Source: a virus | Length of the DNA stretch: 50,823 nt | IMG/VR virus record: IMGVR_UViG_3300031925_000001 | Location: 1 to 50,823 of that record | Direction: 5' to 3' (one strand) | In this document: one piece after another, positions 1 to 50,823 of the stretch | How the letters are laid out: the number at the start of each line of letters is the position of its first letter | How positions within the stretch are numbered: the first letter of the stretch is position 1 | Notes under the pieces: generated by a model | Seen by the model: the letters and a program-made list of their open reading frames with translations, nothing else | What the model was told of the DNA's origin: nothing | Database searches by the model: none | Translations under genes and position numbers: made by a program

Positions 1-55
1 GCTAGTTCATCTGTAATAAGTTCTTTAGGAATGTATGTAAGCATAAGTAATAATT
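1..55. repeat. 55-bp terminal direct repeat, left copy
   Basis: Bases 1-55 are identical to bases 50769-50823. A 55-base exact overlap is what a de Bruijn assembler leaves when a circular or circularly permuted genome is written linearly, so the ends join into a 50,768-bp circle. The repeat also contains the 5' end of the small virion gene that ends the window (start codon at 44..42 in this copy). It is probably an assembly overlap, not a biological terminal repeat. Confidence 0.9.
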
Positions 56-125
56 ATTAATAAGGACGCTTAAGGAAGGTAAGTAATAAGGAAGGAAATA
101 AAAATAACTAATAATTAATTATCAG

Positions 126-164
126 TCCTTATATAAGGATACCATCAAAAAGCGTCATTGTCAA
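126..164 (-). promoter_or_regulatory. Late-type sigma70 promoter with palindromic operator, for the ejection-protein genes
   Basis: On the minus strand, TTGACA (164..159) is followed after 17 bp by TATCCT (141..136). The perfect 14-bp palindrome TCCTTATATAAGGA (126-139) covers the -10 box and the expected start site, as an operator would. The same arrangement occurs at 16569-16607. Transcription runs left through the circle junction into the gene starting at 50812. The roughly 85-nt leader is AT- and pyrimidine-rich and shows no clear Shine-Dalgarno site before that ATG. Confidence 0.7.
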
Positions 165-188
165 GTATAGAATCCAATATTTTTAAAA

Positions 189-2123
189 TTAATTGATAAT
201 ACTAATACCTGAGTTAACTTTACTAACCTCAACCTGCACTGTACTATCAGGAACCTTAAAGGTAACGAAGTTAGTTACAGGAAATGTCTGACCAGTTGCA
301 TGTAAGAACTGTGCTTTTAGGTCGATAGTTAAGTTACCTGTTGAAGTAGTAGCAGGGATAAATACTTCCCATGCCAATGTGTTAGTCAGTTTAAACCATG
401 ATTGGTTGACGTTCTGTGCCACAAACTCAAATGCAGAAGATGAGTTACCAGTGGTAGAATAGCCTGAGCCTGTCTCTGTTACAGCAGCCACTCGGTAGTG
501 GTAATTCGATGTAGAACCTGTACTGTTAGCAGCAGTCCACTCAATACCAAATCTATCTACGTTAGTTCGTGATGTAGCCACCAACAAAGATGGAATACAT
601 GTAACAACAGCTATACGGTCATAATTCTGACGTGGGATTGTCACACGAGCCATAGTAGCTACTGGAGTAGCAGCACCGCTATCAACAAACCATTCTGACC
701 AATCTGGCGTAGGAGATGTACTACCACTTTCTACAGCACCACCGATTGCACCAGTAATACCTTGGTATGTAACCTCACCACCGAAGTAACCGTTGTTGGC
801 ATATAAGTCACCAGTTGGTGTTACTCGGAAGTTAGCCGAGGTTGATGTAGTATTACCCACCCAAATGCGGCTGTTAGCGTCACTAGCGTCTAGAATCACA
901 ACATCTTGACCTGACGTACCACCAATGGTAATACGAGTCCCTGAGTTGATTTCGTTGCCTGTAATCGTACCTGCTGCAATTTGAGCTGCTGTAATGGTAT
1001 TAGCTACAAGTTTGTTAGCAGCGATTGTACCATTGATGATTGCATCACCATCTACAAATAACTCAACTGGTTGCCATGTACTAGATGAACCTGTACCACC
1101 TGTGTAATAACGAGTCTCTGAGAATTGGTTTACAGAGTTAAACAATGTAACAGTATCCCAGTAACGAACTACACCATCAGAGTTAGGGTCATTGACGATA
1201 GCATTGTATGCCTCTAGATTGCTCCATGAGCTTCCTGAGATAGCCTTAGAGACATTAAGAGTACCACGAGTACCATCTTCACCCGGTGGGCCTGTAGGGC
1301 CGATGTCACCATCCTCACCATCAGTACCAGTAATCTTCTGTGGGAAAGACCAAGGATATACAGGGTCAGTACCATCTTCACGAACCTTAATAAAGGTCAT
1401 CCATACTGGGTTGGTAGGATTAGCTGGTGGTGTAGTAGACCACGGAGATGGTGGCGGATATACATTACTTGGTACTTGTGGGATAGAAGCTGCTTCTTGG
1501 AACCATTGTTCAAAGATACGACCATCTAAACCCGGAGCACCATCCTGACCATCTTCACCGTCAATACCATCTACAACACCTGCACTAAATGGGGTTGGTT
1601 GAGACCACGTATGAATATCAGTGTTCTCATCATAAGCTGCTGACATAGTAACCCAAATCCATTCAGACTTGCTATTCTTGACAGGAGCTACCTCAACCCA
1701 ACCGCTTGGTGGAGCAGATGATGGTGATGGAGTAGATGGAGGTGTACCATCTGCTGTCAGTCTGTATGCAAACACAGCGCCTGTAATACTTGATGGGTCA
1801 TCAATGATTTTCCACCAACGAGAACGTCTGTAAAGCCACACACCAGCCGAAGTAATAATTCTTTGACCTCGGTATGGGCCAACTACATAAGTGTCTTCTA
1901 GAGGCTCTGTGAAGTACATCATCATACCTTCACGCCAACGTACTGGCATCTTACCTTGAGGTGGAAAAGCTCCACCCTCCAAGATACCATTTACAATACC
2001 ACCTAACGCCAAGAGTTCATCATTGATATAAGTTGGCATTGACTTTTCTTCTGTCGGCGTTGGGCCAGCTTGGTAGTGACCTGAACTTGGCCCTGAGCCA
2101 ATCATATCTGCTCTACTTGACAT
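189..2123 (-). CDS. Tail fibre / receptor-binding protein with collagen-like segments
   Basis: This 644-residue structural protein probably forms part of the host-binding apparatus. Two Gly-X-Y runs (GEDGQDGAPGLDG near residue 192 and GEDGDIGPTGPPGEDG near residue 270) predict short collagen-like trimeric rods. A middle segment rich in 'IINGTIAANKLVANTITAAQI'-type repeats (about 355-395) resembles the stem region of lambda J-type host-specificity proteins. The C-terminal 200 residues are beta-rich and probably form a receptor-binding head. The start is supported by AGGAG 8 nt upstream, and the ATG overlaps the stop of the upstream nozzle gene (TAATG). It is the last gene before the late promoter at 126-164. 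The role follows from composition and position; the receptor is unknown. Confidence 0.75.
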   Translation of the reverse strand: MSSRADMIGSGPSSGHYQAGPTPTEEKSMPTYINDELLALGGIVNGILEGGAFPPQGKMPVRWREGMMMYFTEPLEDTYVVGPYRGQRIITSAGVWLYRRSRWWKIIDDPSSITGAVFAYRLTADGTPPSTPSPSSAPPSGWVEVAPVKNSKSEWIWVTMSAAYDENTDIHTWSQPTPFSAGVVDGIDGEDGQDGAPGLDGRIFEQWFQEAASIPQVPSNVYPPPSPWSTTPPANPTNPVWMTFIKVREDGTDPVYPWSFPQKITGTDGEDGDIGPTGPPGEDGTRGTLNVSKAISGSSWSNLEAYNAIVNDPNSDGVVRYWDTVTLFNSVNQFSETRYYTGGTGSSSTWQPVELFVDGDAIINGTIAANKLVANTITAAQIAAGTITGNEINSGTRITIGGTSGQDVVILDASDANSRIWVGNTTSTSANFRVTPTGDLYANNGYFGGEVTYQGITGAIGGAVESGSTSPTPDWSEWFVDSGAATPVATMARVTIPRQNYDRIAVVTCIPSLLVATSRTNVDRFGIEWTAANSTGSTSNYHYRVAAVTETGSGYSTTGNSSSAFEFVAQNVNQSWFKLTNTLAWEVFIPATTSTGNLTIDLKAQFLHATGQTFPVTNFVTFKVPDSTVQVEVSKVNSGISIIN

Positions 2124-3787
2124 TATCTTGCTCCTGTTGCTTTATACTCTAGCCAGTAACCACGCAATTCAGCACGGCTCTTTTCTGGAATTTCAAACTT
2201 AATGTGGATGAACTTACCTGTTGCAGTACAACCTAGGTTAGCTCGCTTGTTAGGGTCAAACCTGCCTACATAACGCCATGCAGGAGATTGAGTAGTTGTT
2301 TCACTACCAGCTACCCAAACATCGACTTCACCACCACGTACTAAAGGCCAAATCTTATTAAGCGTTTTAGTTGTAGTGTAATCCTCCATGTCAATCCATT
2401 TCTTCTCAACACCCGCTGTGAAGTTAGCACCATCCCATGTAGGCTCATCAATAGTTGTATATACTGCACCCTTACCATCAGATGTAACACCTGCGAACGC
2501 TAAGCCCCACTGAGAGCTGTTGTACTTGAAGTACGAGCTAATCCATGTGTCTGTAGCTTCTTCCCATGTAGCGTCCTCTGAAGGCGCTTGCCATGTGATG
2601 TCACCCTCTGTAATAGATAGGATAGTGTAAGTAGAAGTCAATGAATCTGGCATATCTCGTTTAGACCAGTGACGTTCTTCCCAGTTGTAAACATAAGCTA
2701 CGTTACAACGACCATTAGTATTAGTCGATGCTTCTGGAATACATACCCAAGCTTCTTTCTCTTGGTAACGTACTGCCACAAATACCTTGTCGATATGTGC
2801 AGGGTCAATAGAATCAAATATACGCTGACGGACAATACCATCTGCTACAGATTCTTTGTGTACACCATTGTGCATGTAGATGTCTGATTGACCAACTACA
2901 AAGTGATAGCCATCAATCTCAGCCACACAGTCTGGGCCAAGTACACCTACATCATTAAATAGTTCCTTAAAGGCGAATACTAAGATACCGCCTACGTATG
3001 ACATCTGCCATACTGCTCGTTCACGGTAAATGATGAACGACTCTCGAAGGGATTTACCTCCAAGAATCGGCCCACCATTACCACCTAGAAAGTTCCAACC
3101 GGACTCTGTAGTTGGGTCTGCATCTGCCCATGAAACACTTAAGTCTTTTGTGTTGATAGCACTAGACCACCATACAGCAGAGCGGTGACGTCCTTCATTC
3201 CAAGGACTGAACTTAGATTGGTATTCCTCTTCTGGCGTTTGTGGGTCAGCCGGAGGTGTGAAGTTATCTACCTTAAAGTCCATTGCCACCATGTGGTTGC
3301 CGTAGGTTCGCATAACCTGAGCCTTAACATGTCCGGGGAACGTTTCTAATTCTTCAAATTTACTAACACCATCCCATACATATGGTTTACCTTTCATGAA
3401 GTAAGGAACACCGTTAATGGTATCACCAAACCATCTGAATTCAGGTTCATTAGGAACCCCAGTAGTAGGGGTTACATCTTGGTGTAAGTCTTTAGTTAGG
3501 ATACGGTAGATTCTACCAGTACCATCTGTCTCTGTTGAGGCATAAGCCCACCAGTAGTTCTCATCAGTATCGTCACGCAATGGGAGGATAATTTCAGGAT
3601 ATACCGAACCATCATTAAGAACACCAGTTTGACCTAAGCCTTGTTCATATCCTGATACCTTCTTAGTTTTACCATGCTTAAATGAAACCTCATGAGCCTC
3701 ATCCCACATAGTAGAATCCAACTGAGATGGTTCTAAGGAAAAGTTGACACCTTTAGGTTTCTCAACTTTATAAACTTGGTATGCCAT
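2123..3787 (-). CDS. Tail nozzle / tail tubular protein B-like structural protein
   Basis: This 554-residue protein lies between the collar-type fibre gene and the collagen-like fibre gene. The N-terminal region describes a beta-rich body with a 'VSFKHGKTKKVSGYEQ' segment, similar to the opening of podovirus tail tubular B / P22 gp10-like nozzle proteins. No transmembrane segment or enzyme motif is visible. It most likely forms the distal part of the short tail and connects to the fibres. The ATG at 3787 follows AGGAGG a few bases upstream, and the stop overlaps the next ATG. Size and position fit the family, but the assignment is by similarity of pattern rather than by a diagnostic motif. 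Confidence 0.6.
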   Translation of the reverse strand: MAYQVYKVEKPKGVNFSLEPSQLDSTMWDEAHEVSFKHGKTKKVSGYEQGLGQTGVLNDGSVYPEIILPLRDDTDENYWWAYASTETDGTGRIYRILTKDLHQDVTPTTGVPNEPEFRWFGDTINGVPYFMKGKPYVWDGVSKFEELETFPGHVKAQVMRTYGNHMVAMDFKVDNFTPPADPQTPEEEYQSKFSPWNEGRHRSAVWWSSAINTKDLSVSWADADPTTESGWNFLGGNGGPILGGKSLRESFIIYRERAVWQMSYVGGILVFAFKELFNDVGVLGPDCVAEIDGYHFVVGQSDIYMHNGVHKESVADGIVRQRIFDSIDPAHIDKVFVAVRYQEKEAWVCIPEASTNTNGRCNVAYVYNWEERHWSKRDMPDSLTSTYTILSITEGDITWQAPSEDATWEEATDTWISSYFKYNSSQWGLAFAGVTSDGKGAVYTTIDEPTWDGANFTAGVEKKWIDMEDYTTTKTLNKIWPLVRGGEVDVWVAGSETTTQSPAWRYVGRFDPNKRANLGCTATGKFIHIKFEIPEKSRAELRGYWLEYKATGAR

Positions 3788-3796
3788 TTATCCTCC

Positions 3797-4459
3797 TTAT
3801 GCTGCTTGACCAACGTAAACAATAAATGCTAGTACAACGTACTCTGGTCGGTTATCAAATGTTGGTACAGTTTCCTCATCTGTAACTGCTGTCAAATCGT
3901 GACTGTGTGGTTGACCGCCACCTACTTCTTCAGTCTCAGCACCAGAACCGCCTTTAACATCTGGGCCTGTACCACCACCACCAGAACCTGTTGCATTGTA
4001 ATCTAGTGGGTGTTTGTGTGCTGGAATTTCTGCTTCAACCAGTGTATGTTCTTCTGACACCAAGTGTGTAGATAGGTCAGGGTGATTCTCACCACCAGTA
4101 GAACGAATAGGTTGAGCTACAGATTGTACATCATCGTAACCCATGATGAACTTATTACGTAAATCAAAAGTCTGATAACCATTCTGGATAGTACCATCTG
4201 ATAGTACCCAACCAACTGGAATATCTTCTACTAGACCTTGGAACATGGTAGTCTCACCAATGAAACGTCCTTGTGTACCGTCAGTCATTTTATTTAGTTC
4301 AGCTACTGTAGCAGTAACTGCACCATCAATATTTGGGAATGATTCCTGCACCATTCGCTTAACAGCTTTAATCTGGTCAGCACCCTCATAGCGAGGGTCT
4401 GTAGGTGCAGGGATATTGATGTTCATTCCAGCAATGTAATTGCCATTATCAATTGCCAT
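3797..4459 (-). CDS. Tail collar domain fibre protein
   Basis: This 220-residue protein has the hallmarks of the phage tail-collar family: a 'PVGWVLSDGT' turn near residue 80, 'FDLRNKFIMG' near 100, histidine-containing 'PAHKHPL' near 150, a Gly/Ser-rich loop, and the terminal 'TFDNRPEYVVLAFIVYVG' strand. In other phages such domains trimerise at the tips of short fibres and contact the cell surface. The gene starts one base after an overlap with the holin stop codon (TAATG) and precedes the nozzle gene by 9 bp. GGAGG lies just upstream of the ATG inside the holin gene, consistent with translational coupling. Confidence 0.8.
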   Translation of the reverse strand: MAIDNGNYIAGMNINIPAPTDPRYEGADQIKAVKRMVQESFPNIDGAVTATVAELNKMTDGTQGRFIGETTMFQGLVEDIPVGWVLSDGTIQNGYQTFDLRNKFIMGYDDVQSVAQPIRSTGGENHPDLSTHLVSEEHTLVEAEIPAHKHPLDYNATGSGGGGTGPDVKGGSGAETEEVGGGQPHSHDLTAVTDEETVPTFDNRPEYVVLAFIVYVGQAA

Positions 4460-4638
4460 TATTTACCTCCTTGTGGAATCATACGACCTAGAGCCGTAAA
4501 GAAACCAGCAGCAGCCATAATAAGACCTACCTGCCATTGTTCTAGATAAGCCTCAAAGTAAGGCATCACACTAATAGCAACGCCCGCTAGGGATGTCGCA
4601 ATGCTTAGCTGAATTGAATATTTCTTTAACCAATCCAT
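4459..4638 (-). CDS. Class II-type holin candidate
   Basis: This 59-residue protein starts MDWLKKYSIQ and ends GRMIPQGGK. It has two hydrophobic helices (about residues 9-26 and 37-50) separated by a short turn with acidic residues, and basic ends, as in small two-helix holins. AGGAG lies about 7 nt before the ATG. The stop overlaps the start of the collar-fibre gene. Holins oligomerise in the inner membrane and time lysis. Its location among tail-fibre genes is unusual but known in podoviruses. The length and topology are seen directly; the lysis role is inferred. Confidence 0.65.
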   Translation of the reverse strand: MDWLKKYSIQLSIATSLAGVAISVMPYFEAYLEQWQVGLIMAAAGFFTALGRMIPQGGK

Positions 4639-4639
4639 A

Positions 4640-6805
4640 TTATTCTCCTAAACCTAGGTGTGCTTCAATAGCAGCTAGGCGGTCTTTAAGTTGTTTGTTC
4701 TCTTCAGACAGTTCTTGAATAGCCTTAAATGCAATAGCATGGAAGTCATTGCCCTTACGAGAGATGTTCTTCATACCATCTTGCCCTGTAAGGATTAAGT
4801 GTGGCAGAATTGTTTCTACATCTTGGGCAACGAAACCATATTCAAATTGCTTGACTACTTCATCTGTCTCAGTCTCTTCATTACGTTCAAGAACATCCTT
4901 CTGGTATGTATATACAGGCAAACTGTTAACGATATTTAAAGCATTCTCTACCGGAGTAATTTCAGACTTGAGGTTTCTATCAGAAGCAACACTATCTACA
5001 TAAGCCTTACGTGCCGCCATGTTAGAAGCAGTTGGGTTACTGCTTGGCAGATATACTGGGTTTCTAAAGATAGTATTATAACCACTAAACTGAACCCATT
5101 GGTTTCCTGTGGCTGATAGGTTCTGTGAAGCACCCATTGCAAAGGTTGAATTAGTTTTACCAAAGTAAATGTCGGTACCTGTGTTAGAGCCGAAGCGAAT
5201 ATTTACGTTTGAATCACCATTAGAATGGTATAGGTCTAGTTTAGTAGCACCTGTAGATTCTACACGTAACTCTTCTGTATTGAAGATAGTTAGTTCGGCA
5301 TTTACTTGAACATTACCATCTTCTTTTAACACTATAGCATTATTACCTTCATCATTGAACCACGTCATGTTGTTATTAGCAGATGACCCATAACCAAGGA
5401 AGCCTCGGCGAGTATTATCTGAGTGCATCCATTGCATATATGAGCTGGAATTTGTACCGTCATTAACTGCGTCTCTAAAAGACAAAAATGCTCCACCGGA
5501 ATGAGAATGAATAGTCGTACCTGTTGAAGACATTGATAGCCCTTTAGATGCATCAGATAAACCCCTAGGGCTTAATTCAATGTTACCACCACCACCAGTT
5601 AAGAAAGTACGACCATCTTCATAAGCAAACACACCATGCTGACCACCTAAACGAGAAATGCTGAAGTTACTTGTACCTGCATACTCAACTGTGCCATTTG
5701 GCTTAAAATTGAAATAATCGGTGTCATCTTCCACATTTCGTCCATTAGGTCGAAGCTGGATACCTGCTGCTGAACCTGTACCACCTAAACGAGTTGAACC
5801 ACTGCTAAAGAATAGCAATCCTTGGTCTACCCCCAATGCAGAACTGATAGAAGATGCAAGAATATCTTGGTTAAATTTTTTAATCCCAGATATAGTTTGG
5901 TCACCTGAAGTCTTAACTACCTCACCATCTAAGGTGTCAATCTGGCTTTGTAAACTAGGTACAATAGCAGCTGCATCATCTGCACTTTGTTGTGCATCTG
6001 CAGCACTCTGAGCTGCGTTAGCTTCTGAAGTAGATGCATTGCCAGCACTTGTTGCTGCATCAGACTCGCTAGTAGCTGCATTACTTGCTGAAGTAGCTGC
6101 TGCATTTTCACTTGCCAGTGCATTAGCCTCGCTTGTAGCAGCAGTAGATTCACTATTAGCTGCATTTGTAGCAGATACTTGAGCACTATCGCTTGCAGCT
6201 ACAGCAGTGTTAGCCGCTTGAGTTGCTGTCTGTTCAGGATTATCCCATGTAGCACCATTCCAGAAACGCAGGTCGTGTGTTGTAGAGTTCCAGTATGTAG
6301 CACCTACTTGTAGTGGGTTACCATCATTATCTGTTGTAGGGTCAACTGGCTTAGCACCAAGGTACTGGTCATTAAAGTTATCAAAAGCAGCTTCAGCATC
6401 AGCAGCAAAACCAGCAGCGATAACAGCAGAATTAGCTGCGCTAGTCTCAGAGCTGGCTGCATTAGATTCTGATTGAGCAGCCGCAGCAGCGCTATTAGCA
6501 GCATTGGCAGCTTGTACTACTGTATTATTGTAAACTTGTACAGTGTCGTTATAGACTTGTTCTGTTTGGTCATTGATAGCCTGAGTCTGGTCTCTAATGA
6601 CTTCTGCTTCATCTCGGTACTGCTTAGAATCTTGGCTGTAGTCGTAAGACTTGGCTGCGGCTTCTTCTGCCTTAGCAACCAAATCCTCAATGTAAGCTGG
6701 ACGAACAGCAACGCCATAGAAGCCCTTTAAGTTATCTCGTTGAGATACTTTAGGGTCATTCTGAAATTGTGTTTGGTTTGTAAAGAAACCGTTTTCTGTA
6801 GCCAT
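4640..6805 (-). CDS. Tail fibre/spike with C-terminal S74 intramolecular chaperone
   Basis: This 721-residue protein starts with a small N-terminal anchoring region. It continues as a long Ala/Ser/Asn-rich heptad-like coiled coil (about 45-290) interrupted by a 'YLGAKPVDPTTDNDG' insert typical of phage fibres, then a beta-rich shaft. The C terminus (about 608-721) is a peptidase S74 domain: SDRNLKSEI supplies the Ser608/Lys613 catalytic pair and is followed by 'YGFVAQDVE' and a terminal coiled coil. In this family the chaperone promotes trimerisation and then cleaves itself off. The gene follows the tail-tube gene and precedes the holin by two bases. It is a probable major host-range determinant. 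Confidence 0.88.
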   Translation of the reverse strand: MATENGFFTNQTQFQNDPKVSQRDNLKGFYGVAVRPAYIEDLVAKAEEAAAKSYDYSQDSKQYRDEAEVIRDQTQAINDQTEQVYNDTVQVYNNTVVQAANAANSAAAAAQSESNAASSETSAANSAVIAAGFAADAEAAFDNFNDQYLGAKPVDPTTDNDGNPLQVGATYWNSTTHDLRFWNGATWDNPEQTATQAANTAVAASDSAQVSATNAANSESTAATSEANALASENAAATSASNAATSESDAATSAGNASTSEANAAQSAADAQQSADDAAAIVPSLQSQIDTLDGEVVKTSGDQTISGIKKFNQDILASSISSALGVDQGLLFFSSGSTRLGGTGSAAGIQLRPNGRNVEDDTDYFNFKPNGTVEYAGTSNFSISRLGGQHGVFAYEDGRTFLTGGGGNIELSPRGLSDASKGLSMSSTGTTIHSHSGGAFLSFRDAVNDGTNSSSYMQWMHSDNTRRGFLGYGSSANNNMTWFNDEGNNAIVLKEDGNVQVNAELTIFNTEELRVESTGATKLDLYHSNGDSNVNIRFGSNTGTDIYFGKTNSTFAMGASQNLSATGNQWVQFSGYNTIFRNPVYLPSSNPTASNMAARKAYVDSVASDRNLKSEITPVENALNIVNSLPVYTYQKDVLERNEETETDEVVKQFEYGFVAQDVETILPHLILTGQDGMKNISRKGNDFHAIAFKAIQELSEENKQLKDRLAAIEAHLGLGE

Positions 6806-6809
6806 TTAT

Positions 6810-7514
6810 TTAACTCCCTAGTGGAACTTCCCACAAACCACCTTGGTCATCAGCTCGAATACTCCATGCTTGAATCTCAGCAATAGATGTTTCCATACGT
6901 GAGTTCCAGAAAGCTGCTGTCTCGTAGTCTCGAACGAACTCATAAGCATGAGATAAAGCACCATACAAATATACTTCAGGAGCTACTTGTAGAAGCCAGT
7001 TTGTGTCGTCATCGAATTGTAGTGTAGTCGGTAGTGCGAAGTAGTGTACCTCCACTTTACCGTACTTATCAAAAGAACCTGTAAAACCACCTACAACATC
7101 TTCACTATAGGATTCTAGTGGGAACACTTTGTAAAGAGAACCTTCACGAGCAAACTTCTTAGGAACGCCTTTAGTACCGCTTGTAAAGTATGCATCTACC
7201 GCATTTTTAAACTCATATACTGAGCCTTTCTTTAGAGAGTGTCTACGTAGGACAACCTCTTCATCTGGATTACTTTCTTTAGGTTCTGTTACCAGATAGT
7301 CAATGGAGATAAGCTCTACCAAATCCGTAGGAATCTGCACAGAACCATCCTTGTACAAATCAACAATAAGGGTACGTTCCATTGTAGGAACTCGTAGCTG
7401 TCTAGCAGCTTTTAATGTAACCAATCGGATAAAATCAGAAGCACGAGGACGAATATCCTCACGGTCAATCCAATCAATTACAGCATCTTCTAATTCTTTA
7501 AAAGTGTTATACAT
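6810..7514 (-). CDS. Tail tubular protein A-like head-tail adaptor
   Basis: This 234-residue protein opens with 'YNTFKELEDAVIDWIDRED', followed by an arginine-rich 'FIRLVTLKAARQLRVP' helix and a long beta-rich middle. That layout is typical of podovirus gatekeeper/tail tubular A proteins, which attach below the portal and form the upper tail. The C-terminal half contains a helical 'APEVYLYGALSHAYEFVRDYETAAFWNSRME' type segment, a common feature of this family. The gene lies between a small capsid-proximal gene and the S74 fibre, where such adaptors are usually found. No enzyme motif is present. Confidence 0.72.
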   Translation of the reverse strand: MYNTFKELEDAVIDWIDREDIRPRASDFIRLVTLKAARQLRVPTMERTLIVDLYKDGSVQIPTDLVELISIDYLVTEPKESNPDEEVVLRRHSLKKGSVYEFKNAVDAYFTSGTKGVPKKFAREGSLYKVFPLESYSEDVVGGFTGSFDKYGKVEVHYFALPTTLQFDDDTNWLLQVAPEVYLYGALSHAYEFVRDYETAAFWNSRMETSIAEIQAWSIRADDQGGLWEVPLGS

Positions 7515-7517
7515 ATT

Positions 7518-7823
7518 TTACACCATTTTGCCTTTCCAAACACGCAGGTTAGCCCACTCAGGACTTTGTAGTTTCTTCCAGAACTTAGCTGTCATCTCAG
7601 GGTCAACACCCACAAGAGTCATATCAATACCTTCTTGCTGCCATTGGAAAATAACGTTCATAGGAATACGAGCAGCTAGCTTCATATCCTTACCGCCTTG
7701 GTTCTCCTTTTGTAGTTCCTTGTTGGTGTCGATGATATGGTCAACTTTCTGTACGTGTTTAAGTTCTAGTGAACCGTCTGCTTGTTCTTTATATTCTGTG
7801 CGGTAATCTGTTTTCTGTGTCAT
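7518..7823 (-). CDS. Small hypothetical protein of the capsid-tail region
   Basis: This gene encodes 101 residues starting MTQKTDYRTEY. An in-frame TTG 15 bases upstream lies within the GGAGAG ribosome site itself, so the ATG at 7823 is preferred. The first half is charged and probably helical. The second half contains 'FWKKLQSPEWANLRVWKGK', with several tryptophans. I recognise no family. It is the first gene after a terminator that follows the capsid gene, so its expression probably depends on partial read-through. A minor structural or assembly role is plausible from position only. Confidence 0.65.
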   Translation of the reverse strand: MTQKTDYRTEYKEQADGSLELKHVQKVDHIIDTNKELQKENQGGKDMKLAARIPMNVIFQWQQEGIDMTLVGVDPEMTAKFWKKLQSPEWANLRVWKGKMV

Positions 7824-7837
7824 TATTATACTCTCCA

Positions 7838-7866
7838 AATAAAAATACCCTCCCCGAAGGAGAGGG
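7838..7866 (-). terminator. Intrinsic terminator after the capsid gene
   Basis: On the minus strand CCCTCTCC-TTC-GGGGAGGG forms an 8-bp GC-rich hairpin (one T-G pair) followed by ATTTTTATTT. It lies 15 bases after the capsid stop and before the small gene at 7823. It probably lets high-level capsid transcription be partly separated from downstream tail genes. The hairpin is read in the leftward direction; the opposite strand lacks a T tract. Confidence 0.85.
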
Positions 7867-7880
7867 CTTATCGTTAGTTA

Positions 7881-8924
7881 TTAAGCTACTGGGACAGAAG
7901 CGAATGGGTTACCTTTCGCAAAGTCGATAATCATACCAGAGCTTAGCTCGTTGTTACAACGTAGACCCCACTCAACGTTAAGTGCCTTACGCATGTGGTC
8001 ACCAGTCTTAGGTAGGTCGTAGGTGTTGAAGCTACGTAGGAAGTCGATAGACCACTGTGAAGTGTCTAGCGCTAGTGCCATACCACCTTGTACCAAGTCA
8101 CCACCGATGTAACGTGACGGCATGATACGTAGAGTACCAAAGTCCGAAATGTATACATCAACAACTGACTGAACTGTCTTGTCTTTAGCTGATTGCTGTA
8201 GCTGACCAGTTGCTCGACCTACGAAAGTATTCGAGATTTTGGTCTTAGTTTTAGGGTCAACAATCAGTGTGTTTGGTGAACGACCTGACTCCATGTAGAT
8301 GCCAGTCAATAGGTCTTGTAGGTGAGTCTCAGTAAGCTCCGCTGTAGAAGCTGCTGCTGGCTCTTGCCATACACCACGACCATTCGCAACACCAGTCACT
8401 GGAGCTGGAGTGTTACCAGTCAGTGTAGAAGTGTTGGTGTCATCCACTTGGATAACGTTCTTAGAAATCCAGCTAGAAACAGATGGAGTCTTACGAGCAG
8501 TTGTTACCACGCCACCGTTGTCAGTGTACTGGTGGTGACCACCTGCAAGTTGCATCTCCATATCCATTTTTAGTTTCTTGGATACCTTAGCCATTTGGTA
8601 AGCAAGCTCTGAGCCACGACCAGCTTTCTTGATTGCTTCATCAGTACCAGTGATACCGAAACCACGCTCGTTAATCTGCATGATTGAGCTTAGTCGGTCA
8701 GTAGACTGTTGCTCTTGTTGAGTAAAGTCATGACCTTCTGGTACGATGGTATCTGTCGCATGACCTTTACCAATTTCATCTACCTGCCAATCCCATACGA
8801 TGTTGTGTGCTGAACCACGACCAATCGAGTTCATTACCGGAGTTTCAAACGGGTCAACGTTGTAGATAACGTCCGCTAGGTCTTCGCGTTTACCGACTGA
8901 TACTGTACTGTTAAAATCTGTCAT
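7881..8924 (-). CDS. Major capsid protein, SU10/DUF5309 type
   Basis: This 347-residue protein matches the SU10-like major capsid family (HK97 fold). It has an N terminus with 'REDLADVIYNVDPFETPVMNSIG', a 'GTDEAIKKAGRGSELAYQMAKVSKKLKMDME' long helix near residues 95-125, and a C-terminal 'LRIMPSRYIGGD' strand. The protein self-assembles on the scaffold to form the icosahedral shell. Its length is usual for this group. The gene directly follows the scaffold gene and is followed by a strong terminator, both normal for a capsid gene. No insertion or unusual extension is visible. Confidence 0.9.
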   Translation of the reverse strand: MTDFNSTVSVGKREDLADVIYNVDPFETPVMNSIGRGSAHNIVWDWQVDEIGKGHATDTIVPEGHDFTQQEQQSTDRLSSIMQINERGFGITGTDEAIKKAGRGSELAYQMAKVSKKLKMDMEMQLAGGHHQYTDNGGVVTTARKTPSVSSWISKNVIQVDDTNTSTLTGNTPAPVTGVANGRGVWQEPAAASTAELTETHLQDLLTGIYMESGRSPNTLIVDPKTKTKISNTFVGRATGQLQQSAKDKTVQSVVDVYISDFGTLRIMPSRYIGGDLVQGGMALALDTSQWSIDFLRSFNTYDLPKTGDHMRKALNVEWGLRCNNELSSGMIIDFAKGNPFASVPVA

Positions 8925-8939
8925 AATTAATTATTCCTC

Positions 8940-10010
8940 TTATAGAAACGCTGCAAAAGCGTCAACTGAATCTTTGATATTACCTGTTTTACGAAGACGT
9001 GCCATTGACTCTTGATATTTCTTTTGAGACTTATCTTGAGTCTTACCTGTAGCACTCTTTCCTGATTTGACTACTTTAGGAACTTTACGCTTCAATTTCT
9101 TCTCTACTACTTTAGTCTGAGAAGCTTTGTAGTCGTCATATTCCTTAGCCTTTTGGAGTAGCTTGATAACAATAGCATGTTTAAGAAGGTCTTTATCAGT
9201 ACCTTCAAAACCTAGCTTTTGTGTTTGTTCTTGTAGTCCCTGCACCAACTTGTCGTGCTCAGGTCCACGCCACCCCTCAACAATCTCTGCTGCTCGTTTC
9301 TCTTGAGCTGCTAGATAGTCTGCCTCTTTCAAGCCTTTCTCTGAGGTTGATTGCTCAATAGCTTGTTTACGGGCTTCCATCTTAGATTGTAGCGCTGTAC
9401 GTGCCTCATTCAATTCGTACTGAAGAATTAGGAATTGGTTTGGGTCTTCCTGTTTAAGTTTATTCCAGTCAACCTCATTATACTTATCCAATTCTTTAGA
9501 TTCTTCTTGAATGAGTTGGTCAAGAGCGGTTACATATTTAGTACGTTCAGCTTCTAGTTCAGCATAATGCTCTTGTAGACGCTTACGTTCTTCTGCAACT
9601 TCTTGAGTTTTACGTGTATAGTCTTGCTGACGTTGATAACCTTGAACCAGTTCATCACCAGTTACCTCAAGCTCCTCTCCATCAACTTTGACCAAGAAGA
9701 CTTCGCTATCGGTAGTTTCATCTTCAGATTCGTCGGCTTCCTCTTCATCGGATTCTTCTTCGGATTCTTCATCCTCGTCTTCCTCCTCAGAGACCTCTTC
9801 CTCCTCTGATTCGTCCTCTTCTAGCTCCTCTTCAATTTCAGCTTCCTCCTCTTCGGATTCCACTTCTTGTTCGACTTCTTCCTCTTCAATGCCTAGCATT
9901 TCGTTAGCCATCGACTGGAATACGTCGTGCTGAGATGCCGCTGACAAATCGAGTCCTTCATCAAGGTTGTTCGGTCCGTGCCCAATAACAGGCGTAGCGT
10001 TTGTACTCAT
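8940..10010 (-). CDS. Capsid scaffolding protein
   Basis: This 356-residue protein has an extremely acidic low-complexity region (about residues 38-100, mostly Glu, Asp and Ser). A long charged coiled coil follows (about 125-290), then a basic C-terminal tail rich in Lys. Acidic front, helical body and basic tail, with a location between portal and capsid genes, fit internal scaffolding proteins; the basic tail would bind the capsid protein. The gene is separated from the capsid gene by 15 bp. No protease motif is seen, so scaffold exit rather than cleavage is likelier. Confidence 0.82.
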   Translation of the reverse strand: MSTNATPVIGHGPNNLDEGLDLSAASQHDVFQSMANEMLGIEEEEVEQEVESEEEEAEIEEELEEDESEEEEVSEEEDEDEESEEESDEEEADESEDETTDSEVFLVKVDGEELEVTGDELVQGYQRQQDYTRKTQEVAEERKRLQEHYAELEAERTKYVTALDQLIQEESKELDKYNEVDWNKLKQEDPNQFLILQYELNEARTALQSKMEARKQAIEQSTSEKGLKEADYLAAQEKRAAEIVEGWRGPEHDKLVQGLQEQTQKLGFEGTDKDLLKHAIVIKLLQKAKEYDDYKASQTKVVEKKLKRKVPKVVKSGKSATGKTQDKSQKKYQESMARLRKTGNIKDSVDAFAAFL

Positions 10011-10015
10011 AAATC

Positions 10016-10240
10016 TTACTCTCCTTTATATTCGCTAAGTTTAATTTCCAGTTGGGTGATGATAGCATCAACCGCCTTAGCTTCTCGTTTGTATTGAAGG
10101 GAGACTTCATCAGCCTCCGCAACCATTGAGCGGATTAAAGCATCCGCCCTTAAATCATCCATTGCCTCTTGAAAGACCTTACTGTCCAGTATTGCCTGAA
10201 TCTGTTTGGCCTTTGTTTCGTCCTTTGTAGAGCTTTCCAT
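10016..10240 (-). CDS. Small hypothetical protein overlapping the portal gene end
   Basis: This gene encodes about 74 residues beginning MESSTKDETKAKQ and is predicted to be almost entirely alpha-helical with alternating charges. It overlaps the last 62 bases of the portal gene in another frame and ends five bases before the scaffold gene. The reading frame stays open far upstream inside the portal gene, but that part looks like a shadow because of its odd Lys/Arg/Ser composition. The ATG at 10240 is chosen for this reason, although its ribosome site is weak. Position suggests a head or tail assembly helper; no family is recognised. Confidence 0.6.
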   Translation of the reverse strand: MESSTKDETKAKQIQAILDSKVFQEAMDDLRADALIRSMVAEADEVSLQYKREAKAVDAIITQLEIKLSEYKGE

Positions 10241-12320
10241 CTCCGATTGAGACAGCTTTTTCTGTTTCCTTAGTAAGGACGACTTCAGCGATGTTAACTT
10301 GTTTAGCCCACTCAAACTTTTCTCGCTCCATGTCTTGAATGTCTTCTTGAAGTGCTTGCTCACGTTCTTGCAACGCAATTTCACGTTCTCGAAGCTCAAG
10401 TTCTTTAAGCTTAATTCGACTTTCCACATCATTCTTCTTCGCTTCCTGTTGTACCTTAAGCTGGTCAACTTGCGAATCAGACTGCTTCTTCATGGCGTCT
10501 GCATTAGCCTTAATTTCATCAGGTGTAGGTTTAGCTGCTTCCTCTGCACGAGCTTTCTTAGCTGCTAAAGCTTCTTCGGTAGTTGGGTCTAACCAGAACT
10601 CCTCTACATCTGTATAACCAGCGTTTTCAGTAATCTTAGTTAATAGATTGTAAATCTTCTGTTCGTTGGTTAAGATACCTAGACCGCCATTACCCACAAT
10701 GCTTTGAGTCAATTCAAACATACGCATCAAGTGCATAAGTTGCTGGTCTTTATCCTTAGTACCGTTACCTACAAGAACTTTCATATCCACTTGGTCACGC
10801 CAAGTAGCTGGGTCAATTGTTACGTACTTACCGTTAAGACGGAAGCTCATCTGCTCATCTTGGTGTTTCATTGCAAGTTGCTTAATAGCAATAAACAAAT
10901 CACGAACACCTGTCTCAGCAAAGATACGAGCTACTAATTTCAATCGTTTCTCAGCGGTAGACATGACTCTGTTAACTTGACCAGAGCCAGTATGAGAATT
11001 TAGAACCTTGTCATCAAGACCCTGTGTACGAGGAGAAACACCAGTACGATTTGTTTTAATCTCATCGTAGTAAGCAACCATATCATAAGTACCTTTCGGT
11101 AACTCAGGCTGTACCAGAGGTCGTAATGCACCCTGCATCTTCTCACGAACTACACCACCTAGCTTGTTGTTTTGCATATCAGCTAGGTTAACCTGACCCT
11201 CAACGGCAGCATAACGACCATTGTTAATCAAGTACATGTTGTCTAGTTGGTTACGAAGAAGTGCTGTCTTAACTTCTTGAACATCATGAACCATGTCATA
11301 AATAGATTGACCATAGAACTGATGTTGAATAGGGTTAGGAGTTAATGAAGAAAAAGGTACAAAGTCCCAGTCATCATCACTCAGAATCGTATTACCACAC
11401 ATGATGATTCGACGTAGCTCATTAAAGCCATCGCCATCCACATCCATACGAACATACGCTTCGATAATCCAATATTTATCATTCATTGGGTCATTGCCGT
11501 AATCGTCATAATCGTGTGTCTGAGCACCGTTATACATCTCACGGATTAGTCGTAGTTCAGAATCAGATGGGTCATCTTCATCGTAGTTGTTTAACTCTTC
11601 AATTTGTTCGGCTGTGTAACCCATTTCATATAGGTCAGCCTTAGTAACTTTACGTTGATGACCAACAAATGTAGCGTCTTTAACACACTTAGCATTTCGG
11701 TCAATCAAGAACTCTTCTGGCGGAACAGGTTCTACTTTAATGTAACGTTTAGTTTCTTCTACAGAAATCTTAATATCAAACGTACCATCTTCATTCTCGG
11801 CAATCTCTAATAGTTCAGCACCGTCTTTTGCAAGAACTGCTGTAACTCCGTCATTAGATAAGCCTGTGTAGTATTCTGCTGTTTGGTTAGTTTCTTCCGT
11901 CCAGTAATGCTTTACAATACCACGCTTAAACATTAGTGCATCTTTAAACCATTGATGCATAATCATGAAACCTTCATTTAGGTTAAAGAATGTGTAGTTA
12001 GCGTAGTTACTCATATGTTCTGCACCATCTACATGGGCAGGAGTACGAGCTTCATATTGCACAGCATTGTAATCTGTTGCAAAGATTTCCATCAGGTCTG
12101 GCATCATCCAGTCGATGGCATCTGAGACATCTCGTGAGATTACTTGAGAACGACCTTCAACTTCATTGCCCATCTTCTCGCCGTAGTAGTAGCGTTGAGC
12201 TTGTTTCCAGTTCTCTTGTAGTTTCTCGTCCTGATAATCACGAGCATCTCGAATATATTTACGAAGGTAATGAATCTGCTTATCCTTTTCCATTACCTTC
12301 AATTCTTCTTGTTTTGGCAT
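10179..12320 (-). CDS. Portal protein, P22-like
   Basis: This 713-residue protein fits the large P22-type portal family. It has an N-terminal helical segment with 'ENWKQAQRYYYGEKMGNEVEGRSQVISRDVSDAI', a 'WMMPDLMEIF' wing motif, a 'DPMNDKYWIIEAYVRMD' core strand pair, and a long charged C-terminal coiled coil (about 600-690) that probably forms the barrel. Twelve copies would form the ring for DNA entry and exit. The ATG at 12320 overlaps the last base of the terminase gene. The length is normal for P22-like portals. Confidence 0.9.
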   Translation of the reverse strand: MPKQEELKVMEKDKQIHYLRKYIRDARDYQDEKLQENWKQAQRYYYGEKMGNEVEGRSQVISRDVSDAIDWMMPDLMEIFATDYNAVQYEARTPAHVDGAEHMSNYANYTFFNLNEGFMIMHQWFKDALMFKRGIVKHYWTEETNQTAEYYTGLSNDGVTAVLAKDGAELLEIAENEDGTFDIKISVEETKRYIKVEPVPPEEFLIDRNAKCVKDATFVGHQRKVTKADLYEMGYTAEQIEELNNYDEDDPSDSELRLIREMYNGAQTHDYDDYGNDPMNDKYWIIEAYVRMDVDGDGFNELRRIIMCGNTILSDDDWDFVPFSSLTPNPIQHQFYGQSIYDMVHDVQEVKTALLRNQLDNMYLINNGRYAAVEGQVNLADMQNNKLGGVVREKMQGALRPLVQPELPKGTYDMVAYYDEIKTNRTGVSPRTQGLDDKVLNSHTGSGQVNRVMSTAEKRLKLVARIFAETGVRDLFIAIKQLAMKHQDEQMSFRLNGKYVTIDPATWRDQVDMKVLVGNGTKDKDQQLMHLMRMFELTQSIVGNGGLGILTNEQKIYNLLTKITENAGYTDVEEFWLDPTTEEALAAKKARAEEAAKPTPDEIKANADAMKKQSDSQVDQLKVQQEAKKNDVESRIKLKELELREREIALQEREQALQEDIQDMEREKFEWAKQVNIAEVVLTKETEKAVSIGDGKLYKGRNKGQTDSGNTGQ

Positions 12321-13750
12321 TAAACTATACCTCTGTTATCCTGTACAAAGTATTCTGTGTATGGGTCTCCACCAGAACCTACAACTGCGTATTTCTCTCG
12401 TGACATGATTGCGTAACGTGAAGCTGAGATTGCATCATCTTTAATAGGTACAATCTTACCATCTTGACGGTGATACTCACGGAACTCTTGAAGCCAGTTA
12501 CGACAGGTTGAGAACACTTTCAAGCGTCCTTGCTCCATCATCTGGTACATTTCCAAGATACCAACTTCGACACTATTACTACCTTTACCTGTTGATTTCT
12601 CACCCAAGGCAATAGGGTTCTTAAAGTGTTCTGCTGTCATGTTCACACCTTGATTTCGGTATTGTTGAGCTAGCTGGATACCTGAACCTTTATCATGTTG
12701 ATAGCCATCGTGTGGCCAAACAACTGGAATCCAACGAGGTCGAGAGTTAATTGCTGCTGCATGCACAACTGCTGTTTGTTTGTTCTGATAATGTTCATCG
12801 TAAATGTAAACAGTATCTGACTCTCTATCCCATGCTACCCAGATAGCAGCAGTAGGGTGGTCATAACCAAAGTCTAAGCCACAAATACGTGGATAATGGT
12901 CTGGTAAAACAAAAGGTTCTACCACAATTTGGTCTTCAGGGAATGGGAATACCTGACCAGAACCGAATACCGGAATACCTCTTGCACGCATCTCTCGTTC
13001 ATGTGGAGAGTAAACTGCAAGTAGCTGTTGCTTGGTGTGCTCATCAATGTGTGGAGCATCATCCCAAGAAGCTTGGATTAGGAACTGACCCGGTTTAAGT
13101 TCGTACATAAATGCACGTACCGTTTCTGTCATACCATTCTCTGGTGTAAATGTCATAGACACAACACCCTTTGTAGTAGCAGTACGTGTAATACACTGCG
13201 TAAAGATGTTATGTGGTGGTTCCTCATCTAGCCAAATAAAGTCTAGTGCTGAACCCATGAATTTGTGTTCGCCCATTTCATAGGACTTAAAGCCCAATCG
13301 AGAGACGCCACCCGACACATGTCTGATAGTGGCGCTCTGGAGAGCATTTGGGACACCCGGTAATCGTGTGGTGTCAATAATATCTTCAGCAGGAATTGCT
13401 CCTGTACCTAGTGCAGTAGGGTCATCTGGTTGTCCTAGCAACTCTAGCTGTAGAATGTCACGGGTTGTTACGTTTGATACGCCACATGCCCATGCATTAA
13501 TTGGTCTATCAAAGCGGTGTCCTTCCCAATCATCTGGATATTTACCAGTTAGGTGATATGCCATTTCAGCAGCACCTGTAAATGTCTTACCGATACGGTT
13601 AGCACACATCGCTAGTTTCTGTCTGTTCTCTTTGGAAGCGTACATAAACTTTTTCTGCCAATCATATGGTTCAAAGAACTTAAGTTTATTCTTTCGTTTC
13701 CAATCTTCCTCAGCAGCAATTAGTTTCTTCAAACGTTCTAAATCATCCAT
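12320..13750 (-). CDS. terL: Terminase large subunit
   Basis: This is the 476-residue packaging motor. The N-terminal ATPase shows Walker A CANRIGKT (residues 49-56) and Walker B FIWLDEE (171-177), with 'TFTPENGMTE' as the coupling region. The C-terminal RNase H-like nuclease begins with GLDFGYDHPT (291-300, metal ligand Asp293). GGGAG lies five bases before the ATG at 13750; an upstream in-frame TTG that would add four residues lies in that ribosome site and is less likely. The protein pumps DNA through the portal, encoded immediately downstream. No intein or truncation is visible. Confidence 0.95.
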   Translation of the reverse strand: MDDLERLKKLIAAEEDWKRKNKLKFFEPYDWQKKFMYASKENRQKLAMCANRIGKTFTGAAEMAYHLTGKYPDDWEGHRFDRPINAWACGVSNVTTRDILQLELLGQPDDPTALGTGAIPAEDIIDTTRLPGVPNALQSATIRHVSGGVSRLGFKSYEMGEHKFMGSALDFIWLDEEPPHNIFTQCITRTATTKGVVSMTFTPENGMTETVRAFMYELKPGQFLIQASWDDAPHIDEHTKQQLLAVYSPHEREMRARGIPVFGSGQVFPFPEDQIVVEPFVLPDHYPRICGLDFGYDHPTAAIWVAWDRESDTVYIYDEHYQNKQTAVVHAAAINSRPRWIPVVWPHDGYQHDKGSGIQLAQQYRNQGVNMTAEHFKNPIALGEKSTGKGSNSVEVGILEMYQMMEQGRLKVFSTCRNWLQEFREYHRQDGKIVPIKDDAISASRYAIMSREKYAVVGSGGDPYTEYFVQDNRGIV

Positions 13751-13769
13751 ATACTCTCCCAAGTTTTAA

Positions 13770-14132
13770 TTAAGCAAAAGTTTCCAATGAAATCTTGCTA
13801 TCCGAAGCAACCGATACTTTAAAGTTAACAGCAGGAGTTTCGGGAACTAAGATGATGTCGTCTGTGATTACCGGACTAGGGTTCCAAATAGCACCTCCCG
13901 GTTTTTCATTACCTGATTCTAAACCTTGTAGAACAAAGTAATTACCTAATGCACGCTGAGCAGCAATATCTTCTGGTAGGTATCCAATAAAAACAAGCAA
14001 ATCGCCAATATTATCGTTAGTTACCTGTAAGAATTTCCGGTTTGGTGAAGCCCAAACACGAGCATACTCACCATCAGCAATGTTACCACCTTTAGTGACA
14101 ACACCCTGTACTCTGTTTAAGTTAAAACCCAT
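13770..14132 (-). CDS. Hypothetical protein, possible head decoration or minor structural protein
   Basis: This 120-residue protein has no enzyme motif, Cys cluster or membrane segment. It is beta-rich and includes a motif-like 'RVWASPNRKFLQVTNDN' stretch and a 'TPAVNFKVSVASDSKISLETFA' end. Beta-sandwich-like composition and location just before the large terminase suggest a virion component, but no family is recognised. Its ATG overlaps the stop of a tiny upstream reading frame (TAATG). Confidence 0.65.
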   Translation of the reverse strand: MGFNLNRVQGVVTKGGNIADGEYARVWASPNRKFLQVTNDNIGDLLVFIGYLPEDIAAQRALGNYFVLQGLESGNEKPGGAIWNPSPVITDDIILVPETPAVNFKVSVASDSKISLETFA

Positions 14133-14239
14133 TATGTATCTGCTCCTTTATCCTGTTTCTGGTTCTGATGTGTCATAGGAGCTGACATCCAAAACGCCCG
14201 TTTCTTATTACGCTGTACGTAATTCTGATTATTTCCCAA
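14132..14239 (-). CDS. Possible 35-residue overlapping gene
   Basis: This TTG-initiated frame would encode about 35 residues, beginning with a polar Asn/Gln-rich stretch and containing KKRAFWMSAPM. It exactly fills the gap between two late genes, overlapping the end of the zinc-ribbon gene and the ATG of the 120-residue gene. No Shine-Dalgarno site is visible, so translation would need coupling to the gene before it. The placement is suggestive but composition alone cannot prove it. Confidence 0.3.
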   Translation of the reverse strand: MGNNQNYVQRNKKRAFWMSAPMTHQNQKQDKGADT

Positions 14240-14435
14240 TCGCTGGGGTCTTACTCGCTGTACCATTTGTTCTCCATGAACCCATGTTGTCAGTAGAGCC
14301 AATTGCCGGAGCGGATAATACTCGCTTCATCGGGAATGCACACTCGTCACATGGTCGTGTATGAACGTCATCTTCTACAATTTTGATTGTGGAGAATCCA
14401 CAGTTATCGCATAAGAAGTCTCTTGATTTTCTCAT
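14229..14435 (-). CDS. Small zinc-ribbon protein
   Basis: This 68-residue protein has two CxxC knuckles: CDNC (about residues 9-12) and CDEC (about 29-32), spaced like FmdB-type regulatory zinc ribbons. The C-terminal half is low-complexity and rich in Gly, Ser, Thr and Asn. The start overlaps the upstream lysozyme-like gene stop by four bases (ATGA-type overlap). Such ribbons could bind nucleic acid or host transcription or translation factors. No specific target can be stated. Confidence 0.75.
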   Translation of the reverse strand: MRKSRDFLCDNCGFSTIKIVEDDVHTRPCDECAFPMKRVLSAPAIGSTDNMGSWRTNGTASKTPAIGK

Positions 14436-15196
14436 AAAGGTAATCTCCCTGCCTCAGACGCTTCGTGTTTACCACCGTCAGGTCTGTAGCTTAATAATTC
14501 GCCACCCTTCATATCTCGGTAGATAATTGTTCCATCTTTTAGCTGTTCTACCTCAGAGATAGGGTTGTCTGGATTTGCTAAGTTATAAGATAATGCTCTT
14601 CGTTTAGCCAATCCCTTAACAGACTGTCCACCAACATTTGCTGTATCTAACAGTTGTTTGGATACTTCGTCATACTTGCCTTCCATAAGAGCTTTGTTTA
14701 GCTTAGGAAAGTAACTATTATTAAGTACCTGTTCACCCATGTTATATGATGCATCAATCAACATTGCCTGAAGTTCAGGTGGTGCTTCGTTGAAGCCCTT
14801 ACGCATACCCCACTGACGATTAAGCAGTGCTAGGTACTCCCGTGCTACCTCTTCATCAGGCATATCATCTGGTGCATTAACTGCTTGGCGAGCTACCGAA
14901 GTAACACCAAGATTACCAGTTGGAATATCTGTAACATTATCACCACTACCCTCTAATACGGCTAGATGGTTAAATACTACTTCTGTTGGGTCAAACTGTT
15001 GTGTTTCAGCAGCCTGTTCTACTTGTTCGATACCTCTCTGTTTCTGATTAGCTTTAGCATTTTCTAAAGGGTCAAACTCAGAAAGGCGTAATCTTACGTT
15101 GGGTAGGTTAACTTTTGGTAGGCTTACCTCTTGTAAAGTAACCTCTGGAATAAGAGCCTGACGGTTATAAATATCAGTAAGTAAGCCATCTGCCAT
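14432..15196 (-). CDS. Lysozyme-like (GH24-related) protein, possible endolysin or virion lysozyme
   Basis: This 254-residue protein has an N-terminal extension with Leu/Pro/Val repeats (about 15-37). A lysozyme-like segment follows: 'HLAVLEGSGDNVTDIPTGNLGVT' places Glu82 as the possible acid, Asp90 and Thr93/99 nearby. Later 'LQAMLIDASYNMG' (about 145-157) and 'GGQSVKGLAKRRALSYNLA' (near 193-212) match the helical second lobe of phage lysozymes, including the conserved Arg-Arg-Ala. The Glu-to-Thr spacing is shorter than in T4 lysozyme, so activity is uncertain. No signal peptide is seen. It lies next to the terminase gene rather than the holin, so a packaged wall-degrading enzyme is an alternative. 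Confidence 0.6.
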   Translation of the reverse strand: MADGLLTDIYNRQALIPEVTLQEVSLPKVNLPNVRLRLSEFDPLENAKANQKQRGIEQVEQAAETQQFDPTEVVFNHLAVLEGSGDNVTDIPTGNLGVTSVARQAVNAPDDMPDEEVAREYLALLNRQWGMRKGFNEAPPELQAMLIDASYNMGEQVLNNSYFPKLNKALMEGKYDEVSKQLLDTANVGGQSVKGLAKRRALSYNLANPDNPISEVEQLKDGTIIYRDMKGGELLSYRPDGGKHEASEAGRLPL

Positions 15197-15612
15197 TAGT
15201 TGTACCTCGCCATCAATTCTTGAATTTCTCTTTGTCGTTCCTCTGGTGTCATCTCATCAGCCTTAGTATCCTCAATAACCAGTGTATCTTTCTGAATACC
15301 TGAATTCTTAAGAATCATCTCAAGTGCTTTAAGACGTGTATTCCAAGGAACAGACTCATCTGTAGCTGCGGTAAGAAGTAGTTTCTGTGCTAACGCTGAA
15401 GTCTGCCCCATTCTACGCTTAACCACCGCCATCACATGGTCGTTGTTTTTGTCTAAATACTTTTTAGCGTTCTGAGCAGCAGTTTTCTCACTAAAACCAG
15501 CAGCAATGTAGGCTTGAATATGGTCACCACCGTTGTCTGCATAGGCTTCTGAGAACTTTTCTAAGCGTTCCTTCTCACCGATACCACGTTTAATTTCGGT
15601 TACGTTGCTCAT
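15196..15612 (-). CDS. terS: Terminase small subunit
   Basis: This 138-residue protein has an N-terminal helix-turn-helix-like DNA-binding region ('EKFSEAYADNGGDHIQAYIAAGFSEKTAAQNAKKYL', about residues 15-50), as in Terminase_2/small subunit proteins. A helical middle follows, then an acidic C-terminal tail with 'EMTPEERQREIQELMARY' that may contact the large subunit. It would recognise the packaging site. The frame stays open 42 bases further upstream, but GGAG 10 bases before the ATG at 15612 supports this start. The stop overlaps the lysozyme-like gene start. Confidence 0.8.
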   Translation of the reverse strand: MSNVTEIKRGIGEKERLEKFSEAYADNGGDHIQAYIAAGFSEKTAAQNAKKYLDKNNDHVMAVVKRRMGQTSALAQKLLLTAATDESVPWNTRLKALEMILKNSGIQKDTLVIEDTKADEMTPEERQREIQELMARYN

Positions 15613-15733
15613 TAATTGCTGTCTCCATGTCTTTAGCAGAGCCTTTAAGTTCACTTACTTCTTTTTCTAAAGTCTCTACTCGGTTTTCTAAGTAAAGTAC
15701 GTATTCTTGTACTAATTTGCTTTTATCGTACAT
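15590..15733 (-). CDS. Small coiled-coil protein
   Basis: This 47-residue protein, beginning MYDKSKLVQEYV, is a single amphipathic heptad helix (about residues 10-38: LYLENRVETLEKEVSELKG). AGGAG is well placed before ATG 15733. The frame is open upstream into the tRNA-Ser gene, so a longer N terminus is unlikely. It overlaps the start of the small terminase gene by 23 bases. Similar tiny coiled-coil proteins are common in phage late regions; function unknown. Confidence 0.7.
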   Translation of the reverse strand: MYDKSKLVQEYVLYLENRVETLEKEVSELKGSAKDMETAINEQRNRN

Positions 15734-15750
15734 ATTTGCTCTCCTATATT

Positions 15751-15837
15751 TGGCCGAGGGTATGGGATTCGAACCCATACATCCTTTCGGACGTCGCATT
15801 AGCAGTGCGATACATTAAACCACTCTGTCAACCCTCT
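15751..15837 (-). tRNA. tRNA-Ser (anticodon GCT)
   Basis: The minus strand folds as a tRNA with the anticodon loop CTGCTAA on a GC-rich stem, an extended variable arm (CGTCCGAAAGGATG), a T arm GGGTTCGAATCCC, and an encoded CCA. The long variable arm is diagnostic for serine. It reads AGC/AGT codons. The 1-72 pair is A-G, a mismatch that would need editing or tolerance. The gene lies between the Ser-TGA tRNA and the coiled-coil gene on the late transcript. Confidence 0.88.
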
Positions 15838-15842
15838 ATAAC

Positions 15843-15941
15843 TGGCGGAAGAACAGGGATTCGAACCCTGACGTCATATCGCTATAACCTTCGGTTTTCA
15901 AGACCGCTGCCGCTACCCAGAATCTCTCGGCTTATCCTTCC
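15843..15941 (-). tRNA. tRNA-Ser (anticodon TGA)
   Basis: The minus strand gives acceptor GGAAGGA/TTCTTCC (one G-T pair), D stem GCCG/CGGC with a large loop, anticodon loop CTTGAAA (TGA), a long variable arm with a hairpin, a T arm GGGTTCGAATCCC, and encoded CCA. The long variable arm confirms serine. At 99 nt it is longer than usual, because both D loop and variable arm are enlarged. It reads TCA codons. Confidence 0.85.
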
Positions 15942-15948
15942 TTAAATT

Positions 15949-16023
15949 TGGTACTTCTGGTTGGATTCGAACCAACGTCTTTCGGTTATCAGCCGAATGT
16001 AAGAGCCTCTCTACCACAGAAGT
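15949..16023 (-). tRNA. tRNA-Ile (anticodon GAT)
   Basis: The minus strand folds as a complete 75-nt cloverleaf: acceptor ACTTCTG/CAGAAGT, anticodon stem TTCGG/CCGAA with loop CTGATAA (GAT), T arm GTTGG-TTCGAAT-CCAAC, discriminator A and encoded CCA. GAT reads ATC/ATT isoleucine codons. It is the first of three tRNAs just downstream of the strong promoter at 16100-16128. Confidence 0.92.
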
Positions 16024-16099
16024 ATTTTATTTTCCTTATTATTCCTTCGTCCTCCTAACTACTGTACGTCTATACAGTAATTGTTGAAACATGTCCTAT

Positions 16100-16128
16100 A
16101 TTATACACTAATAAAACGTCACTGTCAA
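16100..16128 (-). promoter_or_regulatory. Consensus sigma70 promoter for tRNA and late genes
   Basis: On the minus strand TTGACA (16128..16123) and TATAAT (16105..16100) are perfect consensus boxes with a 17-bp spacer. The bases after the -35 box are GTGAC, shared with several other promoters here. Transcription would start near 16093 and enter the tRNA cluster about 70 bases later, then the terminase genes. The -35 lies 20 bases after the stop of the lipoprotein gene. Confidence 0.88.
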
Positions 16129-16148
16129 GTATAAAACTATGAATTTTC

Positions 16149-16433
16149 TTACTTTTTACCAAATAATTTCAAAATAAAGCCACCAAAACCACTAAATAGT
16201 GATGAAAGGTAGTCTAATGGGGATGGAATGAACATACCAATAATGACCCACTGCCACCATTCTAAGCTGTTATTGATAACTGTACTACCTGAACTGGTAA
16301 CAGCATTCTTTACATCTTCCATACTATTGGTAACTGATTCAATCGGAACTGGAGGAACTGTAGTAGTACAACTGGTAAGAAATAGAACTGGAATAATAGT
16401 ATATAGTATAGTCTTACTATAGGGTAATCTCAT
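16149..16433 (-). CDS. Lipoprotein with C-terminal hydrophobic segment (possible u-spanin)
   Basis: This 94-residue protein begins MRLPYSKTILYTIIP and has an N-terminal signal helix followed by the lipobox LTSC (Cys22), so an exported lipoprotein is expected. A short Ser/Thr/Val-rich segment follows, then a Trp-rich hydrophobic stretch 'WWQWVIIGMF' and an amphipathic, Phe/Leu/Gly-rich end with Lys-Lys. Lipobox plus C-terminal membrane anchor is the topology of unimolecular spanins, which fuse the two membranes at lysis, but the linker is short. The ATG at 16433 has AAGGA upstream; an alternative ATG at 16451 adds six residues and has no good site. It is the first gene of the leftward arm. Confidence 0.6.
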   Translation of the reverse strand: MRLPYSKTILYTIIPVLFLTSCTTTVPPVPIESVTNSMEDVKNAVTSSGSTVINNSLEWWQWVIIGMFIPSPLDYLSSLFSGFGGFILKLFGKK

Positions 16434-16568
16434 AACTGTCCTTATGTTCATCTTTAGATTTATCTTAATCTCTTATGTTTGCTTTAGATTAGACTTAGTA
16501 AGTAATAATAATTAGTAATAATAATTAATAAGAAGTAATAATTAATAATCTTAATTACTATTATCTAG

Positions 16569-16607
16569 TCCTTATATAAGGATAACATAAAAAAGTGTCA
16601 TTGTCAA
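16569..16607 (-). promoter_or_regulatory. Late-type sigma70 promoter with palindromic operator, upstream copy
   Basis: On the minus strand TTGACA (16607..16602) and TATCCT (16584..16579) are spaced by 17 bp. The 14-bp palindrome TCCTTATATAAGGA (16569-16582) overlaps the -10 box and start site. The core closely matches that at 126-164, so the two probably share one regulator. It faces the lipoprotein gene; the intervening leader is an AT-rich run of TAATAAT-like repeats. Confidence 0.7.
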
Positions 16608-17340
16608 GTACTAAATTAAGAAATATACTAAAAATACTTAAATACTACAGTTTTCCTCCCCCAAAATTTTAGCATCAAGCCTTACACAACATAGGGTTAA
16701 GGGCATAGTGTAACCTTCAGGGGTAGTTTAAGTAAAAGTCCCCCTCCGGTATATGGAAGCAACGTATGCCCTATCGCAGGAAACAAAAATGGGGTATGGG
16801 GGGTGATATATAGGGGAGAAATTGCATAGGTATATATACATACTGGATAAAACTACAGGTGTATATTTTTACATAGGTGTGAGTGTGCATAGGGGAAGGT
16901 TTATTTAAGGTGTTTATGGCATAGTAATTGCATAGTATTAATCTATTACTGTACATCTAACCAGTATTCAACCAGTTGTTATCCTAACGGTATCACATAA
17001 CGGGTATCAGTTAACGGTATGTGCCGGCAGGCACTTAAGAACACTACGTGTTCATGGGGTAGGGTATTAATTGCTATACATAGTCTATAGCATAGCTAGG
17101 CTAAGAAATATCATCTATAAGTCATTGATTAATAAGTATAAATAAAAATAATTAAAATAAATTCAAATAAAAGCTTGCAATAATAAACGGGTAGTAATAG
17201 TATTTAGTCATCGGCAAGGGAAACCAAGCCACTAACTAGAAAGATTAATTAATATCTTGACAGTTAGAAGATAAGGCATTAAGCTTTATCACATGTGCTA
17301 ACAAGCACTTAATGGCAATCATGCCAATGTTCTTTAACAA
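16608..17340. other. Non-coding divergent region with GCATAG-type repeats (possible origin)
   Basis: No convincing gene is seen in this stretch. It holds six copies of GCATAG (16703, 16824, 16887, 16919, 16930, 17090) and at least three ACATAG variants (near 16689, 16871 and 17079), all on the + strand. A G-rich stretch occurs at 16791-16816 (GGGGTATGGGGGG), with AT-rich segments near 17100-17180. Hairpins include GTGCT-AACA-AGCAC and TGGCA-ATCA-TGCCA at about 17297-17332. Spaced direct repeats next to AT-rich DNA between divergent arms resemble iteron-type replication origins. This is inference from pattern only. Confidence 0.4.
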
Positions 17341-17356
17341 TTAGTATTTACTTTGA

Positions 17357-17386
17357 TTGGATTGCTAAACAATGTGCTCATATAAT
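17357..17386 (+). promoter_or_regulatory. Early promoter P1
   Basis: TTGGAT (17357-17362) and TATAAT (17381-17386) are separated by 18 bp. It is the first of three rightward promoters. The -10 is perfect and the -35 weaker than in the promoter at 17613. Confidence 0.5.
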
Positions 17387-17476
17387 CCATAGCAGTTATG
17401 GAAGCTATCACTGGTAAGTCATCAATAAGCCTTTATTAAGGTGGCAAAGAAAATTAAAATAAATACTAAATTGTTA

Positions 17477-17506
17477 TTGACAACTAAAACCTAGTTAGAT
17501 TAAACT
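17477..17506 (+). promoter_or_regulatory. Early promoter P2
   Basis: A perfect TTGACA (17477-17482) is followed after 18 bp by TAAACT (17501-17506), a weaker -10 box. It is preceded by TTAT, as at the next promoter, and followed by AGCTAGGCAA, similar to TTAGGCAA after the third promoter, suggesting tandem duplication of a promoter unit. Confidence 0.5.
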
Positions 17507-17612
17507 AGCTAGGCAAGTCAGGGATAACGCAGTGATGCGGCGTCTAAGTAGCAAGTCATAAGCGTACGAAATTATGACACTGACAAAATTTAAAAATAAC
17601 GATAAAAAGTTA

Positions 17613-17640
17613 TTGACAATTAGAAACGAATCATTATAAT
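17613..17640 (+). promoter_or_regulatory. Strong early promoter P3
   Basis: TTGACA (17613-17618) and TATAAT (17635-17640) are both perfect consensus boxes with a 16-bp spacer. Transcription would start near 17647, giving a leader of about 360 nt before the first rightward gene at 18011. This is probably the main host-polymerase entry point for the early arm. Confidence 0.85.
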
Positions 17641-17646
17641 GGTTCA

Positions 17647-18010
17647 CAAGTTAGGCAATTATTGGAGGATAAGCCAATGTAGTAATTAACAGTTAGACGG
17701 GCGATTGTGCCTAGACTGGAGTCTAAAGCCTCGCATTAATCAATACACTGATGCGGTTGGTGGAGGATAAAGGTAAAACAATACAGGTTGAGCGACCGTG
17801 CTACTGTATAGTGCAAATACGCTGGGGGCGCTGAGGCTATGCCCTAGAGAGAAGATAGCCGAGCGGTTGGCATCGTCCACGGTAATGCAGTGGGAACAAG
17901 CCGGATAAGTCCATATTAAACCTAGTAGATAAAGTGGCTAGGATATAGATGGGAAGCTTATCCCTCATACATGCTATGAGTATATTTATTCATGTGGAGT
18001 ATCTATACCA
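17647..18010 (+). ncRNA. Hairpin-rich early leader RNA
   Basis: The long leader after P3 contains many self-complementary segments. They include ATTGG/CCAAT, TTAGAC/GTCTAA, CGCAT/ATGCG, ATACAG/CTGTAT, GGCTAT/ATAGCC (17835-17860), and GGATAAG/CTTATCC (17903-17963) enclosing CCTAG/CTAGG. It also has a ribosome site GGAGG (17664) with ATG-TAG 8 nt later, and a second GGAGGATAA (17762). No long reading frame is present. A structured regulatory or processed RNA, or an RNA-based early control element, is plausible. No known RNA family is recognised. Confidence 0.5.
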
Positions 18011-18217
18011 ATGGCACGTAAGAAAAATCATTTAAAACGTATCGCTAAGAAGTTCCGAAATGCTACAGCTAATCAGCAATTTATCAGAACTGAAAGCTAC
18101 GACTCACAAAAAGGTTTTGGTAAAATCGTGCGTGATAAGAAGTCGCATGAATACAAAACAGTTCAATCAACCAAAGGTAAACAAAAAGTTTACAGAACAT
18201 CTAAACCGTTAATTTGA
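18011..18217 (+). CDS. Small basic early protein
   Basis: This 68-residue protein is strongly Lys/Arg-rich (KKNHLKRIAKKFRN near the start; KSHEYKTVQSTKGKQKVYR near the end), with no Cys and no membrane segment. Such composition fits nucleic-acid or ribosome binding. As the first gene after the early promoters it may act in host takeover. GGAG lies 11 bases before the ATG, so initiation may depend on leader structure. No family is recognised. Confidence 0.75.
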   Translation: MARKKNHLKRIAKKFRNATANQQFIRTESYDSQKGFGKIVRDKKSHEYKTVQSTKGKQKVYRTSKPLI

Positions 18218-18227
18218 GGTATATATT

Positions 18228-18734
18228 ATGTCTAATACAGTTGCAATTCTTGAACCTAAATCAATGACACTAAAACAAATCGACGATATGATTGTTAACA
18301 TTAAGTCTCGCGGTAAGAAACTTGATGCTGATATTCAAATTTGCGGTTTGGCTATTCTTAAACACGTAAACGAGCACGGTGATATTACTAAAGCCAATGC
18401 TCTTTACAATGCTCTACCTAAAGGCTCACGCCGTACTGCACTAGCTGCATGGTTTGTTGAGTTTGGTGCACTCAAATACAGCGAGAAAAAGGATAAGAAA
18501 CAGAATCCGCTTGCTTACAATAAGAAACAGCTTACAAACCTACAAGGTGCAATGAACAAGCCTTGGTGGGAATGTAAAGGTACTAACGAGGACGGTGGTC
18601 GTCCGTTTGACCTAGAATCTCAGCTTAAATCCCTACTAACCCGCATGGAAAAAGCCCGTGAGGATGGTAAGGAAGTAAAAACTGGTAATGTTAATGTTGA
18701 TGAGCTTAAAAAGCTTATTGCGCAGGTTAAGTAA
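18228..18734 (+). CDS. Conserved-looking early hypothetical protein
   Basis: This 168-residue soluble protein is mainly helical. It has a compact first half ('DADIQICGLAILKHVNEHGDITKANALYNALPKGSRRTALAAWFVEFG', roughly residues 33-80), a Lys-rich linker, and a helical C-terminal end. The pattern of 'LPKGSRRTALAAWF' resembles proteins found early in other tailed-phage genomes, but I cannot name a function. GAGG is well placed before the ATG. It lies in the early block with gaps of 10 and 2 bases to its neighbours, consistent with one transcript. Confidence 0.8.
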   Translation: MSNTVAILEPKSMTLKQIDDMIVNIKSRGKKLDADIQICGLAILKHVNEHGDITKANALYNALPKGSRRTALAAWFVEFGALKYSEKKDKKQNPLAYNKKQLTNLQGAMNKPWWECKGTNEDGGRPFDLESQLKSLLTRMEKAREDGKEVKTGNVNVDELKKLIAQVK

Positions 18735-18736
18735 TC

Positions 18737-18925
18737 ATGAAAGCTACTCAGAAAGTTATTCGCCAATCACAATTTCCACAAGGCGGTTGGCGTAAGCGTG
18801 ACGCTACTCTATATTCATCGTTTAATGGCTCTAAACAAGCCCGTAACAGCGTTAAACAGCGAAAGCAAGGCGCTAGTAAGGCTTTAGCCTCAAAAGCTCT
18901 TAGCGAGGCTTTGAGAGCGTTGTGA
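18737..18925 (+). CDS. Small basic early protein
   Basis: This 62-residue protein is rich in Lys, Arg, Ser and Ala, with a basic first half containing GGWRKRDATLYSSF and an Ala/Leu-rich helical end. It is probably nucleic-acid binding or disordered. The stop overlaps the GTG of the next small gene (GTGA). Codon use and spacing match neighbours. Function unknown. Confidence 0.65.
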   Translation: MKATQKVIRQSQFPQGGWRKRDATLYSSFNGSKQARNSVKQRKQGASKALASKALSEALRAL

Positions 18926-19059
18926 ACATTCGAGTAGTAAAACCGTGTGGTGGCGAGATTGTCATCACACGTAACCCAATCATGAATACATGCGGTCAAA
19001 TGACTGTATCTTATCAACGTAAATGGCATATCGTAACTAATGGAGTTATCACACTATGA
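18922..19059 (+). CDS. 45-residue early protein with GTG start
   Basis: This frame fills the gap between two early genes. It starts at GTG overlapping the previous stop (GTGA), and its TGA stop overlaps the following ATG (ATGA). The 45 residues (starting VNIRVVKPCGGE) look beta-rich and contain two Cys. Tight overlaps on both sides support a real coupled gene. Function unknown. Confidence 0.65.
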   Translation: MNIRVVKPCGGEIVITRNPIMNTCGQMTVSYQRKWHIVTNGVITL

Positions 19060-19373
19060 ATCTTGACAGTATAGCGGCAGCGGCAGCAAACCACACTATC
19101 GTAGAAATGCTTACAAAAAGAGGCTATTTTGACATCTGCACTCTTGACAAAGCTCTGAAAACTATGGAGATTCAGGTGCAGTGTGGTAAAAGCTACAGTA
19201 TCCTAAGTTCGTTGCATTGTTTGGATTACAAGGATATGCCTAAAGAGCTGCGTGATAGCATCCCAATGCTGATACAAAATGTAATTGGCATTGAATCAGA
19301 ATGTTATGAAGCTAAACCTGAACCTAAACCTGAGCCTAAACGTAATCGTCTAGCTCTATCATTCTTCAAGTGA
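19056..19373 (+). CDS. Early hypothetical protein with Pro/Lys tail
   Basis: This 105-residue protein has a helical N-terminal two thirds with three or four Cys, and a low-complexity tail of EPKPEPKPEPK type (about residues 87-96), followed by RNRLALSFFK. The repeat tail may be a flexible spacer. ATG overlaps the stop of the 45-residue gene. No family is recognised. Confidence 0.7.
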   Translation: MNLDSIAAAAANHTIVEMLTKRGYFDICTLDKALKTMEIQVQCGKSYSILSSLHCLDYKDMPKELRDSIPMLIQNVIGIESECYEAKPEPKPEPKRNRLALSFFK

Positions 19374-19383
19374 GGATAATGCA

Positions 19384-19578
19384 ATGTTGTTTTTAAATAG
19401 TTTAGTATCTGTTAATAACCCAAAGCTTAAAACATACGACCAAGATGGTTTTGTAGTTGGTGTAAGCTTTGGTGGCGGTAATCTGATTAAAGTCGAAATG
19501 CTTAATGGCAGAACCTATGTCTTTAAGCGTGAAAACCTAACCAGAACCCAAGTTTGGCGTATTTCTCATTATATGTAG
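19384..19578 (+). CDS. Small early hypothetical protein, beta-rich
   Basis: This 64-residue protein is beta-rich with a 'YDQDGFVVGVSFGGGNLIKVEMLNGRTYVFKRENLTR' core, resembling a small SH3-like barrel. It is preceded by GAGG. SH3-like folds in early phage proteins often bind host proteins, but no target is known. The spacing to neighbours is 10 and 8 bases. Confidence 0.65.
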   Translation: MLFLNSLVSVNNPKLKTYDQDGFVVGVSFGGGNLIKVEMLNGRTYVFKRENLTRTQVWRISHYM

Positions 19579-19586
19579 AGGCTAAT

Positions 19587-19763
19587 ATGACTGAATACTT
19601 GATATTGCTCGTGACAGCAATAGTAATCATAGCAGTTACAGTAGTGTTATTAGAAAGAGGTCATGTAGAATATGGCATATTGTTTGTGCTGGTTGGCCTC
19701 TTACTCTACATAAACCTGTCACTGTATATCGTATCACCTATGTTTGAGGCTTTATTTCAATGA
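19587..19763 (+). CDS. Small membrane protein, two helices
   Basis: This 58-residue protein (start MTEYLILLVTAIV) has two hydrophobic helices (about residues 4-22 and 30-50) joined by a short LERGHVEYG loop. GAGG is seen before ATG 19587; the frame continues upstream in the preceding gene but without a good start. The topology resembles small phage inner-membrane proteins, such as holins or superinfection-exclusion factors. Its early position favours host-membrane modification over lysis. Confidence 0.68.
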   Translation: MTEYLILLVTAIVIIAVTVVLLERGHVEYGILFVLVGLLLYINLSLYIVSPMFEALFQ

Positions 19764-20026
19764 ATACAAACTTGACACTGTATGAATTGCAGTCTGAATA
19801 CATTATTGACTACGCTATTAAGTCGCTGAAGCGTGCTTTTGTGAACCTGAACGACTTAAAAGTAGTTAAAATTGAGCCATCTGTTGAAAAACAAGGCTTT
19901 TTCTGCGTCACTCTTGGTCATATTGAAGCCAATAAGACGTATACTATTAGTGTTTCCATGAAAAATAGCTTAGAACAGCTAATGAACAGTTTAAATCTGG
20001 CATTGGAAGCACTCACAAACCGTTAA
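19760..20026 (+). CDS. Early hypothetical protein
   Basis: This 88-residue soluble protein has an alpha-beta-beta-alpha-like pattern: an N-terminal helix 'YELQSEYIIDYAIKSLKRAFVNL', two strands near 'LKVVKIEPS' and 'GFFCVTLGHI', and a C-terminal helix. Its ATG overlaps the previous gene's stop (ATGA). No family is recognised. Confidence 0.68.
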   Translation: MNTNLTLYELQSEYIIDYAIKSLKRAFVNLNDLKVVKIEPSVEKQGFFCVTLGHIEANKTYTISVSMKNSLEQLMNSLNLALEALTNR

Positions 20027-20038
20027 GAGGGTAAAACA

Positions 20039-20512
20039 ATGCGCAAATTCTTCTATATATTCATCGCAGTTTACATTATTTTGTCTATTTTCTTCACTTA
20101 CAAGGCTGTAGCCGCTGAAAATGATGAAGTAAAGGTAATGTTTGCAGGATTTTCACACCATATCGGTGCTCCTGAGTATGCTGACCATAACGAAAAGCAT
20201 AATTTGGTGGGTATTTCGTACAATGACACTGAGCTATTCTTTATGAAGAACTCATTTCATAATGATTCGGTAGGGATTGCGCATAATTTTACTTATTCTT
20301 ACAGCCAATATGTGGATTTTGGGTTCCGTGTTGGTGCTGCAAGTGGCTATGATATTCAAGGAATATACAATATAGGCGGTATCGCACCGTTTGTGCAGCC
20401 AAATGTGACAGTAAAGTATGGTAATTTAGGGATTGAATTGGGATATTTGCCTCAATTTAGTCATTCAACGCCGTATGGAGCGGCAACATTAACGTTTAAC
20501 TGGAGTTTATGA
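20039..20512 (+). CDS. Exported small outer-membrane beta-barrel-like protein
   Basis: This 157-residue protein starts with a charged end and a long hydrophobic helix (about residues 4-22) ending AVAAEN, a probable signal peptide. The mature part consists of short alternating strands with Gly and aromatic residues (e.g. VGISYNDTELFF, VDFGFRVGAASG, IAPFVQPNVTVKYG) and ends in a terminal aromatic/Leu pattern (LTFNWSL), as in 8-strand outer-membrane barrels such as PagP-like proteins. It is expressed early, so it may alter the host surface, for example superinfection exclusion. No catalytic residues were assigned. Confidence 0.65.
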   Translation: MRKFFYIFIAVYIILSIFFTYKAVAAENDEVKVMFAGFSHHIGAPEYADHNEKHNLVGISYNDTELFFMKNSFHNDSVGIAHNFTYSYSQYVDFGFRVGAASGYDIQGIYNIGGIAPFVQPNVTVKYGNLGIELGYLPQFSHSTPYGAATLTFNWSL

Positions 20513-20513
20513 C

Positions 20514-20729
20514 ATGAAAATCCAATACATTTTGAAGTTCTTCCAACTTTTGACTTGGTTCCTTGACCGTACTATCGAAAAAGATAGCAACGAAATCAAG
20601 AAAAACCGTCAAAAACGCAAAGATTTGAAAACAGCTATGCGTAAATTGGACGAACAGAACAAAGAAATCTACAATGACCGCCGCCTAGCCGAGCGAATCA
20701 AAGCTAACGTGAATAAAATCACTGAATAA
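20514..20729 (+). CDS. Small coiled-coil protein with hydrophobic N terminus
   Basis: This 71-residue protein has an N-terminal hydrophobic or amphipathic segment (about residues 4-18, with LKFFQLLTWFL) and a long highly charged coiled coil (about 20-65). It starts two bases after the barrel-like gene and may act with it at the membrane. The signal is too short to call a full membrane anchor. Function unknown. Confidence 0.68.
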   Translation: MKIQYILKFFQLLTWFLDRTIEKDSNEIKKNRQKRKDLKTAMRKLDEQNKEIYNDRRLAERIKANVNKITE

Positions 20730-20761
20730 TCACCCTTAATTTCATTAAAAGAGGCAAAAAA

Positions 20762-22246
20762 ATGAAAATCGAAGACGTTATTATTGGTCAAAGATACCGT
20801 ATCGTTCGTAAAGGTCTAGTAAATACTGGTCGTATTGGTCGCTGTTCTGGCAAGAACGGCTTCAAAGTTAAGCTGTTAATGGAGCACAACAACACTGAGC
20901 TTACACTCAATGCCATGTCTATTGAGCCAGTTGAGCAAGGTAAGGCAGCTAAGGTTAAAGATGCGGCTAAACGCAAACCAGTTGAGAATGAACTGGTGAA
21001 ACCTAAGCAAAAACCGGCTAAAATCTTTGAAGAACGTCCAGTTCTCAAGCTTCCACCGGAAGATAGTTTGGTAATTGTTCGCGCTAAAGATGGCAGCTTA
21101 AACAAAGCTCGCCTACAAAACCTAGACTTTGTTGATGATAAAGTTTATATCCACGGTGATGATTTGACTGAACGTTATGTAGGTTTCATCCCTCATGACT
21201 CTAAGTTTAAAATCAAAAAGCCTGCCGACTTAATGGAGTATCCCTTTTGGAATGATGACGAAATGTTTGATGGCATGGAACTCACATTCGTTGGTGCCCG
21301 TACAGACTTTGGCTCACTAATCCTTACTGCTAAAGAAGGTTTTGATGTTCTTGCTAAGTGGGTGGACTTAACCGCAATCCAGAGAATGACAACCGCTAAG
21401 GTTGAAGTTGATGCTGATGGTAACAAAGTTGTTCCACCTATTCGTGAGCAAGCTCTGAAGCTTATGCACGACCATGCTAAACAGGCTAAAGGTTTGTCAT
21501 TCTCACTATTCTGGGAATACAACGGCAAGCTTGACTCTGGTAAGCATCGTATGGCTGCATGTCATTATTACATGAAGTGTTTTGTTGATGGTGAAAAACG
21601 TAAGCATGCTAAGGCTCTGTTTGCTGCTCAGTTTATCACTCAAAAACATTACGAAAACATGGACAAGCAGGTTGTTGACGATTACCTAACTTGGGTAATG
21701 AATGACTCTCCTTGGAGCCGTTACATTGAAACTAAAGACCTAGCGGAAGCTAAAGAGAAAGGTATTATTGTTCGTACCGACATTCCAGCTAACGCAATGA
21801 TGTGTACATTCTACGCTCTGCGTTACCCAACTGAATACACAGCAGTTGTTAAGGCTTGGGGTAAGTATGTTAAAGAGGGTTTAGACCCTGCAATTGCTTT
21901 CTTTAAGGCTGAAACTGGCGGTTATGGTCGTGATGTATCGTCTCACCACGGTCTATTGGACACATTCTCAATGGACTTGCAAGATGTAATTGACTTTATC
22001 AACCACAAAGAAGGTAAAATCAAGGACACAGTTTATGACGCTGGTTACTACAGCTACAAGAACGTGTCAGTGCATCACGGTTCAACAACACATCGTGACC
22101 ATAACAGAACAGGTATCCAAGAGCTTAACCACCGCTTTACGGTCAAGAAAATCAAGGAAAAACACCCTGTTCTTGGTGTAATCGAAAAAGAAATCCCTGC
22201 AATCGAACAGATTGACGAATTCCTAACAAACGCATTGGAGCGCTAA
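20762..22246 (+). CDS. Large orphan protein preceding the amidoligase module
   Basis: This 494-residue protein has an N-terminal small beta domain (1-55, 'RYRIVRKGLVNTGRIGR'), a Lys-rich linker (60-90), and a second beta domain (95-150). A larger alpha-rich domain follows, with 'LDSGKHRMAACHYYM' near residue 261, reminiscent of ParB/sulfiredoxin-like 'DGxHRxAA' loops. The final third has many His residues (SSHHGLLD, VHHGSTTHRDHNRTG; about 393-450). No membrane segment is visible. AGAGG precedes the ATG. It lies directly upstream of the amidotransferase gene, with one base between stop and start, suggesting a joint role. No family is recognised. Confidence 0.8.
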   Translation: MKIEDVIIGQRYRIVRKGLVNTGRIGRCSGKNGFKVKLLMEHNNTELTLNAMSIEPVEQGKAAKVKDAAKRKPVENELVKPKQKPAKIFEERPVLKLPPEDSLVIVRAKDGSLNKARLQNLDFVDDKVYIHGDDLTERYVGFIPHDSKFKIKKPADLMEYPFWNDDEMFDGMELTFVGARTDFGSLILTAKEGFDVLAKWVDLTAIQRMTTAKVEVDADGNKVVPPIREQALKLMHDHAKQAKGLSFSLFWEYNGKLDSGKHRMAACHYYMKCFVDGEKRKHAKALFAAQFITQKHYENMDKQVVDDYLTWVMNDSPWSRYIETKDLAEAKEKGIIVRTDIPANAMMCTFYALRYPTEYTAVVKAWGKYVKEGLDPAIAFFKAETGGYGRDVSSHHGLLDTFSMDLQDVIDFINHKEGKIKDTVYDAGYYSYKNVSVHHGSTTHRDHNRTGIQELNHRFTVKKIKEKHPVLGVIEKEIPAIEQIDEFLTNALER

Positions 22247-22247
22247 G

Positions 22248-22940
22248 ATGAACGTTGAAAATTTGCCTCAAATCCTTAAAGTAATGGTCGTTGGTTCTGG
22301 TATGAACCTCGACTACCATCGTATGCTTAACGATATGGGTCACAACACTGTGGCCTGTCGCTATGTTGAGCAAATTCGTCCAATCCTTTACAAAGGAGAT
22401 ATTGATGTTGTTTTATTTGTGGGTGGCGCTGACGTTAATCCTGAGCTATATGGTCATACACTACACCCAACGTCCGGCATTTCTAAAGCCGAAGATGAGC
22501 TCTGCCAACAAGCTTTCTGCCAAGCTCAAGAATTTGATAACATCAAGTTTGTGGGTATCTGTCGTGGTAGCCAGTTCCTTTGTGCTGCTAGCGGTGGGGT
22601 TTTGGTTCAGCATTGTGATAATCATGCTGTGTTTAATGGACATAGTGTTGAAACGAAGTGGGGTTTGGAATACAATGTCACTTCGACGCACCACCAAATG
22701 CAAGACCCACGAAGTGTAGAACATGAGCTGTTAGCTTGGACTAAGCGTACATCGTTTAAAGATTACCACATTGATGGTGAAACGGTGACAATTGATACCC
22801 AAGCTGATACTGATGAGCTGGATATTGAAGTTGTTTGGTATCCACATACTAAGGCGCTAGCTTTCCAGCCTCACCCTGAATTTGCAGGAGCTGGTGAGAC
22901 ACTAGCATTGTTTAAACGTTGCTGGAATGAGTACATGTAA
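22248..22940 (+). CDS. Class I glutamine amidotransferase-like / gamma-glutamyl hydrolase-like protein
   Basis: This 230-residue protein has a GATase I fold. It has a first strand-loop 'KVMVVGSGMN', the oxyanion turn 'FVGGADVNP' (57-65), nucleophile elbow GICRGSQ with Cys105, and QPHPEF giving His209 and Glu211. The C-H-E triad is intact. Such proteins hydrolyse glutamine or gamma-glutamyl bonds, either releasing ammonia to a partner ligase or trimming gamma-glutamyl amides (PuuD-like). The gene follows the orphan 494-residue protein by one base and opens the amidoligase module. The substrate is not visible from sequence. Confidence 0.85.
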   Translation: MNVENLPQILKVMVVGSGMNLDYHRMLNDMGHNTVACRYVEQIRPILYKGDIDVVLFVGGADVNPELYGHTLHPTSGISKAEDELCQQAFCQAQEFDNIKFVGICRGSQFLCAASGGVLVQHCDNHAVFNGHSVETKWGLEYNVTSTHHQMQDPRSVEHELLAWTKRTSFKDYHIDGETVTIDTQADTDELDIEVVWYPHTKALAFQPHPEFAGAGETLALFKRCWNEYM

Positions 22941-22946
22941 GGTTGT

Positions 22947-23156
22947 ATGATGAACGTACATATTGACAACAATGAAGTTGGGATAGTTTTTGAACGGCTG
23001 GATATAGGTGATGTGTTTGTCTGGAACGACAAAGCTTATGTAAAGGTCAGTCATTCATCACTTCAAAATGCTGTTTGTATAGGTGGTGGTAAACAGTCTA
23101 CTTTCTCAAGAAAAACTAAAGTTTTAGATGTAACTACAGTGCATGTAATAGTATAA
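22947..23156 (+). CDS. Small hypothetical protein
   Basis: This 69-residue, beta-rich protein (FERLDIGDVFVWNDKAYVKVS) resembles a small barrel and contains GGGKQSTFSRKTKV near its end. It sits seven bases after the amidotransferase gene and is the last gene before the 296-bp non-coding gap. There is no clear family. Confidence 0.65.
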   Translation: MMNVHIDNNEVGIVFERLDIGDVFVWNDKAYVKVSHSSLQNAVCIGGGKQSTFSRKTKVLDVTTVHVIV

Positions 23157-23452
23157 GGTAGGTAATTATGTAGCTGGATACAAGCTAGAAACGTAAATGA
23201 TTACTGGGGTGGATTCCATGTTTATTTGTAGATATTTAATTAATTACAGTTTTGTGTGTGATTTCTGAATTCTCCTTACCACCCCAGTGGTTATCCTTAT
23301 TAGTATTAAGTTGTAATAATAAGAATAACTTAGTTATTAGCGATAGCAAGGCTATCAATCTGTAAAACCATTCTCTTGTATGAGACATACTAACATAAAA
23401 AAGTGTCACTGTCAAGAGGTAAATCAATAAAAGTTAAGAAAAGGTACTAAAT
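23157..23452. other. Non-coding gap with nested inverted repeats
   Basis: No credible gene is seen. The gap contains ACTGGGGTGG (23203-23212) and its exact inverse CCACCCCAGT (23279-23288), separated by 66 bases. It also has two tandem perfect 6-bp hairpins, AATAAC-TTA-GTTATT (23324-23338) and GATAGC-AAG-GCTATC (23342-23356), and a minus-strand late-type promoter (23387-23415). It is the largest gap in the rightward arm and lies just before the class II amidotransferase gene. Confidence 0.6.
23387..23415 (-). promoter_or_regulatory. Antisense late-type promoter
   Basis: On the minus strand TTGACA (23415..23410) and TAGTAT (23392..23387) are spaced by 17 bp. A 26-base stretch ending at the -35 box matches the promoter at 16569-16607 at all but one base. 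It points left, opposite to the surrounding genes, so it would make antisense RNA to the upstream amidotransferase region or a short RNA. Confidence 0.55.
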
Positions 23453-24787
23453 ATGTGTGGAATCGTAGGCGTTGTAGGTCTTATTACGGCAACTGATGAA
23501 AAAGTATTCAAGCAGCTACTTGAAGTTGACTCATTACGTGGTCGTCATTCGACTGGCGTTATCAAAGTCTCTAGTGGAGGCGTTGTAGAGACTCGAAAGA
23601 AAGCAATTGATGGCATGGACTTCGTGAAACTTGAAGGCAAGTGGATTGATTCTGGTGTTAAGCGTGTTCTTATCGGTCATAACCGTTACGCAACCAAAGG
23701 TGCTATCAACGATGTAAATGCTCACCCGTTCACTCATGGTCACATTCATGGTGTACACAACGGGACATTATCAACTCAGTATGGTCTAAAAGACTACACT
23801 AAATTCCAAGTTGATTCTGATAACCTTTTCTATGACATGGCTCACAATGGTTTACGTGAGACAGCTAAGAAAATTTCAGGTGCTTGGACTGTTGCAATGT
23901 ACGATGAGCAAGAGAAAATGTTTAACTTGTTCCGTAACAACCAACGTCCAATGAGTGTTGCTCTGTCAAAAGACGGCACTAAAATGTACTTCGCTAGTGA
24001 AGATACTATGCTTGAGTGGGTTCTTGAGCGTAATGGTGTAGAATACCGTGACATTCTAAACCTAACTCCTGCTAAGTTAATCTCTCTTAACGCTCTAGAA
24101 GTCTCTCATGCTGATGGTAAGCGTATTCCTGACCTAATGGATATTAGTGACATCGAATACAAGAAAGTCGTTACCACAGGCCATACAGGCCCAAAAAAGC
24201 AGCTTTCAGACTTCGGGTTAGACATCAAAAAACGTTACCCAATTTCGGTAGTAGACCGCAAGAAAACAAACGCAGGTTGGGAGTACGAAGTTGAGCTTAT
24301 GGTTCCACCGTACAACTCTTGGACTGTATATGCATATCAGACTAATACGTCTAAGACTCTTGCGGAGCTTTACGAAAATGACAGCATCGGTTGTGCAATC
24401 CTAACCATCGGTTACTCATCTAATATGCCACATTGTTGGGGTATGGATGTGATGGAAGCTACTGACGAAGCTCTTAAAATTCTTGAAGAATCTGAAGCAG
24501 CGGAAGCAGACGGTAACACAACGCCCAGTCAAGAAGAACTTGATGCAATCTTTGAAGAATACGGTGTCACAGTTCTTCACCAAGATTGGTATGACGAAAA
24601 CGGTGCAAAAATGACGGAAGCTGATTTCCGTAAGACCCAAGCAGGTCAACATGGTTGCTGCATGTGTGGCGACCCGTTCACGGCTCCAGAAGAAGTTGTC
24701 TGGTCTGAACAAGGTGACACAGCTATGTGCCAAGACTGTGTAGACGCATTTGACGCCCTTTACGGCACTGATTCACAACAAGCTTAA
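23453..24787 (+). CDS. Class II (Ntn) glutamine amidotransferase with C-terminal zinc knuckles
   Basis: This 444-residue protein starts MCGIVGVVG, so removal of Met exposes the catalytic Cys2. RGRHSTG (29-35), GHNRYAT (75-81) and the HNG motif (Asn103-Gly104) complete the class II glutaminase site found in GlmS and asparagine synthetase. No sugar-isomerase or synthetase domain follows. The C-terminal part has a CCMC...CQDC zinc knuckle (Cys402, 405, 426, 429). It probably hydrolyses glutamine and channels ammonia to a partner, the amidoligases encoded directly downstream being the obvious candidates. Confidence 0.92.
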   Translation: MCGIVGVVGLITATDEKVFKQLLEVDSLRGRHSTGVIKVSSGGVVETRKKAIDGMDFVKLEGKWIDSGVKRVLIGHNRYATKGAINDVNAHPFTHGHIHGVHNGTLSTQYGLKDYTKFQVDSDNLFYDMAHNGLRETAKKISGAWTVAMYDEQEKMFNLFRNNQRPMSVALSKDGTKMYFASEDTMLEWVLERNGVEYRDILNLTPAKLISLNALEVSHADGKRIPDLMDISDIEYKKVVTTGHTGPKKQLSDFGLDIKKRYPISVVDRKKTNAGWEYEVELMVPPYNSWTVYAYQTNTSKTLAELYENDSIGCAILTIGYSSNMPHCWGMDVMEATDEALKILEESEAAEADGNTTPSQEELDAIFEEYGVTVLHQDWYDENGAKMTEADFRKTQAGQHGCCMCGDPFTAPEEVVWSEQGDTAMCQDCVDAFDALYGTDSQQA

Positions 24788-24809
24788 TTCAACATAGAGA
24801 GAAATAATC

Positions 24810-25655
24810 ATGACTACAGTATTCGGTAAAATCACACTAGGCTCTGACCCTGAAATCTTCCTAACCAAACAAGATGGCACTCCTTGGGGTGCCTTAACAA
24901 CTGGCTGCACTGGTACTAAAGAAGCTCCTGCTCCAACAGATTACGGTGCATTGCAAGTTGATGGTCTAGCCCTTGAATACAACACCAACCCAGTTGATAA
25001 CGTAGAAGATTGGGTTGACTTGCACAAAGCAGCCTTAGAGCATATCTCTGATGTAGCTGGTGGTGCTGACCTAATCATTGATTCAAGCTCTCGTCTTGAC
25101 TTCACAACCTATATTGATGGCAATGGTGCCACAGAAGATGAACTTATGTTCGGCTGTGACCCTGACTTCAATGCAGACACAATGGCAGAGAACACAATGC
25201 CAGATAATGACGGTTCTATTAAGTTCCGTACTACTGGCGGTCACGTTCACATTGGTCTTGAAAATTGGGGTGAGTTGTGTGGTGGTGATGAAAAGATTAC
25301 ACACATGATGGCCTCTAAGATTGTATTCATCTGTGATGCAATCCTAGGTCTACGCTCTGTCCTAACCGATGATGGCGTTGCTCGTAAAGAATTGTATGGC
25401 AAAGCAGGTGCTTACCGTGTCAAACCTTACGGTATCGAATATCGCACTCTATCTAATTTCTGGGTATTCGATGAGGTCGAGATGCGTTTCATCTTTGATG
25501 CTCTAAACAATATCTTTGCATCGGAAGCAGAGTTCAACCGTGTAGCAGAGTTCGCAGAAGTGAATCGTGCTGAGATTGTACAAGCAATCAACACAAACGA
25601 CAAAGACCTAGCTATTGCACTACTAGGCGGCGATGTACCAGAAACCCAAGAATAA
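24810..25655 (+). CDS. Phage COOH-NH2 ligase (amidoligase, phiEco32-like)
   Basis: This 281-residue protein belongs to the glutamine-synthetase-like COOH-NH2 ligase group described in phiEco32-type phages. Conserved blocks are GSDPEIFL (11-18), 'LQVDGLALEYN' (48-58), GGHVHIG (143-149) and 'YGIEYRTLSNFW' (207-218), which supply the Glu, His and Arg metal and ATP ligands of this fold. The family is predicted to join carboxylates to amines with ATP. It lies between the class II amidotransferase gene and a small gene that precedes the second amidoligase, all on one transcript. The exact substrates are unknown. Confidence 0.9.
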   Translation: MTTVFGKITLGSDPEIFLTKQDGTPWGALTTGCTGTKEAPAPTDYGALQVDGLALEYNTNPVDNVEDWVDLHKAALEHISDVAGGADLIIDSSSRLDFTTYIDGNGATEDELMFGCDPDFNADTMAENTMPDNDGSIKFRTTGGHVHIGLENWGELCGGDEKITHMMASKIVFICDAILGLRSVLTDDGVARKELYGKAGAYRVKPYGIEYRTLSNFWVFDEVEMRFIFDALNNIFASEAEFNRVAEFAEVNRAEIVQAINTNDKDLAIALLGGDVPETQE

Positions 25656-25666
25656 AGGAGCAGGAA

Positions 25667-26263
25667 ATGAAGAACTTCCATGATAACGCACACGCTAATA
25701 ACCGCTTATCACGATGTTATGTGTGCATTAAAGACAATGGTAAGTGGGTAACAAAACGAATCTCAGAAGCCACCAAACAGCGCATCTGGTGTAATGATGG
25801 CACTGAGTATGACTTACACAGTGATGATGTAAAGATTACTTTTGACAATCTTGGTTACGTTAACACACCACACCAATGTGTGTTGATGAGCCGTGCACCT
25901 AAACGTATGTGGAAAGCTGGCCTAGTGCCTGAGAACGTGAAGCTAGAAGTTCTTCATCCACAATACTTGACTCATGGTGATGCGATTGACGTTGAAGTAT
26001 GTCTTAATAAGATTATGAACAACGTCTATCCATCTTACCGCATGGCTTACCTACGAGTCAAAAACGGAAAGTGTGCAGCATCTGCTTTCCACCGTAACTT
26101 TGCTGTATCTCTTAGCGATTACACAGACCAGATTGTTCTTTACTACAAGAACTACGAAATCGGTTTTATCGAAGATGGTACAGACGCAATTATTGTAGGT
26201 GATGCTTATTCTCACCTACGTGAACAAATCTTTGAAGCAACAGGCATGGAGTGTATCTCATGA
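25667..26263 (+). CDS. Hypothetical protein within the amidoligase module
   Basis: This 198-residue soluble protein has several Cys residues, a mixed alpha-beta pattern, and a 'WVTKRISEATKQRIWCNDG' segment. No catalytic motif is recognised. It lies between two amidoligase genes with a good ribosome site (AAGGAG). Its stop overlaps the next start by four bases (ATGA), so it may be an accessory subunit or the modified substrate of the module. The role is inferred from context only. Confidence 0.75.
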   Translation: MKNFHDNAHANNRLSRCYVCIKDNGKWVTKRISEATKQRIWCNDGTEYDLHSDDVKITFDNLGYVNTPHQCVLMSRAPKRMWKAGLVPENVKLEVLHPQYLTHGDAIDVEVCLNKIMNNVYPSYRMAYLRVKNGKCAASAFHRNFAVSLSDYTDQIVLYYKNYEIGFIEDGTDAIIVGDAYSHLREQIFEATGMECIS

Positions 26264-27105
26264 GAAAGATTTACGAAATCTTCAAACTAAAACGTCCACA
26301 TGAGGACGATTCTTTCGGTGTAGAACTTGAGTTGGAGTACAACAACAACCCAACTGCATCAGCAGAATGGAAAATGGAGCACGATGGTTCATTACGTATG
26401 CAAGGTATTGAGTATGTAATGCGTGAGCCTATGGGTTTGGAGCGTTGTAAAGTGGCACTACAAAACCTGTCAAACAAGTTTAAAGCTCAGGGCAACCATC
26501 CTAAAGCTACTAACTTGGCTTCATCACATATCCACATCAACGTGTCTCATATGACAATGCCTGAGTTTATCCAGTTCGTAAGCTTAATCTTGCTGTTCGA
26601 ACCTCACATTGGTAAACATGGTGGTCAAGACCGTTGGATGAACTACTTTGCAGTAAGTTCACAAGAGAGTGGTATTCTTATCCGTGAGTTGTTACAAGTA
26701 CGAACTGAAGAACAATTGTTCCGATTCATTCGTCGTGTACAACAACGTGACTGGCGCTACAACGGGATTAACTTTGCATCAGTAGCAAAGTATGGCTCTC
26801 TTGAAATTCGCTACTTAGGGGCTATGCCAGAGCCTCTAGATGTTATTCCTTGGCTTGAGTTCTACGACACACTTCGTGATGCAGCTATGAATGACATCCA
26901 ATGGGGTGCAGTATTTGAAACAGTATCAGCAGGTGAAACACGAATCCTTACTGACACATTCAAATGTCCGTTCCCACTAAATGAAGAAGACCTTATCACT
27001 GGTGCTCGTATGTCCCAAGATTTGGTCTTTCCGGTGTACCATGATGTAAAAGGCGCACCTTACAAAGTAACAAACAACCTTCGCAACTACTTCTTAAATG
27101 TATAA
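26260..27105 (+). CDS. Second amidoligase (amidoligase_2-like)
   Basis: This 281-residue protein starts at ATG 26260, preceded by GGAG and overlapping the previous stop; the open frame extends nine bases upstream to a GTG. Conserved blocks are FGVELELEY (19-27), DGSL (42-45), SSHIHINV (88-95), RWMNYFA (125-131) and GSLEIR (169-174). These are the Glu, His and Arg signatures of amidoligases of the glutamine-synthetase/COOH-NH2 ligase superfamily. Two different amidoligases next to each other suggest sequential amide-bond formation. Substrates are unknown. Confidence 0.85.
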   Translation: MRKIYEIFKLKRPHEDDSFGVELELEYNNNPTASAEWKMEHDGSLRMQGIEYVMREPMGLERCKVALQNLSNKFKAQGNHPKATNLASSHIHINVSHMTMPEFIQFVSLILLFEPHIGKHGGQDRWMNYFAVSSQESGILIRELLQVRTEEQLFRFIRRVQQRDWRYNGINFASVAKYGSLEIRYLGAMPEPLDVIPWLEFYDTLRDAAMNDIQWGAVFETVSAGETRILTDTFKCPFPLNEEDLITGARMSQDLVFPVYHDVKGAPYKVTNNLRNYFLNV

Positions 27106-27117
27106 GGAAAATTAACA

Positions 27118-28236
27118 ATGGCTATTAAACTACACGCTTACAAAAACGGTTCTGAATCTGCTAAAGCTCTACGTGATGCACTTGGTATCAAAATGCTCCT
27201 ACCTGCTGGTAAGGGCAAGTGGAAAGGTAAAGCTGGTGATAAACTAATTAACTGGGGTTGCTCTACGCCACACCCAAACAAAGGTTTAGCTACCTATGTG
27301 AACACACCAGAAGCAGTTCGAAGCGCATCTAATAAGCTTATTACACAGCAACGATTTGATGCAACACCTGCAATGGCTCCGTACACACTGCCATATACTA
27401 CAGAGCGTATCACAGCTCACCAATGGATTGAGCGTGGTAACATAGTTGTATGTCGTCAGAAACTTACAGGTCATTCTGGTGAGGGCATTGTTCTTGCAGA
27501 GAAAGTAGAAGACCTTGTTGAAGCTCCTCTTTACACCTTGTACAAGAAGAAAAAAGACGAATACCGTGTTCATGTATTCGATGGCGAAATCATTGATGTT
27601 CAGCGTAAGGCTCGTAAACATGAAGTAGAAGATGACAAAGTTAACTGGAAGGTTCGTAACTTGGATGGCGGCTTCATCTTCGCTCGAAACAACGTTATTG
27701 CTCCTCTGCCAGTTCGCCAAGCTGCTATCGAAGCTGTTAAAGCTCTTGGTCTGGTGCATGGCGCTGTTGACATTGGTCACGGTCGTCATGGGACTTACGT
27801 TTACGAAGTTAATACCGCTTGCGGTCTCGCTGGCTCAACCTTGGTTACATATGCTAAGGCATTTGCTAAGTTCTTAGGTTTGCAGGAAGCAGACCTTAAA
27901 CTAACTAAGGAACAGTTAGACAATTACGTTCCTATGAACGAAGAAAACAAACAGGTACAACAGCCTGAATTGGAACCTGCCCCACAAGAAATTGATATTA
28001 TTGGTGCAGGTGTTGGTGTAGGCCGACCTATGGCTCAAGTTGAACAAGAAGTAGCAGCAGTTATTGCAGCAGAAGCGGAAGAAAAACCTTTCCCTGACCT
28101 ACAACATAATCTTGGTGAAAACTTGGGTGTTCAGAAAGTTGACCTAAAACAAGCTGATGCTTTTGTTAAGTTTGGTAATGTAGAAGTAAAAATTACACGT
28201 AAAAACTTTGCAAAAGTGCTACATGCACTGAAATAA
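27118..28236 (+). CDS. ATP-grasp ligase
   Basis: This 372-residue protein has an ATP-grasp core. Glycine-rich loop GHSGEGIV lies near residue 118, 'DEYRVHVFDGEIIDVQRKA' (147-165) gives the base- and phosphate-binding strands, and 'VDIG...YVYEVNTACG' (217-236) gives metal ligands Asp218, Glu230 and Asn232. An extra C-terminal region (about 265-372) is acidic and Gln-rich, then basic, as a partner-binding tail might be. ATP-grasp enzymes activate carboxylates as acyl-phosphates to make peptide-like bonds. It closes the module. Confidence 0.9.
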   Translation: MAIKLHAYKNGSESAKALRDALGIKMLLPAGKGKWKGKAGDKLINWGCSTPHPNKGLATYVNTPEAVRSASNKLITQQRFDATPAMAPYTLPYTTERITAHQWIERGNIVVCRQKLTGHSGEGIVLAEKVEDLVEAPLYTLYKKKKDEYRVHVFDGEIIDVQRKARKHEVEDDKVNWKVRNLDGGFIFARNNVIAPLPVRQAAIEAVKALGLVHGAVDIGHGRHGTYVYEVNTACGLAGSTLVTYAKAFAKFLGLQEADLKLTKEQLDNYVPMNEENKQVQQPELEPAPQEIDIIGAGVGVGRPMAQVEQEVAAVIAAEAEEKPFPDLQHNLGENLGVQKVDLKQADAFVKFGNVEVKITRKNFAKVLHALK

Positions 28237-28239
28237 TAC

Positions 28240-28269
28240 TTGACAGTGACACAAAATAGGTGGTAGACT
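28240..28269 (+). promoter_or_regulatory. Possible promoter between the amidoligase module and accessory genes
   Basis: TTGACA (28240-28245) followed by GTGAC matches the repeated -35 motif of this genome. The best -10, TAGACT (28264-28269), lies after 18 bp and overlaps the start region of the following gene. It could restart transcription after the ATP-grasp gene. Confidence 0.4.
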
Positions 28270-28757
28270 TGTTAGACGATAAAGAAAAAGTTCTGATTCC
28301 TAATGAGCTTCTTCCACCTAAGTATCAAAATAAAGGCTATCGGATGAGTCCTGATGGTTCAGTATACGGGGTGTATGGCAAGAAGCTACGCCCCAATGAC
28401 TGGTCTCCTAATGGTTTCAACCATCCGATGCTTTTTAACCGTAATTTATGGTACATTCGAGCAGCCATGTTCGTCCCTAACCCTAATAACTATTCAAGGG
28501 TTGTCGAGATTGACAACGAAGTTCACTGGCTGAGCGAACAAAAATACCGAGAGATGGTAGACAAATACTTAGGTCGTGAAGTCGTTCATCGTAAGCCCTT
28601 GAAAGAATGGGGTGGGGTATTGATAGAAATGCTTGAAAAGGGTACGAAAGTAGCTGATGTAGCAAGAGCTCTTGGTTATTCTCGTGCAGCAATCTACAAA
28701 TACCTAGAGAAGAATAATTATGAATACAAAAACCGTAGACTTAAAAAACGAGAGTGA
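28269..28757 (+). CDS. HTH protein with NUMOD-like N-terminal region (possible homing endonuclease relative)
   Basis: This gene encodes about 162 residues. 'YRMSPDGSVYGVYGKKLRP' near the start resembles NUMOD4-type motifs of HNH endonucleases, but no HNH core is visible. The C-terminal part (about 118-155) has a helix-turn-helix 'KVADVARALGYSRAAIYKYLEKN'. The start is uncertain: TTG 28269 has an AGGTGG ribosome site, while an in-frame GTG at 28260 would add three residues. An overlapping promoter could make a leaderless message. It may be a degenerate homing enzyme or a DNA-binding regulator. Confidence 0.6.
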   Translation: MLDDKEKVLIPNELLPPKYQNKGYRMSPDGSVYGVYGKKLRPNDWSPNGFNHPMLFNRNLWYIRAAMFVPNPNNYSRVVEIDNEVHWLSEQKYREMVDKYLGREVVHRKPLKEWGGVLIEMLEKGTKVADVARALGYSRAAIYKYLEKNNYEYKNRRLKKRE

Positions 28758-29001
28758 GTACGTTCCATCTGTACACGGCAACCCAGCCGATGCACTGAAC
28801 ACTTACTTAGTTACGCTTGTTAACCTTGAAACAGGCGAGTTACACGAAAATTTACGCACTCATCACTACAGTGGTGAAGCTTGCGCTTACTGGGTTATGC
28901 AAAACCTTAAAGACGGATTTGATTTTGTATCCGCATTTAACCCAGACAACAATACAAAAATCACTAAAAAAGACATTCTAAAACAAGAAGAAGGAAAATA
29001 A
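28720..29001 (+). CDS. Small hypothetical protein
   Basis: This 93-residue protein has a Lys/Asn-rich end and a 'TYLVTLVNLETGELHENLRTHHYSGEACAYWVMQNL' core suggestive of a small alpha-beta fold. The start lies inside the previous gene (38-base overlap), and AGAAG precedes it. No family is recognised. Confidence 0.65.
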   Translation: MNTKTVDLKNESEYVPSVHGNPADALNTYLVTLVNLETGELHENLRTHHYSGEACAYWVMQNLKDGFDFVSAFNPDNNTKITKKDILKQEEGK

Positions 29002-29003
29002 TT

Positions 29004-29243
29004 ATGAAAAAAGTAATCATGTACGCATCAAACTTCTCACGCTACGGCAAAATTCAAGCAGTTAAATCTACTCTAGGTCACTTGGCTCGTGAAGCTGGCT
29101 TTATCTTTGCGTTCGTTAATGACCCAGAGCGAGGCAACACAGCCAAAATCAAGTTTGGTAAGAAGCAAGTCTTTGTTCGAGACTTTAATCCAGCTCAATT
29201 GAACAAACACCTTGAAGAAATGCAAGACATCCACGCTGTATAA
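29004..29243 (+). CDS. Small hypothetical protein
   Basis: This 79-residue protein carries many basic residues and an 'AGFIFAFVNDPERGNTAKIKFGKKQVFVRDFNP' alpha-beta core. It lies two bases after the preceding gene, and its stop overlaps the ribosome site of the MazG-like gene, so coupled translation is likely. Function unknown. Confidence 0.68.
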   Translation: MKKVIMYASNFSRYGKIQAVKSTLGHLAREAGFIFAFVNDPERGNTAKIKFGKKQVFVRDFNPAQLNKHLEEMQDIHAV

Positions 29244-29254
29244 GGAGAATTGAT

Positions 29255-29701
29255 TTGAAATTAAACCATATGTTCGATGAGTTTAACTCACTCTACCGTG
29301 TCAAAGGTACTGACATCAACAACGAATCAGCTAAAAGCTTTGTTACCCTAGTGTGTGACGAAGTGGTTGAGTTTGCAGAAGAGTTTGATAAACCAGACTT
29401 AGATAAAGCTGCTGCTGCTAAAGAGGGCTTAGATGCTATCTATGCAGGTATGCAGCAACTACGAACTATGGGCATTGATTTGGAAGCAGGGCTTAAGGCT
29501 CTGCATTCCTCTAACATGTCTAAAACTGTTAAGCGAGCTGATGCAGAGAAAGAACTTGAAATCGCTCGTGAACGTTACCCTGAAGCTTACATTGATGAAG
29601 CTCAAGCCTACTGTGTTATCCGTGATGCAGCTACAGGCAAAGTAATTAAACCTACAACATACACTCCAGCAACCGTAAACGAGGACATCTACAATGCGTA
29701 A
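29255..29701 (+). CDS. MazG/PRA-PH-like NTP pyrophosphohydrolase
   Basis: This 148-residue all-alpha protein has the acidic helical pattern of the MazG/phosphoribosyl-ATP pyrophosphatase superfamily. 'VCDEVVEFAEEF' (about 33-44) supplies the ExxxE metal ligands. 'KEGLDAIYAGMQQLRTMGID' (about 56-75) contains the downstream ligands, and 'HSSNMSKTV' follows. Such enzymes hydrolyse nucleoside triphosphates or alarmone-like nucleotides, tuning pools during infection. It starts at TTG with AAGGAG six bases upstream; a later ATG at 29270 is possible. The residues after about 110 form a separate tail. Confidence 0.78.
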   Translation: MKLNHMFDEFNSLYRVKGTDINNESAKSFVTLVCDEVVEFAEEFDKPDLDKAAAAKEGLDAIYAGMQQLRTMGIDLEAGLKALHSSNMSKTVKRADAEKELEIARERYPEAYIDEAQAYCVIRDAATGKVIKPTTYTPATVNEDIYNA

Positions 29702-30053
29702 ACTAACTAAAGCTCACTTTAACTTCCTAGCACGTCATATCAACAGCCAATTCCTAAAATATGAAAAGTCATACTTGGGTGACGTAGACAATAAGCTTAA
29801 TGGTGTTGTTAACTTCTCATGGGTTATGCACATCACCTTTAAAATCAACAGACATCAAACACCAGAAGTACAAAGAACTGTAAACTGTATTATGTCTGAC
29901 TTGTTTCAAGAAGTTAAAGACAATAAGTACCAACACTTCAATCACTCATTCAACTGTTTCATGAAGCGTCTGTGTGTAGAGCTTAAGAAACAAAATCCTA
30001 AATTTGTAGAATCTAAATTCCGTGAAGCATGTACTAAAGGGAGCATTCAATAA
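29694..30053 (+). CDS. Hypothetical protein
   Basis: This 119-residue, Lys-rich protein has mostly helical regions and a central strand pair 'GVVNFSWVMHITFKI'. It overlaps the MazG-like stop by eight bases and ends just before the HNH gene. No family is recognised. Confidence 0.65.
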   Translation: MRKLTKAHFNFLARHINSQFLKYEKSYLGDVDNKLNGVVNFSWVMHITFKINRHQTPEVQRTVNCIMSDLFQEVKDNKYQHFNHSFNCFMKRLCVELKKQNPKFVESKFREACTKGSIQ

Positions 30054-30054
30054 T

Positions 30055-30555
30055 ATGGCAGCATTGAAAGAACAATGGCGACCCGTTGTAGGGTATGAAG
30101 ATTCATACGAAGTGTCTGACTTAGGAAGAGTAAGAACTCTTGAACACAAACACATTACCCGAAATCGTTGGGGTACTATGGAACGAACAGTACCGTCAAG
30201 GATATTAGACCCTAAATACGGTAAATATTTACGTGTAACCCTTCATGGCAAAAGAAAATTTGTTCATGTATTGGTTGCAGAAGCATTCTTACCAAACCCT
30301 TATTGTTTAGAGGAGGTTAATCATATTGATGAGGACAAGCACAACAATACCCTCTCTAACTTAGAGTGGATAGATAGGGCAGGTAATGCAATACATTCTA
30401 TGGGCAGGGAGTTTTCCGTGGTTTGCCCTGATGGTTCCTTTGTTAGACGTAAAGGTATAGCATTATTTTGCAGGGAACATGGTTTAAAACGTAACAGATT
30501 TCTTAAATTAATTAACGGACAAATGGAGGAATATAATGGGTACAAATGCTCTTAA
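30055..30555 (+). CDS. HNH homing endonuclease with NUMOD4 domain
   Basis: This 166-residue protein starts at ATG 30055 (GGGAG upstream); an in-frame ATG at 30022 is inside the previous gene. The NUMOD4 domain opens with 'WRPVVGYEDSYEVSDLGRVRTL' (about 7-28). The HNH core follows (about 74-108: 'HVLVAEAFLPNP', 'VNHIDEDKHNNTLSNLEW'), with the His/Asn/His-type metal ligands. A C-terminal helical region probably binds the site. Such free-standing enzymes spread by cutting phage genomes that lack them. It overlaps the next gene by 20 bases, as if inserted in an operon. Confidence 0.88.
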   Translation: MAALKEQWRPVVGYEDSYEVSDLGRVRTLEHKHITRNRWGTMERTVPSRILDPKYGKYLRVTLHGKRKFVHVLVAEAFLPNPYCLEEVNHIDEDKHNNTLSNLEWIDRAGNAIHSMGREFSVVCPDGSFVRRKGIALFCREHGLKRNRFLKLINGQMEEYNGYKCS

Positions 30556-31042
30556 TTGCCAGGTCGGCGGAGACCACTACAAACGCCTACAGTACCAACC
30601 TCATACATTTGCAATGGATTTGTATGCATCTGGTGGTGTTATGAAAGTGGCTAAATACCTAAGCCGTGACAAACTAGACCGCACTGAAGACCTAATGAAA
30701 GCACGACATGTAATGTGTCTTGACGAAGAATGGGTTAAGAACGAATGTGAAAAGAATGTCATCGAACATCTGTTCCATATCTCAGACTTTGATGATGTGT
30801 GGGAAGATTGTGTTATTTTCTATGACCCAGAAGATGACGACGAACTAATCGAACGCTTCTTTGAACAGTTCGTTGGTACAGGTAATGATTACATTGTTTG
30901 GAAACTAACCAAGCAAGCCTTCTACCAATACGTTAAAGGTAATCTACCTGCTGCTAAAGGTCTTATGACTCGTGCAATCAACCTAGAGAAATCATACAAG
31001 GCAGTCGCTCTAAGCTCACTGCGCAAGTCTGAGGAAGTTTAA
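30536..31042 (+). CDS. DUF3310 family protein
   Basis: This 168-residue protein starts with 'CQVGGDHYKRLQYQPHTFAMD' (8-28) and 'GGVMKVAKYLSRDKLDRTEDLMKARH' (33-58), the DUF3310 signature found in many phages and sometimes annotated as nucleotide kinase-related. The rest is acidic with an additional 'CEKNVIEHLFHISDFDDVWEDC' region not typical of short family members, so it is longer than usual. Function is not established. It overlaps the ThyX gene start. Confidence 0.8.
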   Translation: MGTNALNCQVGGDHYKRLQYQPHTFAMDLYASGGVMKVAKYLSRDKLDRTEDLMKARHVMCLDEEWVKNECEKNVIEHLFHISDFDDVWEDCVIFYDPEDDDELIERFFEQFVGTGNDYIVWKLTKQAFYQYVKGNLPAAKGLMTRAINLEKSYKAVALSSLRKSEEV

Positions 31043-31713
31043 TGTCAATTGAGGTACTAGATTATCATGGAAGCGATAACGCCATTGCTAATGCTGCTCG
31101 TGTTAGCTTTGCTGGCAACGGCGATTGGAATTCAGTTCCAGAAGGCTACAGCGAGGAAAAACGAGATAAGCTTATCTTGTATCTTGCTAAGCATCGCCAT
31201 CTTACTCCTTTCCGTCATACTTCAGTTACTATTAGATGTAAAGAGCCAATCTTTATTGCTCGCCAGTTAGGTAAACACCAAGCTGGTCTTAGCTGGAATG
31301 AGGTATCAAGACGTTATGTTAAAGGTGGTGTGGAGTTCCACATCCCTGCTGCATGGCGACTAGCACCTGACGGTAGTATCAAACAAGGTAGTGCAGGTGT
31401 TCACCCTAGCTCTAAACAATTCTCTGCTGCATATGATGATTACATCAAGAATGCTGAGAACTTCTATAACGGATTGATTGAAAATGGCGTAGCTCCTGAG
31501 CAAGCCCGTATGGTTTTACCACAGTCAATGCTTACAGAATGGGTTTGGACTGGTAACATCCTAGCTATGGCTCATATCTACCGAGAACGCAGTGCACAAG
31601 GAGCACAACTTGAAGCACAACACTTCGCAAGAAAACTTGACGACGCCTTACAGCCGCTTTTCCCTGTGGCTTGGGCATCACTTACAAAACCTAATAAACT
31701 GGTTAAAGCATAA
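31042..31713 (+). CDS. thyX: Flavin-dependent thymidylate synthase
   Basis: This 223-residue enzyme converts dUMP to dTMP using FAD and methylene-tetrahydrofolate. 'HLTPFRHTSVTIR' (53-65) and 'SWNEVSRRYV' (84-93) fit ThyX. The usual RHRxxS motif is KHQAGLS (78-84), a divergent form. The C-terminal helical region (155-205) contains 'QSMLTEWVWTGNI', the substrate-binding part. Host DNA replication and the adjacent RNRs suggest a nucleotide-supply module. ATG overlaps the previous stop by one base. Confidence 0.88.
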   Translation: MSIEVLDYHGSDNAIANAARVSFAGNGDWNSVPEGYSEEKRDKLILYLAKHRHLTPFRHTSVTIRCKEPIFIARQLGKHQAGLSWNEVSRRYVKGGVEFHIPAAWRLAPDGSIKQGSAGVHPSSKQFSAAYDDYIKNAENFYNGLIENGVAPEQARMVLPQSMLTEWVWTGNILAMAHIYRERSAQGAQLEAQHFARKLDDALQPLFPVAWASLTKPNKLVKA

Positions 31714-31727
31714 ACGAGAGAAATACT

Positions 31728-32459
31728 ATGAAACCACATAAGTTCTTTTTTGGTAATTTTAAACCAATTGTTGATGGTCTTTTAACAAAGACACACCCTG
31801 ATGCATATGGTAAGGTTGTCATTGCAGGTGGATTCCTGCGTGACCTTTACTTGAAGCGTAAGCCTAAAGATATTGACATCTTCTTTAGTGGCCCACGTTC
31901 ATCTAAAGCTATGTTTGAATCTCTACGAGACAACAACCCTAAGCTGTTCGAGGGCTGCGAGATGAAGTTCTATGAGCAGGAAAACTATGGTGGTGAGGGT
32001 GAAGATGTAAAAGGCAACTTCGCTGTGTATGACCTGTGTAAAGTTAAGCTGGCTTGTGGTTTAAACGTAGACATCATTGCAACATCTCGTGTTTGGGAAG
32101 AACCTTGGGACTTGCTAGCAGGTCACTTTGATTGTAGTCTAAATGCTGTTGCATACGATGGTGAGCGATTGTACACACCTAATGGTGTTCCACATCGAGA
32201 TGGTACATTCTACCCTCTTGGTGGGGCATTCATTGATAATCAGGTTACACCAGAACGTATGGCTCGACTTGTCGAGAAAGTACCTATGGGTAACTTTGAT
32301 GCATTCAAACAGTTCTTTACTAACGAAGACTGGGCTAAAATTAATAAAATTAAAGCTGAGGCTGTTGCTAAAGAAGTACCGCCAGCCTTACAAAATGCAG
32401 TAAAAGCTGCCGAATGGGCAGCACAAATGGTAGAAGACGAAGCACCTCTGGAGTTTTAA
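31728..32459 (+). CDS. Pol beta-type nucleotidyltransferase-like protein
   Basis: This 243-residue protein has 'VVIAGGFLRDLYLKRKPKDIDIFFSG' (30-55), the G-G, R-D and D-x-D signature (Asp48, Asp50) of tRNA nucleotidyltransferase/poly(A) polymerase heads. A later 'LNVDIIATSR' strand may give the third Asp. The C-terminal third is helical. It could add nucleotides to RNA or modify a protein. It follows ThyX by 14 bp. No known phage function can be assigned with certainty. Confidence 0.78.
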   Translation: MKPHKFFFGNFKPIVDGLLTKTHPDAYGKVVIAGGFLRDLYLKRKPKDIDIFFSGPRSSKAMFESLRDNNPKLFEGCEMKFYEQENYGGEGEDVKGNFAVYDLCKVKLACGLNVDIIATSRVWEEPWDLLAGHFDCSLNAVAYDGERLYTPNGVPHRDGTFYPLGGAFIDNQVTPERMARLVEKVPMGNFDAFKQFFTNEDWAKINKIKAEAVAKEVPPALQNAVKAAEWAAQMVEDEAPLEF

Positions 32460-32461
32460 TA

Positions 32462-32584
32462 ATGGATAAACAATACAATAAAAACCGTTACGAACGTAAA
32501 CGCAAGTACAAAAACAAAGACCAACAACGTCGTCGTCGTTATGGCGATGACTATGAACGTGGCTTCGGAGGTAATTGTGAATAA
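32462..32584 (+). CDS. 40-residue Arg/Lys-rich protein
   Basis: This short frame starts two bases after the nucleotidyltransferase stop. It encodes 40 residues, rich in Arg, Lys, Tyr and Asn (including RRRRYGDDYERG), and is probably disordered or RNA binding. GGAG lies inside the previous gene 9 bases upstream. It overlaps the next GTG start by 8 bases. Confidence 0.6.
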   Translation: MDKQYNKNRYERKRKYKNKDQQRRRRYGDDYERGFGGNCE

Positions 32585-32717
32585 CAATTTCACCGTACAT
32601 ACCAAACGTACACTACAAGCGCTCCCATTGGTGGAGCGTTTATACATCCAAGAGAAACACAAAATTCATTTTAAGTATAAGCGTGGTGACATTGTTTACC
32701 ATTGTTTCATGTTCTAG
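32577..32717 (+). CDS. 46-residue protein with GTG start
   Basis: This frame starts at GTG with GGAGG five bases upstream and encodes 46 residues (starting VNNNFTVHTKRTL). It is basic, with a strand-like end (KYKRGDIVYHCFMF). It ends 10 bp before the primase-helicase gene. The strong ribosome site and tight packing support a real gene. Function unknown. Confidence 0.65.
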   Translation: MNNNFTVHTKRTLQALPLVERLYIQEKHKIHFKYKRGDIVYHCFMF

Positions 32718-32727
32718 AGGAGAATAG

Positions 32728-34428
32728 ATGGCAAAAATTATTGGCGATACGGCTTGTCCAAAGTGTAGAGAGAATGGTAGAGATAAAACTGGCAACCACC
32801 TAATGATTTTCGAAAATGGTAATGGCTACTGCAATCGCTGTGGTTTTGTCCATCGAAAAGATAAAATGGGTGAGGTTAAGCCAGTTCCTCGACCTATGAA
32901 ATCTCCTGAAGAAATTAAAGCTGAGCTGGATGAAGTTAAGACTTATCCTATTCAAGCTTTAGGTAGTCGAAAGATTAGTCAGGAGACTGCCGACAAGTTA
33001 GGTATCCGAGTGGCGCTGAGTGAGGAAGATGGAAAAACCCAAACTCAGCACTACTACCCGTATACTCGTGAGAGTAAACTGAGTGGTTATAACGTCCGTA
33101 ACCTTGGCATGAAGTCATTCTATGGCGTTGGTGAACGTAAGAATGTTGACCCATTCAACTGGTTCAATGCTCGACGTGTAGCTACTCGTAAAAAGATTAT
33201 TATCTGTGAGGATGAGTTATCTACAGCATCTGTTGTTGAGGTATTCGATAAGTTTACCAAGGACAAACAATGGCTTCCTGCTGTTATTGGCTTGACTACA
33301 TCTCCACAAGGCATTCTTCAAGACCTAGGCCGTGCTCATGTTAAGGATTATATCTTGTCCTTTGATGAGATTGTCTTTGCTCTTGATAACGACGAAGCAG
33401 GTGAAGAAGGGCTTAATAAAGCATTACAACTATTCCCTGATGCTAAGTTTGTGGACTTACCACTTAAAGACCCTAACGATATGAAGATGGCTGATATGGA
33501 TGTAGAACTCTACAACCTAATCAACTACAATGCTCGTCGTAAACAACCATCTGGTTCTTTGACTCTAAGCGACCTCAAAGAGCGTATGCTTGCTCCTGTA
33601 GAGAAAGGTTACTCATTGCCTTGGGAGAAGCTAAACAAACACACTAACGGGCTTCTGATGGGTCAGATTTGGACTATCGGTTCTGGTGTAGGTATTGGTA
33701 AAACATTCTTGGCTAACTCTATCACAGCTTGGTTATGGAAAGAACACCGAATCAAGTCTGGTCAAATTATGTTGGAGCAACCTGCTGAGGAATCTGGTCG
33801 TGCTATTGTAGGTGCGATGACAGGTCAGCATTTCAATGACCCTAAGATTCCAATGAACAGAGAGAGACTAGCTGATGCTATCGACGACGTTGGCAACAAT
33901 ATTTACTTCTATGATGCTGTGCGCAATGCTGATTGGGATGAAATCAAACCAGTCATTAGACACTGGGTGGTGGTGGAAGGCGTCAAAGTTATACAGCTTG
34001 ACAATCTTACTACACTCACTGCTCATCTTGATAGTTCTACTGCAAACACCGAAGTAAATAGAATCATGGCTGAGCTGGCTATGATGTGCAAGAAGTATGA
34101 ATTCTCTGCATTCGTATACAGCCACTTAAACCCACCTAAGACAGGCGATAGCCATGAAGATGGAGGTGAGGTTAAGGAAGTACAATTAACAGGCTCTCGT
34201 GGCGCTATGCGTTACTCTAGCTATGTGATTGGCTTCGAACGTAACCGTAACCCTGCTCTACCACAAGAAGAGCAAAACTTAAGCCGTATCCGATTGATGA
34301 AGTGTAGACCTATTGGTTCTACTCCCACCATTGTCGGTACATATTACAATCCTGCAACTGGATTAATTGAACAACGAGAAGAAATGCACCTGCCTAAAAC
34401 ACCTAAGCTTGTAGGCGGAGGCGATTAA
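32728..34428 (+). CDS. Primase-helicase, T7 gp4-like
   Basis: This 566-residue fusion has an N-terminal zinc ribbon (Cys10, Cys13, Cys35, Cys38), a TOPRIM primase domain (CEDE at 160-163; ALDNDEAG at 218-225), and a C-terminal DnaB-type helicase with Walker A GSGVGIGKT (318-326). It should synthesise RNA primers and unwind DNA ahead of the polymerase encoded downstream. A polymerase and an SSB follow on the same transcript, completing a minimal T7-like replisome. The length is normal for T7 gp4-type proteins. Confidence 0.95.
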   Translation: MAKIIGDTACPKCRENGRDKTGNHLMIFENGNGYCNRCGFVHRKDKMGEVKPVPRPMKSPEEIKAELDEVKTYPIQALGSRKISQETADKLGIRVALSEEDGKTQTQHYYPYTRESKLSGYNVRNLGMKSFYGVGERKNVDPFNWFNARRVATRKKIIICEDELSTASVVEVFDKFTKDKQWLPAVIGLTTSPQGILQDLGRAHVKDYILSFDEIVFALDNDEAGEEGLNKALQLFPDAKFVDLPLKDPNDMKMADMDVELYNLINYNARRKQPSGSLTLSDLKERMLAPVEKGYSLPWEKLNKHTNGLLMGQIWTIGSGVGIGKTFLANSITAWLWKEHRIKSGQIMLEQPAEESGRAIVGAMTGQHFNDPKIPMNRERLADAIDDVGNNIYFYDAVRNADWDEIKPVIRHWVVVEGVKVIQLDNLTTLTAHLDSSTANTEVNRIMAELAMMCKKYEFSAFVYSHLNPPKTGDSHEDGGEVKEVQLTGSRGAMRYSSYVIGFERNRNPALPQEEQNLSRIRLMKCRPIGSTPTIVGTYYNPATGLIEQREEMHLPKTPKLVGGGD

Positions 34429-34445
34429 ACGAGGAATCATACACG

Positions 34446-34892
34446 ATGGCTATTTATAAATTTCACAGAGAGAAAATCGGTAACATCTTTCACACAATCC
34501 GTGTTCAAATTTCTGAGCACGATGTTTACTGTAAAGTATGTGAGGAGTATCAAGATGGAGAGATTGGTATTGGTGAGGACACCACCATTCATCCTTCATG
34601 TGGTTGTGACATTGGTGACTTCTATGATGAAGATGAATACGATGCTGTTATTCGAGACCGTGATGCTGCTGAGATTAAGGCAGAAGACCTTGAAGATGAC
34701 ATCCGTGAACTAACAAAAGAAAAGAACGAGCTTGAAGAAATGTACATGCAAGAAGTAGATACACTTCGAGCTAATACCGAGCTACTTCAAAACACTATTG
34801 ATATTGAGCGTGAAGAACATAAAGAAGCCATCGAATTACGTAATAGTATTATTGATGAACTGGAAGCTAAGCTTCGTGAATTGGAGGGTTAA
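34446..34892 (+). CDS. Hypothetical protein with Cys pairs and coiled coil
   Basis: This 148-residue protein has a small N-terminal domain with CxxC ('CKVC', about 29-32) and 'SCGCD' (about 51-55) that may bind zinc. A long acidic coiled coil follows (about 65-148). It lies between primase-helicase and DNA polymerase and overlaps the polymerase ATG by one base, which suggests replication-associated scaffolding. No family is recognised. Confidence 0.7.
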   Translation: MAIYKFHREKIGNIFHTIRVQISEHDVYCKVCEEYQDGEIGIGEDTTIHPSCGCDIGDFYDEDEYDAVIRDRDAAEIKAEDLEDDIRELTKEKNELEEMYMQEVDTLRANTELLQNTIDIEREEHKEAIELRNSIIDELEAKLRELEG

Positions 34893-36829
34893 TGGAATCA
34901 TTTGTTTCTGGACTAGGTGAGGTCTGGTGTACAGACATTGAATCAACAGGTCTCATCGAGGACATGAAGAAGCAATCTAATCCTATGCTTCACTGCTTCG
35001 GAGCTATTAACCCTGAAACTGGCGAGAGACGTTTGTTTTCTCGCTCTAATGGTAAACTTGGCTCTGAACTACAGGCATTTCTAGATAGTGGTATCACTCT
35101 AGTTATGCATAATGGAATCTGTTTTGATGGTGAAGCACTCAAATATTTGGGTTACCGTGTGGACAAGTGTCGTATTCTTGATACTCTTGCCCTTAGTTGG
35201 TACCTTAATCCTCGGCTAAACAAACATGGTTTAGAATATTGGGGTGAGGTATTCGGTGTACCTAAACCACCTGTATATGACTGGGTTAACGAAGACCCAT
35301 CAGTATACGACCACCGCGTCATGGAAGACTGTGAAATTCAGTTACGCTTATGGCGTATGCAACAACAACAGCTCAATGAGGTTTATGATACAGCTAAGAG
35401 CAAGGGTAAACTTATTGATTACCTCATGTTCAAGATGGAACTTCAGCGTATCCAAGCCCTTAACAAATGGAAGCTTGATATTGAGGGCTGTCAGAAACTC
35501 ATTGATGAACTTGAGGCACGTAAAGATGAACGATTCGATGCATTGCAATCTTCTATGCCACAAGTACCTGTCAAAAGTAAGAGAACAAGACCAGCTAAGC
35601 CATTCAAAAAGAATGGAGATTATTCTGCAACAGGCTTGCGCTGGAAAGAACTTACCGAATCTCGTGGATTACCGTTCGATTATGACGGAGAAATTGAGAT
35701 TATCACAGGATACGTTGAACCAAATGCAGGTTCACATCAACAAATTAAGGATTGGTTGTACTCCCTTGGATGGGTACCACAAACCTTTGATTATAAACGT
35801 AACAAGGAAACCGGGGAAACACGGAAGATTCCTCAAATCAATGATGGCAAAGGCGGTGTCTGTAAGTCTGTCGAGAAGCTAATTGAAAAGCATCCAGATG
35901 CAGGTATTGAAAACCTTGCAGGTCTGGGAATTATTAGTCATCGCTTGAGTATTGTTAAAGGTTTCTTAAGAGAGGTAGACGATGAAGGATACATCGCAGC
36001 AAGATGTAACGGGTTCACTAACACGTTGCGTCTCAAACATGCTGGACTGGTTAATTTGCCATCCACTCGTGTTCCATACGGTAAGGAAATTCGAGGGTTA
36101 TTGGGCTGTCCAGACGGCTACCAAAACATTGGTTCAGACTTGTCGTCCTTGGAAGACCGTTGCAAACACCACTTCCAATGGAAATATGACCCAGAGTATG
36201 TTAAACTCCAGATGCAAGACGACTATGACCCGCACTTACAGGTCTGCTTGCTCGGTGGGTTGCTTACGGAAAAACAAATTGCAGCGCACAAGGCAAAGCA
36301 AGAAGACCACTCAGACACAAGGCACATCGGCAAGGGCGGTAACTACGCTTGTCAGTACGGTGCAGGCATCGAAACGCTGATGCGTCAGCTAGGCATTCCT
36401 TTAGAGGTTGCTAAAGCTGTACACTCAGGTTATTGGAAACTAAACTGGTCAATCAAAAAGATTGTACAATCAACAACGGTGAAGCATGCAAACGGAGAAA
36501 TGTGGCAGTATAACCCAGTATCAGGTCTATGGTATTGGCTTAAAGCAGACAAGGACAGATTCTCAACTCTTTGTCAGGGACTTGGTGCATACATCTTTGA
36601 CAAGTGGTGCGAAGCTACTGGTAATATCGTTAGAGAGCGATACGGAGCAACTATGCCGTTCGTTGCGCAATTCCATGACGAACTAATCCTTATGGTAAAA
36701 GAGGGTACACTTGGTGTATGGCATGACATTCTTAAAGAAGCCATCAAACGTGTATCAGATTCACTTAACTTAAACCGAGAGCTGGACTGTGATGTTCAAA
36801 TCGGTGATAATTACTCAGAAATACACTAA
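34892..36829 (+). CDS. DNA polymerase, family A (T7-like)
   Basis: This 645-residue replicative polymerase has a 3'-5' exonuclease domain with DIES (Asp15, Glu17) and 'MHNGICFDGEAL' further on. Palm motif A DLSSLEDR gives catalytic Asp416. O-helix motif R477-HIG-K481-GGN-Y485-ACQ-Y489-GAG matches T7 polymerase; Tyr485 corresponds to the residue linked to dideoxynucleotide use. Motif C HDE has Asp596. No 5'-3' nuclease domain is fused; a separate exonuclease gene follows the SSB. It should replicate the phage genome with the upstream helicase. Confidence 0.95.
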   Translation: MESFVSGLGEVWCTDIESTGLIEDMKKQSNPMLHCFGAINPETGERRLFSRSNGKLGSELQAFLDSGITLVMHNGICFDGEALKYLGYRVDKCRILDTLALSWYLNPRLNKHGLEYWGEVFGVPKPPVYDWVNEDPSVYDHRVMEDCEIQLRLWRMQQQQLNEVYDTAKSKGKLIDYLMFKMELQRIQALNKWKLDIEGCQKLIDELEARKDERFDALQSSMPQVPVKSKRTRPAKPFKKNGDYSATGLRWKELTESRGLPFDYDGEIEIITGYVEPNAGSHQQIKDWLYSLGWVPQTFDYKRNKETGETRKIPQINDGKGGVCKSVEKLIEKHPDAGIENLAGLGIISHRLSIVKGFLREVDDEGYIAARCNGFTNTLRLKHAGLVNLPSTRVPYGKEIRGLLGCPDGYQNIGSDLSSLEDRCKHHFQWKYDPEYVKLQMQDDYDPHLQVCLLGGLLTEKQIAAHKAKQEDHSDTRHIGKGGNYACQYGAGIETLMRQLGIPLEVAKAVHSGYWKLNWSIKKIVQSTTVKHANGEMWQYNPVSGLWYWLKADKDRFSTLCQGLGAYIFDKWCEATGNIVRERYGATMPFVAQFHDELILMVKEGTLGVWHDILKEAIKRVSDSLNLNRELDCDVQIGDNYSEIH

Positions 36830-36834
36830 CCTAC

Positions 36835-36863
36835 TTGACAGTGACGCTATTTGCTGTTATAAT
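36835..36863 (+). promoter_or_regulatory. Consensus internal promoter for SSB
   Basis: TTGACA (36835-36840) and TATAAT (36858-36863) are perfect and spaced by 17 bp, with GTGAC after the -35 box. It lies in the 95-bp gap before the SSB gene. Together with the terminator at 37694 it would make SSB a highly transcribed unit. Confidence 0.88.
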
Positions 36864-36924
36864 AGTTGTCCTTTCACGAGAATATTAAAATAAAAGATTA
36901 AGTTATACGGAGAAAATAACACAT

Positions 36925-37686
36925 ATGAATATTGGCATTCCACAAATCAACAAACCAAACAAAGCATTCAAGAAAATCGTAGAGCAAGCTGAGCCTGTAG
37001 AAGCTGGCATGTACAAAGCTGTCTTCAACCGATTCGTAACTCTAGGTTTCCAAGAGAGCGACTTTGAAGAGGGTAAGATTCAATTCATTACTGTCTTCGG
37101 TTTTGAGCTTGTTGAAGATATGATGGGTAACAAAGTCCCATTACACTGGAAGAAATTCGATGATGGCTCTGAAGAGGAAGGCCCGAAAACGCTGACCCGT
37201 GAGTATCCATTGAACGACCAACTACATCACAAGTCTAATGGCTTTGCTATTGCTAAAGCTCTAGACCCACAAGTTCCTACTATCCGTAAGGGTAAGGAAA
37301 ACGAACACGAATACATTGTTGACTTTAACTGGGACGCTCAGTTAGGTAAGACAGTGTTGCTACAAGTCAATAAGAAGAAAGCTAAGGCTGGTCACTTCTA
37401 CAACCAGATTCAGTCTGTCATGCCGCTAGGTGCTCCACTAGAAGCTGGTCTACCTACAGTCTTCTTTAACCTATACAATCCTGACATGCAAGATGTTTGG
37501 GATAACGATGTATATGGTTGGGAGAAGAAGAAAATCACTGAACGCCGTGTAATTCCGGGCGAGCCACCAGTGGTTTACGGCGGTGCTCCTGCTGAACAAG
37601 AACAACCACAAGAGCAACCTAAAGAAGAAGCTCCTAAAGCTATCGTAGATGAGGAAGCTGACGCGGACGACGACCGCCCATTCTAA
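36925..37686 (+). CDS. Single-stranded DNA-binding protein
   Basis: This 253-residue protein has a beta-rich core (about 25-195) consistent with an OB-fold. An acidic, Glu/Pro/Gln-rich tail (about 205-253) ends ADADDDRPF, close to the DDDIPF tail by which bacterial SSB recruits partners. Its own promoter and terminator surround it, fitting the high copy needed. The position between polymerase and 5'-3' exonuclease matches T7 gp2.5-like arrangements. The core fold is inferred; the tail is seen. Confidence 0.8.
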   Translation: MNIGIPQINKPNKAFKKIVEQAEPVEAGMYKAVFNRFVTLGFQESDFEEGKIQFITVFGFELVEDMMGNKVPLHWKKFDDGSEEEGPKTLTREYPLNDQLHHKSNGFAIAKALDPQVPTIRKGKENEHEYIVDFNWDAQLGKTVLLQVNKKKAKAGHFYNQIQSVMPLGAPLEAGLPTVFFNLYNPDMQDVWDNDVYGWEKKKITERRVIPGEPPVVYGGAPAEQEQPQEQPKEEAPKAIVDEEADADDDRPF

Positions 37687-37693
37687 TACAAGA

Positions 37694-37723
37694 CCCTCCC
37701 TGAAATATGGGAGGGATTTTTTG
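37694..37723 (+). terminator. Intrinsic terminator after SSB
   Basis: CCCTCCC (37694-37700) and GGGAGGG (37709-37715) form a perfect 7-bp GC-rich stem with an 8-base loop, followed by ATTTTTTG. It follows the SSB stop by seven bases, so downstream nucleotide-metabolism genes need read-through or another promoter. Confidence 0.93.
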
Positions 37724-37733
37724 ACCCCGCAAT

Positions 37734-38582
37734 ATGAACAAACCACACACACTATTACTTGACTGTGACATCTTACGTTATGAGTTAGGTAGTATCTTAT
37801 CTAAAGGAGATACAATCACCATAGGAGGTACTAAAATTGATGTACCACAATCAAGAGCCAAGGTTGAAAAGCTTGTTAAAGAGAAAATTGACTACATTAT
37901 TGAGAGAACTGGATGCATTAATGTGGTCGGATATTTATCAGAGGGTAAGAATTTTCGATTTGAACGAGCCAGTATCCAACCTTACAAGGGAAATCGAAAA
38001 GACTTTGTTAAGCCATATCACTGGAAAACGGTTGGTGAGGTTATCCGAGATTACCTACAGAACACGGTTAACTGTGAGTTATTCGAAGCCGATGACCATA
38101 TGGCAAAAGACCAAGATGTGGATGAAGGGACGACCTGCATTGGCTCTAGAGACAAAGACTTACGAGGTCGTCATGGATGGCATTATTCATGGCAGGTGGG
38201 TGAAAGGAGTCCGGAGAAACCGCTTCAGTGGATTGATAAGCTTGAAGCCGATAGATGGTTCTACACTCAGTGCCTTACAGGAGATTCCACTGACAACATT
38301 CTTGGATGTGCCGTTAAGCTTCCAGACAAGAAAGGAAACTTACGAAGAAAGGGCGTTGGCCCTAAAGCAGCAGAACAATTGCTAGCAGAAGCATCTAATG
38401 AACAAGAGATGTTTAATATTGTAGCTGGTCAGTATCAGTTACATTGTGGAGACCAATGGGAAGAACACCTATTGGAGAATGGCACACTACTATTTATGTC
38501 CTACGAACTAACGCCGTGGGAAGAATTAGATTCAACTAAAAGGTTATTAGAAAACTATAAAAGAGAATTATATGCTGGATAA
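37734..38582 (+). CDS. 5'-3' exonuclease (T7 gp6/flap nuclease-like)
   Basis: This 282-residue enzyme has 'LLLDCDILRY' (7-16), 'LFEADDHMAKDQ' (about 116-127), 'CIGSRDKDLRG' (about 135-145) and 'CLTGDSTDNILG' (about 179-190), giving the acidic metal site. 'KGVGPKAAEQLL' (about 206-217) is the helix-hairpin-helix. Such nucleases degrade host DNA, remove primers and aid recombination. ATG starts 11 bases after the terminator. The stop overlaps the NrdA start by 11 bases. Confidence 0.9.
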   Translation: MNKPHTLLLDCDILRYELGSILSKGDTITIGGTKIDVPQSRAKVEKLVKEKIDYIIERTGCINVVGYLSEGKNFRFERASIQPYKGNRKDFVKPYHWKTVGEVIRDYLQNTVNCELFEADDHMAKDQDVDEGTTCIGSRDKDLRGRHGWHYSWQVGERSPEKPLQWIDKLEADRWFYTQCLTGDSTDNILGCAVKLPDKKGNLRRKGVGPKAAEQLLAEASNEQEMFNIVAGQYQLHCGDQWEEHLLENGTLLFMSYELTPWEELDSTKRLLENYKRELYAG

Positions 38583-40665
38583 ATATTTCCAAGAAGAAAC
38601 ACAACGCACAGTAATTAAACGTACAGGTCGCACTGAACCTTTCTCAGAAGAGAAGATTAAACGATGGGCTAAGTATGCAGCTAAGCATGATGTAAATTGG
38701 AAAGAGCTTTACGGTAAGACTTTAGACCGACTCCCTCTTGAGGTAACTACCGAAGAGATTCACAGCACAATGATTAAAGTCTGTCTAGATAAAGAAGAAC
38801 TTAAATGGTCTCGTGTAGCTGCTCGCCTTGAGTATGCAACTCTACGTAAGAACATGAGCCAGTATGGTATTTCAGATAAGGATGACTTCCTCACTATTTA
38901 CCACAAGATGTGTGAGTTAGGTGTATGGGATGCTCAGTCTTTCCCACAACCAGACCCAATCTGGAATGAATGGTACAAAGATTTGTATCCTAACTACTTT
39001 GAGTTCTGGCAAATCAAACAATGGAATGATAAGTATGCAGTTAAACTCGAAGATAAAGCAATTGAAACACCACACATGGGTGCGTTGGCTGTTGCACTTA
39101 CCATCCACGGTACAACGGAAGATGCATATGACATGGCAAAAGCTGTCGTCTATGGTCAGCTTAATCTCCCCACTCCTGTTCTTAATGGGTGTCGTAATGG
39201 TGACTTCGATTCTATTAGCTGTTGCGTCATCACTGGCGGCGATACTGTTGATTCTATCGGTGTCGCAGAACATATAGCTTATAAGATGACGGCTAAGAAA
39301 GCAGGTATTGGTATTGAGATGGCAACACGGTCACTCGGCGAACCTGTTAAGGGTGGTCGTATTAAGCATCTGGGTAAGGTGCCAATCTTCGCAACAGTTG
39401 ATAAAGCTGTTAAGATGTTTACCCAAGTATCTCGTGGTGGCTCTGCTACAGTGGCTATTGACGTATACGACTTGGAAGTTGTGGATTTACTACTACTTAA
39501 GTCTCAACGTACTCCAGAGAACCGACGTCTCGATAAACTTGATTACTCTCTTGTTTATGACGACAACTTCTTGAATGCAGTTATTAACAACGAGGACATT
39601 ACGTTACGTGGTAAGGTATCAAACCTAACTAAAACGATTAATGCTCGTAAGCTTCTAGCTACTTTCCTAACTGTACGTCAAGAGACTGGTCGTGTGTACT
39701 GCTTCAATAAGTCAGAAGCTAACCGTCATACACCATTCATTGATGAGATTCGATTGAGTAACCTATGCCAAGAGATTTGTCTACCTACTAAACCTTACAC
39801 GGATATGAATGACTTGTACGGTGTAGGGCAATCTAATGGCGAGACAGCATTCTGTAGTCTATCAGCTATTAACGTATCCCGTATTAACACACACGAGGAA
39901 TATGAGCGACTAGCTTACCTAGCTGTTAAAACAGTTGATAACTTGATTGAACGTGCACCAATGATGGCTTATACAATGAAGCTACATATCAACAAGCGTC
40001 GTTCTATTGGTATCGGTATTACTGGTCTTGCAGGTTGGCTACATAAAGAGGGTCGTACCTACGCTGATGCTAATGCAATTGAGCGTCTAGCAGAGATGCA
40101 CTATTACTACCTACTTAAAGCTTCACAAAAGCTTGTAGAGGAAGGGCGTACACCATGTGAGGGTATTGATGAGAACTGGCTTCCTATTGATACTAAACGA
40201 ACTAAGACACAACCAATGATGAATTGGGAATTGCTACGAGGTAAGCCACGACGTAACTCAGTTCTAGTAGCTCATATGCCTACTGAGTCTAGTGCTGTAT
40301 TCTCTGATGCAACTAACGGTCTATATCCAGTTCGTACTCGTGTTATCAATAAGCAATCCCGCTACGGTAACATCCAATACATTGCACCTAATGTAGTTGA
40401 GACAGCATGGGATATTGATAACCTAACCTTAGCTAAGGCTTATGCAGCAGTACAGGCTTACACAGACCAAGCTATCTCTGCTGACTATTACATCACGCCA
40501 TCTCGTTTTGAAGGTGGTAAAGTGCCAATGTCTAAGCTTATCAAGGACTGGGTTGCACAAGCCCGTCTAGGTAACAAGACAATGTACTACTCTAATACTA
40601 ATGATTATAATGGAGGCACATTCTCTTCTGAGGAGGAAGGATGTGAGGGAGGTTGTCGTTTATGA
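38572..40665 (+). CDS. nrdA: Class I ribonucleotide reductase, large subunit
   Basis: This 697-residue enzyme reduces ribonucleotides to deoxyribonucleotides. The N-terminal region (1-90) is ATP-cone-like. 'NGCRNGDFDSISCCVI' (about 205-220) has the redox Cys. 'LSNLCQEICLP' carries the thiyl radical Cys399 and Asn397. 'AHMPTESSAVFSDATNG' forms the substrate loop. The C-terminal CEGGC (Cys691, Cys695) is the swinging dithiol. The free-standing HNH gene starts in its stop codon. It pairs with the NrdB encoded downstream. Confidence 0.95.
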   Translation: MLDKYFQEETQRTVIKRTGRTEPFSEEKIKRWAKYAAKHDVNWKELYGKTLDRLPLEVTTEEIHSTMIKVCLDKEELKWSRVAARLEYATLRKNMSQYGISDKDDFLTIYHKMCELGVWDAQSFPQPDPIWNEWYKDLYPNYFEFWQIKQWNDKYAVKLEDKAIETPHMGALAVALTIHGTTEDAYDMAKAVVYGQLNLPTPVLNGCRNGDFDSISCCVITGGDTVDSIGVAEHIAYKMTAKKAGIGIEMATRSLGEPVKGGRIKHLGKVPIFATVDKAVKMFTQVSRGGSATVAIDVYDLEVVDLLLLKSQRTPENRRLDKLDYSLVYDDNFLNAVINNEDITLRGKVSNLTKTINARKLLATFLTVRQETGRVYCFNKSEANRHTPFIDEIRLSNLCQEICLPTKPYTDMNDLYGVGQSNGETAFCSLSAINVSRINTHEEYERLAYLAVKTVDNLIERAPMMAYTMKLHINKRRSIGIGITGLAGWLHKEGRTYADANAIERLAEMHYYYLLKASQKLVEEGRTPCEGIDENWLPIDTKRTKTQPMMNWELLRGKPRRNSVLVAHMPTESSAVFSDATNGLYPVRTRVINKQSRYGNIQYIAPNVVETAWDIDNLTLAKAYAAVQAYTDQAISADYYITPSRFEGGKVPMSKLIKDWVAQARLGNKTMYYSNTNDYNGGTFSSEEEGCEGGCRL

Positions 40666-41108
40666 TGAACGAACAAGAGCTGTTCAAAGAGCACTTTATT
40701 TACAAAGATTATAACAAAGGTTCTTTGTTTAGACGTAAGAATGGGAAGCCTTCTGGGGCTTCTTTGTGCTCTGGTGGATATAAGATGACATCTATAAACA
40801 GGAAACTGTATAGGTGGCATTATGTTATTTGGGTAATGCATTTCGGAGAAGTTCCTGAAGGTTTTAATGTAGACCATATAGATGGTGATAGAACCAACAA
40901 TAGAATAAATAACCTTCGTGTAGTTCCTGAAAACATTAATAAAGCAAATAGAAAAGAAGTGGGATTCTATAAATGCAAACAAACTGGTAGGTGGGCAGCC
41001 AAAACCGAACTTAATGGTATAAGATATTGGTTAGGCAGACACGAGACAGAAGAATTAGCAAGACAGGCAGTTATTGATTTTAAGACTGCAAACGGCGTAT
41101 ATGTATAA
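40662..41108 (+). CDS. HNH homing endonuclease with AP2-like domain
   Basis: This 148-residue protein starts MMNEQELFKEH. It has an HNH core: 'RWHYVIWVMHFGEVPEGFNVDHIDGDRTNNRINNLRVVP' (about 47-88) carries the His, Asp-His and Asn residues. A short AP2-like region follows ('GFYKCKQTGRWAAKTELNGIRYWLGRHETEELARQAVIDF', about 99-140). It lies between nrdA and nrdB, overlapping both by a few bases, in the style of an intergenic homing gene. AGGGAGG precedes the ATG at 40662. Confidence 0.9.
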   Translation: MMNEQELFKEHFIYKDYNKGSLFRRKNGKPSGASLCSGGYKMTSINRKLYRWHYVIWVMHFGEVPEGFNVDHIDGDRTNNRINNLRVVPENINKANRKEVGFYKCKQTGRWAAKTELNGIRYWLGRHETEELARQAVIDFKTANGVYV

Positions 41109-42184
41109 TGTCTGTATTTAATGCAAACAATAAGGGATACTCGGAAGGGTATCCTCTTTTCCTAGGTGAAGAACTAGGTCTATTCGACACAATTAATCGT
41201 ACATACCCTGAGCTAGAAGAACTGTACCAACAACAGCTTGCTCAAATCTGGAATGAGTTTGAGGTTGACCTTACTCAAGATAAGATGGATATGCAGAAAG
41301 TTGACCCTAAAGTTACTGACCTAATGGTTAAGACTATCAGTTGGCAACATCTGGCTGACTCTGTAGCATGTAAATCTATCTCTGGTATTCTGGTTAAACA
41401 TATTACTAACTCTGAACTTGAGGGCTTAACAATCCTATGGTCACTGTTCGAGGTTATCCATGCCCGTACTTATAGCCATATAGTTAAGCAGACGTTCCAG
41501 AACCCAGTTGAAATGCTTCAGGAGACATATGCTAACCTTAAAGTGTTAGACCGCTCTCATGCGATTGTAGAAGCTTTTGACAAACTAGCTGACCTACCTA
41601 AAGATGCACCTCGTGAGGTTGCAATGGAGGCAATCCTTGGTGCAGTGGTAGCTCTATTTGCATTGGAAGCAATTGCTTTCATGGGTAGCTTTGCAGTTAC
41701 ATTTGGTATTGCCGAGACTGGTAAGTTCCAAGGTATTGCACAGCTAGTTAAACTAATCTGTCGTGATGAGGTAACACATACCCGTTTCGACCATGCAATC
41801 CTAAAGATTCTACTTAAAGACCCAGAATGGTTGGCAGTGTTTAATAAGAATGTAGGCCAGTACCTCAAGATTCTTAACTCAGTAGTTGAGGGTGAACTTG
41901 TATGGGCTGACTACTTGTTTAGTGAGGGTCGTCAATGTATTGGCCTAAATGCTAAACTGGTTAAAGATTACGTACTGTACATGTCTTCTCCTGTGTACGA
42001 TGCACTAGGTTTGACATTCCCATTCGAGAAGGTTAAAGAGAATCCACTACCTTACATGGAGAACTATATTGATGGTTCACGAGTACAGGTAGCTCCACAA
42101 GAATTGCAGAACACAAGCTATAACATCGGTGCCATTTCAGATGACACAGCAGACTTAGACTTGTTGGACTTTGAGGATTTATAA
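41108..42184 (+). CDS. nrdB: Class I ribonucleotide reductase, small subunit
   Basis: This 358-residue radical-generating subunit has 'LFEVIHARTYSHI' (about 117-129), giving metal ligands Glu and His and the radical Tyr. 'LEAIAFMGSFAVTFG' (about 187-201) supplies a second Glu, and 'RDEVTHTRFDHAIL' (about 219-232) supplies Glu and His. The C-terminal tail is acidic and ends DLDLLDFEDL, the usual peptide that docks on NrdA. The length matches class Ia proteins. It starts within the HNH stop and its own stop overlaps the nrdD ATG. Confidence 0.95.
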   Translation: MSVFNANNKGYSEGYPLFLGEELGLFDTINRTYPELEELYQQQLAQIWNEFEVDLTQDKMDMQKVDPKVTDLMVKTISWQHLADSVACKSISGILVKHITNSELEGLTILWSLFEVIHARTYSHIVKQTFQNPVEMLQETYANLKVLDRSHAIVEAFDKLADLPKDAPREVAMEAILGAVVALFALEAIAFMGSFAVTFGIAETGKFQGIAQLVKLICRDEVTHTRFDHAILKILLKDPEWLAVFNKNVGQYLKILNSVVEGELVWADYLFSEGRQCIGLNAKLVKDYVLYMSSPVYDALGLTFPFEKVKENPLPYMENYIDGSRVQVAPQELQNTSYNIGAISDDTADLDLLDFEDL

Positions 42185-44028
42185 TGAATTCAAAAATCTT
42201 TAAGGAGATTGTAGAGGGGAGTGCCGATAAGGCACTTCTTCATAACAATGCTAACAAAGCATCTGAACGTATTCCAGTAATGAAGAACATGATTGCTGGT
42301 GAAGTTGCGAAACAATTGGCTGATGATTATCTACCAGCTCATATTATGGAGGCACACAGACAAGGTGTAATCCACTTCCATGATATGGATGAATCACCAC
42401 TATATCCTTTTTATAACTGTTGTCTAGTAGACTTGAAAGAGATGTTGGACAATGGCTTTAAGATGGGTAATGCAGATATTGAAACACCTAAATCAATTCA
42501 AACTGCATGTGCTATTACTGCACAGATTATTGCTCAAGTAGCATGTCACCAATATGGTGGCGTATCTATCAACAGACTGGATGAAATCCTAGCTCCTTAT
42601 GTTGATAAGACTTATAAGAAGAACCTTAGTAAGCAGAAGCAACGAGTAGGTAATGACAAAGCTGTTGTATATGCTACTGAGGATACACTCAAAGAGATTG
42701 AGGATGCATGTCAAGGCTTAGAGTATGAAGTTAATACTTTGTTCACTAGCCAAGGACAGACACCTTTCGTTACCTTTGGGTTTGGCTTAGGAACCAGTTG
42801 GCAAGCACGAGCTATTCAAAGAGGCTTATTGAATACCCGAATCAAGGGTCTAGGTAAACAAGGACGTACAGCTATCTTCCCTAAACTGGTCTATATGCTT
42901 GATGACAACATTAACGTTAAGGAAGGAGACCCTAACTATGACATCAAAAAGCTTGCTATTAAATGCGCTTCTAGACGAAATTACCCCGATGTCCTTGCTA
43001 TGCCACGGCTACGTGAATCTGGTGGTGGGTGTGCTCCTATGGGTTGCCGCTCATTCCTTCATGAGTGGAAAGATGATAGCGGGAATCTTGTTTGGGATGG
43101 TCGTAATAATCTGGGTGTTGTATCTATTAATCTACCTCAAATCGGCTTACTTGCTAGCACAGAAGAAGATTTCTGGAAACTATTGGATGAACGACTTGAA
43201 TTATGCAAGGAAGCATTACTGGCTCGGATAGAGCGTCTGAGAGGTGTCAAGGCTAAGGTAGCCCCTATCATTTATTGTGAGGGTGTACTAGGCCACAGAC
43301 TAGACCCAGAAGATGAAATCATGCAAATCTTTGAGAATGGACGAGCATCAGTAAGCTTAGGATACATTGGTATCAACGAGATGTGCAATGCTTTATTTGG
43401 CTGCGAGGAACATATCTATGATTCAAAACAGAAACAAGAGTTCGCACACCGAGTCGTCTCTTATCTCAAATCAAAAACAGTTGAGTGGAAGAAAGAGACA
43501 GGATGGGCGTTCGGATTATACTCTACACCTAGTGAGTCTCTGTGTGATAGGTTTGCTCGCATTGATACTGAACTGTTTGGCACAGTGGAAGGGGTCACTA
43601 GCCGAGAGTATTACACAAACAGTTTCCACTTGGATGTAGAGAAAGAAGTATCTCCATTCAACAAGATTGATTTTGAAGCTCCTTATCATAAGTGGGCTAA
43701 CAGTGGTAACATTACATTTACGGAAGTTCCTAACGTTGAACATAAGTACCGTGAGATTATGATTGAAACCATTTGGGATTATGCATATGAAAAAGTACCA
43801 TACTTCGGAACGAATTGTGTTATCGACCATTGCCACGCTTGTAATACCGGCATTGACGCTGTGGCTGATGTGGGTGGCTTCTCTTGCCCTAATTGCGGTA
43901 ATAGCGATACAGCTACACTAGAAGTTACAAAACGAGTTTGTGGTTACTTAGGTTCTCCTAATGCACGTCCTTTTATTGATGGTAAACAGAAAGAAGTTAT
44001 TCAGAGGGTAAAACATACATGTTCTTAA
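42184..44028 (+). CDS. nrdD: Class III (anaerobic) ribonucleotide reductase
   Basis: This 614-residue glycyl-radical enzyme reduces ribonucleoside triphosphates without oxygen. The C-terminal zinc site (Cys550, 553, 568, 571) and RVCGYLG with radical Gly587 are intact, followed by 'SPNARPFIDGKQKEVIQRVKH' like that of E. coli and T4. 'IHFHDMDESPLYPFYNCCL' near the start and 'GGGCAPMGCRSFL' in the middle provide active-site Cys. An ATP-cone is absent, as in T4 NrdD. No activase gene (nrdG) is recognised in this genome, so host NrdG may be required. Confidence 0.95.
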   Translation: MNSKIFKEIVEGSADKALLHNNANKASERIPVMKNMIAGEVAKQLADDYLPAHIMEAHRQGVIHFHDMDESPLYPFYNCCLVDLKEMLDNGFKMGNADIETPKSIQTACAITAQIIAQVACHQYGGVSINRLDEILAPYVDKTYKKNLSKQKQRVGNDKAVVYATEDTLKEIEDACQGLEYEVNTLFTSQGQTPFVTFGFGLGTSWQARAIQRGLLNTRIKGLGKQGRTAIFPKLVYMLDDNINVKEGDPNYDIKKLAIKCASRRNYPDVLAMPRLRESGGGCAPMGCRSFLHEWKDDSGNLVWDGRNNLGVVSINLPQIGLLASTEEDFWKLLDERLELCKEALLARIERLRGVKAKVAPIIYCEGVLGHRLDPEDEIMQIFENGRASVSLGYIGINEMCNALFGCEEHIYDSKQKQEFAHRVVSYLKSKTVEWKKETGWAFGLYSTPSESLCDRFARIDTELFGTVEGVTSREYYTNSFHLDVEKEVSPFNKIDFEAPYHKWANSGNITFTEVPNVEHKYREIMIETIWDYAYEKVPYFGTNCVIDHCHACNTGIDAVADVGGFSCPNCGNSDTATLEVTKRVCGYLGSPNARPFIDGKQKEVIQRVKHTCS

Positions 44029-44243
44029 TTGCAGAAGAAAAATTTTATATTGAGTTTAAAGATGGTTCAAGCATGACAGGCTCTAGCGCAGATGGTCATA
44101 AACTGACTGAACTGGATGACCGACTAATGGTAGAGTGCGGTAGTAAGCGTCGTGTATTCTTTAACGATACAATTAGTTACTATGAAGTAGAAAAGACCGA
44201 CCTAGATAAAACAGGTATGGATTTGGAGATTGGTATTAAGTAA
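44019..44243 (+). CDS. Small hypothetical protein after nrdD
   Basis: This 74-residue protein has a beta-rich pattern (FYIEFKDGSSMTGSSADGHKL, RRVFFNDTISYYEVEK) and an acidic end. ATG overlaps nrdD by 10 bases, and its stop overlaps the endonuclease I ATG. It has no Cys pattern, so it is not the missing NrdG. No family is recognised. Confidence 0.7.
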   Translation: MFLIAEEKFYIEFKDGSSMTGSSADGHKLTELDDRLMVECGSKRRVFFNDTISYYEVEKTDLDKTGMDLEIGIK

Positions 44244-44671
44244 TGAGACCTAATAGACGATGGATGGCACATGCACGAAAAGCAGACTCAGTATGGGAAG
44301 CTGACCTACGGGATAAGGTACTTACCGGAGGCGTATTCCAAGGGGCTAAGATTCCATACAACATTCCCCATAACTATACACCAGACTTTGTGTTTGGAAA
44401 CACACTCATTGAAACTAAAGGCCGATTTCGGGACAGTTCAGAAGCGGCTAAATATAAGCATATTAGAGATGCAATCACAGCAGAAGGCAAGGAACTTGTT
44501 TTTATCTTCTATAAAGCAGCTACTCCAATGCCACATGCTAAGACCAGAAAGGACGGTACTAAACAAACTCATGGCGAATGGGCAGAACGTAACGGCTTTA
44601 GATATTTTGAGTGCGACAAAAATTTATTTATAAATGAAGAACTGAAGAAATTCTTAGAGGAGATTAAGTAA
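44243..44671 (+). CDS. Endonuclease I, T7-type Holliday-junction resolvase
   Basis: This 142-residue nuclease has 'YTPDFVFGNTLIETKGRF' (45-62) with catalytic Asp48, Glu57 and Lys59, the PD-ExK signature of T7 gp3. An upstream acidic 'SVWEADLRDK' region supplies the first Glu. It should resolve branched DNA before packaging and help degrade host DNA. ATG overlaps the previous stop by one base. The length is typical of the family. Confidence 0.92.
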   Translation: MRPNRRWMAHARKADSVWEADLRDKVLTGGVFQGAKIPYNIPHNYTPDFVFGNTLIETKGRFRDSSEAAKYKHIRDAITAEGKELVFIFYKAATPMPHAKTRKDGTKQTHGEWAERNGFRYFECDKNLFINEELKKFLEEIK

Positions 44672-44672
44672 T

Positions 44673-44897
44673 ATGAACCCGAAACTAGCACAACCATTAG
44701 ACCTATCAATCAAAGCATACAAGATGGCTCAAATCGAAGCTCAACGAGCTGGTACAGATTGTGGTACATATCCACAGTGGCGAGCAATGATGATGAAGCA
44801 AGATAAGTTTCGTCAAGAGCTGGTAGAGGCTAACAAACCTAAAGAGGAAGAGAAGCCTAAGCGTAAGCCACGAGCTAAGAAAACAAAATCTGAATAA
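44673..44897 (+). CDS. Small basic protein ending the rightward arm
   Basis: This 74-residue protein has a helical first half (MAQIEAQRAGTDCGTYPQWRA) and a tail with alternating Lys/Glu/Pro/Arg (EEEKPKRKPRAKKTKS). It is the last gene before the bidirectional terminator. It probably binds nucleic acid; function is unknown. Confidence 0.7.
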   Translation: MNPKLAQPLDLSIKAYKMAQIEAQRAGTDCGTYPQWRAMMMKQDKFRQELVEANKPKEEEKPKRKPRAKKTKSE

Positions 44898-44899
44898 TA

Positions 44900-44942
44900 A
44901 AAAGCCCCCACTCTAGGTAATTCTAGGTGGGGGTTATCTTTT
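44900..44942. terminator. Bidirectional terminator between convergent arms
   Basis: CCCCCAC-T-CTAG / CTAG-GTGGGGG form a long stem with one bulged base and a GTAATT loop. T-rich tracts follow in the + direction (TTATCTTTT) and A-rich tracts in the other (AAAAAG before the stem, read as T on the minus strand). It separates the rightward replication genes from the leftward virion genes. It starts three bases after the last rightward stop and overlaps the last leftward stop region. Confidence 0.9.
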
Positions 44943-44944
44943 AT

Positions 44945-45130
44945 CTATTGTTTTGCCTCCAAACGACTAACTCGCTGAAGTGTGTCGATAGTCCTGTCAT
45001 CAATCTTATCAACCTTCTTCTCAATTCGTGTTAGGATTTCACTAAACCCACCCCACTGTGAAGCTACTGTAAGGGTTGGAACAGTGAAAGCCGCAACTAA
45101 CACTACTGCATATTCCACCCATCTTGCCAT
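44945..45130 (-). CDS. Small membrane protein with coiled-coil tail
   Basis: This 61-residue protein (start MARWVEYAVVLVAAF) has one hydrophobic helix (about residues 6-24) and a charged coiled-coil tail. GGAGG is five bases upstream of ATG 45130; an in-frame GTG 6 bases earlier is weaker. It is the last leftward gene, after the 923-residue virion protein, and might be a lysis accessory or spanin-like protein. Function is unproven. Confidence 0.68.
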   Translation of the reverse strand: MARWVEYAVVLVAAFTVPTLTVASQWGGFSEILTRIEKKVDKIDDRTIDTLQRVSRLEAKQ

Positions 45131-45139
45131 ATACACCTC

Positions 45140-47911
45140 CTATAATGCTCCCTTAAATGCAGACATCACAGGTAAGTCTTCTAATTCCGCTTCTCCATTC
45201 ACAGCTCTATTAAGCAGATTTGCTTGCTGGTCATAGATACTAAACGAAACAGGGACTACAACTCGTGAAAGCTGTCCTGTTGCTGCATCCTGTAAGTACC
45301 CCATATGGATTGGCATGAGAGTATTACGGTAAGCCTTCATGAAGATTTCCTCATCACTTAGGTTATTACCTCGAACTTCGTTCTTCAAACTCTCTTGCAA
45401 GAAGCCAACAAACATGATGGCTCCAGTAGTAGCACCAAATCGTGCGAGGTCTACAGCTAACTCTGCACCTGACTTACCACGAGGGTCAATCATATCGTAC
45501 AGCTTAGGAAGGATAGTGTTAGCAAACATGGTTGGATAACCACGAAGCTGGGTGAACATAGCACCCCATCCTGTAGAAAACCAAACTGGTTTATCTAATG
45601 CCTCTGGGTTTAGTGCTACGTCTCTGTTAAATCTTGCAACCATTGACGGCTTATATTCATCAATAATATTCGGATTCTTATACATTGCCTTAGCAATGCC
45701 TTCGCTGATACCTAAATCGTTTAATCGTTCTACAGCATTCATATATGCTTTTGTATTCTTCGGACGACTATTGATTGTAGATAGGTCAGTTTTTAATTGT
45801 GCATCCATTGCATGTACAGCCATAGTGTTAACCAAGTAGTTAATAGCTGTCTGACCTGTAGCATGGAAGAATGCGTTGTTAAAGTTTTGCATTGCAGGGC
45901 TTAGGAACTCACCCTGAATACGGTTGTTAAGTGCCGTAGTAGCGTTCTTAAAGCTACGTCCAGTCATAAGAAGTTGTCTATTTACTTCAGACTTATCAAC
46001 AATACCACCAGTAAATGTACTAATTAGGTCACGAGAGATTGAACCCAAGGACTTAATGAATGCTTTACTAGCAGCTACATTACCAACTTTAATAGCCAAG
46101 TTAAAAGGTTCTGTTAAAGATGATAATGCAGTTAGTGGCAAAGCCACAACGTTAGAAATAGAACGAGCAACAGAAGCTAACTTCTTAGCTGACTCACTCT
46201 GGAATTGACCGTATGTACCTTGATAGGCATCCATAGCATTGTAGAATGTATCTACTTCTGCTGTAGTCATAGCCTGTGCATCACCTCGTTGAGCATTAGC
46301 TTGGGCAATAAGTCCGTTAAGGATTTCATTATTAGCACCTAGCTGTTCTGCATAAGTGATACGGTGGGCTGCTGATTGTACATAACTCTGTAACTGTTCC
46401 TTAAAGTTATTAGAGATTGCTTGGTCATTTAAAATATGCTGAGGGATGAAACCTAATTGACGAGACTTCTCTAGCTGCCCGTATTTCATCGGAGAGCTTG
46501 TTTCTACACGATTAGGTGCAGAGATATTACCATTCTCATCAATCGTCACACGAGGCATTTTAGCGGCCTCTGTGTCCTGTTTCTCTAAGGCTACCTTGAA
46601 AGATTTAATCTTACCAAGAGCTTCTTCTGGAGTTATAAGAGGTTGTCTATTACCATCCTTATCAACTGTTGTCTTATCTACCTGTTCATTATACCAACGC
46701 GTGTACTGCGCGTGAAGTGTATCAGCATCAAACTTCTGTGCATCAAATGTGGTAGGTAGGTAGTTTTGAATGAAGCCCGCATCTAAATTCGCGCCTTGTT
46801 TGCTGTTAGCACGCGCGTGCACGTCATTCATGATTGAGTCTAGTTGTTGTAGCTCTGTTGTATCACGACGCCCCTCTGCGTAATCCTTACGTAGTTTATC
46901 AGCATCTTTAACAGTAGCGAACAAAGTGTTAATACGATTAGTTAGGTCTGCTGCCATAACCTCACGTTCAACACGCATATTCTCAATACGTTTGTTTAGT
47001 TCTTGACCTGCCTCTGTGCCCTCTAGGAAGCGACGTACAGGACGTAATGCAGTACCTACAGTAAAGTTCAAAGCGGATTGCATGAAGCCGTCTGCCCCTG
47101 CTACATCGCCATTCTTAACCGCATGGTCACTAGCCATCTCTGCTAGCTCTGCTTGTTTAGCTTTATCAACTACACCCTGTGCAAGACGTAGTGGAGAAGT
47201 AACAAGCATACCACCTACGATAGCCTCATCAATATCCTCAGTAGAGAACTCACCAGTCACACCGTAGTTACGTAAAACTTGTTGTGCACCGTTAGTACCA
47301 CCATCAACAGCGAAGTTCTTAGCTAGGTCTACAAGTACAGACTTCTTAGCTTCCTCTGTCAAGTTGGTATTATCTAACTTAGACAACATACCAGTCATGC
47401 CTTTGGCTAGTGGAATATTCAATAACGATTCAGCACCAGCCGTAACCATTGCACGACCTACATCAATTTCCTCACCTGCCTCTACCTGTTGGTTAACTGT
47501 ATCACCAAAGTATGAAGCAGCATTGGCAACCAAGCCAAGCTTACCGAAGAACATGGCTGCCACTTCAGGAGTACCTGTAGCTAAGCCCTCACCAACATAA
47601 TCCATTAACTGGCCTAGGCTTTTAATATCCTTGTATGAAGCTACTTTAGGGTTGAACTTACGCCACTCTGCGTATTTCTCTTCCGAGTATTGTGCAAGGT
47701 CACTAGCTGTTTCCTCAAAGCCCAATTTCTCTGCAAGTACAGAAGCAGCACGAGATTGTGAAGCCAGTGCCTTATCAACACCAGCCTCTAAAGCTCCTAC
47801 TTTCTCAGGTACAGCTTCAAAACCTAAATCCAATTCGTTTGTAGTTGCACCATAATTCACTTGACTATCTAGTGGGTTATTACCAAATAGTTGTGGCGTT
47901 TCGTTACTCAT
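45140..47911 (-). CDS. Large internal virion / DNA-ejection protein
   Basis: This 923-residue protein has extensive helical regions, a beta-poor composition and two hydrophobic stretches near residues 115-135 and 835-855 ('LARFGATTGAIMFVGFL'). It is by far the largest gene product of the ejection block, comparable in role and position to T7 gp15/gp16, which form a trans-envelope channel for DNA. No lytic transglycosylase motif was found. It follows a 400-residue protein and is likely packaged in the head. ATG at 47911 has AAGGAG upstream. The assignment rests on size, order and composition. Confidence 0.65.
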   Translation of the reverse strand: MSNETPQLFGNNPLDSQVNYGATTNELDLGFEAVPEKVGALEAGVDKALASQSRAASVLAEKLGFEETASDLAQYSEEKYAEWRKFNPKVASYKDIKSLGQLMDYVGEGLATGTPEVAAMFFGKLGLVANAASYFGDTVNQQVEAGEEIDVGRAMVTAGAESLLNIPLAKGMTGMLSKLDNTNLTEEAKKSVLVDLAKNFAVDGGTNGAQQVLRNYGVTGEFSTEDIDEAIVGGMLVTSPLRLAQGVVDKAKQAELAEMASDHAVKNGDVAGADGFMQSALNFTVGTALRPVRRFLEGTEAGQELNKRIENMRVEREVMAADLTNRINTLFATVKDADKLRKDYAEGRRDTTELQQLDSIMNDVHARANSKQGANLDAGFIQNYLPTTFDAQKFDADTLHAQYTRWYNEQVDKTTVDKDGNRQPLITPEEALGKIKSFKVALEKQDTEAAKMPRVTIDENGNISAPNRVETSSPMKYGQLEKSRQLGFIPQHILNDQAISNNFKEQLQSYVQSAAHRITYAEQLGANNEILNGLIAQANAQRGDAQAMTTAEVDTFYNAMDAYQGTYGQFQSESAKKLASVARSISNVVALPLTALSSLTEPFNLAIKVGNVAASKAFIKSLGSISRDLISTFTGGIVDKSEVNRQLLMTGRSFKNATTALNNRIQGEFLSPAMQNFNNAFFHATGQTAINYLVNTMAVHAMDAQLKTDLSTINSRPKNTKAYMNAVERLNDLGISEGIAKAMYKNPNIIDEYKPSMVARFNRDVALNPEALDKPVWFSTGWGAMFTQLRGYPTMFANTILPKLYDMIDPRGKSGAELAVDLARFGATTGAIMFVGFLQESLKNEVRGNNLSDEEIFMKAYRNTLMPIHMGYLQDAATGQLSRVVVPVSFSIYDQQANLLNRAVNGEAELEDLPVMSAFKGAL

Positions 47912-47920
47912 TTACTCTCC

Positions 47921-49123
47921 TTAATCCATTAATGTTACGTCACCAATCCAAGGGTCTTTGAAAGCGTTAGCTTGAATACCTTGTTCAATACCTTGCTTAA
48001 TAGCTGAAGGTGTAACAGGTTTACCCAGTGCCTTGATGCGTAAAATAACTTCTTCTACTACAGATGGTTTAACACCATTGCTCTCTGCGTAGTTCTTAGC
48101 GATAGAACGGTCACTTGTGGATAGTTCCAATGCCTCATCTTGTTTGTCCAATAGAGAACCCTCTGCACGCTTACGTTGAGTAAGAGCATTGTATTCTCGA
48201 ACATTCTGTTCTGCTGACCACTTAGCATCTTCACGTTTTTGCTTAGCGGCTGCTGCTTTTTGTTGTTGTCGTGCTTGTACACCACCTGCTAGACCTTTAA
48301 GTACAGCCACACCTACGTTGTTAGTTTGTGTAGCAGCTTGTGCACCTACGGCTAGCATTGTAATGAAGTCTACCTTATCGTTCAGAAAAGAGGCACCTTC
48401 CGCAACAGCACTGCCAGCATCACCAAGTAAACCAGTAACACCTTTGGCATAGCCACCCGTTGCTTCGTCGAGTGCATCCCAAGAATTCTGTAGATACTCC
48501 AGAGGTACACCAAGCAAGTCAGCCGTACGTTGCCACGCATTCTTACCTTCCTCCGTATTTGGGTCAGACTTATCAAGAACCGCAGCCGTCTTAGCATTAT
48601 CGGTATATTCTTGTTGACCTTGTTTAACTACTTGCTGTTGTTCTTCCTTAGTAAGTTTAGGAGTAGGAGCAGCTAATACTGTACCAACACCCTCAGCCAT
48701 TGTATCTGGGGCTGTATCACCGAAGAAACCTTTAGCAAACTTGATGCCATCTTTAATGGCAGGGATTACAGCTTCACCACCCTCTTTAACTAATTTCTTA
48801 GTTGTTTCTAAACTAAAGTCTTCAATACCTGCTGCGTTAAGAGCTTCCTTGGTTTGTTCTTTAGTTTCAGTAATAAGGGTAGAAGCTTTATCAGCAGCCT
48901 CGGTAACTGGCTTACTACGCTTCATGTATTCCTTTTCTTGCTCTGCGGCTCGTGCAGCAGCGGCATCATAGGTACTACGAATACCCTCATCGGCTTGTTG
49001 TAGGAGACCAGTAATGGCTTTATCAGCAGTCTCATTAGTCTTCATAGGCTTACGTTCTGCTGTCTGAGCTAGAAGCGCCCAAGGATTAGACTTGCTTGCC
49101 TCCTGTGGAATAAATTGTGCCAT
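47921..49123 (-). CDS. Probable ejection protein
   Basis: This 400-residue protein is mostly helical with long charged coiled coils (about 30-110, 280-345) and an Ala/Gly-rich middle (about 215-285) that could associate with membranes. There is no enzyme motif. It lies between a Gly/Ala-rich protein and the 923-residue protein with minimal gaps. The order small, small, Gly-rich, helical, very large matches internal virion proteins of T7-like phages. ATG overlaps the preceding stop by one base. Confidence 0.6.
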   Translation of the reverse strand: MAQFIPQEASKSNPWALLAQTAERKPMKTNETADKAITGLLQQADEGIRSTYDAAAARAAEQEKEYMKRSKPVTEAADKASTLITETKEQTKEALNAAGIEDFSLETTKKLVKEGGEAVIPAIKDGIKFAKGFFGDTAPDTMAEGVGTVLAAPTPKLTKEEQQQVVKQGQQEYTDNAKTAAVLDKSDPNTEEGKNAWQRTADLLGVPLEYLQNSWDALDEATGGYAKGVTGLLGDAGSAVAEGASFLNDKVDFITMLAVGAQAATQTNNVGVAVLKGLAGGVQARQQQKAAAAKQKREDAKWSAEQNVREYNALTQRKRAEGSLLDKQDEALELSTSDRSIAKNYAESNGVKPSVVEEVILRIKALGKPVTPSAIKQGIEQGIQANAFKDPWIGDVTLMD

Positions 49124-49794
49124 TAGATTAAACCTCCATATGTTTTCTCTACTCGTGGTGCTTCATTAGTTTGGTAAGAACGAGCACCTCTTAGTGGACT
49201 CTGTAATTGCATTTGTGGTGCTTGACCTTGTAGGTTCTGGATAAGATTCACACCTTGGTTGATGTTACTAAGATAATCCCCACCACTGCCAAGTAATCCA
49301 GATGATGCACCTGAGCTAGCGGCAGTAGGAGTTAGTGAAGTAGTAGCTGCACCAGAAGCACCTAGGCCACCAGTAGTAGCAGTAGCACCTCCTGCGGGAG
49401 CAGACATAGAACCCATAGAAGCAAATGCTCCTGAGCCTAGACTACCTGAACCAACAGCGGCACCGGAACCAAATCCACCACCTGCTGCGGCTCCACCGCC
49501 TCCGGCAGCGCCACCTCCAGCTCCTGCTGCAAGGGCACCACCACCAAGGACAGCACCGAAGATACTGCCCACAATGGCATCAGAGTTCTTTACAATTGCA
49601 TTATCTTTATTGAGACCTAGAGAGCCTTGCATCTCTGTCATAGCATCTTGGTGATTACCAAATGCTTCATCAGTATCACCGCTAAAAACATCCTTAACAA
49701 AGTTAAAGTCAGCTTCTAACTGGGTGATGGGCATCATTGCAATCTCTCCTAAGTCGAAGTTGTCGAAGTCGAAGATGTTACTGAAAAAGCTCAT
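49123..49794 (-). CDS. Gly/Ala-rich virion protein
   Basis: This 223-residue protein has a normal N-terminal 75 residues, then a long Gly/Ala/Ser-rich low-complexity stretch (about 78-172), and a C-terminal tail with 'NLIQNLQGQAPQMQLQSPLRGARSYQTNEAPRVEKTYGGLI'. The low-complexity stretch is hydrophobic and could insert in membranes during DNA delivery. Both ends overlap neighbouring genes by one base. Assignment as an ejection protein is from context. Confidence 0.6.
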   Translation of the reverse strand: MSFFSNIFDFDNFDLGEIAMMPITQLEADFNFVKDVFSGDTDEAFGNHQDAMTEMQGSLGLNKDNAIVKNSDAIVGSIFGAVLGGGALAAGAGGGAAGGGGAAAGGGFGSGAAVGSGSLGSGAFASMGSMSAPAGGATATTGGLGASGAATTSLTPTAASSGASSGLLGSGGDYLSNINQGVNLIQNLQGQAPQMQLQSPLRGARSYQTNEAPRVEKTYGGLI

Positions 49795-50423
49795 TACAAT
49801 AGGCCTCCACTACCTGATGCTGTACCTGTGGTCGTACCAGATTCTGTACCACCCATGTTGCCAGAGATAACATCTTTGTATGCCAATAGGGATTGCATGT
49901 AACTATTAGCTCGGCTAGCTTGATATTCAGAAAGACCTTGGTAGCCACTCATCAAGTTACCTAAACCTTGTGCACCTGCCATACGACGTTGGATGTTATT
50001 TTGTTCAGCCTCATAAGCGAGCTGTGCGTTCGTCTGAGCGATTTGGGCATTAAGGTCACCCATTGCAAGGCCTTCGGCAATTGCGCTTCGTGAGCCTGCT
50101 CCTGCGCCTGCTTGGTTGGCTGTTTGTTGAATACCGGGAAGAACATTACGTTGGAAGTTGGTAGTAGCTGCTTGAGCAGATGCACTCATTGCATTATTAA
50201 GAGCATTACGGTCTACATTACTATTCATCATTTCCATGTACATGTTTTGTGATGCACCTAGAATGTCTTCCATTTGTCCTGTATAATCTGAGCCTAGTTG
50301 GAAACCACCTTGGTTAAGCCAAGCATCAGCACGATTAAGTAGTTCCTCATAGTTACCAGACTGAACGGGTTTCCATACTGAGGTACTATCTTGGGTTTGG
50401 GATTGTTTTTGGTCACCGCCCAT
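49794..50423 (-). CDS. Internal virion / DNA-injection protein
   Basis: This 209-residue protein starts with a Gln/Asp/Ser-rich end and contains a helical central part (about 40-170), with 'NFQRNVLPGIQQTANQAGAGAGSRSAIAEGLA' in the middle. This pattern is common in phage DNA-injection proteins, for example T7 gp14-like ones. The C-terminal tail is Gly/Thr/Ser-rich. It lies second in the ejection block and overlaps genes on both sides. No enzyme motif. Confidence 0.68.
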   Translation of the reverse strand: MGGDQKQSQTQDSTSVWKPVQSGNYEELLNRADAWLNQGGFQLGSDYTGQMEDILGASQNMYMEMMNSNVDRNALNNAMSASAQAATTNFQRNVLPGIQQTANQAGAGAGSRSAIAEGLAMGDLNAQIAQTNAQLAYEAEQNNIQRRMAGAQGLGNLMSGYQGLSEYQASRANSYMQSLLAYKDVISGNMGGTESGTTTGTASGSGGLL

Positions 50424-50812
50424 TATAACTCCTTATAAATAGTTGTGCAGTAATGGTCGTAGTCTTTATGAATTTTACGCCATGCATCTCTGCCTTTAAT
50501 AATAACAATATCGACGCCAGATAACTTGGCTTCATATTCAATCTGGTTCAGTGCTTCTTTGAAGTCACCATCAAACTCACCTGCTAGTGTAGCTGTATCC
50601 AGTTCTAAGATTAGCTGTCGTTCATAGTTACGTCTTGTTTTACCTACAATTAGGGCGTTACTATAACCCCATAAAATATAAGTACCATTTTGAAGTAACT
50701 GGACATATTCATCTTTATCTGTTTCTAGAGCTGGAGAATTATCATACAGTCTATCTACTAACTGGTAAGCTAGTTCATCTGTAATAAGTTCTTTAGGAAT
50801 GTATGTAAGCAT
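50423..50812 (-). CDS. Small virion-associated protein (GNAT-like, T7 gp13-type)
   Basis: This 129-residue alpha-beta protein has the strand and helix order of small acetyltransferase-like folds ('TYILWGYSNALIVGKTRRNYERQLILELDTATLAG'), without a clear acetyl-CoA loop. T7 gp13 is similar in size, fold prediction and position at the head of the internal-protein genes. The start lies inside the terminal repeat, so the gene is whole only on this end. Its leader lacks a visible ribosome site. It is transcribed from the promoter at 126-164 on the circle. Confidence 0.6.
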   Translation of the reverse strand: MLTYIPKELITDELAYQLVDRLYDNSPALETDKDEYVQLLQNGTYILWGYSNALIVGKTRRNYERQLILELDTATLAGEFDGDFKEALNQIEYEAKLSGVDIVIIKGRDAWRKIHKDYDHYCTTIYKEL

Positions 50813-50823
50813 AAGTAATAATT
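50769..50823. repeat. 55-bp terminal direct repeat, right copy
   Basis: This is the exact copy of bases 1-55 and contains the first codons of the small virion gene at 50812. See the left copy. Joining the ends gives a continuous leftward operon across the junction. Confidence 0.9.

Follow-up and report, generated by a model that had tools for sequence, protein, structure and literature searches.

Introduction

The put RNA of phage HK022 binds the beta' zinc-binding domain of host RNA polymerase and suppresses termination, and boxA has a role in Nus-factor antitermination. HK022 put is about 70 nt long, lies just downstream of the early promoters and acts over 10 kb; according to its description, it consists of a pair of stem-loops and is present twice per genome, as putL and putR (PMC9378689). 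EAR of the Bacillus subtilis eps operon and canT of Tn916 are cis-acting structured RNAs with which the polymerase is terminator-resistant over long operons (PMC11658703). The phikmvviruses possess strong sigma70-like promoters, host RNA polymerase reads their early and middle genes, and the phage RNA polymerase gene directly precedes the structural genes (PMC7552054). Here, we describe a conserved 74-nt RNA element in the untranslated early leader of a Vibrio phage relative, which is shared by many phiKMV-type podophages.

Results

Promoters and leader of the early operon

The window, that is, the whole stretch of DNA analyzed (50,823 nt), is a ~50.8 kb relative of the Vibrio podophages VPp1, KIT05 and IME271. 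A long intergenic stretch precedes its rightward early operon, which opens at ATG 18011, and the rightward gene run spans ~27 kb. The features of the promoter and leader region are as follows:

17358..17386, + strand: weak third promoter candidate, recognized by eye (-35 box 3/6, -10 box 6/6)
17477..17506, + strand: sigma70 promoter, TTGACA-18-TAAACT (10/12 match; TTGACA aligned in all relatives)
17613..17640, + strand: main sigma70 promoter, TTGACA-16-TATAAT (12/12 match in the promoter scan)
17647..18010, + strand: untranslated early leader (presumed start ~7 nt past the -10 box)
17903..17963, + strand: group-specific stem GGATAAG/CTTATCC around CCTAG/CTAGG (sequence comparison)
18011..18217, + strand: first early gene, 68 aa, PHROG 33973, function unknown

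An earlier note on this sequence had described a triple early promoter. The TTGACA boxes of the two good sigma70 promoters were found again in the relatives, and the annotation of VPp1 places promoters at both corresponding positions. At the first of the three proposed sites, the promoter scan detected no acceptable promoter. This candidate possesses a perfect -10 TATAAT at 17381, but its -35 box matches at only three of six positions and its -10 box is altered in several relatives (TATAAC, CATAAT). Thus, two of the promoters stand and the "triple" is doubtful.

Two observations were made outside the operon. The window carries tRNA-Ser(GCT) and tRNA-Ile(GAT) genes at 15751-16023 on the - strand; in VPp1, tRNA-Trp and tRNA-Pro occupy the equivalent position. 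Furthermore, stretches 94-96% identical to the left half of the window phage occur in two much larger phage records, MT135025 (V07, 349 kb) and MT135024 (V05, 157 kb), which are possibly assembly chimeras.

The leader runs for ~365 nt from the main promoter to ATG 18011 without any gene, and no terminator-like site was found inside it up to gene 1. Its predicted folding energy was no better than that of shuffled sequences (z -0.5), and the same was true of the 74-nt element (z -0.1). Since the leader folds no better than its shuffles, the hairpins that the earlier note had seen by eye are, taken alone, no evidence of structure. The nested stem named there is present in the sequence, with outer arms at 17903-17909/17957-17963 and inner CCTAG/CTAGG arms at 17921-17925/17938-17942. 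In WD615 and VpJYP1, two pairs of the outer stem are changed in a compensatory manner (GGGTAAA/TTTACCC), and the inner stem shows no variation among the relatives. The claim of a structured leader is borne out by a different region: the strongest structural signal is the covarying element at 17822-17895, which was missing from that description.

Architecture and covariation of the element

The element consists of the following parts:

17822..17895, + strand: conserved 74-nt RNA element, pseudoknot and two hairpins (covariance model E 2.9e-17)
17825..17845, + strand: P1, 17825-17829/17841-17845 (5/5 pairs covary)
17835..17860, + strand: P2, pseudoknot helix, GGCUAU 17835-17840/AUAGCC 17855-17860 (6/6 pairs covary)
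17864..17875, + strand: P3, CGGU 17864-17867/AUCG 17872-17875 (both counted pairs covary)
17877..17893, + strand: P4, CCAC 17877-17880/GUGG 17890-17893, with the conserved loop GGUAAUGCA

In the alignment, the order is P1 (GGGC...GCCC), P2, GAG, P3 and P4. The loop of P1 opens with a conserved GCUGA (17830-17834), and the remainder of the loop pairs beyond a purine-rich linker, which P2 spans; P1 and P2 together make up an H-type pseudoknot. GAG (17861-17863) comes directly after P2, and the consensus of the P4 loop is GGUNRUGCA.

Across the 25 diverse phages aligned, standard pairs occupy 99.5% of the pair cells, compared with 72% after shuffling, and the covariation score is 0.72, compared with 0.18 for shuffled alignments and <=0.13 for slid structures. 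All pairs of the P1/P2 pseudoknot covary (11/11); in P2, 100% of the cells are paired, and all six positions vary across the sequences. The sequence of P4 is nearly invariant. Compensated changes in its stem were found in the phiAS7-like locus L158, WD615/VpJYP1, Buco and locus L355, and the stem variants are CCCC/GGGG, UCUC/GAGA, ACCC/GGGU and UCCC/GGGA. The earlier note had proposed covariation among related phages as a check on its structured leader. Covarying pairs are present among the homologues, with two-sided changes in 15 of the 17 pairs, and the proposal withstood this check. The comparison gives strong support for a functional structured RNA in the leader.

Two further hairpins were observed near the element. 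In Phikmvvirus-type elements (L558, L559, L383), the P4 loop carries an extra small hairpin on its 3' side. A second, putative hairpin (e.g., GUACC...GGUAC, AUACC...GGUAU) lies ~60-150 nt upstream of the element in L003, L007, L008, L012 and L377; in the leaders of Drulisvirus, Bucovirus and Corkvirinae, it seems to covary.

The topology, with a hairpin loop that engages in a pseudoknot over a purine-rich linker, may resemble that of the pistol ribozyme. This topology would suit a self-cleaving ribozyme, but the leader gave no match to a ribozyme or any other family in Rfam 15, either at the gathering score or at E up to 5. We regard self-cleavage as very improbable.

Distribution among phages

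The first homologue search, a sensitive blastn with the leader alone, returned the Vibrio relatives and about 60 further phages, whose hosts include Klebsiella, Pectobacterium and Aeromonas. The matches sit in the early leaders of Autographiviridae (Slopekvirinae, Corkvirinae, Melnykvirinae and Youngvirus); in a few records, an annotated small ORF crosses the element. When other members served as queries, Bucovirus, Stompvirus, Pokrovskaiavirus, Wanjuvirus and the Pseudomonas phages MR7 and SeaP3 were recovered as well. Relaxed-pattern searches gave many matches by chance, which were removed with a pairing filter.

A covariance model, R1, was built from P2, P3 and P4, with P1 left out. With R1, phiKMV and LUZ19, neither of which is in the training set, were found to carry the element (E about 1e-8 to 1e-7), as were SeaP3, fHe-Yen3-01 and the metagenomic contig L022, all of which are also outside that set. 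The covariance-model finds further include Drulisvirus, Phimunavirus, Ahphunavirus, Youngvirus and the window's own group. P1 is absent from R1, yet it forms in the homologues that R1 found and in others found later. Thus, P1 provides an independent confirmation of the structure. Together, the carriers infect Vibrio, Klebsiella, Pectobacterium, Aeromonas, Yersinia and Pseudomonas. The earlier note had considered such a leader unusual in small phages; this was wrong, since many phiKMV-type podophages have the element in their early leaders.

By model search, the window genome contains a single copy of the element, and the element was not found in the T7 genome. Among IMG/VR genomes retrieved by polymerase, the element was detected with R1 or R2 in 18 of the 44 with a phiKMV-type polymerase, and in none of the 41 retrieved with T7 RNA polymerase, where the positive control was found. 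The difference (Fisher p 1e-6) is overstated, because the phages are related and because most of the training sequences of the models came from phiKMV-type phages. The other 26 phiKMV-type genomes may lack the element or carry a diverged form. Weak model matches in T7-like genomes (E about 0.1) were rejected; L568, L569 and L570 were inspected, and none of them showed the element.

Host sequences were searched as well. Mimicry of a host RNA was rejected, as the pseudoknot was present in 0 of the 92 bacterial P4-pattern matches. R2 gave no match in 295 host-order genomes, a search of reduced sensitivity without a positive control, and blastn of the Drulisvirus element against E. coli genomes and plasmids also gave none.

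Judged from the aligned sequences, the element is a new RNA family, defined by the P1/P2 pseudoknot, GAG, P3 and the P4 loop GGUNRUGCA, and the window conforms to this definition. An earlier description was not found in Rfam or in the open-access papers searched.

Genomic setting of the element

At nearly all of the 32 loci, the element is preceded by near-consensus sigma70 promoters, which are often arranged in tandem, and followed by the first early ORF. The gap between the element and this ORF is about 53-413 nt in the loci examined, and the first gene differs between lineages. In WD615 and VpJYP1 (L016, L017), an additional 52-aa ORF separates the element from the usual first early gene. 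Thus, the element tracks the promoter rather than the gene. These data bear on the idea that the element is a riboswitch, or a binding site for an early phage protein, that controls the first early gene. The leader position would suit such translational control, but the variable gap and the changing first gene disfavor it, and no terminator platform was seen; we give it a poor chance.

Phage-type promoters are annotated downstream of the element in LUZ19 (3130) and SU552A (1459), the two records that mark such promoters. Therefore, the element is transcribed by the host polymerase. Within the transcript, it is placed roughly 40-330 nt from the 5' end. A role in mRNA stability or processing, in which the pseudoknot would guard the 5' part of this long mRNA against host RNases or set the place of a processing cut, agrees with a compact pseudoknot within a long untranslated 5' leader and with the varying distance to the first gene. 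However, the element is not at the 5' end itself, and the conserved P4 loop and GCUGA/GAG suggest a specific recognition. We consider this role rather unlikely.

A terminator-ended small RNA was rejected, because there is no terminator ahead of gene 1. The lack of a terminator between the element and gene 1 also speaks against a separate RNA, released from the leader, that would act in trans or as a decoy by binding a host RNA or protein, e.g., a defence or regulatory factor. This explanation would account for the independence from the downstream gene and for the conservation across phages of all six host genera, but in the loci examined the element stands in cis before the early operon. It is, in our estimate, unlikely.

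In the named carriers that possess an RNA polymerase gene, ~16-19 kb separate this gene from the element upstream; the T7 RNA polymerase gene begins at 3.2 kb, counted from the left end. A T7-type RNA polymerase is not encoded by the window, VPp1 or KIT05. Strong intrinsic terminators are almost absent from the first ~19 kb downstream of the element in the window group and the phiKMV-type phages, and one was located beyond this region in the window:

37694..37715, + strand: intrinsic terminator ~20 kb beyond the element, within the rightward gene run

A terminator also occurs in VPp1 at a similar distance; its stem differs in sequence, and its tail is likewise ATTTTTTG.

boxA sequences in the leaders

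A boxA-like sequence is present upstream of the element in the window:

17328..17339, + strand: boxA-like TGTTCTTTAACA (consensus CGCTCTTTAACA), one mismatch, upstream of both good promoters

At the aligned place, WD615 and VpJYP1 have ATGCTCTTTAAYAA. Consensus boxA was found on the same strand, within ~1 kb upstream of the element, in 10 of the 34 carriers, the window among them, and a reversed boxA control pattern gave 0 matches in 61 genomes. In T7 (L385), consensus boxA lies at 812-823, between the host promoter A3 and gene 0.3, and it is also present in many T7-like leaders without the element. Thus, boxA marks the leader class and not the element itself.

Discussion

The position of the element, its independence from the downstream gene, its dependence on host promoters, its association with boxA and its distribution lead us to prefer a role in the processivity of the host polymerase. 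We give even chances to the proposal that it acts in cis, as an RNA, and alters the host RNA polymerase so that early transcription extends over long distances, with a put-like action and a different build. We infer the host polymerase to be the target, and antitermination or anti-pausing to be the effect. The earlier note had listed an antitermination element, a processed RNA and a host-factor decoy as possible functions; the first fits best with the position, host promoters, distribution and boxA, and the other two keep the lower probabilities given above.

In the proposed mechanism, host RNA polymerase would initiate at the upstream sigma70 promoters and transcribe the element, and the nascent early transcript would fold into the H-type pseudoknot and then the two hairpins. 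The folded RNA, in which the conserved GCUGA/GAG near the pseudoknot and the P4 loop are the probable contacts, may bind either the elongation complex or a host factor of the Nus type. The bound complex would then resist pausing and termination and cross the ~18-27 kb early and middle region.

The strong covariation, including that of the pseudoknot, and the contrast in distribution are consistent with antitermination, although the contrast between T7-like and phiKMV-type phages is confounded by phylogeny and the architecture is unlike that of put. HK022 put, EAR and canT are precedents for an RNA with such an effect. Since strong intrinsic terminators are few in the first ~19 kb downstream, no target terminator is evident, and Rho-dependent termination or pausing would be needed as the main target. 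A broader proposal is that the element represents a class of phage RNA antiterminators that is undescribed and widespread, has a pseudoknot at its core and reprogrammes host RNA polymerase early in the infection of phiKMV-type and other podophages; its chances seem to us to fall a little short of even. If true, it would explain how a phage polymerase gene ~18 kb away comes within reach of the host polymerase.

The phiKMV, LUZ19 and KP34-like phages are model phages and candidate therapy phages. How the host polymerase crosses ~16-20 kb before the phage polymerase exists can now be tested with a defined 74-nt element. As an antiterminator, the element would bring a new, pseudoknotted architecture into the small set of known RNA-only antiterminators, and would be a compact part to keep the host polymerase processive on long operons.

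Among the known systems, HK022 put resembles the element in its length of about 70 nt, its position downstream of host early promoters and before the early genes, and the proposed action in cis on the host polymerase over a long distance, with no phage protein implied. In contrast, put, as known by its description, consists of two stem-loops, whereas the element is composed of a pseudoknot and two hairpins; put has one copy per divergent early operon, whereas the window has a single copy of the element. Thus, on the features tested (pseudoknot and single copy), the element is not a member of the put family. Nus-dependent boxA leaders, such as those of rrn and lambda nut, share with it the boxA found upstream in part of the carriers; however, boxA is a linear site, and most carriers are without a strict boxA. 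EAR is located in a cellular operon and canT is 452 nt long, and neither is a phage early leader.

Follow-up and report, generated by a model that had tools for sequence, protein, structure and literature searches.

A recurrent phage cassette of amide-bond enzymes and its possible gamma-glutamyl chemistry

What might a Vibrio virus make with a run of adjacent genes for amide- and peptide-bond enzymes, and is the set peculiar to that virus? We addressed these questions in IMG/VR record IMGVR_UViG_3300031925_000001, whose 50,823 nt form the window, i.e. the whole stretch of DNA analysed here. All ORFs that a first-pass annotation had named within positions 22248-28236 were found on the plus strand with the same coordinates, and the cassette begins one gene before that region, at X (Table 1). 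Neighbouring genes encode ribonucleotide reductases, ThyX and MazG-like proteins, and immediately before the cassette (20039-20512) lies a gene for a PagP-like protein with a signal.

Table 1. Genes of the cassette and the small ORF within it, in window coordinates
Feature	Position	Strand	Description
X	20762..22246	+	494-aa protein, first cassette gene; N-terminal Sm/SH3-like barrel (weak), helical core
C26	22248..22940	+	peptidase C26 / gamma-glutamyl-amide hydrolase-like; C105-H209-E211
S69	22947..23156	+	small 69-aa ORF between C26 and GATII; module membership not clear
GATII	23453..24787	+	N-terminal-nucleophile (class II) glutaminase domain; C-terminal CxxC...CxxC putative zinc ribbon
LIG1	24810..25655	+	phiEco32-like COOH-NH2 ligase, GCS2-related; predicted gamma-glutamyl:amine ligase
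u	25667..26263	+	198-aa core accessory protein, predicted LIG2 partner
LIG2	26251..27105	+	Amidoligase_2-like ligase; likely true start ATG 26260
ATP-grasp ligase	27118..28236	+	RimK / alpha-L-glutamate-ligase type

Distribution and genomic setting of the cassette

Related loci were retrieved with a LIG1 alignment as the query; single-sequence queries with u or X retrieved none. Approximately 317 records of sequenced phages encode LIG1, as do at least 478 viral contigs from the environment, and the full cassette was present beside it wherever enough neighbouring sequence was examined. Co-occurrence was counted in 77 phage loci with adequate flanking sequence, all of which had LIG1, LIG2, GATII and the ATP-grasp ligase together, in agreement with the first-pass view that two different ligases and an ATP-grasp enzyme belong to one multi-step module. 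The cassette genes recurred, with their order kept, in many of more than 100 loci and showed dN/dS values of 0.09-0.26, indicative of purifying selection; this combination excludes a chance origin. Catalytic residues, noted at first pass as intact, were near-invariant in alignments across approximately 110 loci. The carriers were associated with Vibrio, Pseudomonas, enterics, Rhizobium, Alcaligenes and Cellulophaga, and also included crAss-like phages.

The cassette was described earlier in the podoviruses RIO-1, phiEco32, LUZ24, PA11, 7-11 and CW02 (PMC5498523, PMC3890496), and its published name, 'peptidoglycan modification cassette', was given as a hypothesis (PMC5498523). RIO-1, phiEco32, LUZ24-like Clew-1, 7-11, CW02 and PA11 have the same LIG1, LIG2, GATII, ATP-grasp ligase and u as the window, and podovirus cassettes of the RIO-1/LUZ24 type occupy the same position, upstream of primase/helicase. 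Judged by sequence, the cassette in the window is therefore an already known gene set and not peculiar to this phage. Gene order differs, being X-C26-GATII-LIG1-u-LIG2-ATP-grasp in the window and LIG1-u-LIG2-GATII-ATP-grasp in the LUZ24/phiEco32 types. In the published accounts of the cassette that we consulted we did not find the C26-or-GGCT rule presented below, the constant LIG2-u pair or the near-invariance of the active sites.

The module is located on the replication-gene strand, opposite to the late genes, and has primase/helicase downstream of it in 90 of 109 loci. Because the cassette is encoded with replication genes, expression in early to middle infection is probable. No clear transmembrane segment or signal was detected in the module proteins, and PADLOC gave no match. 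Coupling to replication genes would also suit a cassette that decorates phage DNA with amino acids or peptides as protection against restriction. Among the carriers, E. coli Gordonclarkvirinae withstand restriction systems with no modification pathway known in them (PMC11990801), although Bas91, a member of this group, has 9 EcoRI sites and 23 EcoRV sites within the first 45 kb. However, we consider this very unlikely. The genome of the window phage contains no GATC (144 expected) and is strongly depleted in palindromes, as would be expected if its DNA can be cleaved; the complete purge of GATC speaks against modification in this phage. The genes scanned included no recognisable partner of the dNMP-modifying, HMU-kinase or DNA-glycosylating kind, and Bas91 has an annotated anti-restriction nuclease.

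Ligases, glutaminase domain and partner proteins

Profile searches and neighbourhood comparison, both proposed with the first-pass annotation, placed neither amidoligase in an unrelated family and recovered the gene set in other phages. LIG1, first called a phiEco32-like COOH-NH2 ligase, matched PF14395 with 29.9 bits (cut-off 25); among 21 homologues, 19 matched this family and two matched GCS2 (PF04107). Residues D13, E15, E56, H145, H147, R192, R203, E210 and R212 were invariant in 110 of 110 sequences. The proposed second amidoligase, LIG2, corresponded to phrog_7469 'amidoligase' (E 4e-96). Amidoligase_2 (PF12224) was matched by 18 of 20 aligned homologues at E <= 0.01 but not by the window protein, in which the ExE...E...HxH...ExR pattern of that family is present as invariant E25, E27, E54, H93, H95, E185 and R187. 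For LIG2, ATG 26260, with GGAG 8 nt upstream, is the likeliest start as judged from the sequence, ahead of GTG 26251. LIG1 and LIG2 were not recognisable as paralogues: a profile comparison aligned the HxH patch alone, with a probability of 3%. No PDB profile relatives of LIG1, LIG2 or X were found.

The ATP-grasp enzyme seen at first pass was recovered with phrog_2599 and RimK/R2K profiles. Its profile relatives comprise RimK, alpha-L-glutamate ligase, R2K and Ddl structures and families; it is closest to the glutamate-adding RimK enzymes, with scores below the cut-offs for TIGR00768 (RimK family; 40.1 bits versus 143.4) and PF08443 (17.0 versus 21). K73, E148, R150, K164, D218, E230 and N232 were invariant in 106-107 of 107 sequences. 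All of these but R150 count as conserved nucleotide/Mg-binding residues, which, together with the profile relation, assign the protein to the ATP-grasp superfamily on sequence grounds.

The class II GATase was confirmed (PF13522/GATase_6, 51.7 bits, cut-off 27). GATII starts with MCG, so that Cys2 directly follows Met1, and N103-G104 are present; H102-N103-G104 and D121-S122 are near-invariant among homologues. Only the N-terminal ~200 residues matched, and profiles reported no SIS, ATP-PPase or PRTase synthetase domain; with the C-terminal synthetase domain absent from the profile matches, a complete GlmS, AsnB or PurF enzyme was rejected. The small ORF S69 gave only weak PHROG matches and had no homologue in 20 named loci.

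The extra protein noticed between the ligases, u, occurred in 70 of the 77 loci and is a core part of the cassette. In 100 of 100 loci holding u it was the upstream neighbour of LIG2, with an overlap or a gap of at most 10 bp in most of them. The predicted structure (pLDDT 94) matched its own family in BFVD and nothing in the PDB with E < 0.001; PDB profile matches were weak and none was significant. An SH3/Tudor-like barrel was rejected, since the matches to it in the PDB fold search spanned residues 1-60 only, with a best Z of 5.1 that lies within the noise range. LIG2 of crAss-like phages bears an N-terminal extension of ~190 residues, for which hhalign and hmmsearch gave no support for a fused u. 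X was present in 66 of 109 loci, and in most loci with X its relatives were directly upstream of C26. Its predicted structure was poor (mean pLDDT 58, confident at about residues 300-380 only), with weak Sm-like fold matches at residues 1-60 (Z up to 6.0). A ParB/sulfiredoxin-type DNA-modification kinase, considered from the motif GKHRMAAC, was rejected, the motif not being kept even in VPp1 (SGTRNNAAC).

Both X and u are core partners that do not look enzymatic, and either could be the acceptor or adaptor if the cassette tagged a protein (of host translation or transcription, of the virion or of ejection) with an oligopeptide or amino acid, as RimK does with ribosomal protein S6. As far as is known, the carriers are short-tailed phages, so a link to the virion is possible. 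The RimK/R2K likeness of the ATP-grasp enzyme also fits such a role, R2K ligases having been predicted to modify proteins (PMC4431377). However, no acceptor motif was found, the cassette accompanies replication genes and is read from the other strand than the late genes, and the usual substrates of C26 and GGCT are small gamma-glutamyl compounds, and we regard protein tagging as unlikely.

The C26 enzyme and the C26-or-GGCT rule

The first enzyme had been described as a class I GATase with C105-H209-E211. These residues are present and are kept across homologues (80/82, 82/82 and 82/82, respectively), but the class assignment did not hold: the protein scored 54.3 bits against peptidase C26 (PF07722, cut-off 20.5), which 20 of 20 homologues also matched, and 21.1 bits against PF00117, below the cut-off of 22.8. 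On these profiles it is better named a peptidase C26. PDB relatives were Lin1909, the 'probable glutamine amidotransferase' 7d4r and PuuD (6vtv), and NCBIfam matches to gamma-glutamyl-CDP-amidate hydrolase and PuuD were weak (19.9 bits against the PuuD equivalog NF008471, far under its cut-off of 266). By sequence, gamma-glutamyl-amide hydrolases are the nearest characterised relatives.

GGCT (gamma-glutamylcyclotransferase) cleaves gamma-glutamyl bonds. Among the 77 loci, 42 had C26 only, 20 GGCT only, 15 both and none neither (Fisher p = 2e-9); the alternation persisted among the 24 representatives left by thinning at 45% LIG1 identity (p = 6e-4). For example, the window has C26 without GGCT, RIO-1, phiEco32, 7-11 and Clew-1 have GGCT without C26, and CW02 has both. 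Since every locus has at least one of the two, a gamma-glutamyl chemistry, in which such bonds are made and then cleaved, is indicated. An earlier count of two amidotransferases is put in doubt by the nearest characterised relatives of C26, which are hydrolases of gamma-glutamyl amides, and by the alternation of C26 with GGCT across phages. Two glutamine/glutamyl amidases, with ribonucleotide reductases, ThyX and MazG-like genes nearby, might instead belong to an auxiliary metabolic cassette that makes no special product and feeds nucleotide synthesis with salvaged glutamine, glutamate or ammonia. This appears highly improbable to us: three different conserved amide-bond-forming ligases and two dedicated partner proteins would be needless for salvage, and the cassette is nearly everywhere catalytically intact.

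The gamma-D-glutamyl bond of peptidoglycan is one on which gamma-glutamyl ligases, C26 or GGCT could plausibly act, and the cassette pattern could also fit peptidoglycan precursors with gamma-linked D-Glu. The cassette would then alter these precursors or another host surface polymer, for example blocking superinfection, as hypothesised previously (PMC5498523, PMC10580990); the PagP-like protein upstream would agree with this. However, profiles and signal prediction recognised no membrane, Mur-like or lipid-II-binding component in the module, and the hosts of the carriers, from Vibrio to Cellulophaga and those of crAss-like phages, have very different surfaces. We view a surface role as conceivable but rather improbable.

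A predicted gamma-glutamyl pathway

From its sequences, the cassette probably both forms and breaks amide bonds of the glutamate type inside infected cells. That it forms a phage-borne cytoplasmic gamma-glutamyl amide/peptide pathway is a reading to which we give an even chance. In such a pathway, the GCS2-related LIG1 would link an amine to a glutamate-type carboxylate that it has activated, a second carboxylate-amine bond would come from LIG2 acting with its partner u, and the RimK-like enzyme would append one more amino acid, probably glutamate. GATII may supply ammonia from glutamine to one of the ligases. Cleavage of a gamma-glutamyl bond would fall to C26 (elsewhere to GGCT or to both) and would serve to take off a gamma-glutamyl group used for protection or activation, or else to recycle or edit the product, most likely a small, cytosolic gamma-glutamyl-containing peptide or amide.

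The nearest biochemical precedents are PuuA (GS fold) with PuuD (C26) and BtrJ (ATP-grasp) with BtrG (GGCT family); GCS, glutathione synthetase and GGCT are a further one. The Puu pathway, in which PuuA is gamma-glutamylputrescine synthetase and PuuD the hydrolase, shares with the cassette a GS-fold ligase and a C26-family gamma-glutamyl hydrolase. However, the cassette has no oxidase or dehydrogenase (PuuB/PuuC), contains extra ligases and GATII, and its C26 scores far below the PuuD equivalog cut-off. Gamma-glutamyl protection by BtrJ/BtrG in butirosin synthesis combines an ATP-grasp ligase with a GGCT-family enzyme, as in GGCT-bearing phages, whereas no acyl carrier protein was recognised in the cassette and C26 replaces GGCT in the window. 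Glutathione synthesis and turnover likewise use a GCS2-related ligase, an ATP-grasp ligase and a gamma-glutamyl-cleaving enzyme, but the cassette has two GS/GCS-type ligases and a glutaminase, and nothing in it points to cysteine or glycine as substrates.

Counting for the gamma-glutamyl pathway are the 77/77 co-occurrence, the C26-or-GGCT rule, the C26 relatives, the GCS2 matches of two LIG1 homologues, the RimK likeness, the near-invariant residues, the lack of clear transmembrane segments or signals, purifying selection and the replication-gene strand. Against it, family membership does not fix the substrate, C26-fold enzymes can also be glutaminases, characterised relatives are lacking for LIG2, u and X, and C26 and the ATP-grasp ligase fall below the PuuD and RimK cut-offs.

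More tentatively, the pathway may be exclusive to phages and yield a dedicated gamma-glutamyl peptide or amide with a novel role in infection, retained as a core trait by unrelated short-tailed lineages including crAss-like phages. In that case LIG2 and u would together form a ligase of a new, two-component kind, and deglutamylation would be carried out interchangeably by C26 or GGCT. Should the gamma-glutamyl interpretation hold, the question of the product would be narrowed to a defined metabolomics experiment, and the comparison suggests what kind of molecule to look for.

Gene layout and enzyme families

The window resembled the Vibrio phages Ph19S9E2, VPp1, KIT05, IME271, BA6 and VP506 in size and gene content, with nucleotide identities of 75–93% over the region. 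Its cassette comprised eight genes (see table), mostly separated by 1–22 bp or slightly overlapping. The single larger gap, 296 bp directly 5' of GATII (class II, Ntn glutaminase), had no module gene. The matching gap in VPp1, which has sequence in common with that of the window, held an HNH endonuclease gene, and the site therefore looks like one where a homing gene was gained or lost. Other plus-strand genes encoded MazG-like, ThyX, nucleotidyltransferase, exonuclease, ribonucleotide reductase and primase/helicase proteins. Upstream, the cassette adjoined the gene for a 157-aa signal-bearing protein, which had no Pfam match and matched a PHROG (E 4e-47) named after PagP, a lipid A acylation enzyme.

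Features of the window and of compared loci (L-numbers, with locus coordinates)
Feature	Position	Strand	Length	Remark
157-aa protein	20039-20512		157 aa	upstream of cassette
Cassette	20762-28236	+		eight genes
X		+	494 aa
C26		+	230 aa
S69		+	69 aa
GATII		+	444 aa
LIG1		+	281 aa
u		+	198 aa
LIG2		+	284 aa	start likelier ATG 26260
ATP-grasp		+	372 aa
Gap before GATII	23157-23452		296 bp
Large ORFs	189-15654, 45140-50812	-
VPp1 HNH gene	L001:5760-6170			in matching gap
LIG2 with N-terminal extension	L015:10275-11735, L016:9738-11285, L045:11862-13343, L074:8522-10135, L083:11817-13646
GATII ATT starts	L001:6212, L008:6326, L012:5675, L017:5108, L025:3825, L038:11555, L041:7890, L051:7175, L067:7841, L071:7679, L080:2105, L081:7518, L100:6631

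The first enzyme, a class I GATase in the first-pass annotation, scored slightly below the GATase cut-off and reached 54.3 bits for peptidase C26, a profile matched by all 20 homologues; we relabelled it C26. Its nearest solved structures included PuuD (6vtv), Lin1909 and 7d4r, which is titled 'probable glutamine amidotransferase' and which we take to be SpuA, a polyamine-pathway enzyme. NCBIfam gave weak matches to gamma-glutamyl-CDP-amidate hydrolase and PuuD, far under the equivalog cut-offs. GATII had Cys immediately after Met and no recognised synthetase domain; most members carried a C-terminal CxxC...CxxC segment. Both ligase assignments of the first-pass annotation were supported by profile searches: LIG1 belonged to PF14395 (2 of 21 homologues also matched GCS2, the glutamate-cysteine ligase family), and LIG2 strongly matched phrog_7469, with 18 of 20 homologues matching Amidoligase_2. 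The ATP-grasp enzyme was closest to RimK-type glutamate ligases, although under their cut-offs. No named family was found for X or u.

Distribution, gene order and start codons

A tblastn search of 50,697 phage records matched LIG1 in 317, ATP-grasp in 309, GGCT (gamma-glutamylcyclotransferase) in 137, LIG2 in 103, C26 in 55, u in 18 and X in 16, the lower counts partly reflecting faster evolution of those proteins at the sensitivity used. LIG1 occurred on none of 72,556 plasmids, on at least 478 IMG/VR contigs and on only 8 contigs, all MAG, in a collection spanning 84,980 prokaryote species; thus, it looks essentially phage-borne. The known module carriers are probably all short-tailed phages.

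We built profiles for the seven main cassette proteins and GGCT and mapped them onto 20 named phage loci, 80 viral contigs and 8 genome contigs. LIG1, LIG2, GATII and ATP-grasp occurred together in all 77 loci with adequate context (LIG1 flanks longer than 4.5 kb on the upstream and 3.5 kb on the downstream side), and u in 70 of these; module genes lay on a single strand in every locus examined. Crassvirales phages cr108_1 and phi14:2 carried all four enzymes, with LIG2 unannotated in their records. In crAss-like and related phages, LIG2 had an N-terminal extension of ~190 residues of unknown fold, and u was absent. A primase/helicase-type family common with the window lay ~5 kb downstream of LIG1 in 90/109 loci, and a DNA polymerase-type family ~7 kb downstream in 76/109; two Crassvirales loci had their ATP-grasp gene near a different annotated primase.

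Wherever u occurred (100/100 loci), it was immediately upstream of LIG2, including three loci where LIG1 had moved downstream of LIG2, and the two genes mostly overlapped or were ≤10 bp apart. This constant adjacency suggests that u is probably a partner of LIG2. The AlphaFold2 model of u was confident (pLDDT 94); significant Foldseek matches were viral models, including known family members such as a CW02 protein, with none in PDB. The family alignment contained no catalytic-looking conserved residues, the most conserved being G63, R80, G85 and G166. X was the most variable member, with a poor structure model and a weak Sm-like match in residues 1-60.

Since the catalytic Cys must directly follow the start codon, the true GATII start can be read from sequence: it appears to be ATG in 72 cases, ATT in 13 and ATC in one (L072). 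Most ATT starts were preceded by a strong Shine-Dalgarno sequence. Some starts were missed by gene callers, leaving annotated proteins without the catalytic Cys (e.g. VPp1, Asterion, 275E43-1). Repeated AUU initiation in unrelated phages may be regulatory.

Proposed gamma-glutamyl cleavage and cassette function

Among the 77 loci, C26 occurred alone in 42, GGCT alone in 20 and both together in 15, and no locus lacked both (Fisher p = 2e-9); the pattern persisted after thinning by LIG1 identity to 37 (p = 1e-5) or 24 (p = 6e-4) representatives. C26 and GGCT have unrelated folds and have gamma-glutamyl bond cleavage in common. The economical reading is that the pathway requires such cleavage at some step, which either may serve. 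Mainly for this reason, we infer that C26 is a hydrolase rather than a second glutaminase.

GS/GCS-type and ATP-grasp ligases form amide bonds via acyl phosphates. By analogy, the best-supported mechanism would be a cytosolic one in which gamma-glutamyl ligation is followed by further ligation and, later, by cleavage. Similar groupings are PuuA/PuuD (GS-type ligase with C26), BtrJ/BtrG (ATP-grasp with GGCT) and the trio of GCS, glutathione synthetase and GGCT. Hydropathy revealed no clear transmembrane segment in any module protein. A host cell-wall change countering superinfection has been put forward (PMC5498523, PMC10580990), and the RimK/R2K affinity of the ATP-grasp enzyme points to possible protein tagging (PMC4431377). 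The restriction resistance reported for E. coli Gordonclarkvirinae (PMC11990801), despite 9 EcoRI and 23 EcoRV sites within the first 45 kb of Bas91 (L109:1-45000), lends some support to DNA modification. Against this, Bas91 carries an annotated anti-restriction gene, and the window is depleted in many palindromes, as unprotected DNA would be: GATC (0 vs 144 expected), ACTAGT (0 vs 20.5), GATATC (0 vs 9.9) and CACGTG (0 vs 8.6) in 1-50823. GATC was also zero in the VPp1 and Phriendly regions and present in 1.262.O, PA11 and Bas91.

The catalytic residues, described as looking intact in the first-pass annotation, proved near-invariant across loci: nine in LIG1 (110/110); E25, E27, E54, H93, H95, E185 and R187 in LIG2 wherever aligned; K73, E148, R150, K164, D218, E230 and N232 in ATP-grasp; and the catalytic H and E of C26, with Cys in 80/82. 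Within the group to which the window belongs, dN/dS was 0.09-0.26; together, these observations argue that every cassette step is in use. No cassette loss was seen among close Vibrio relatives (a few records being partial or chimeric); relatives found by primase were also found with LIG1 or module DNA.

The cassette and its individual enzymes have already been described, and the window's cassette is thus not a new kind. Sequence comparison adds the C26-or-GGCT rule, the pairing of u with LIG2, the near-invariant active sites, LIG2 in Crassvirales cassettes and a corrected label for the first enzyme.
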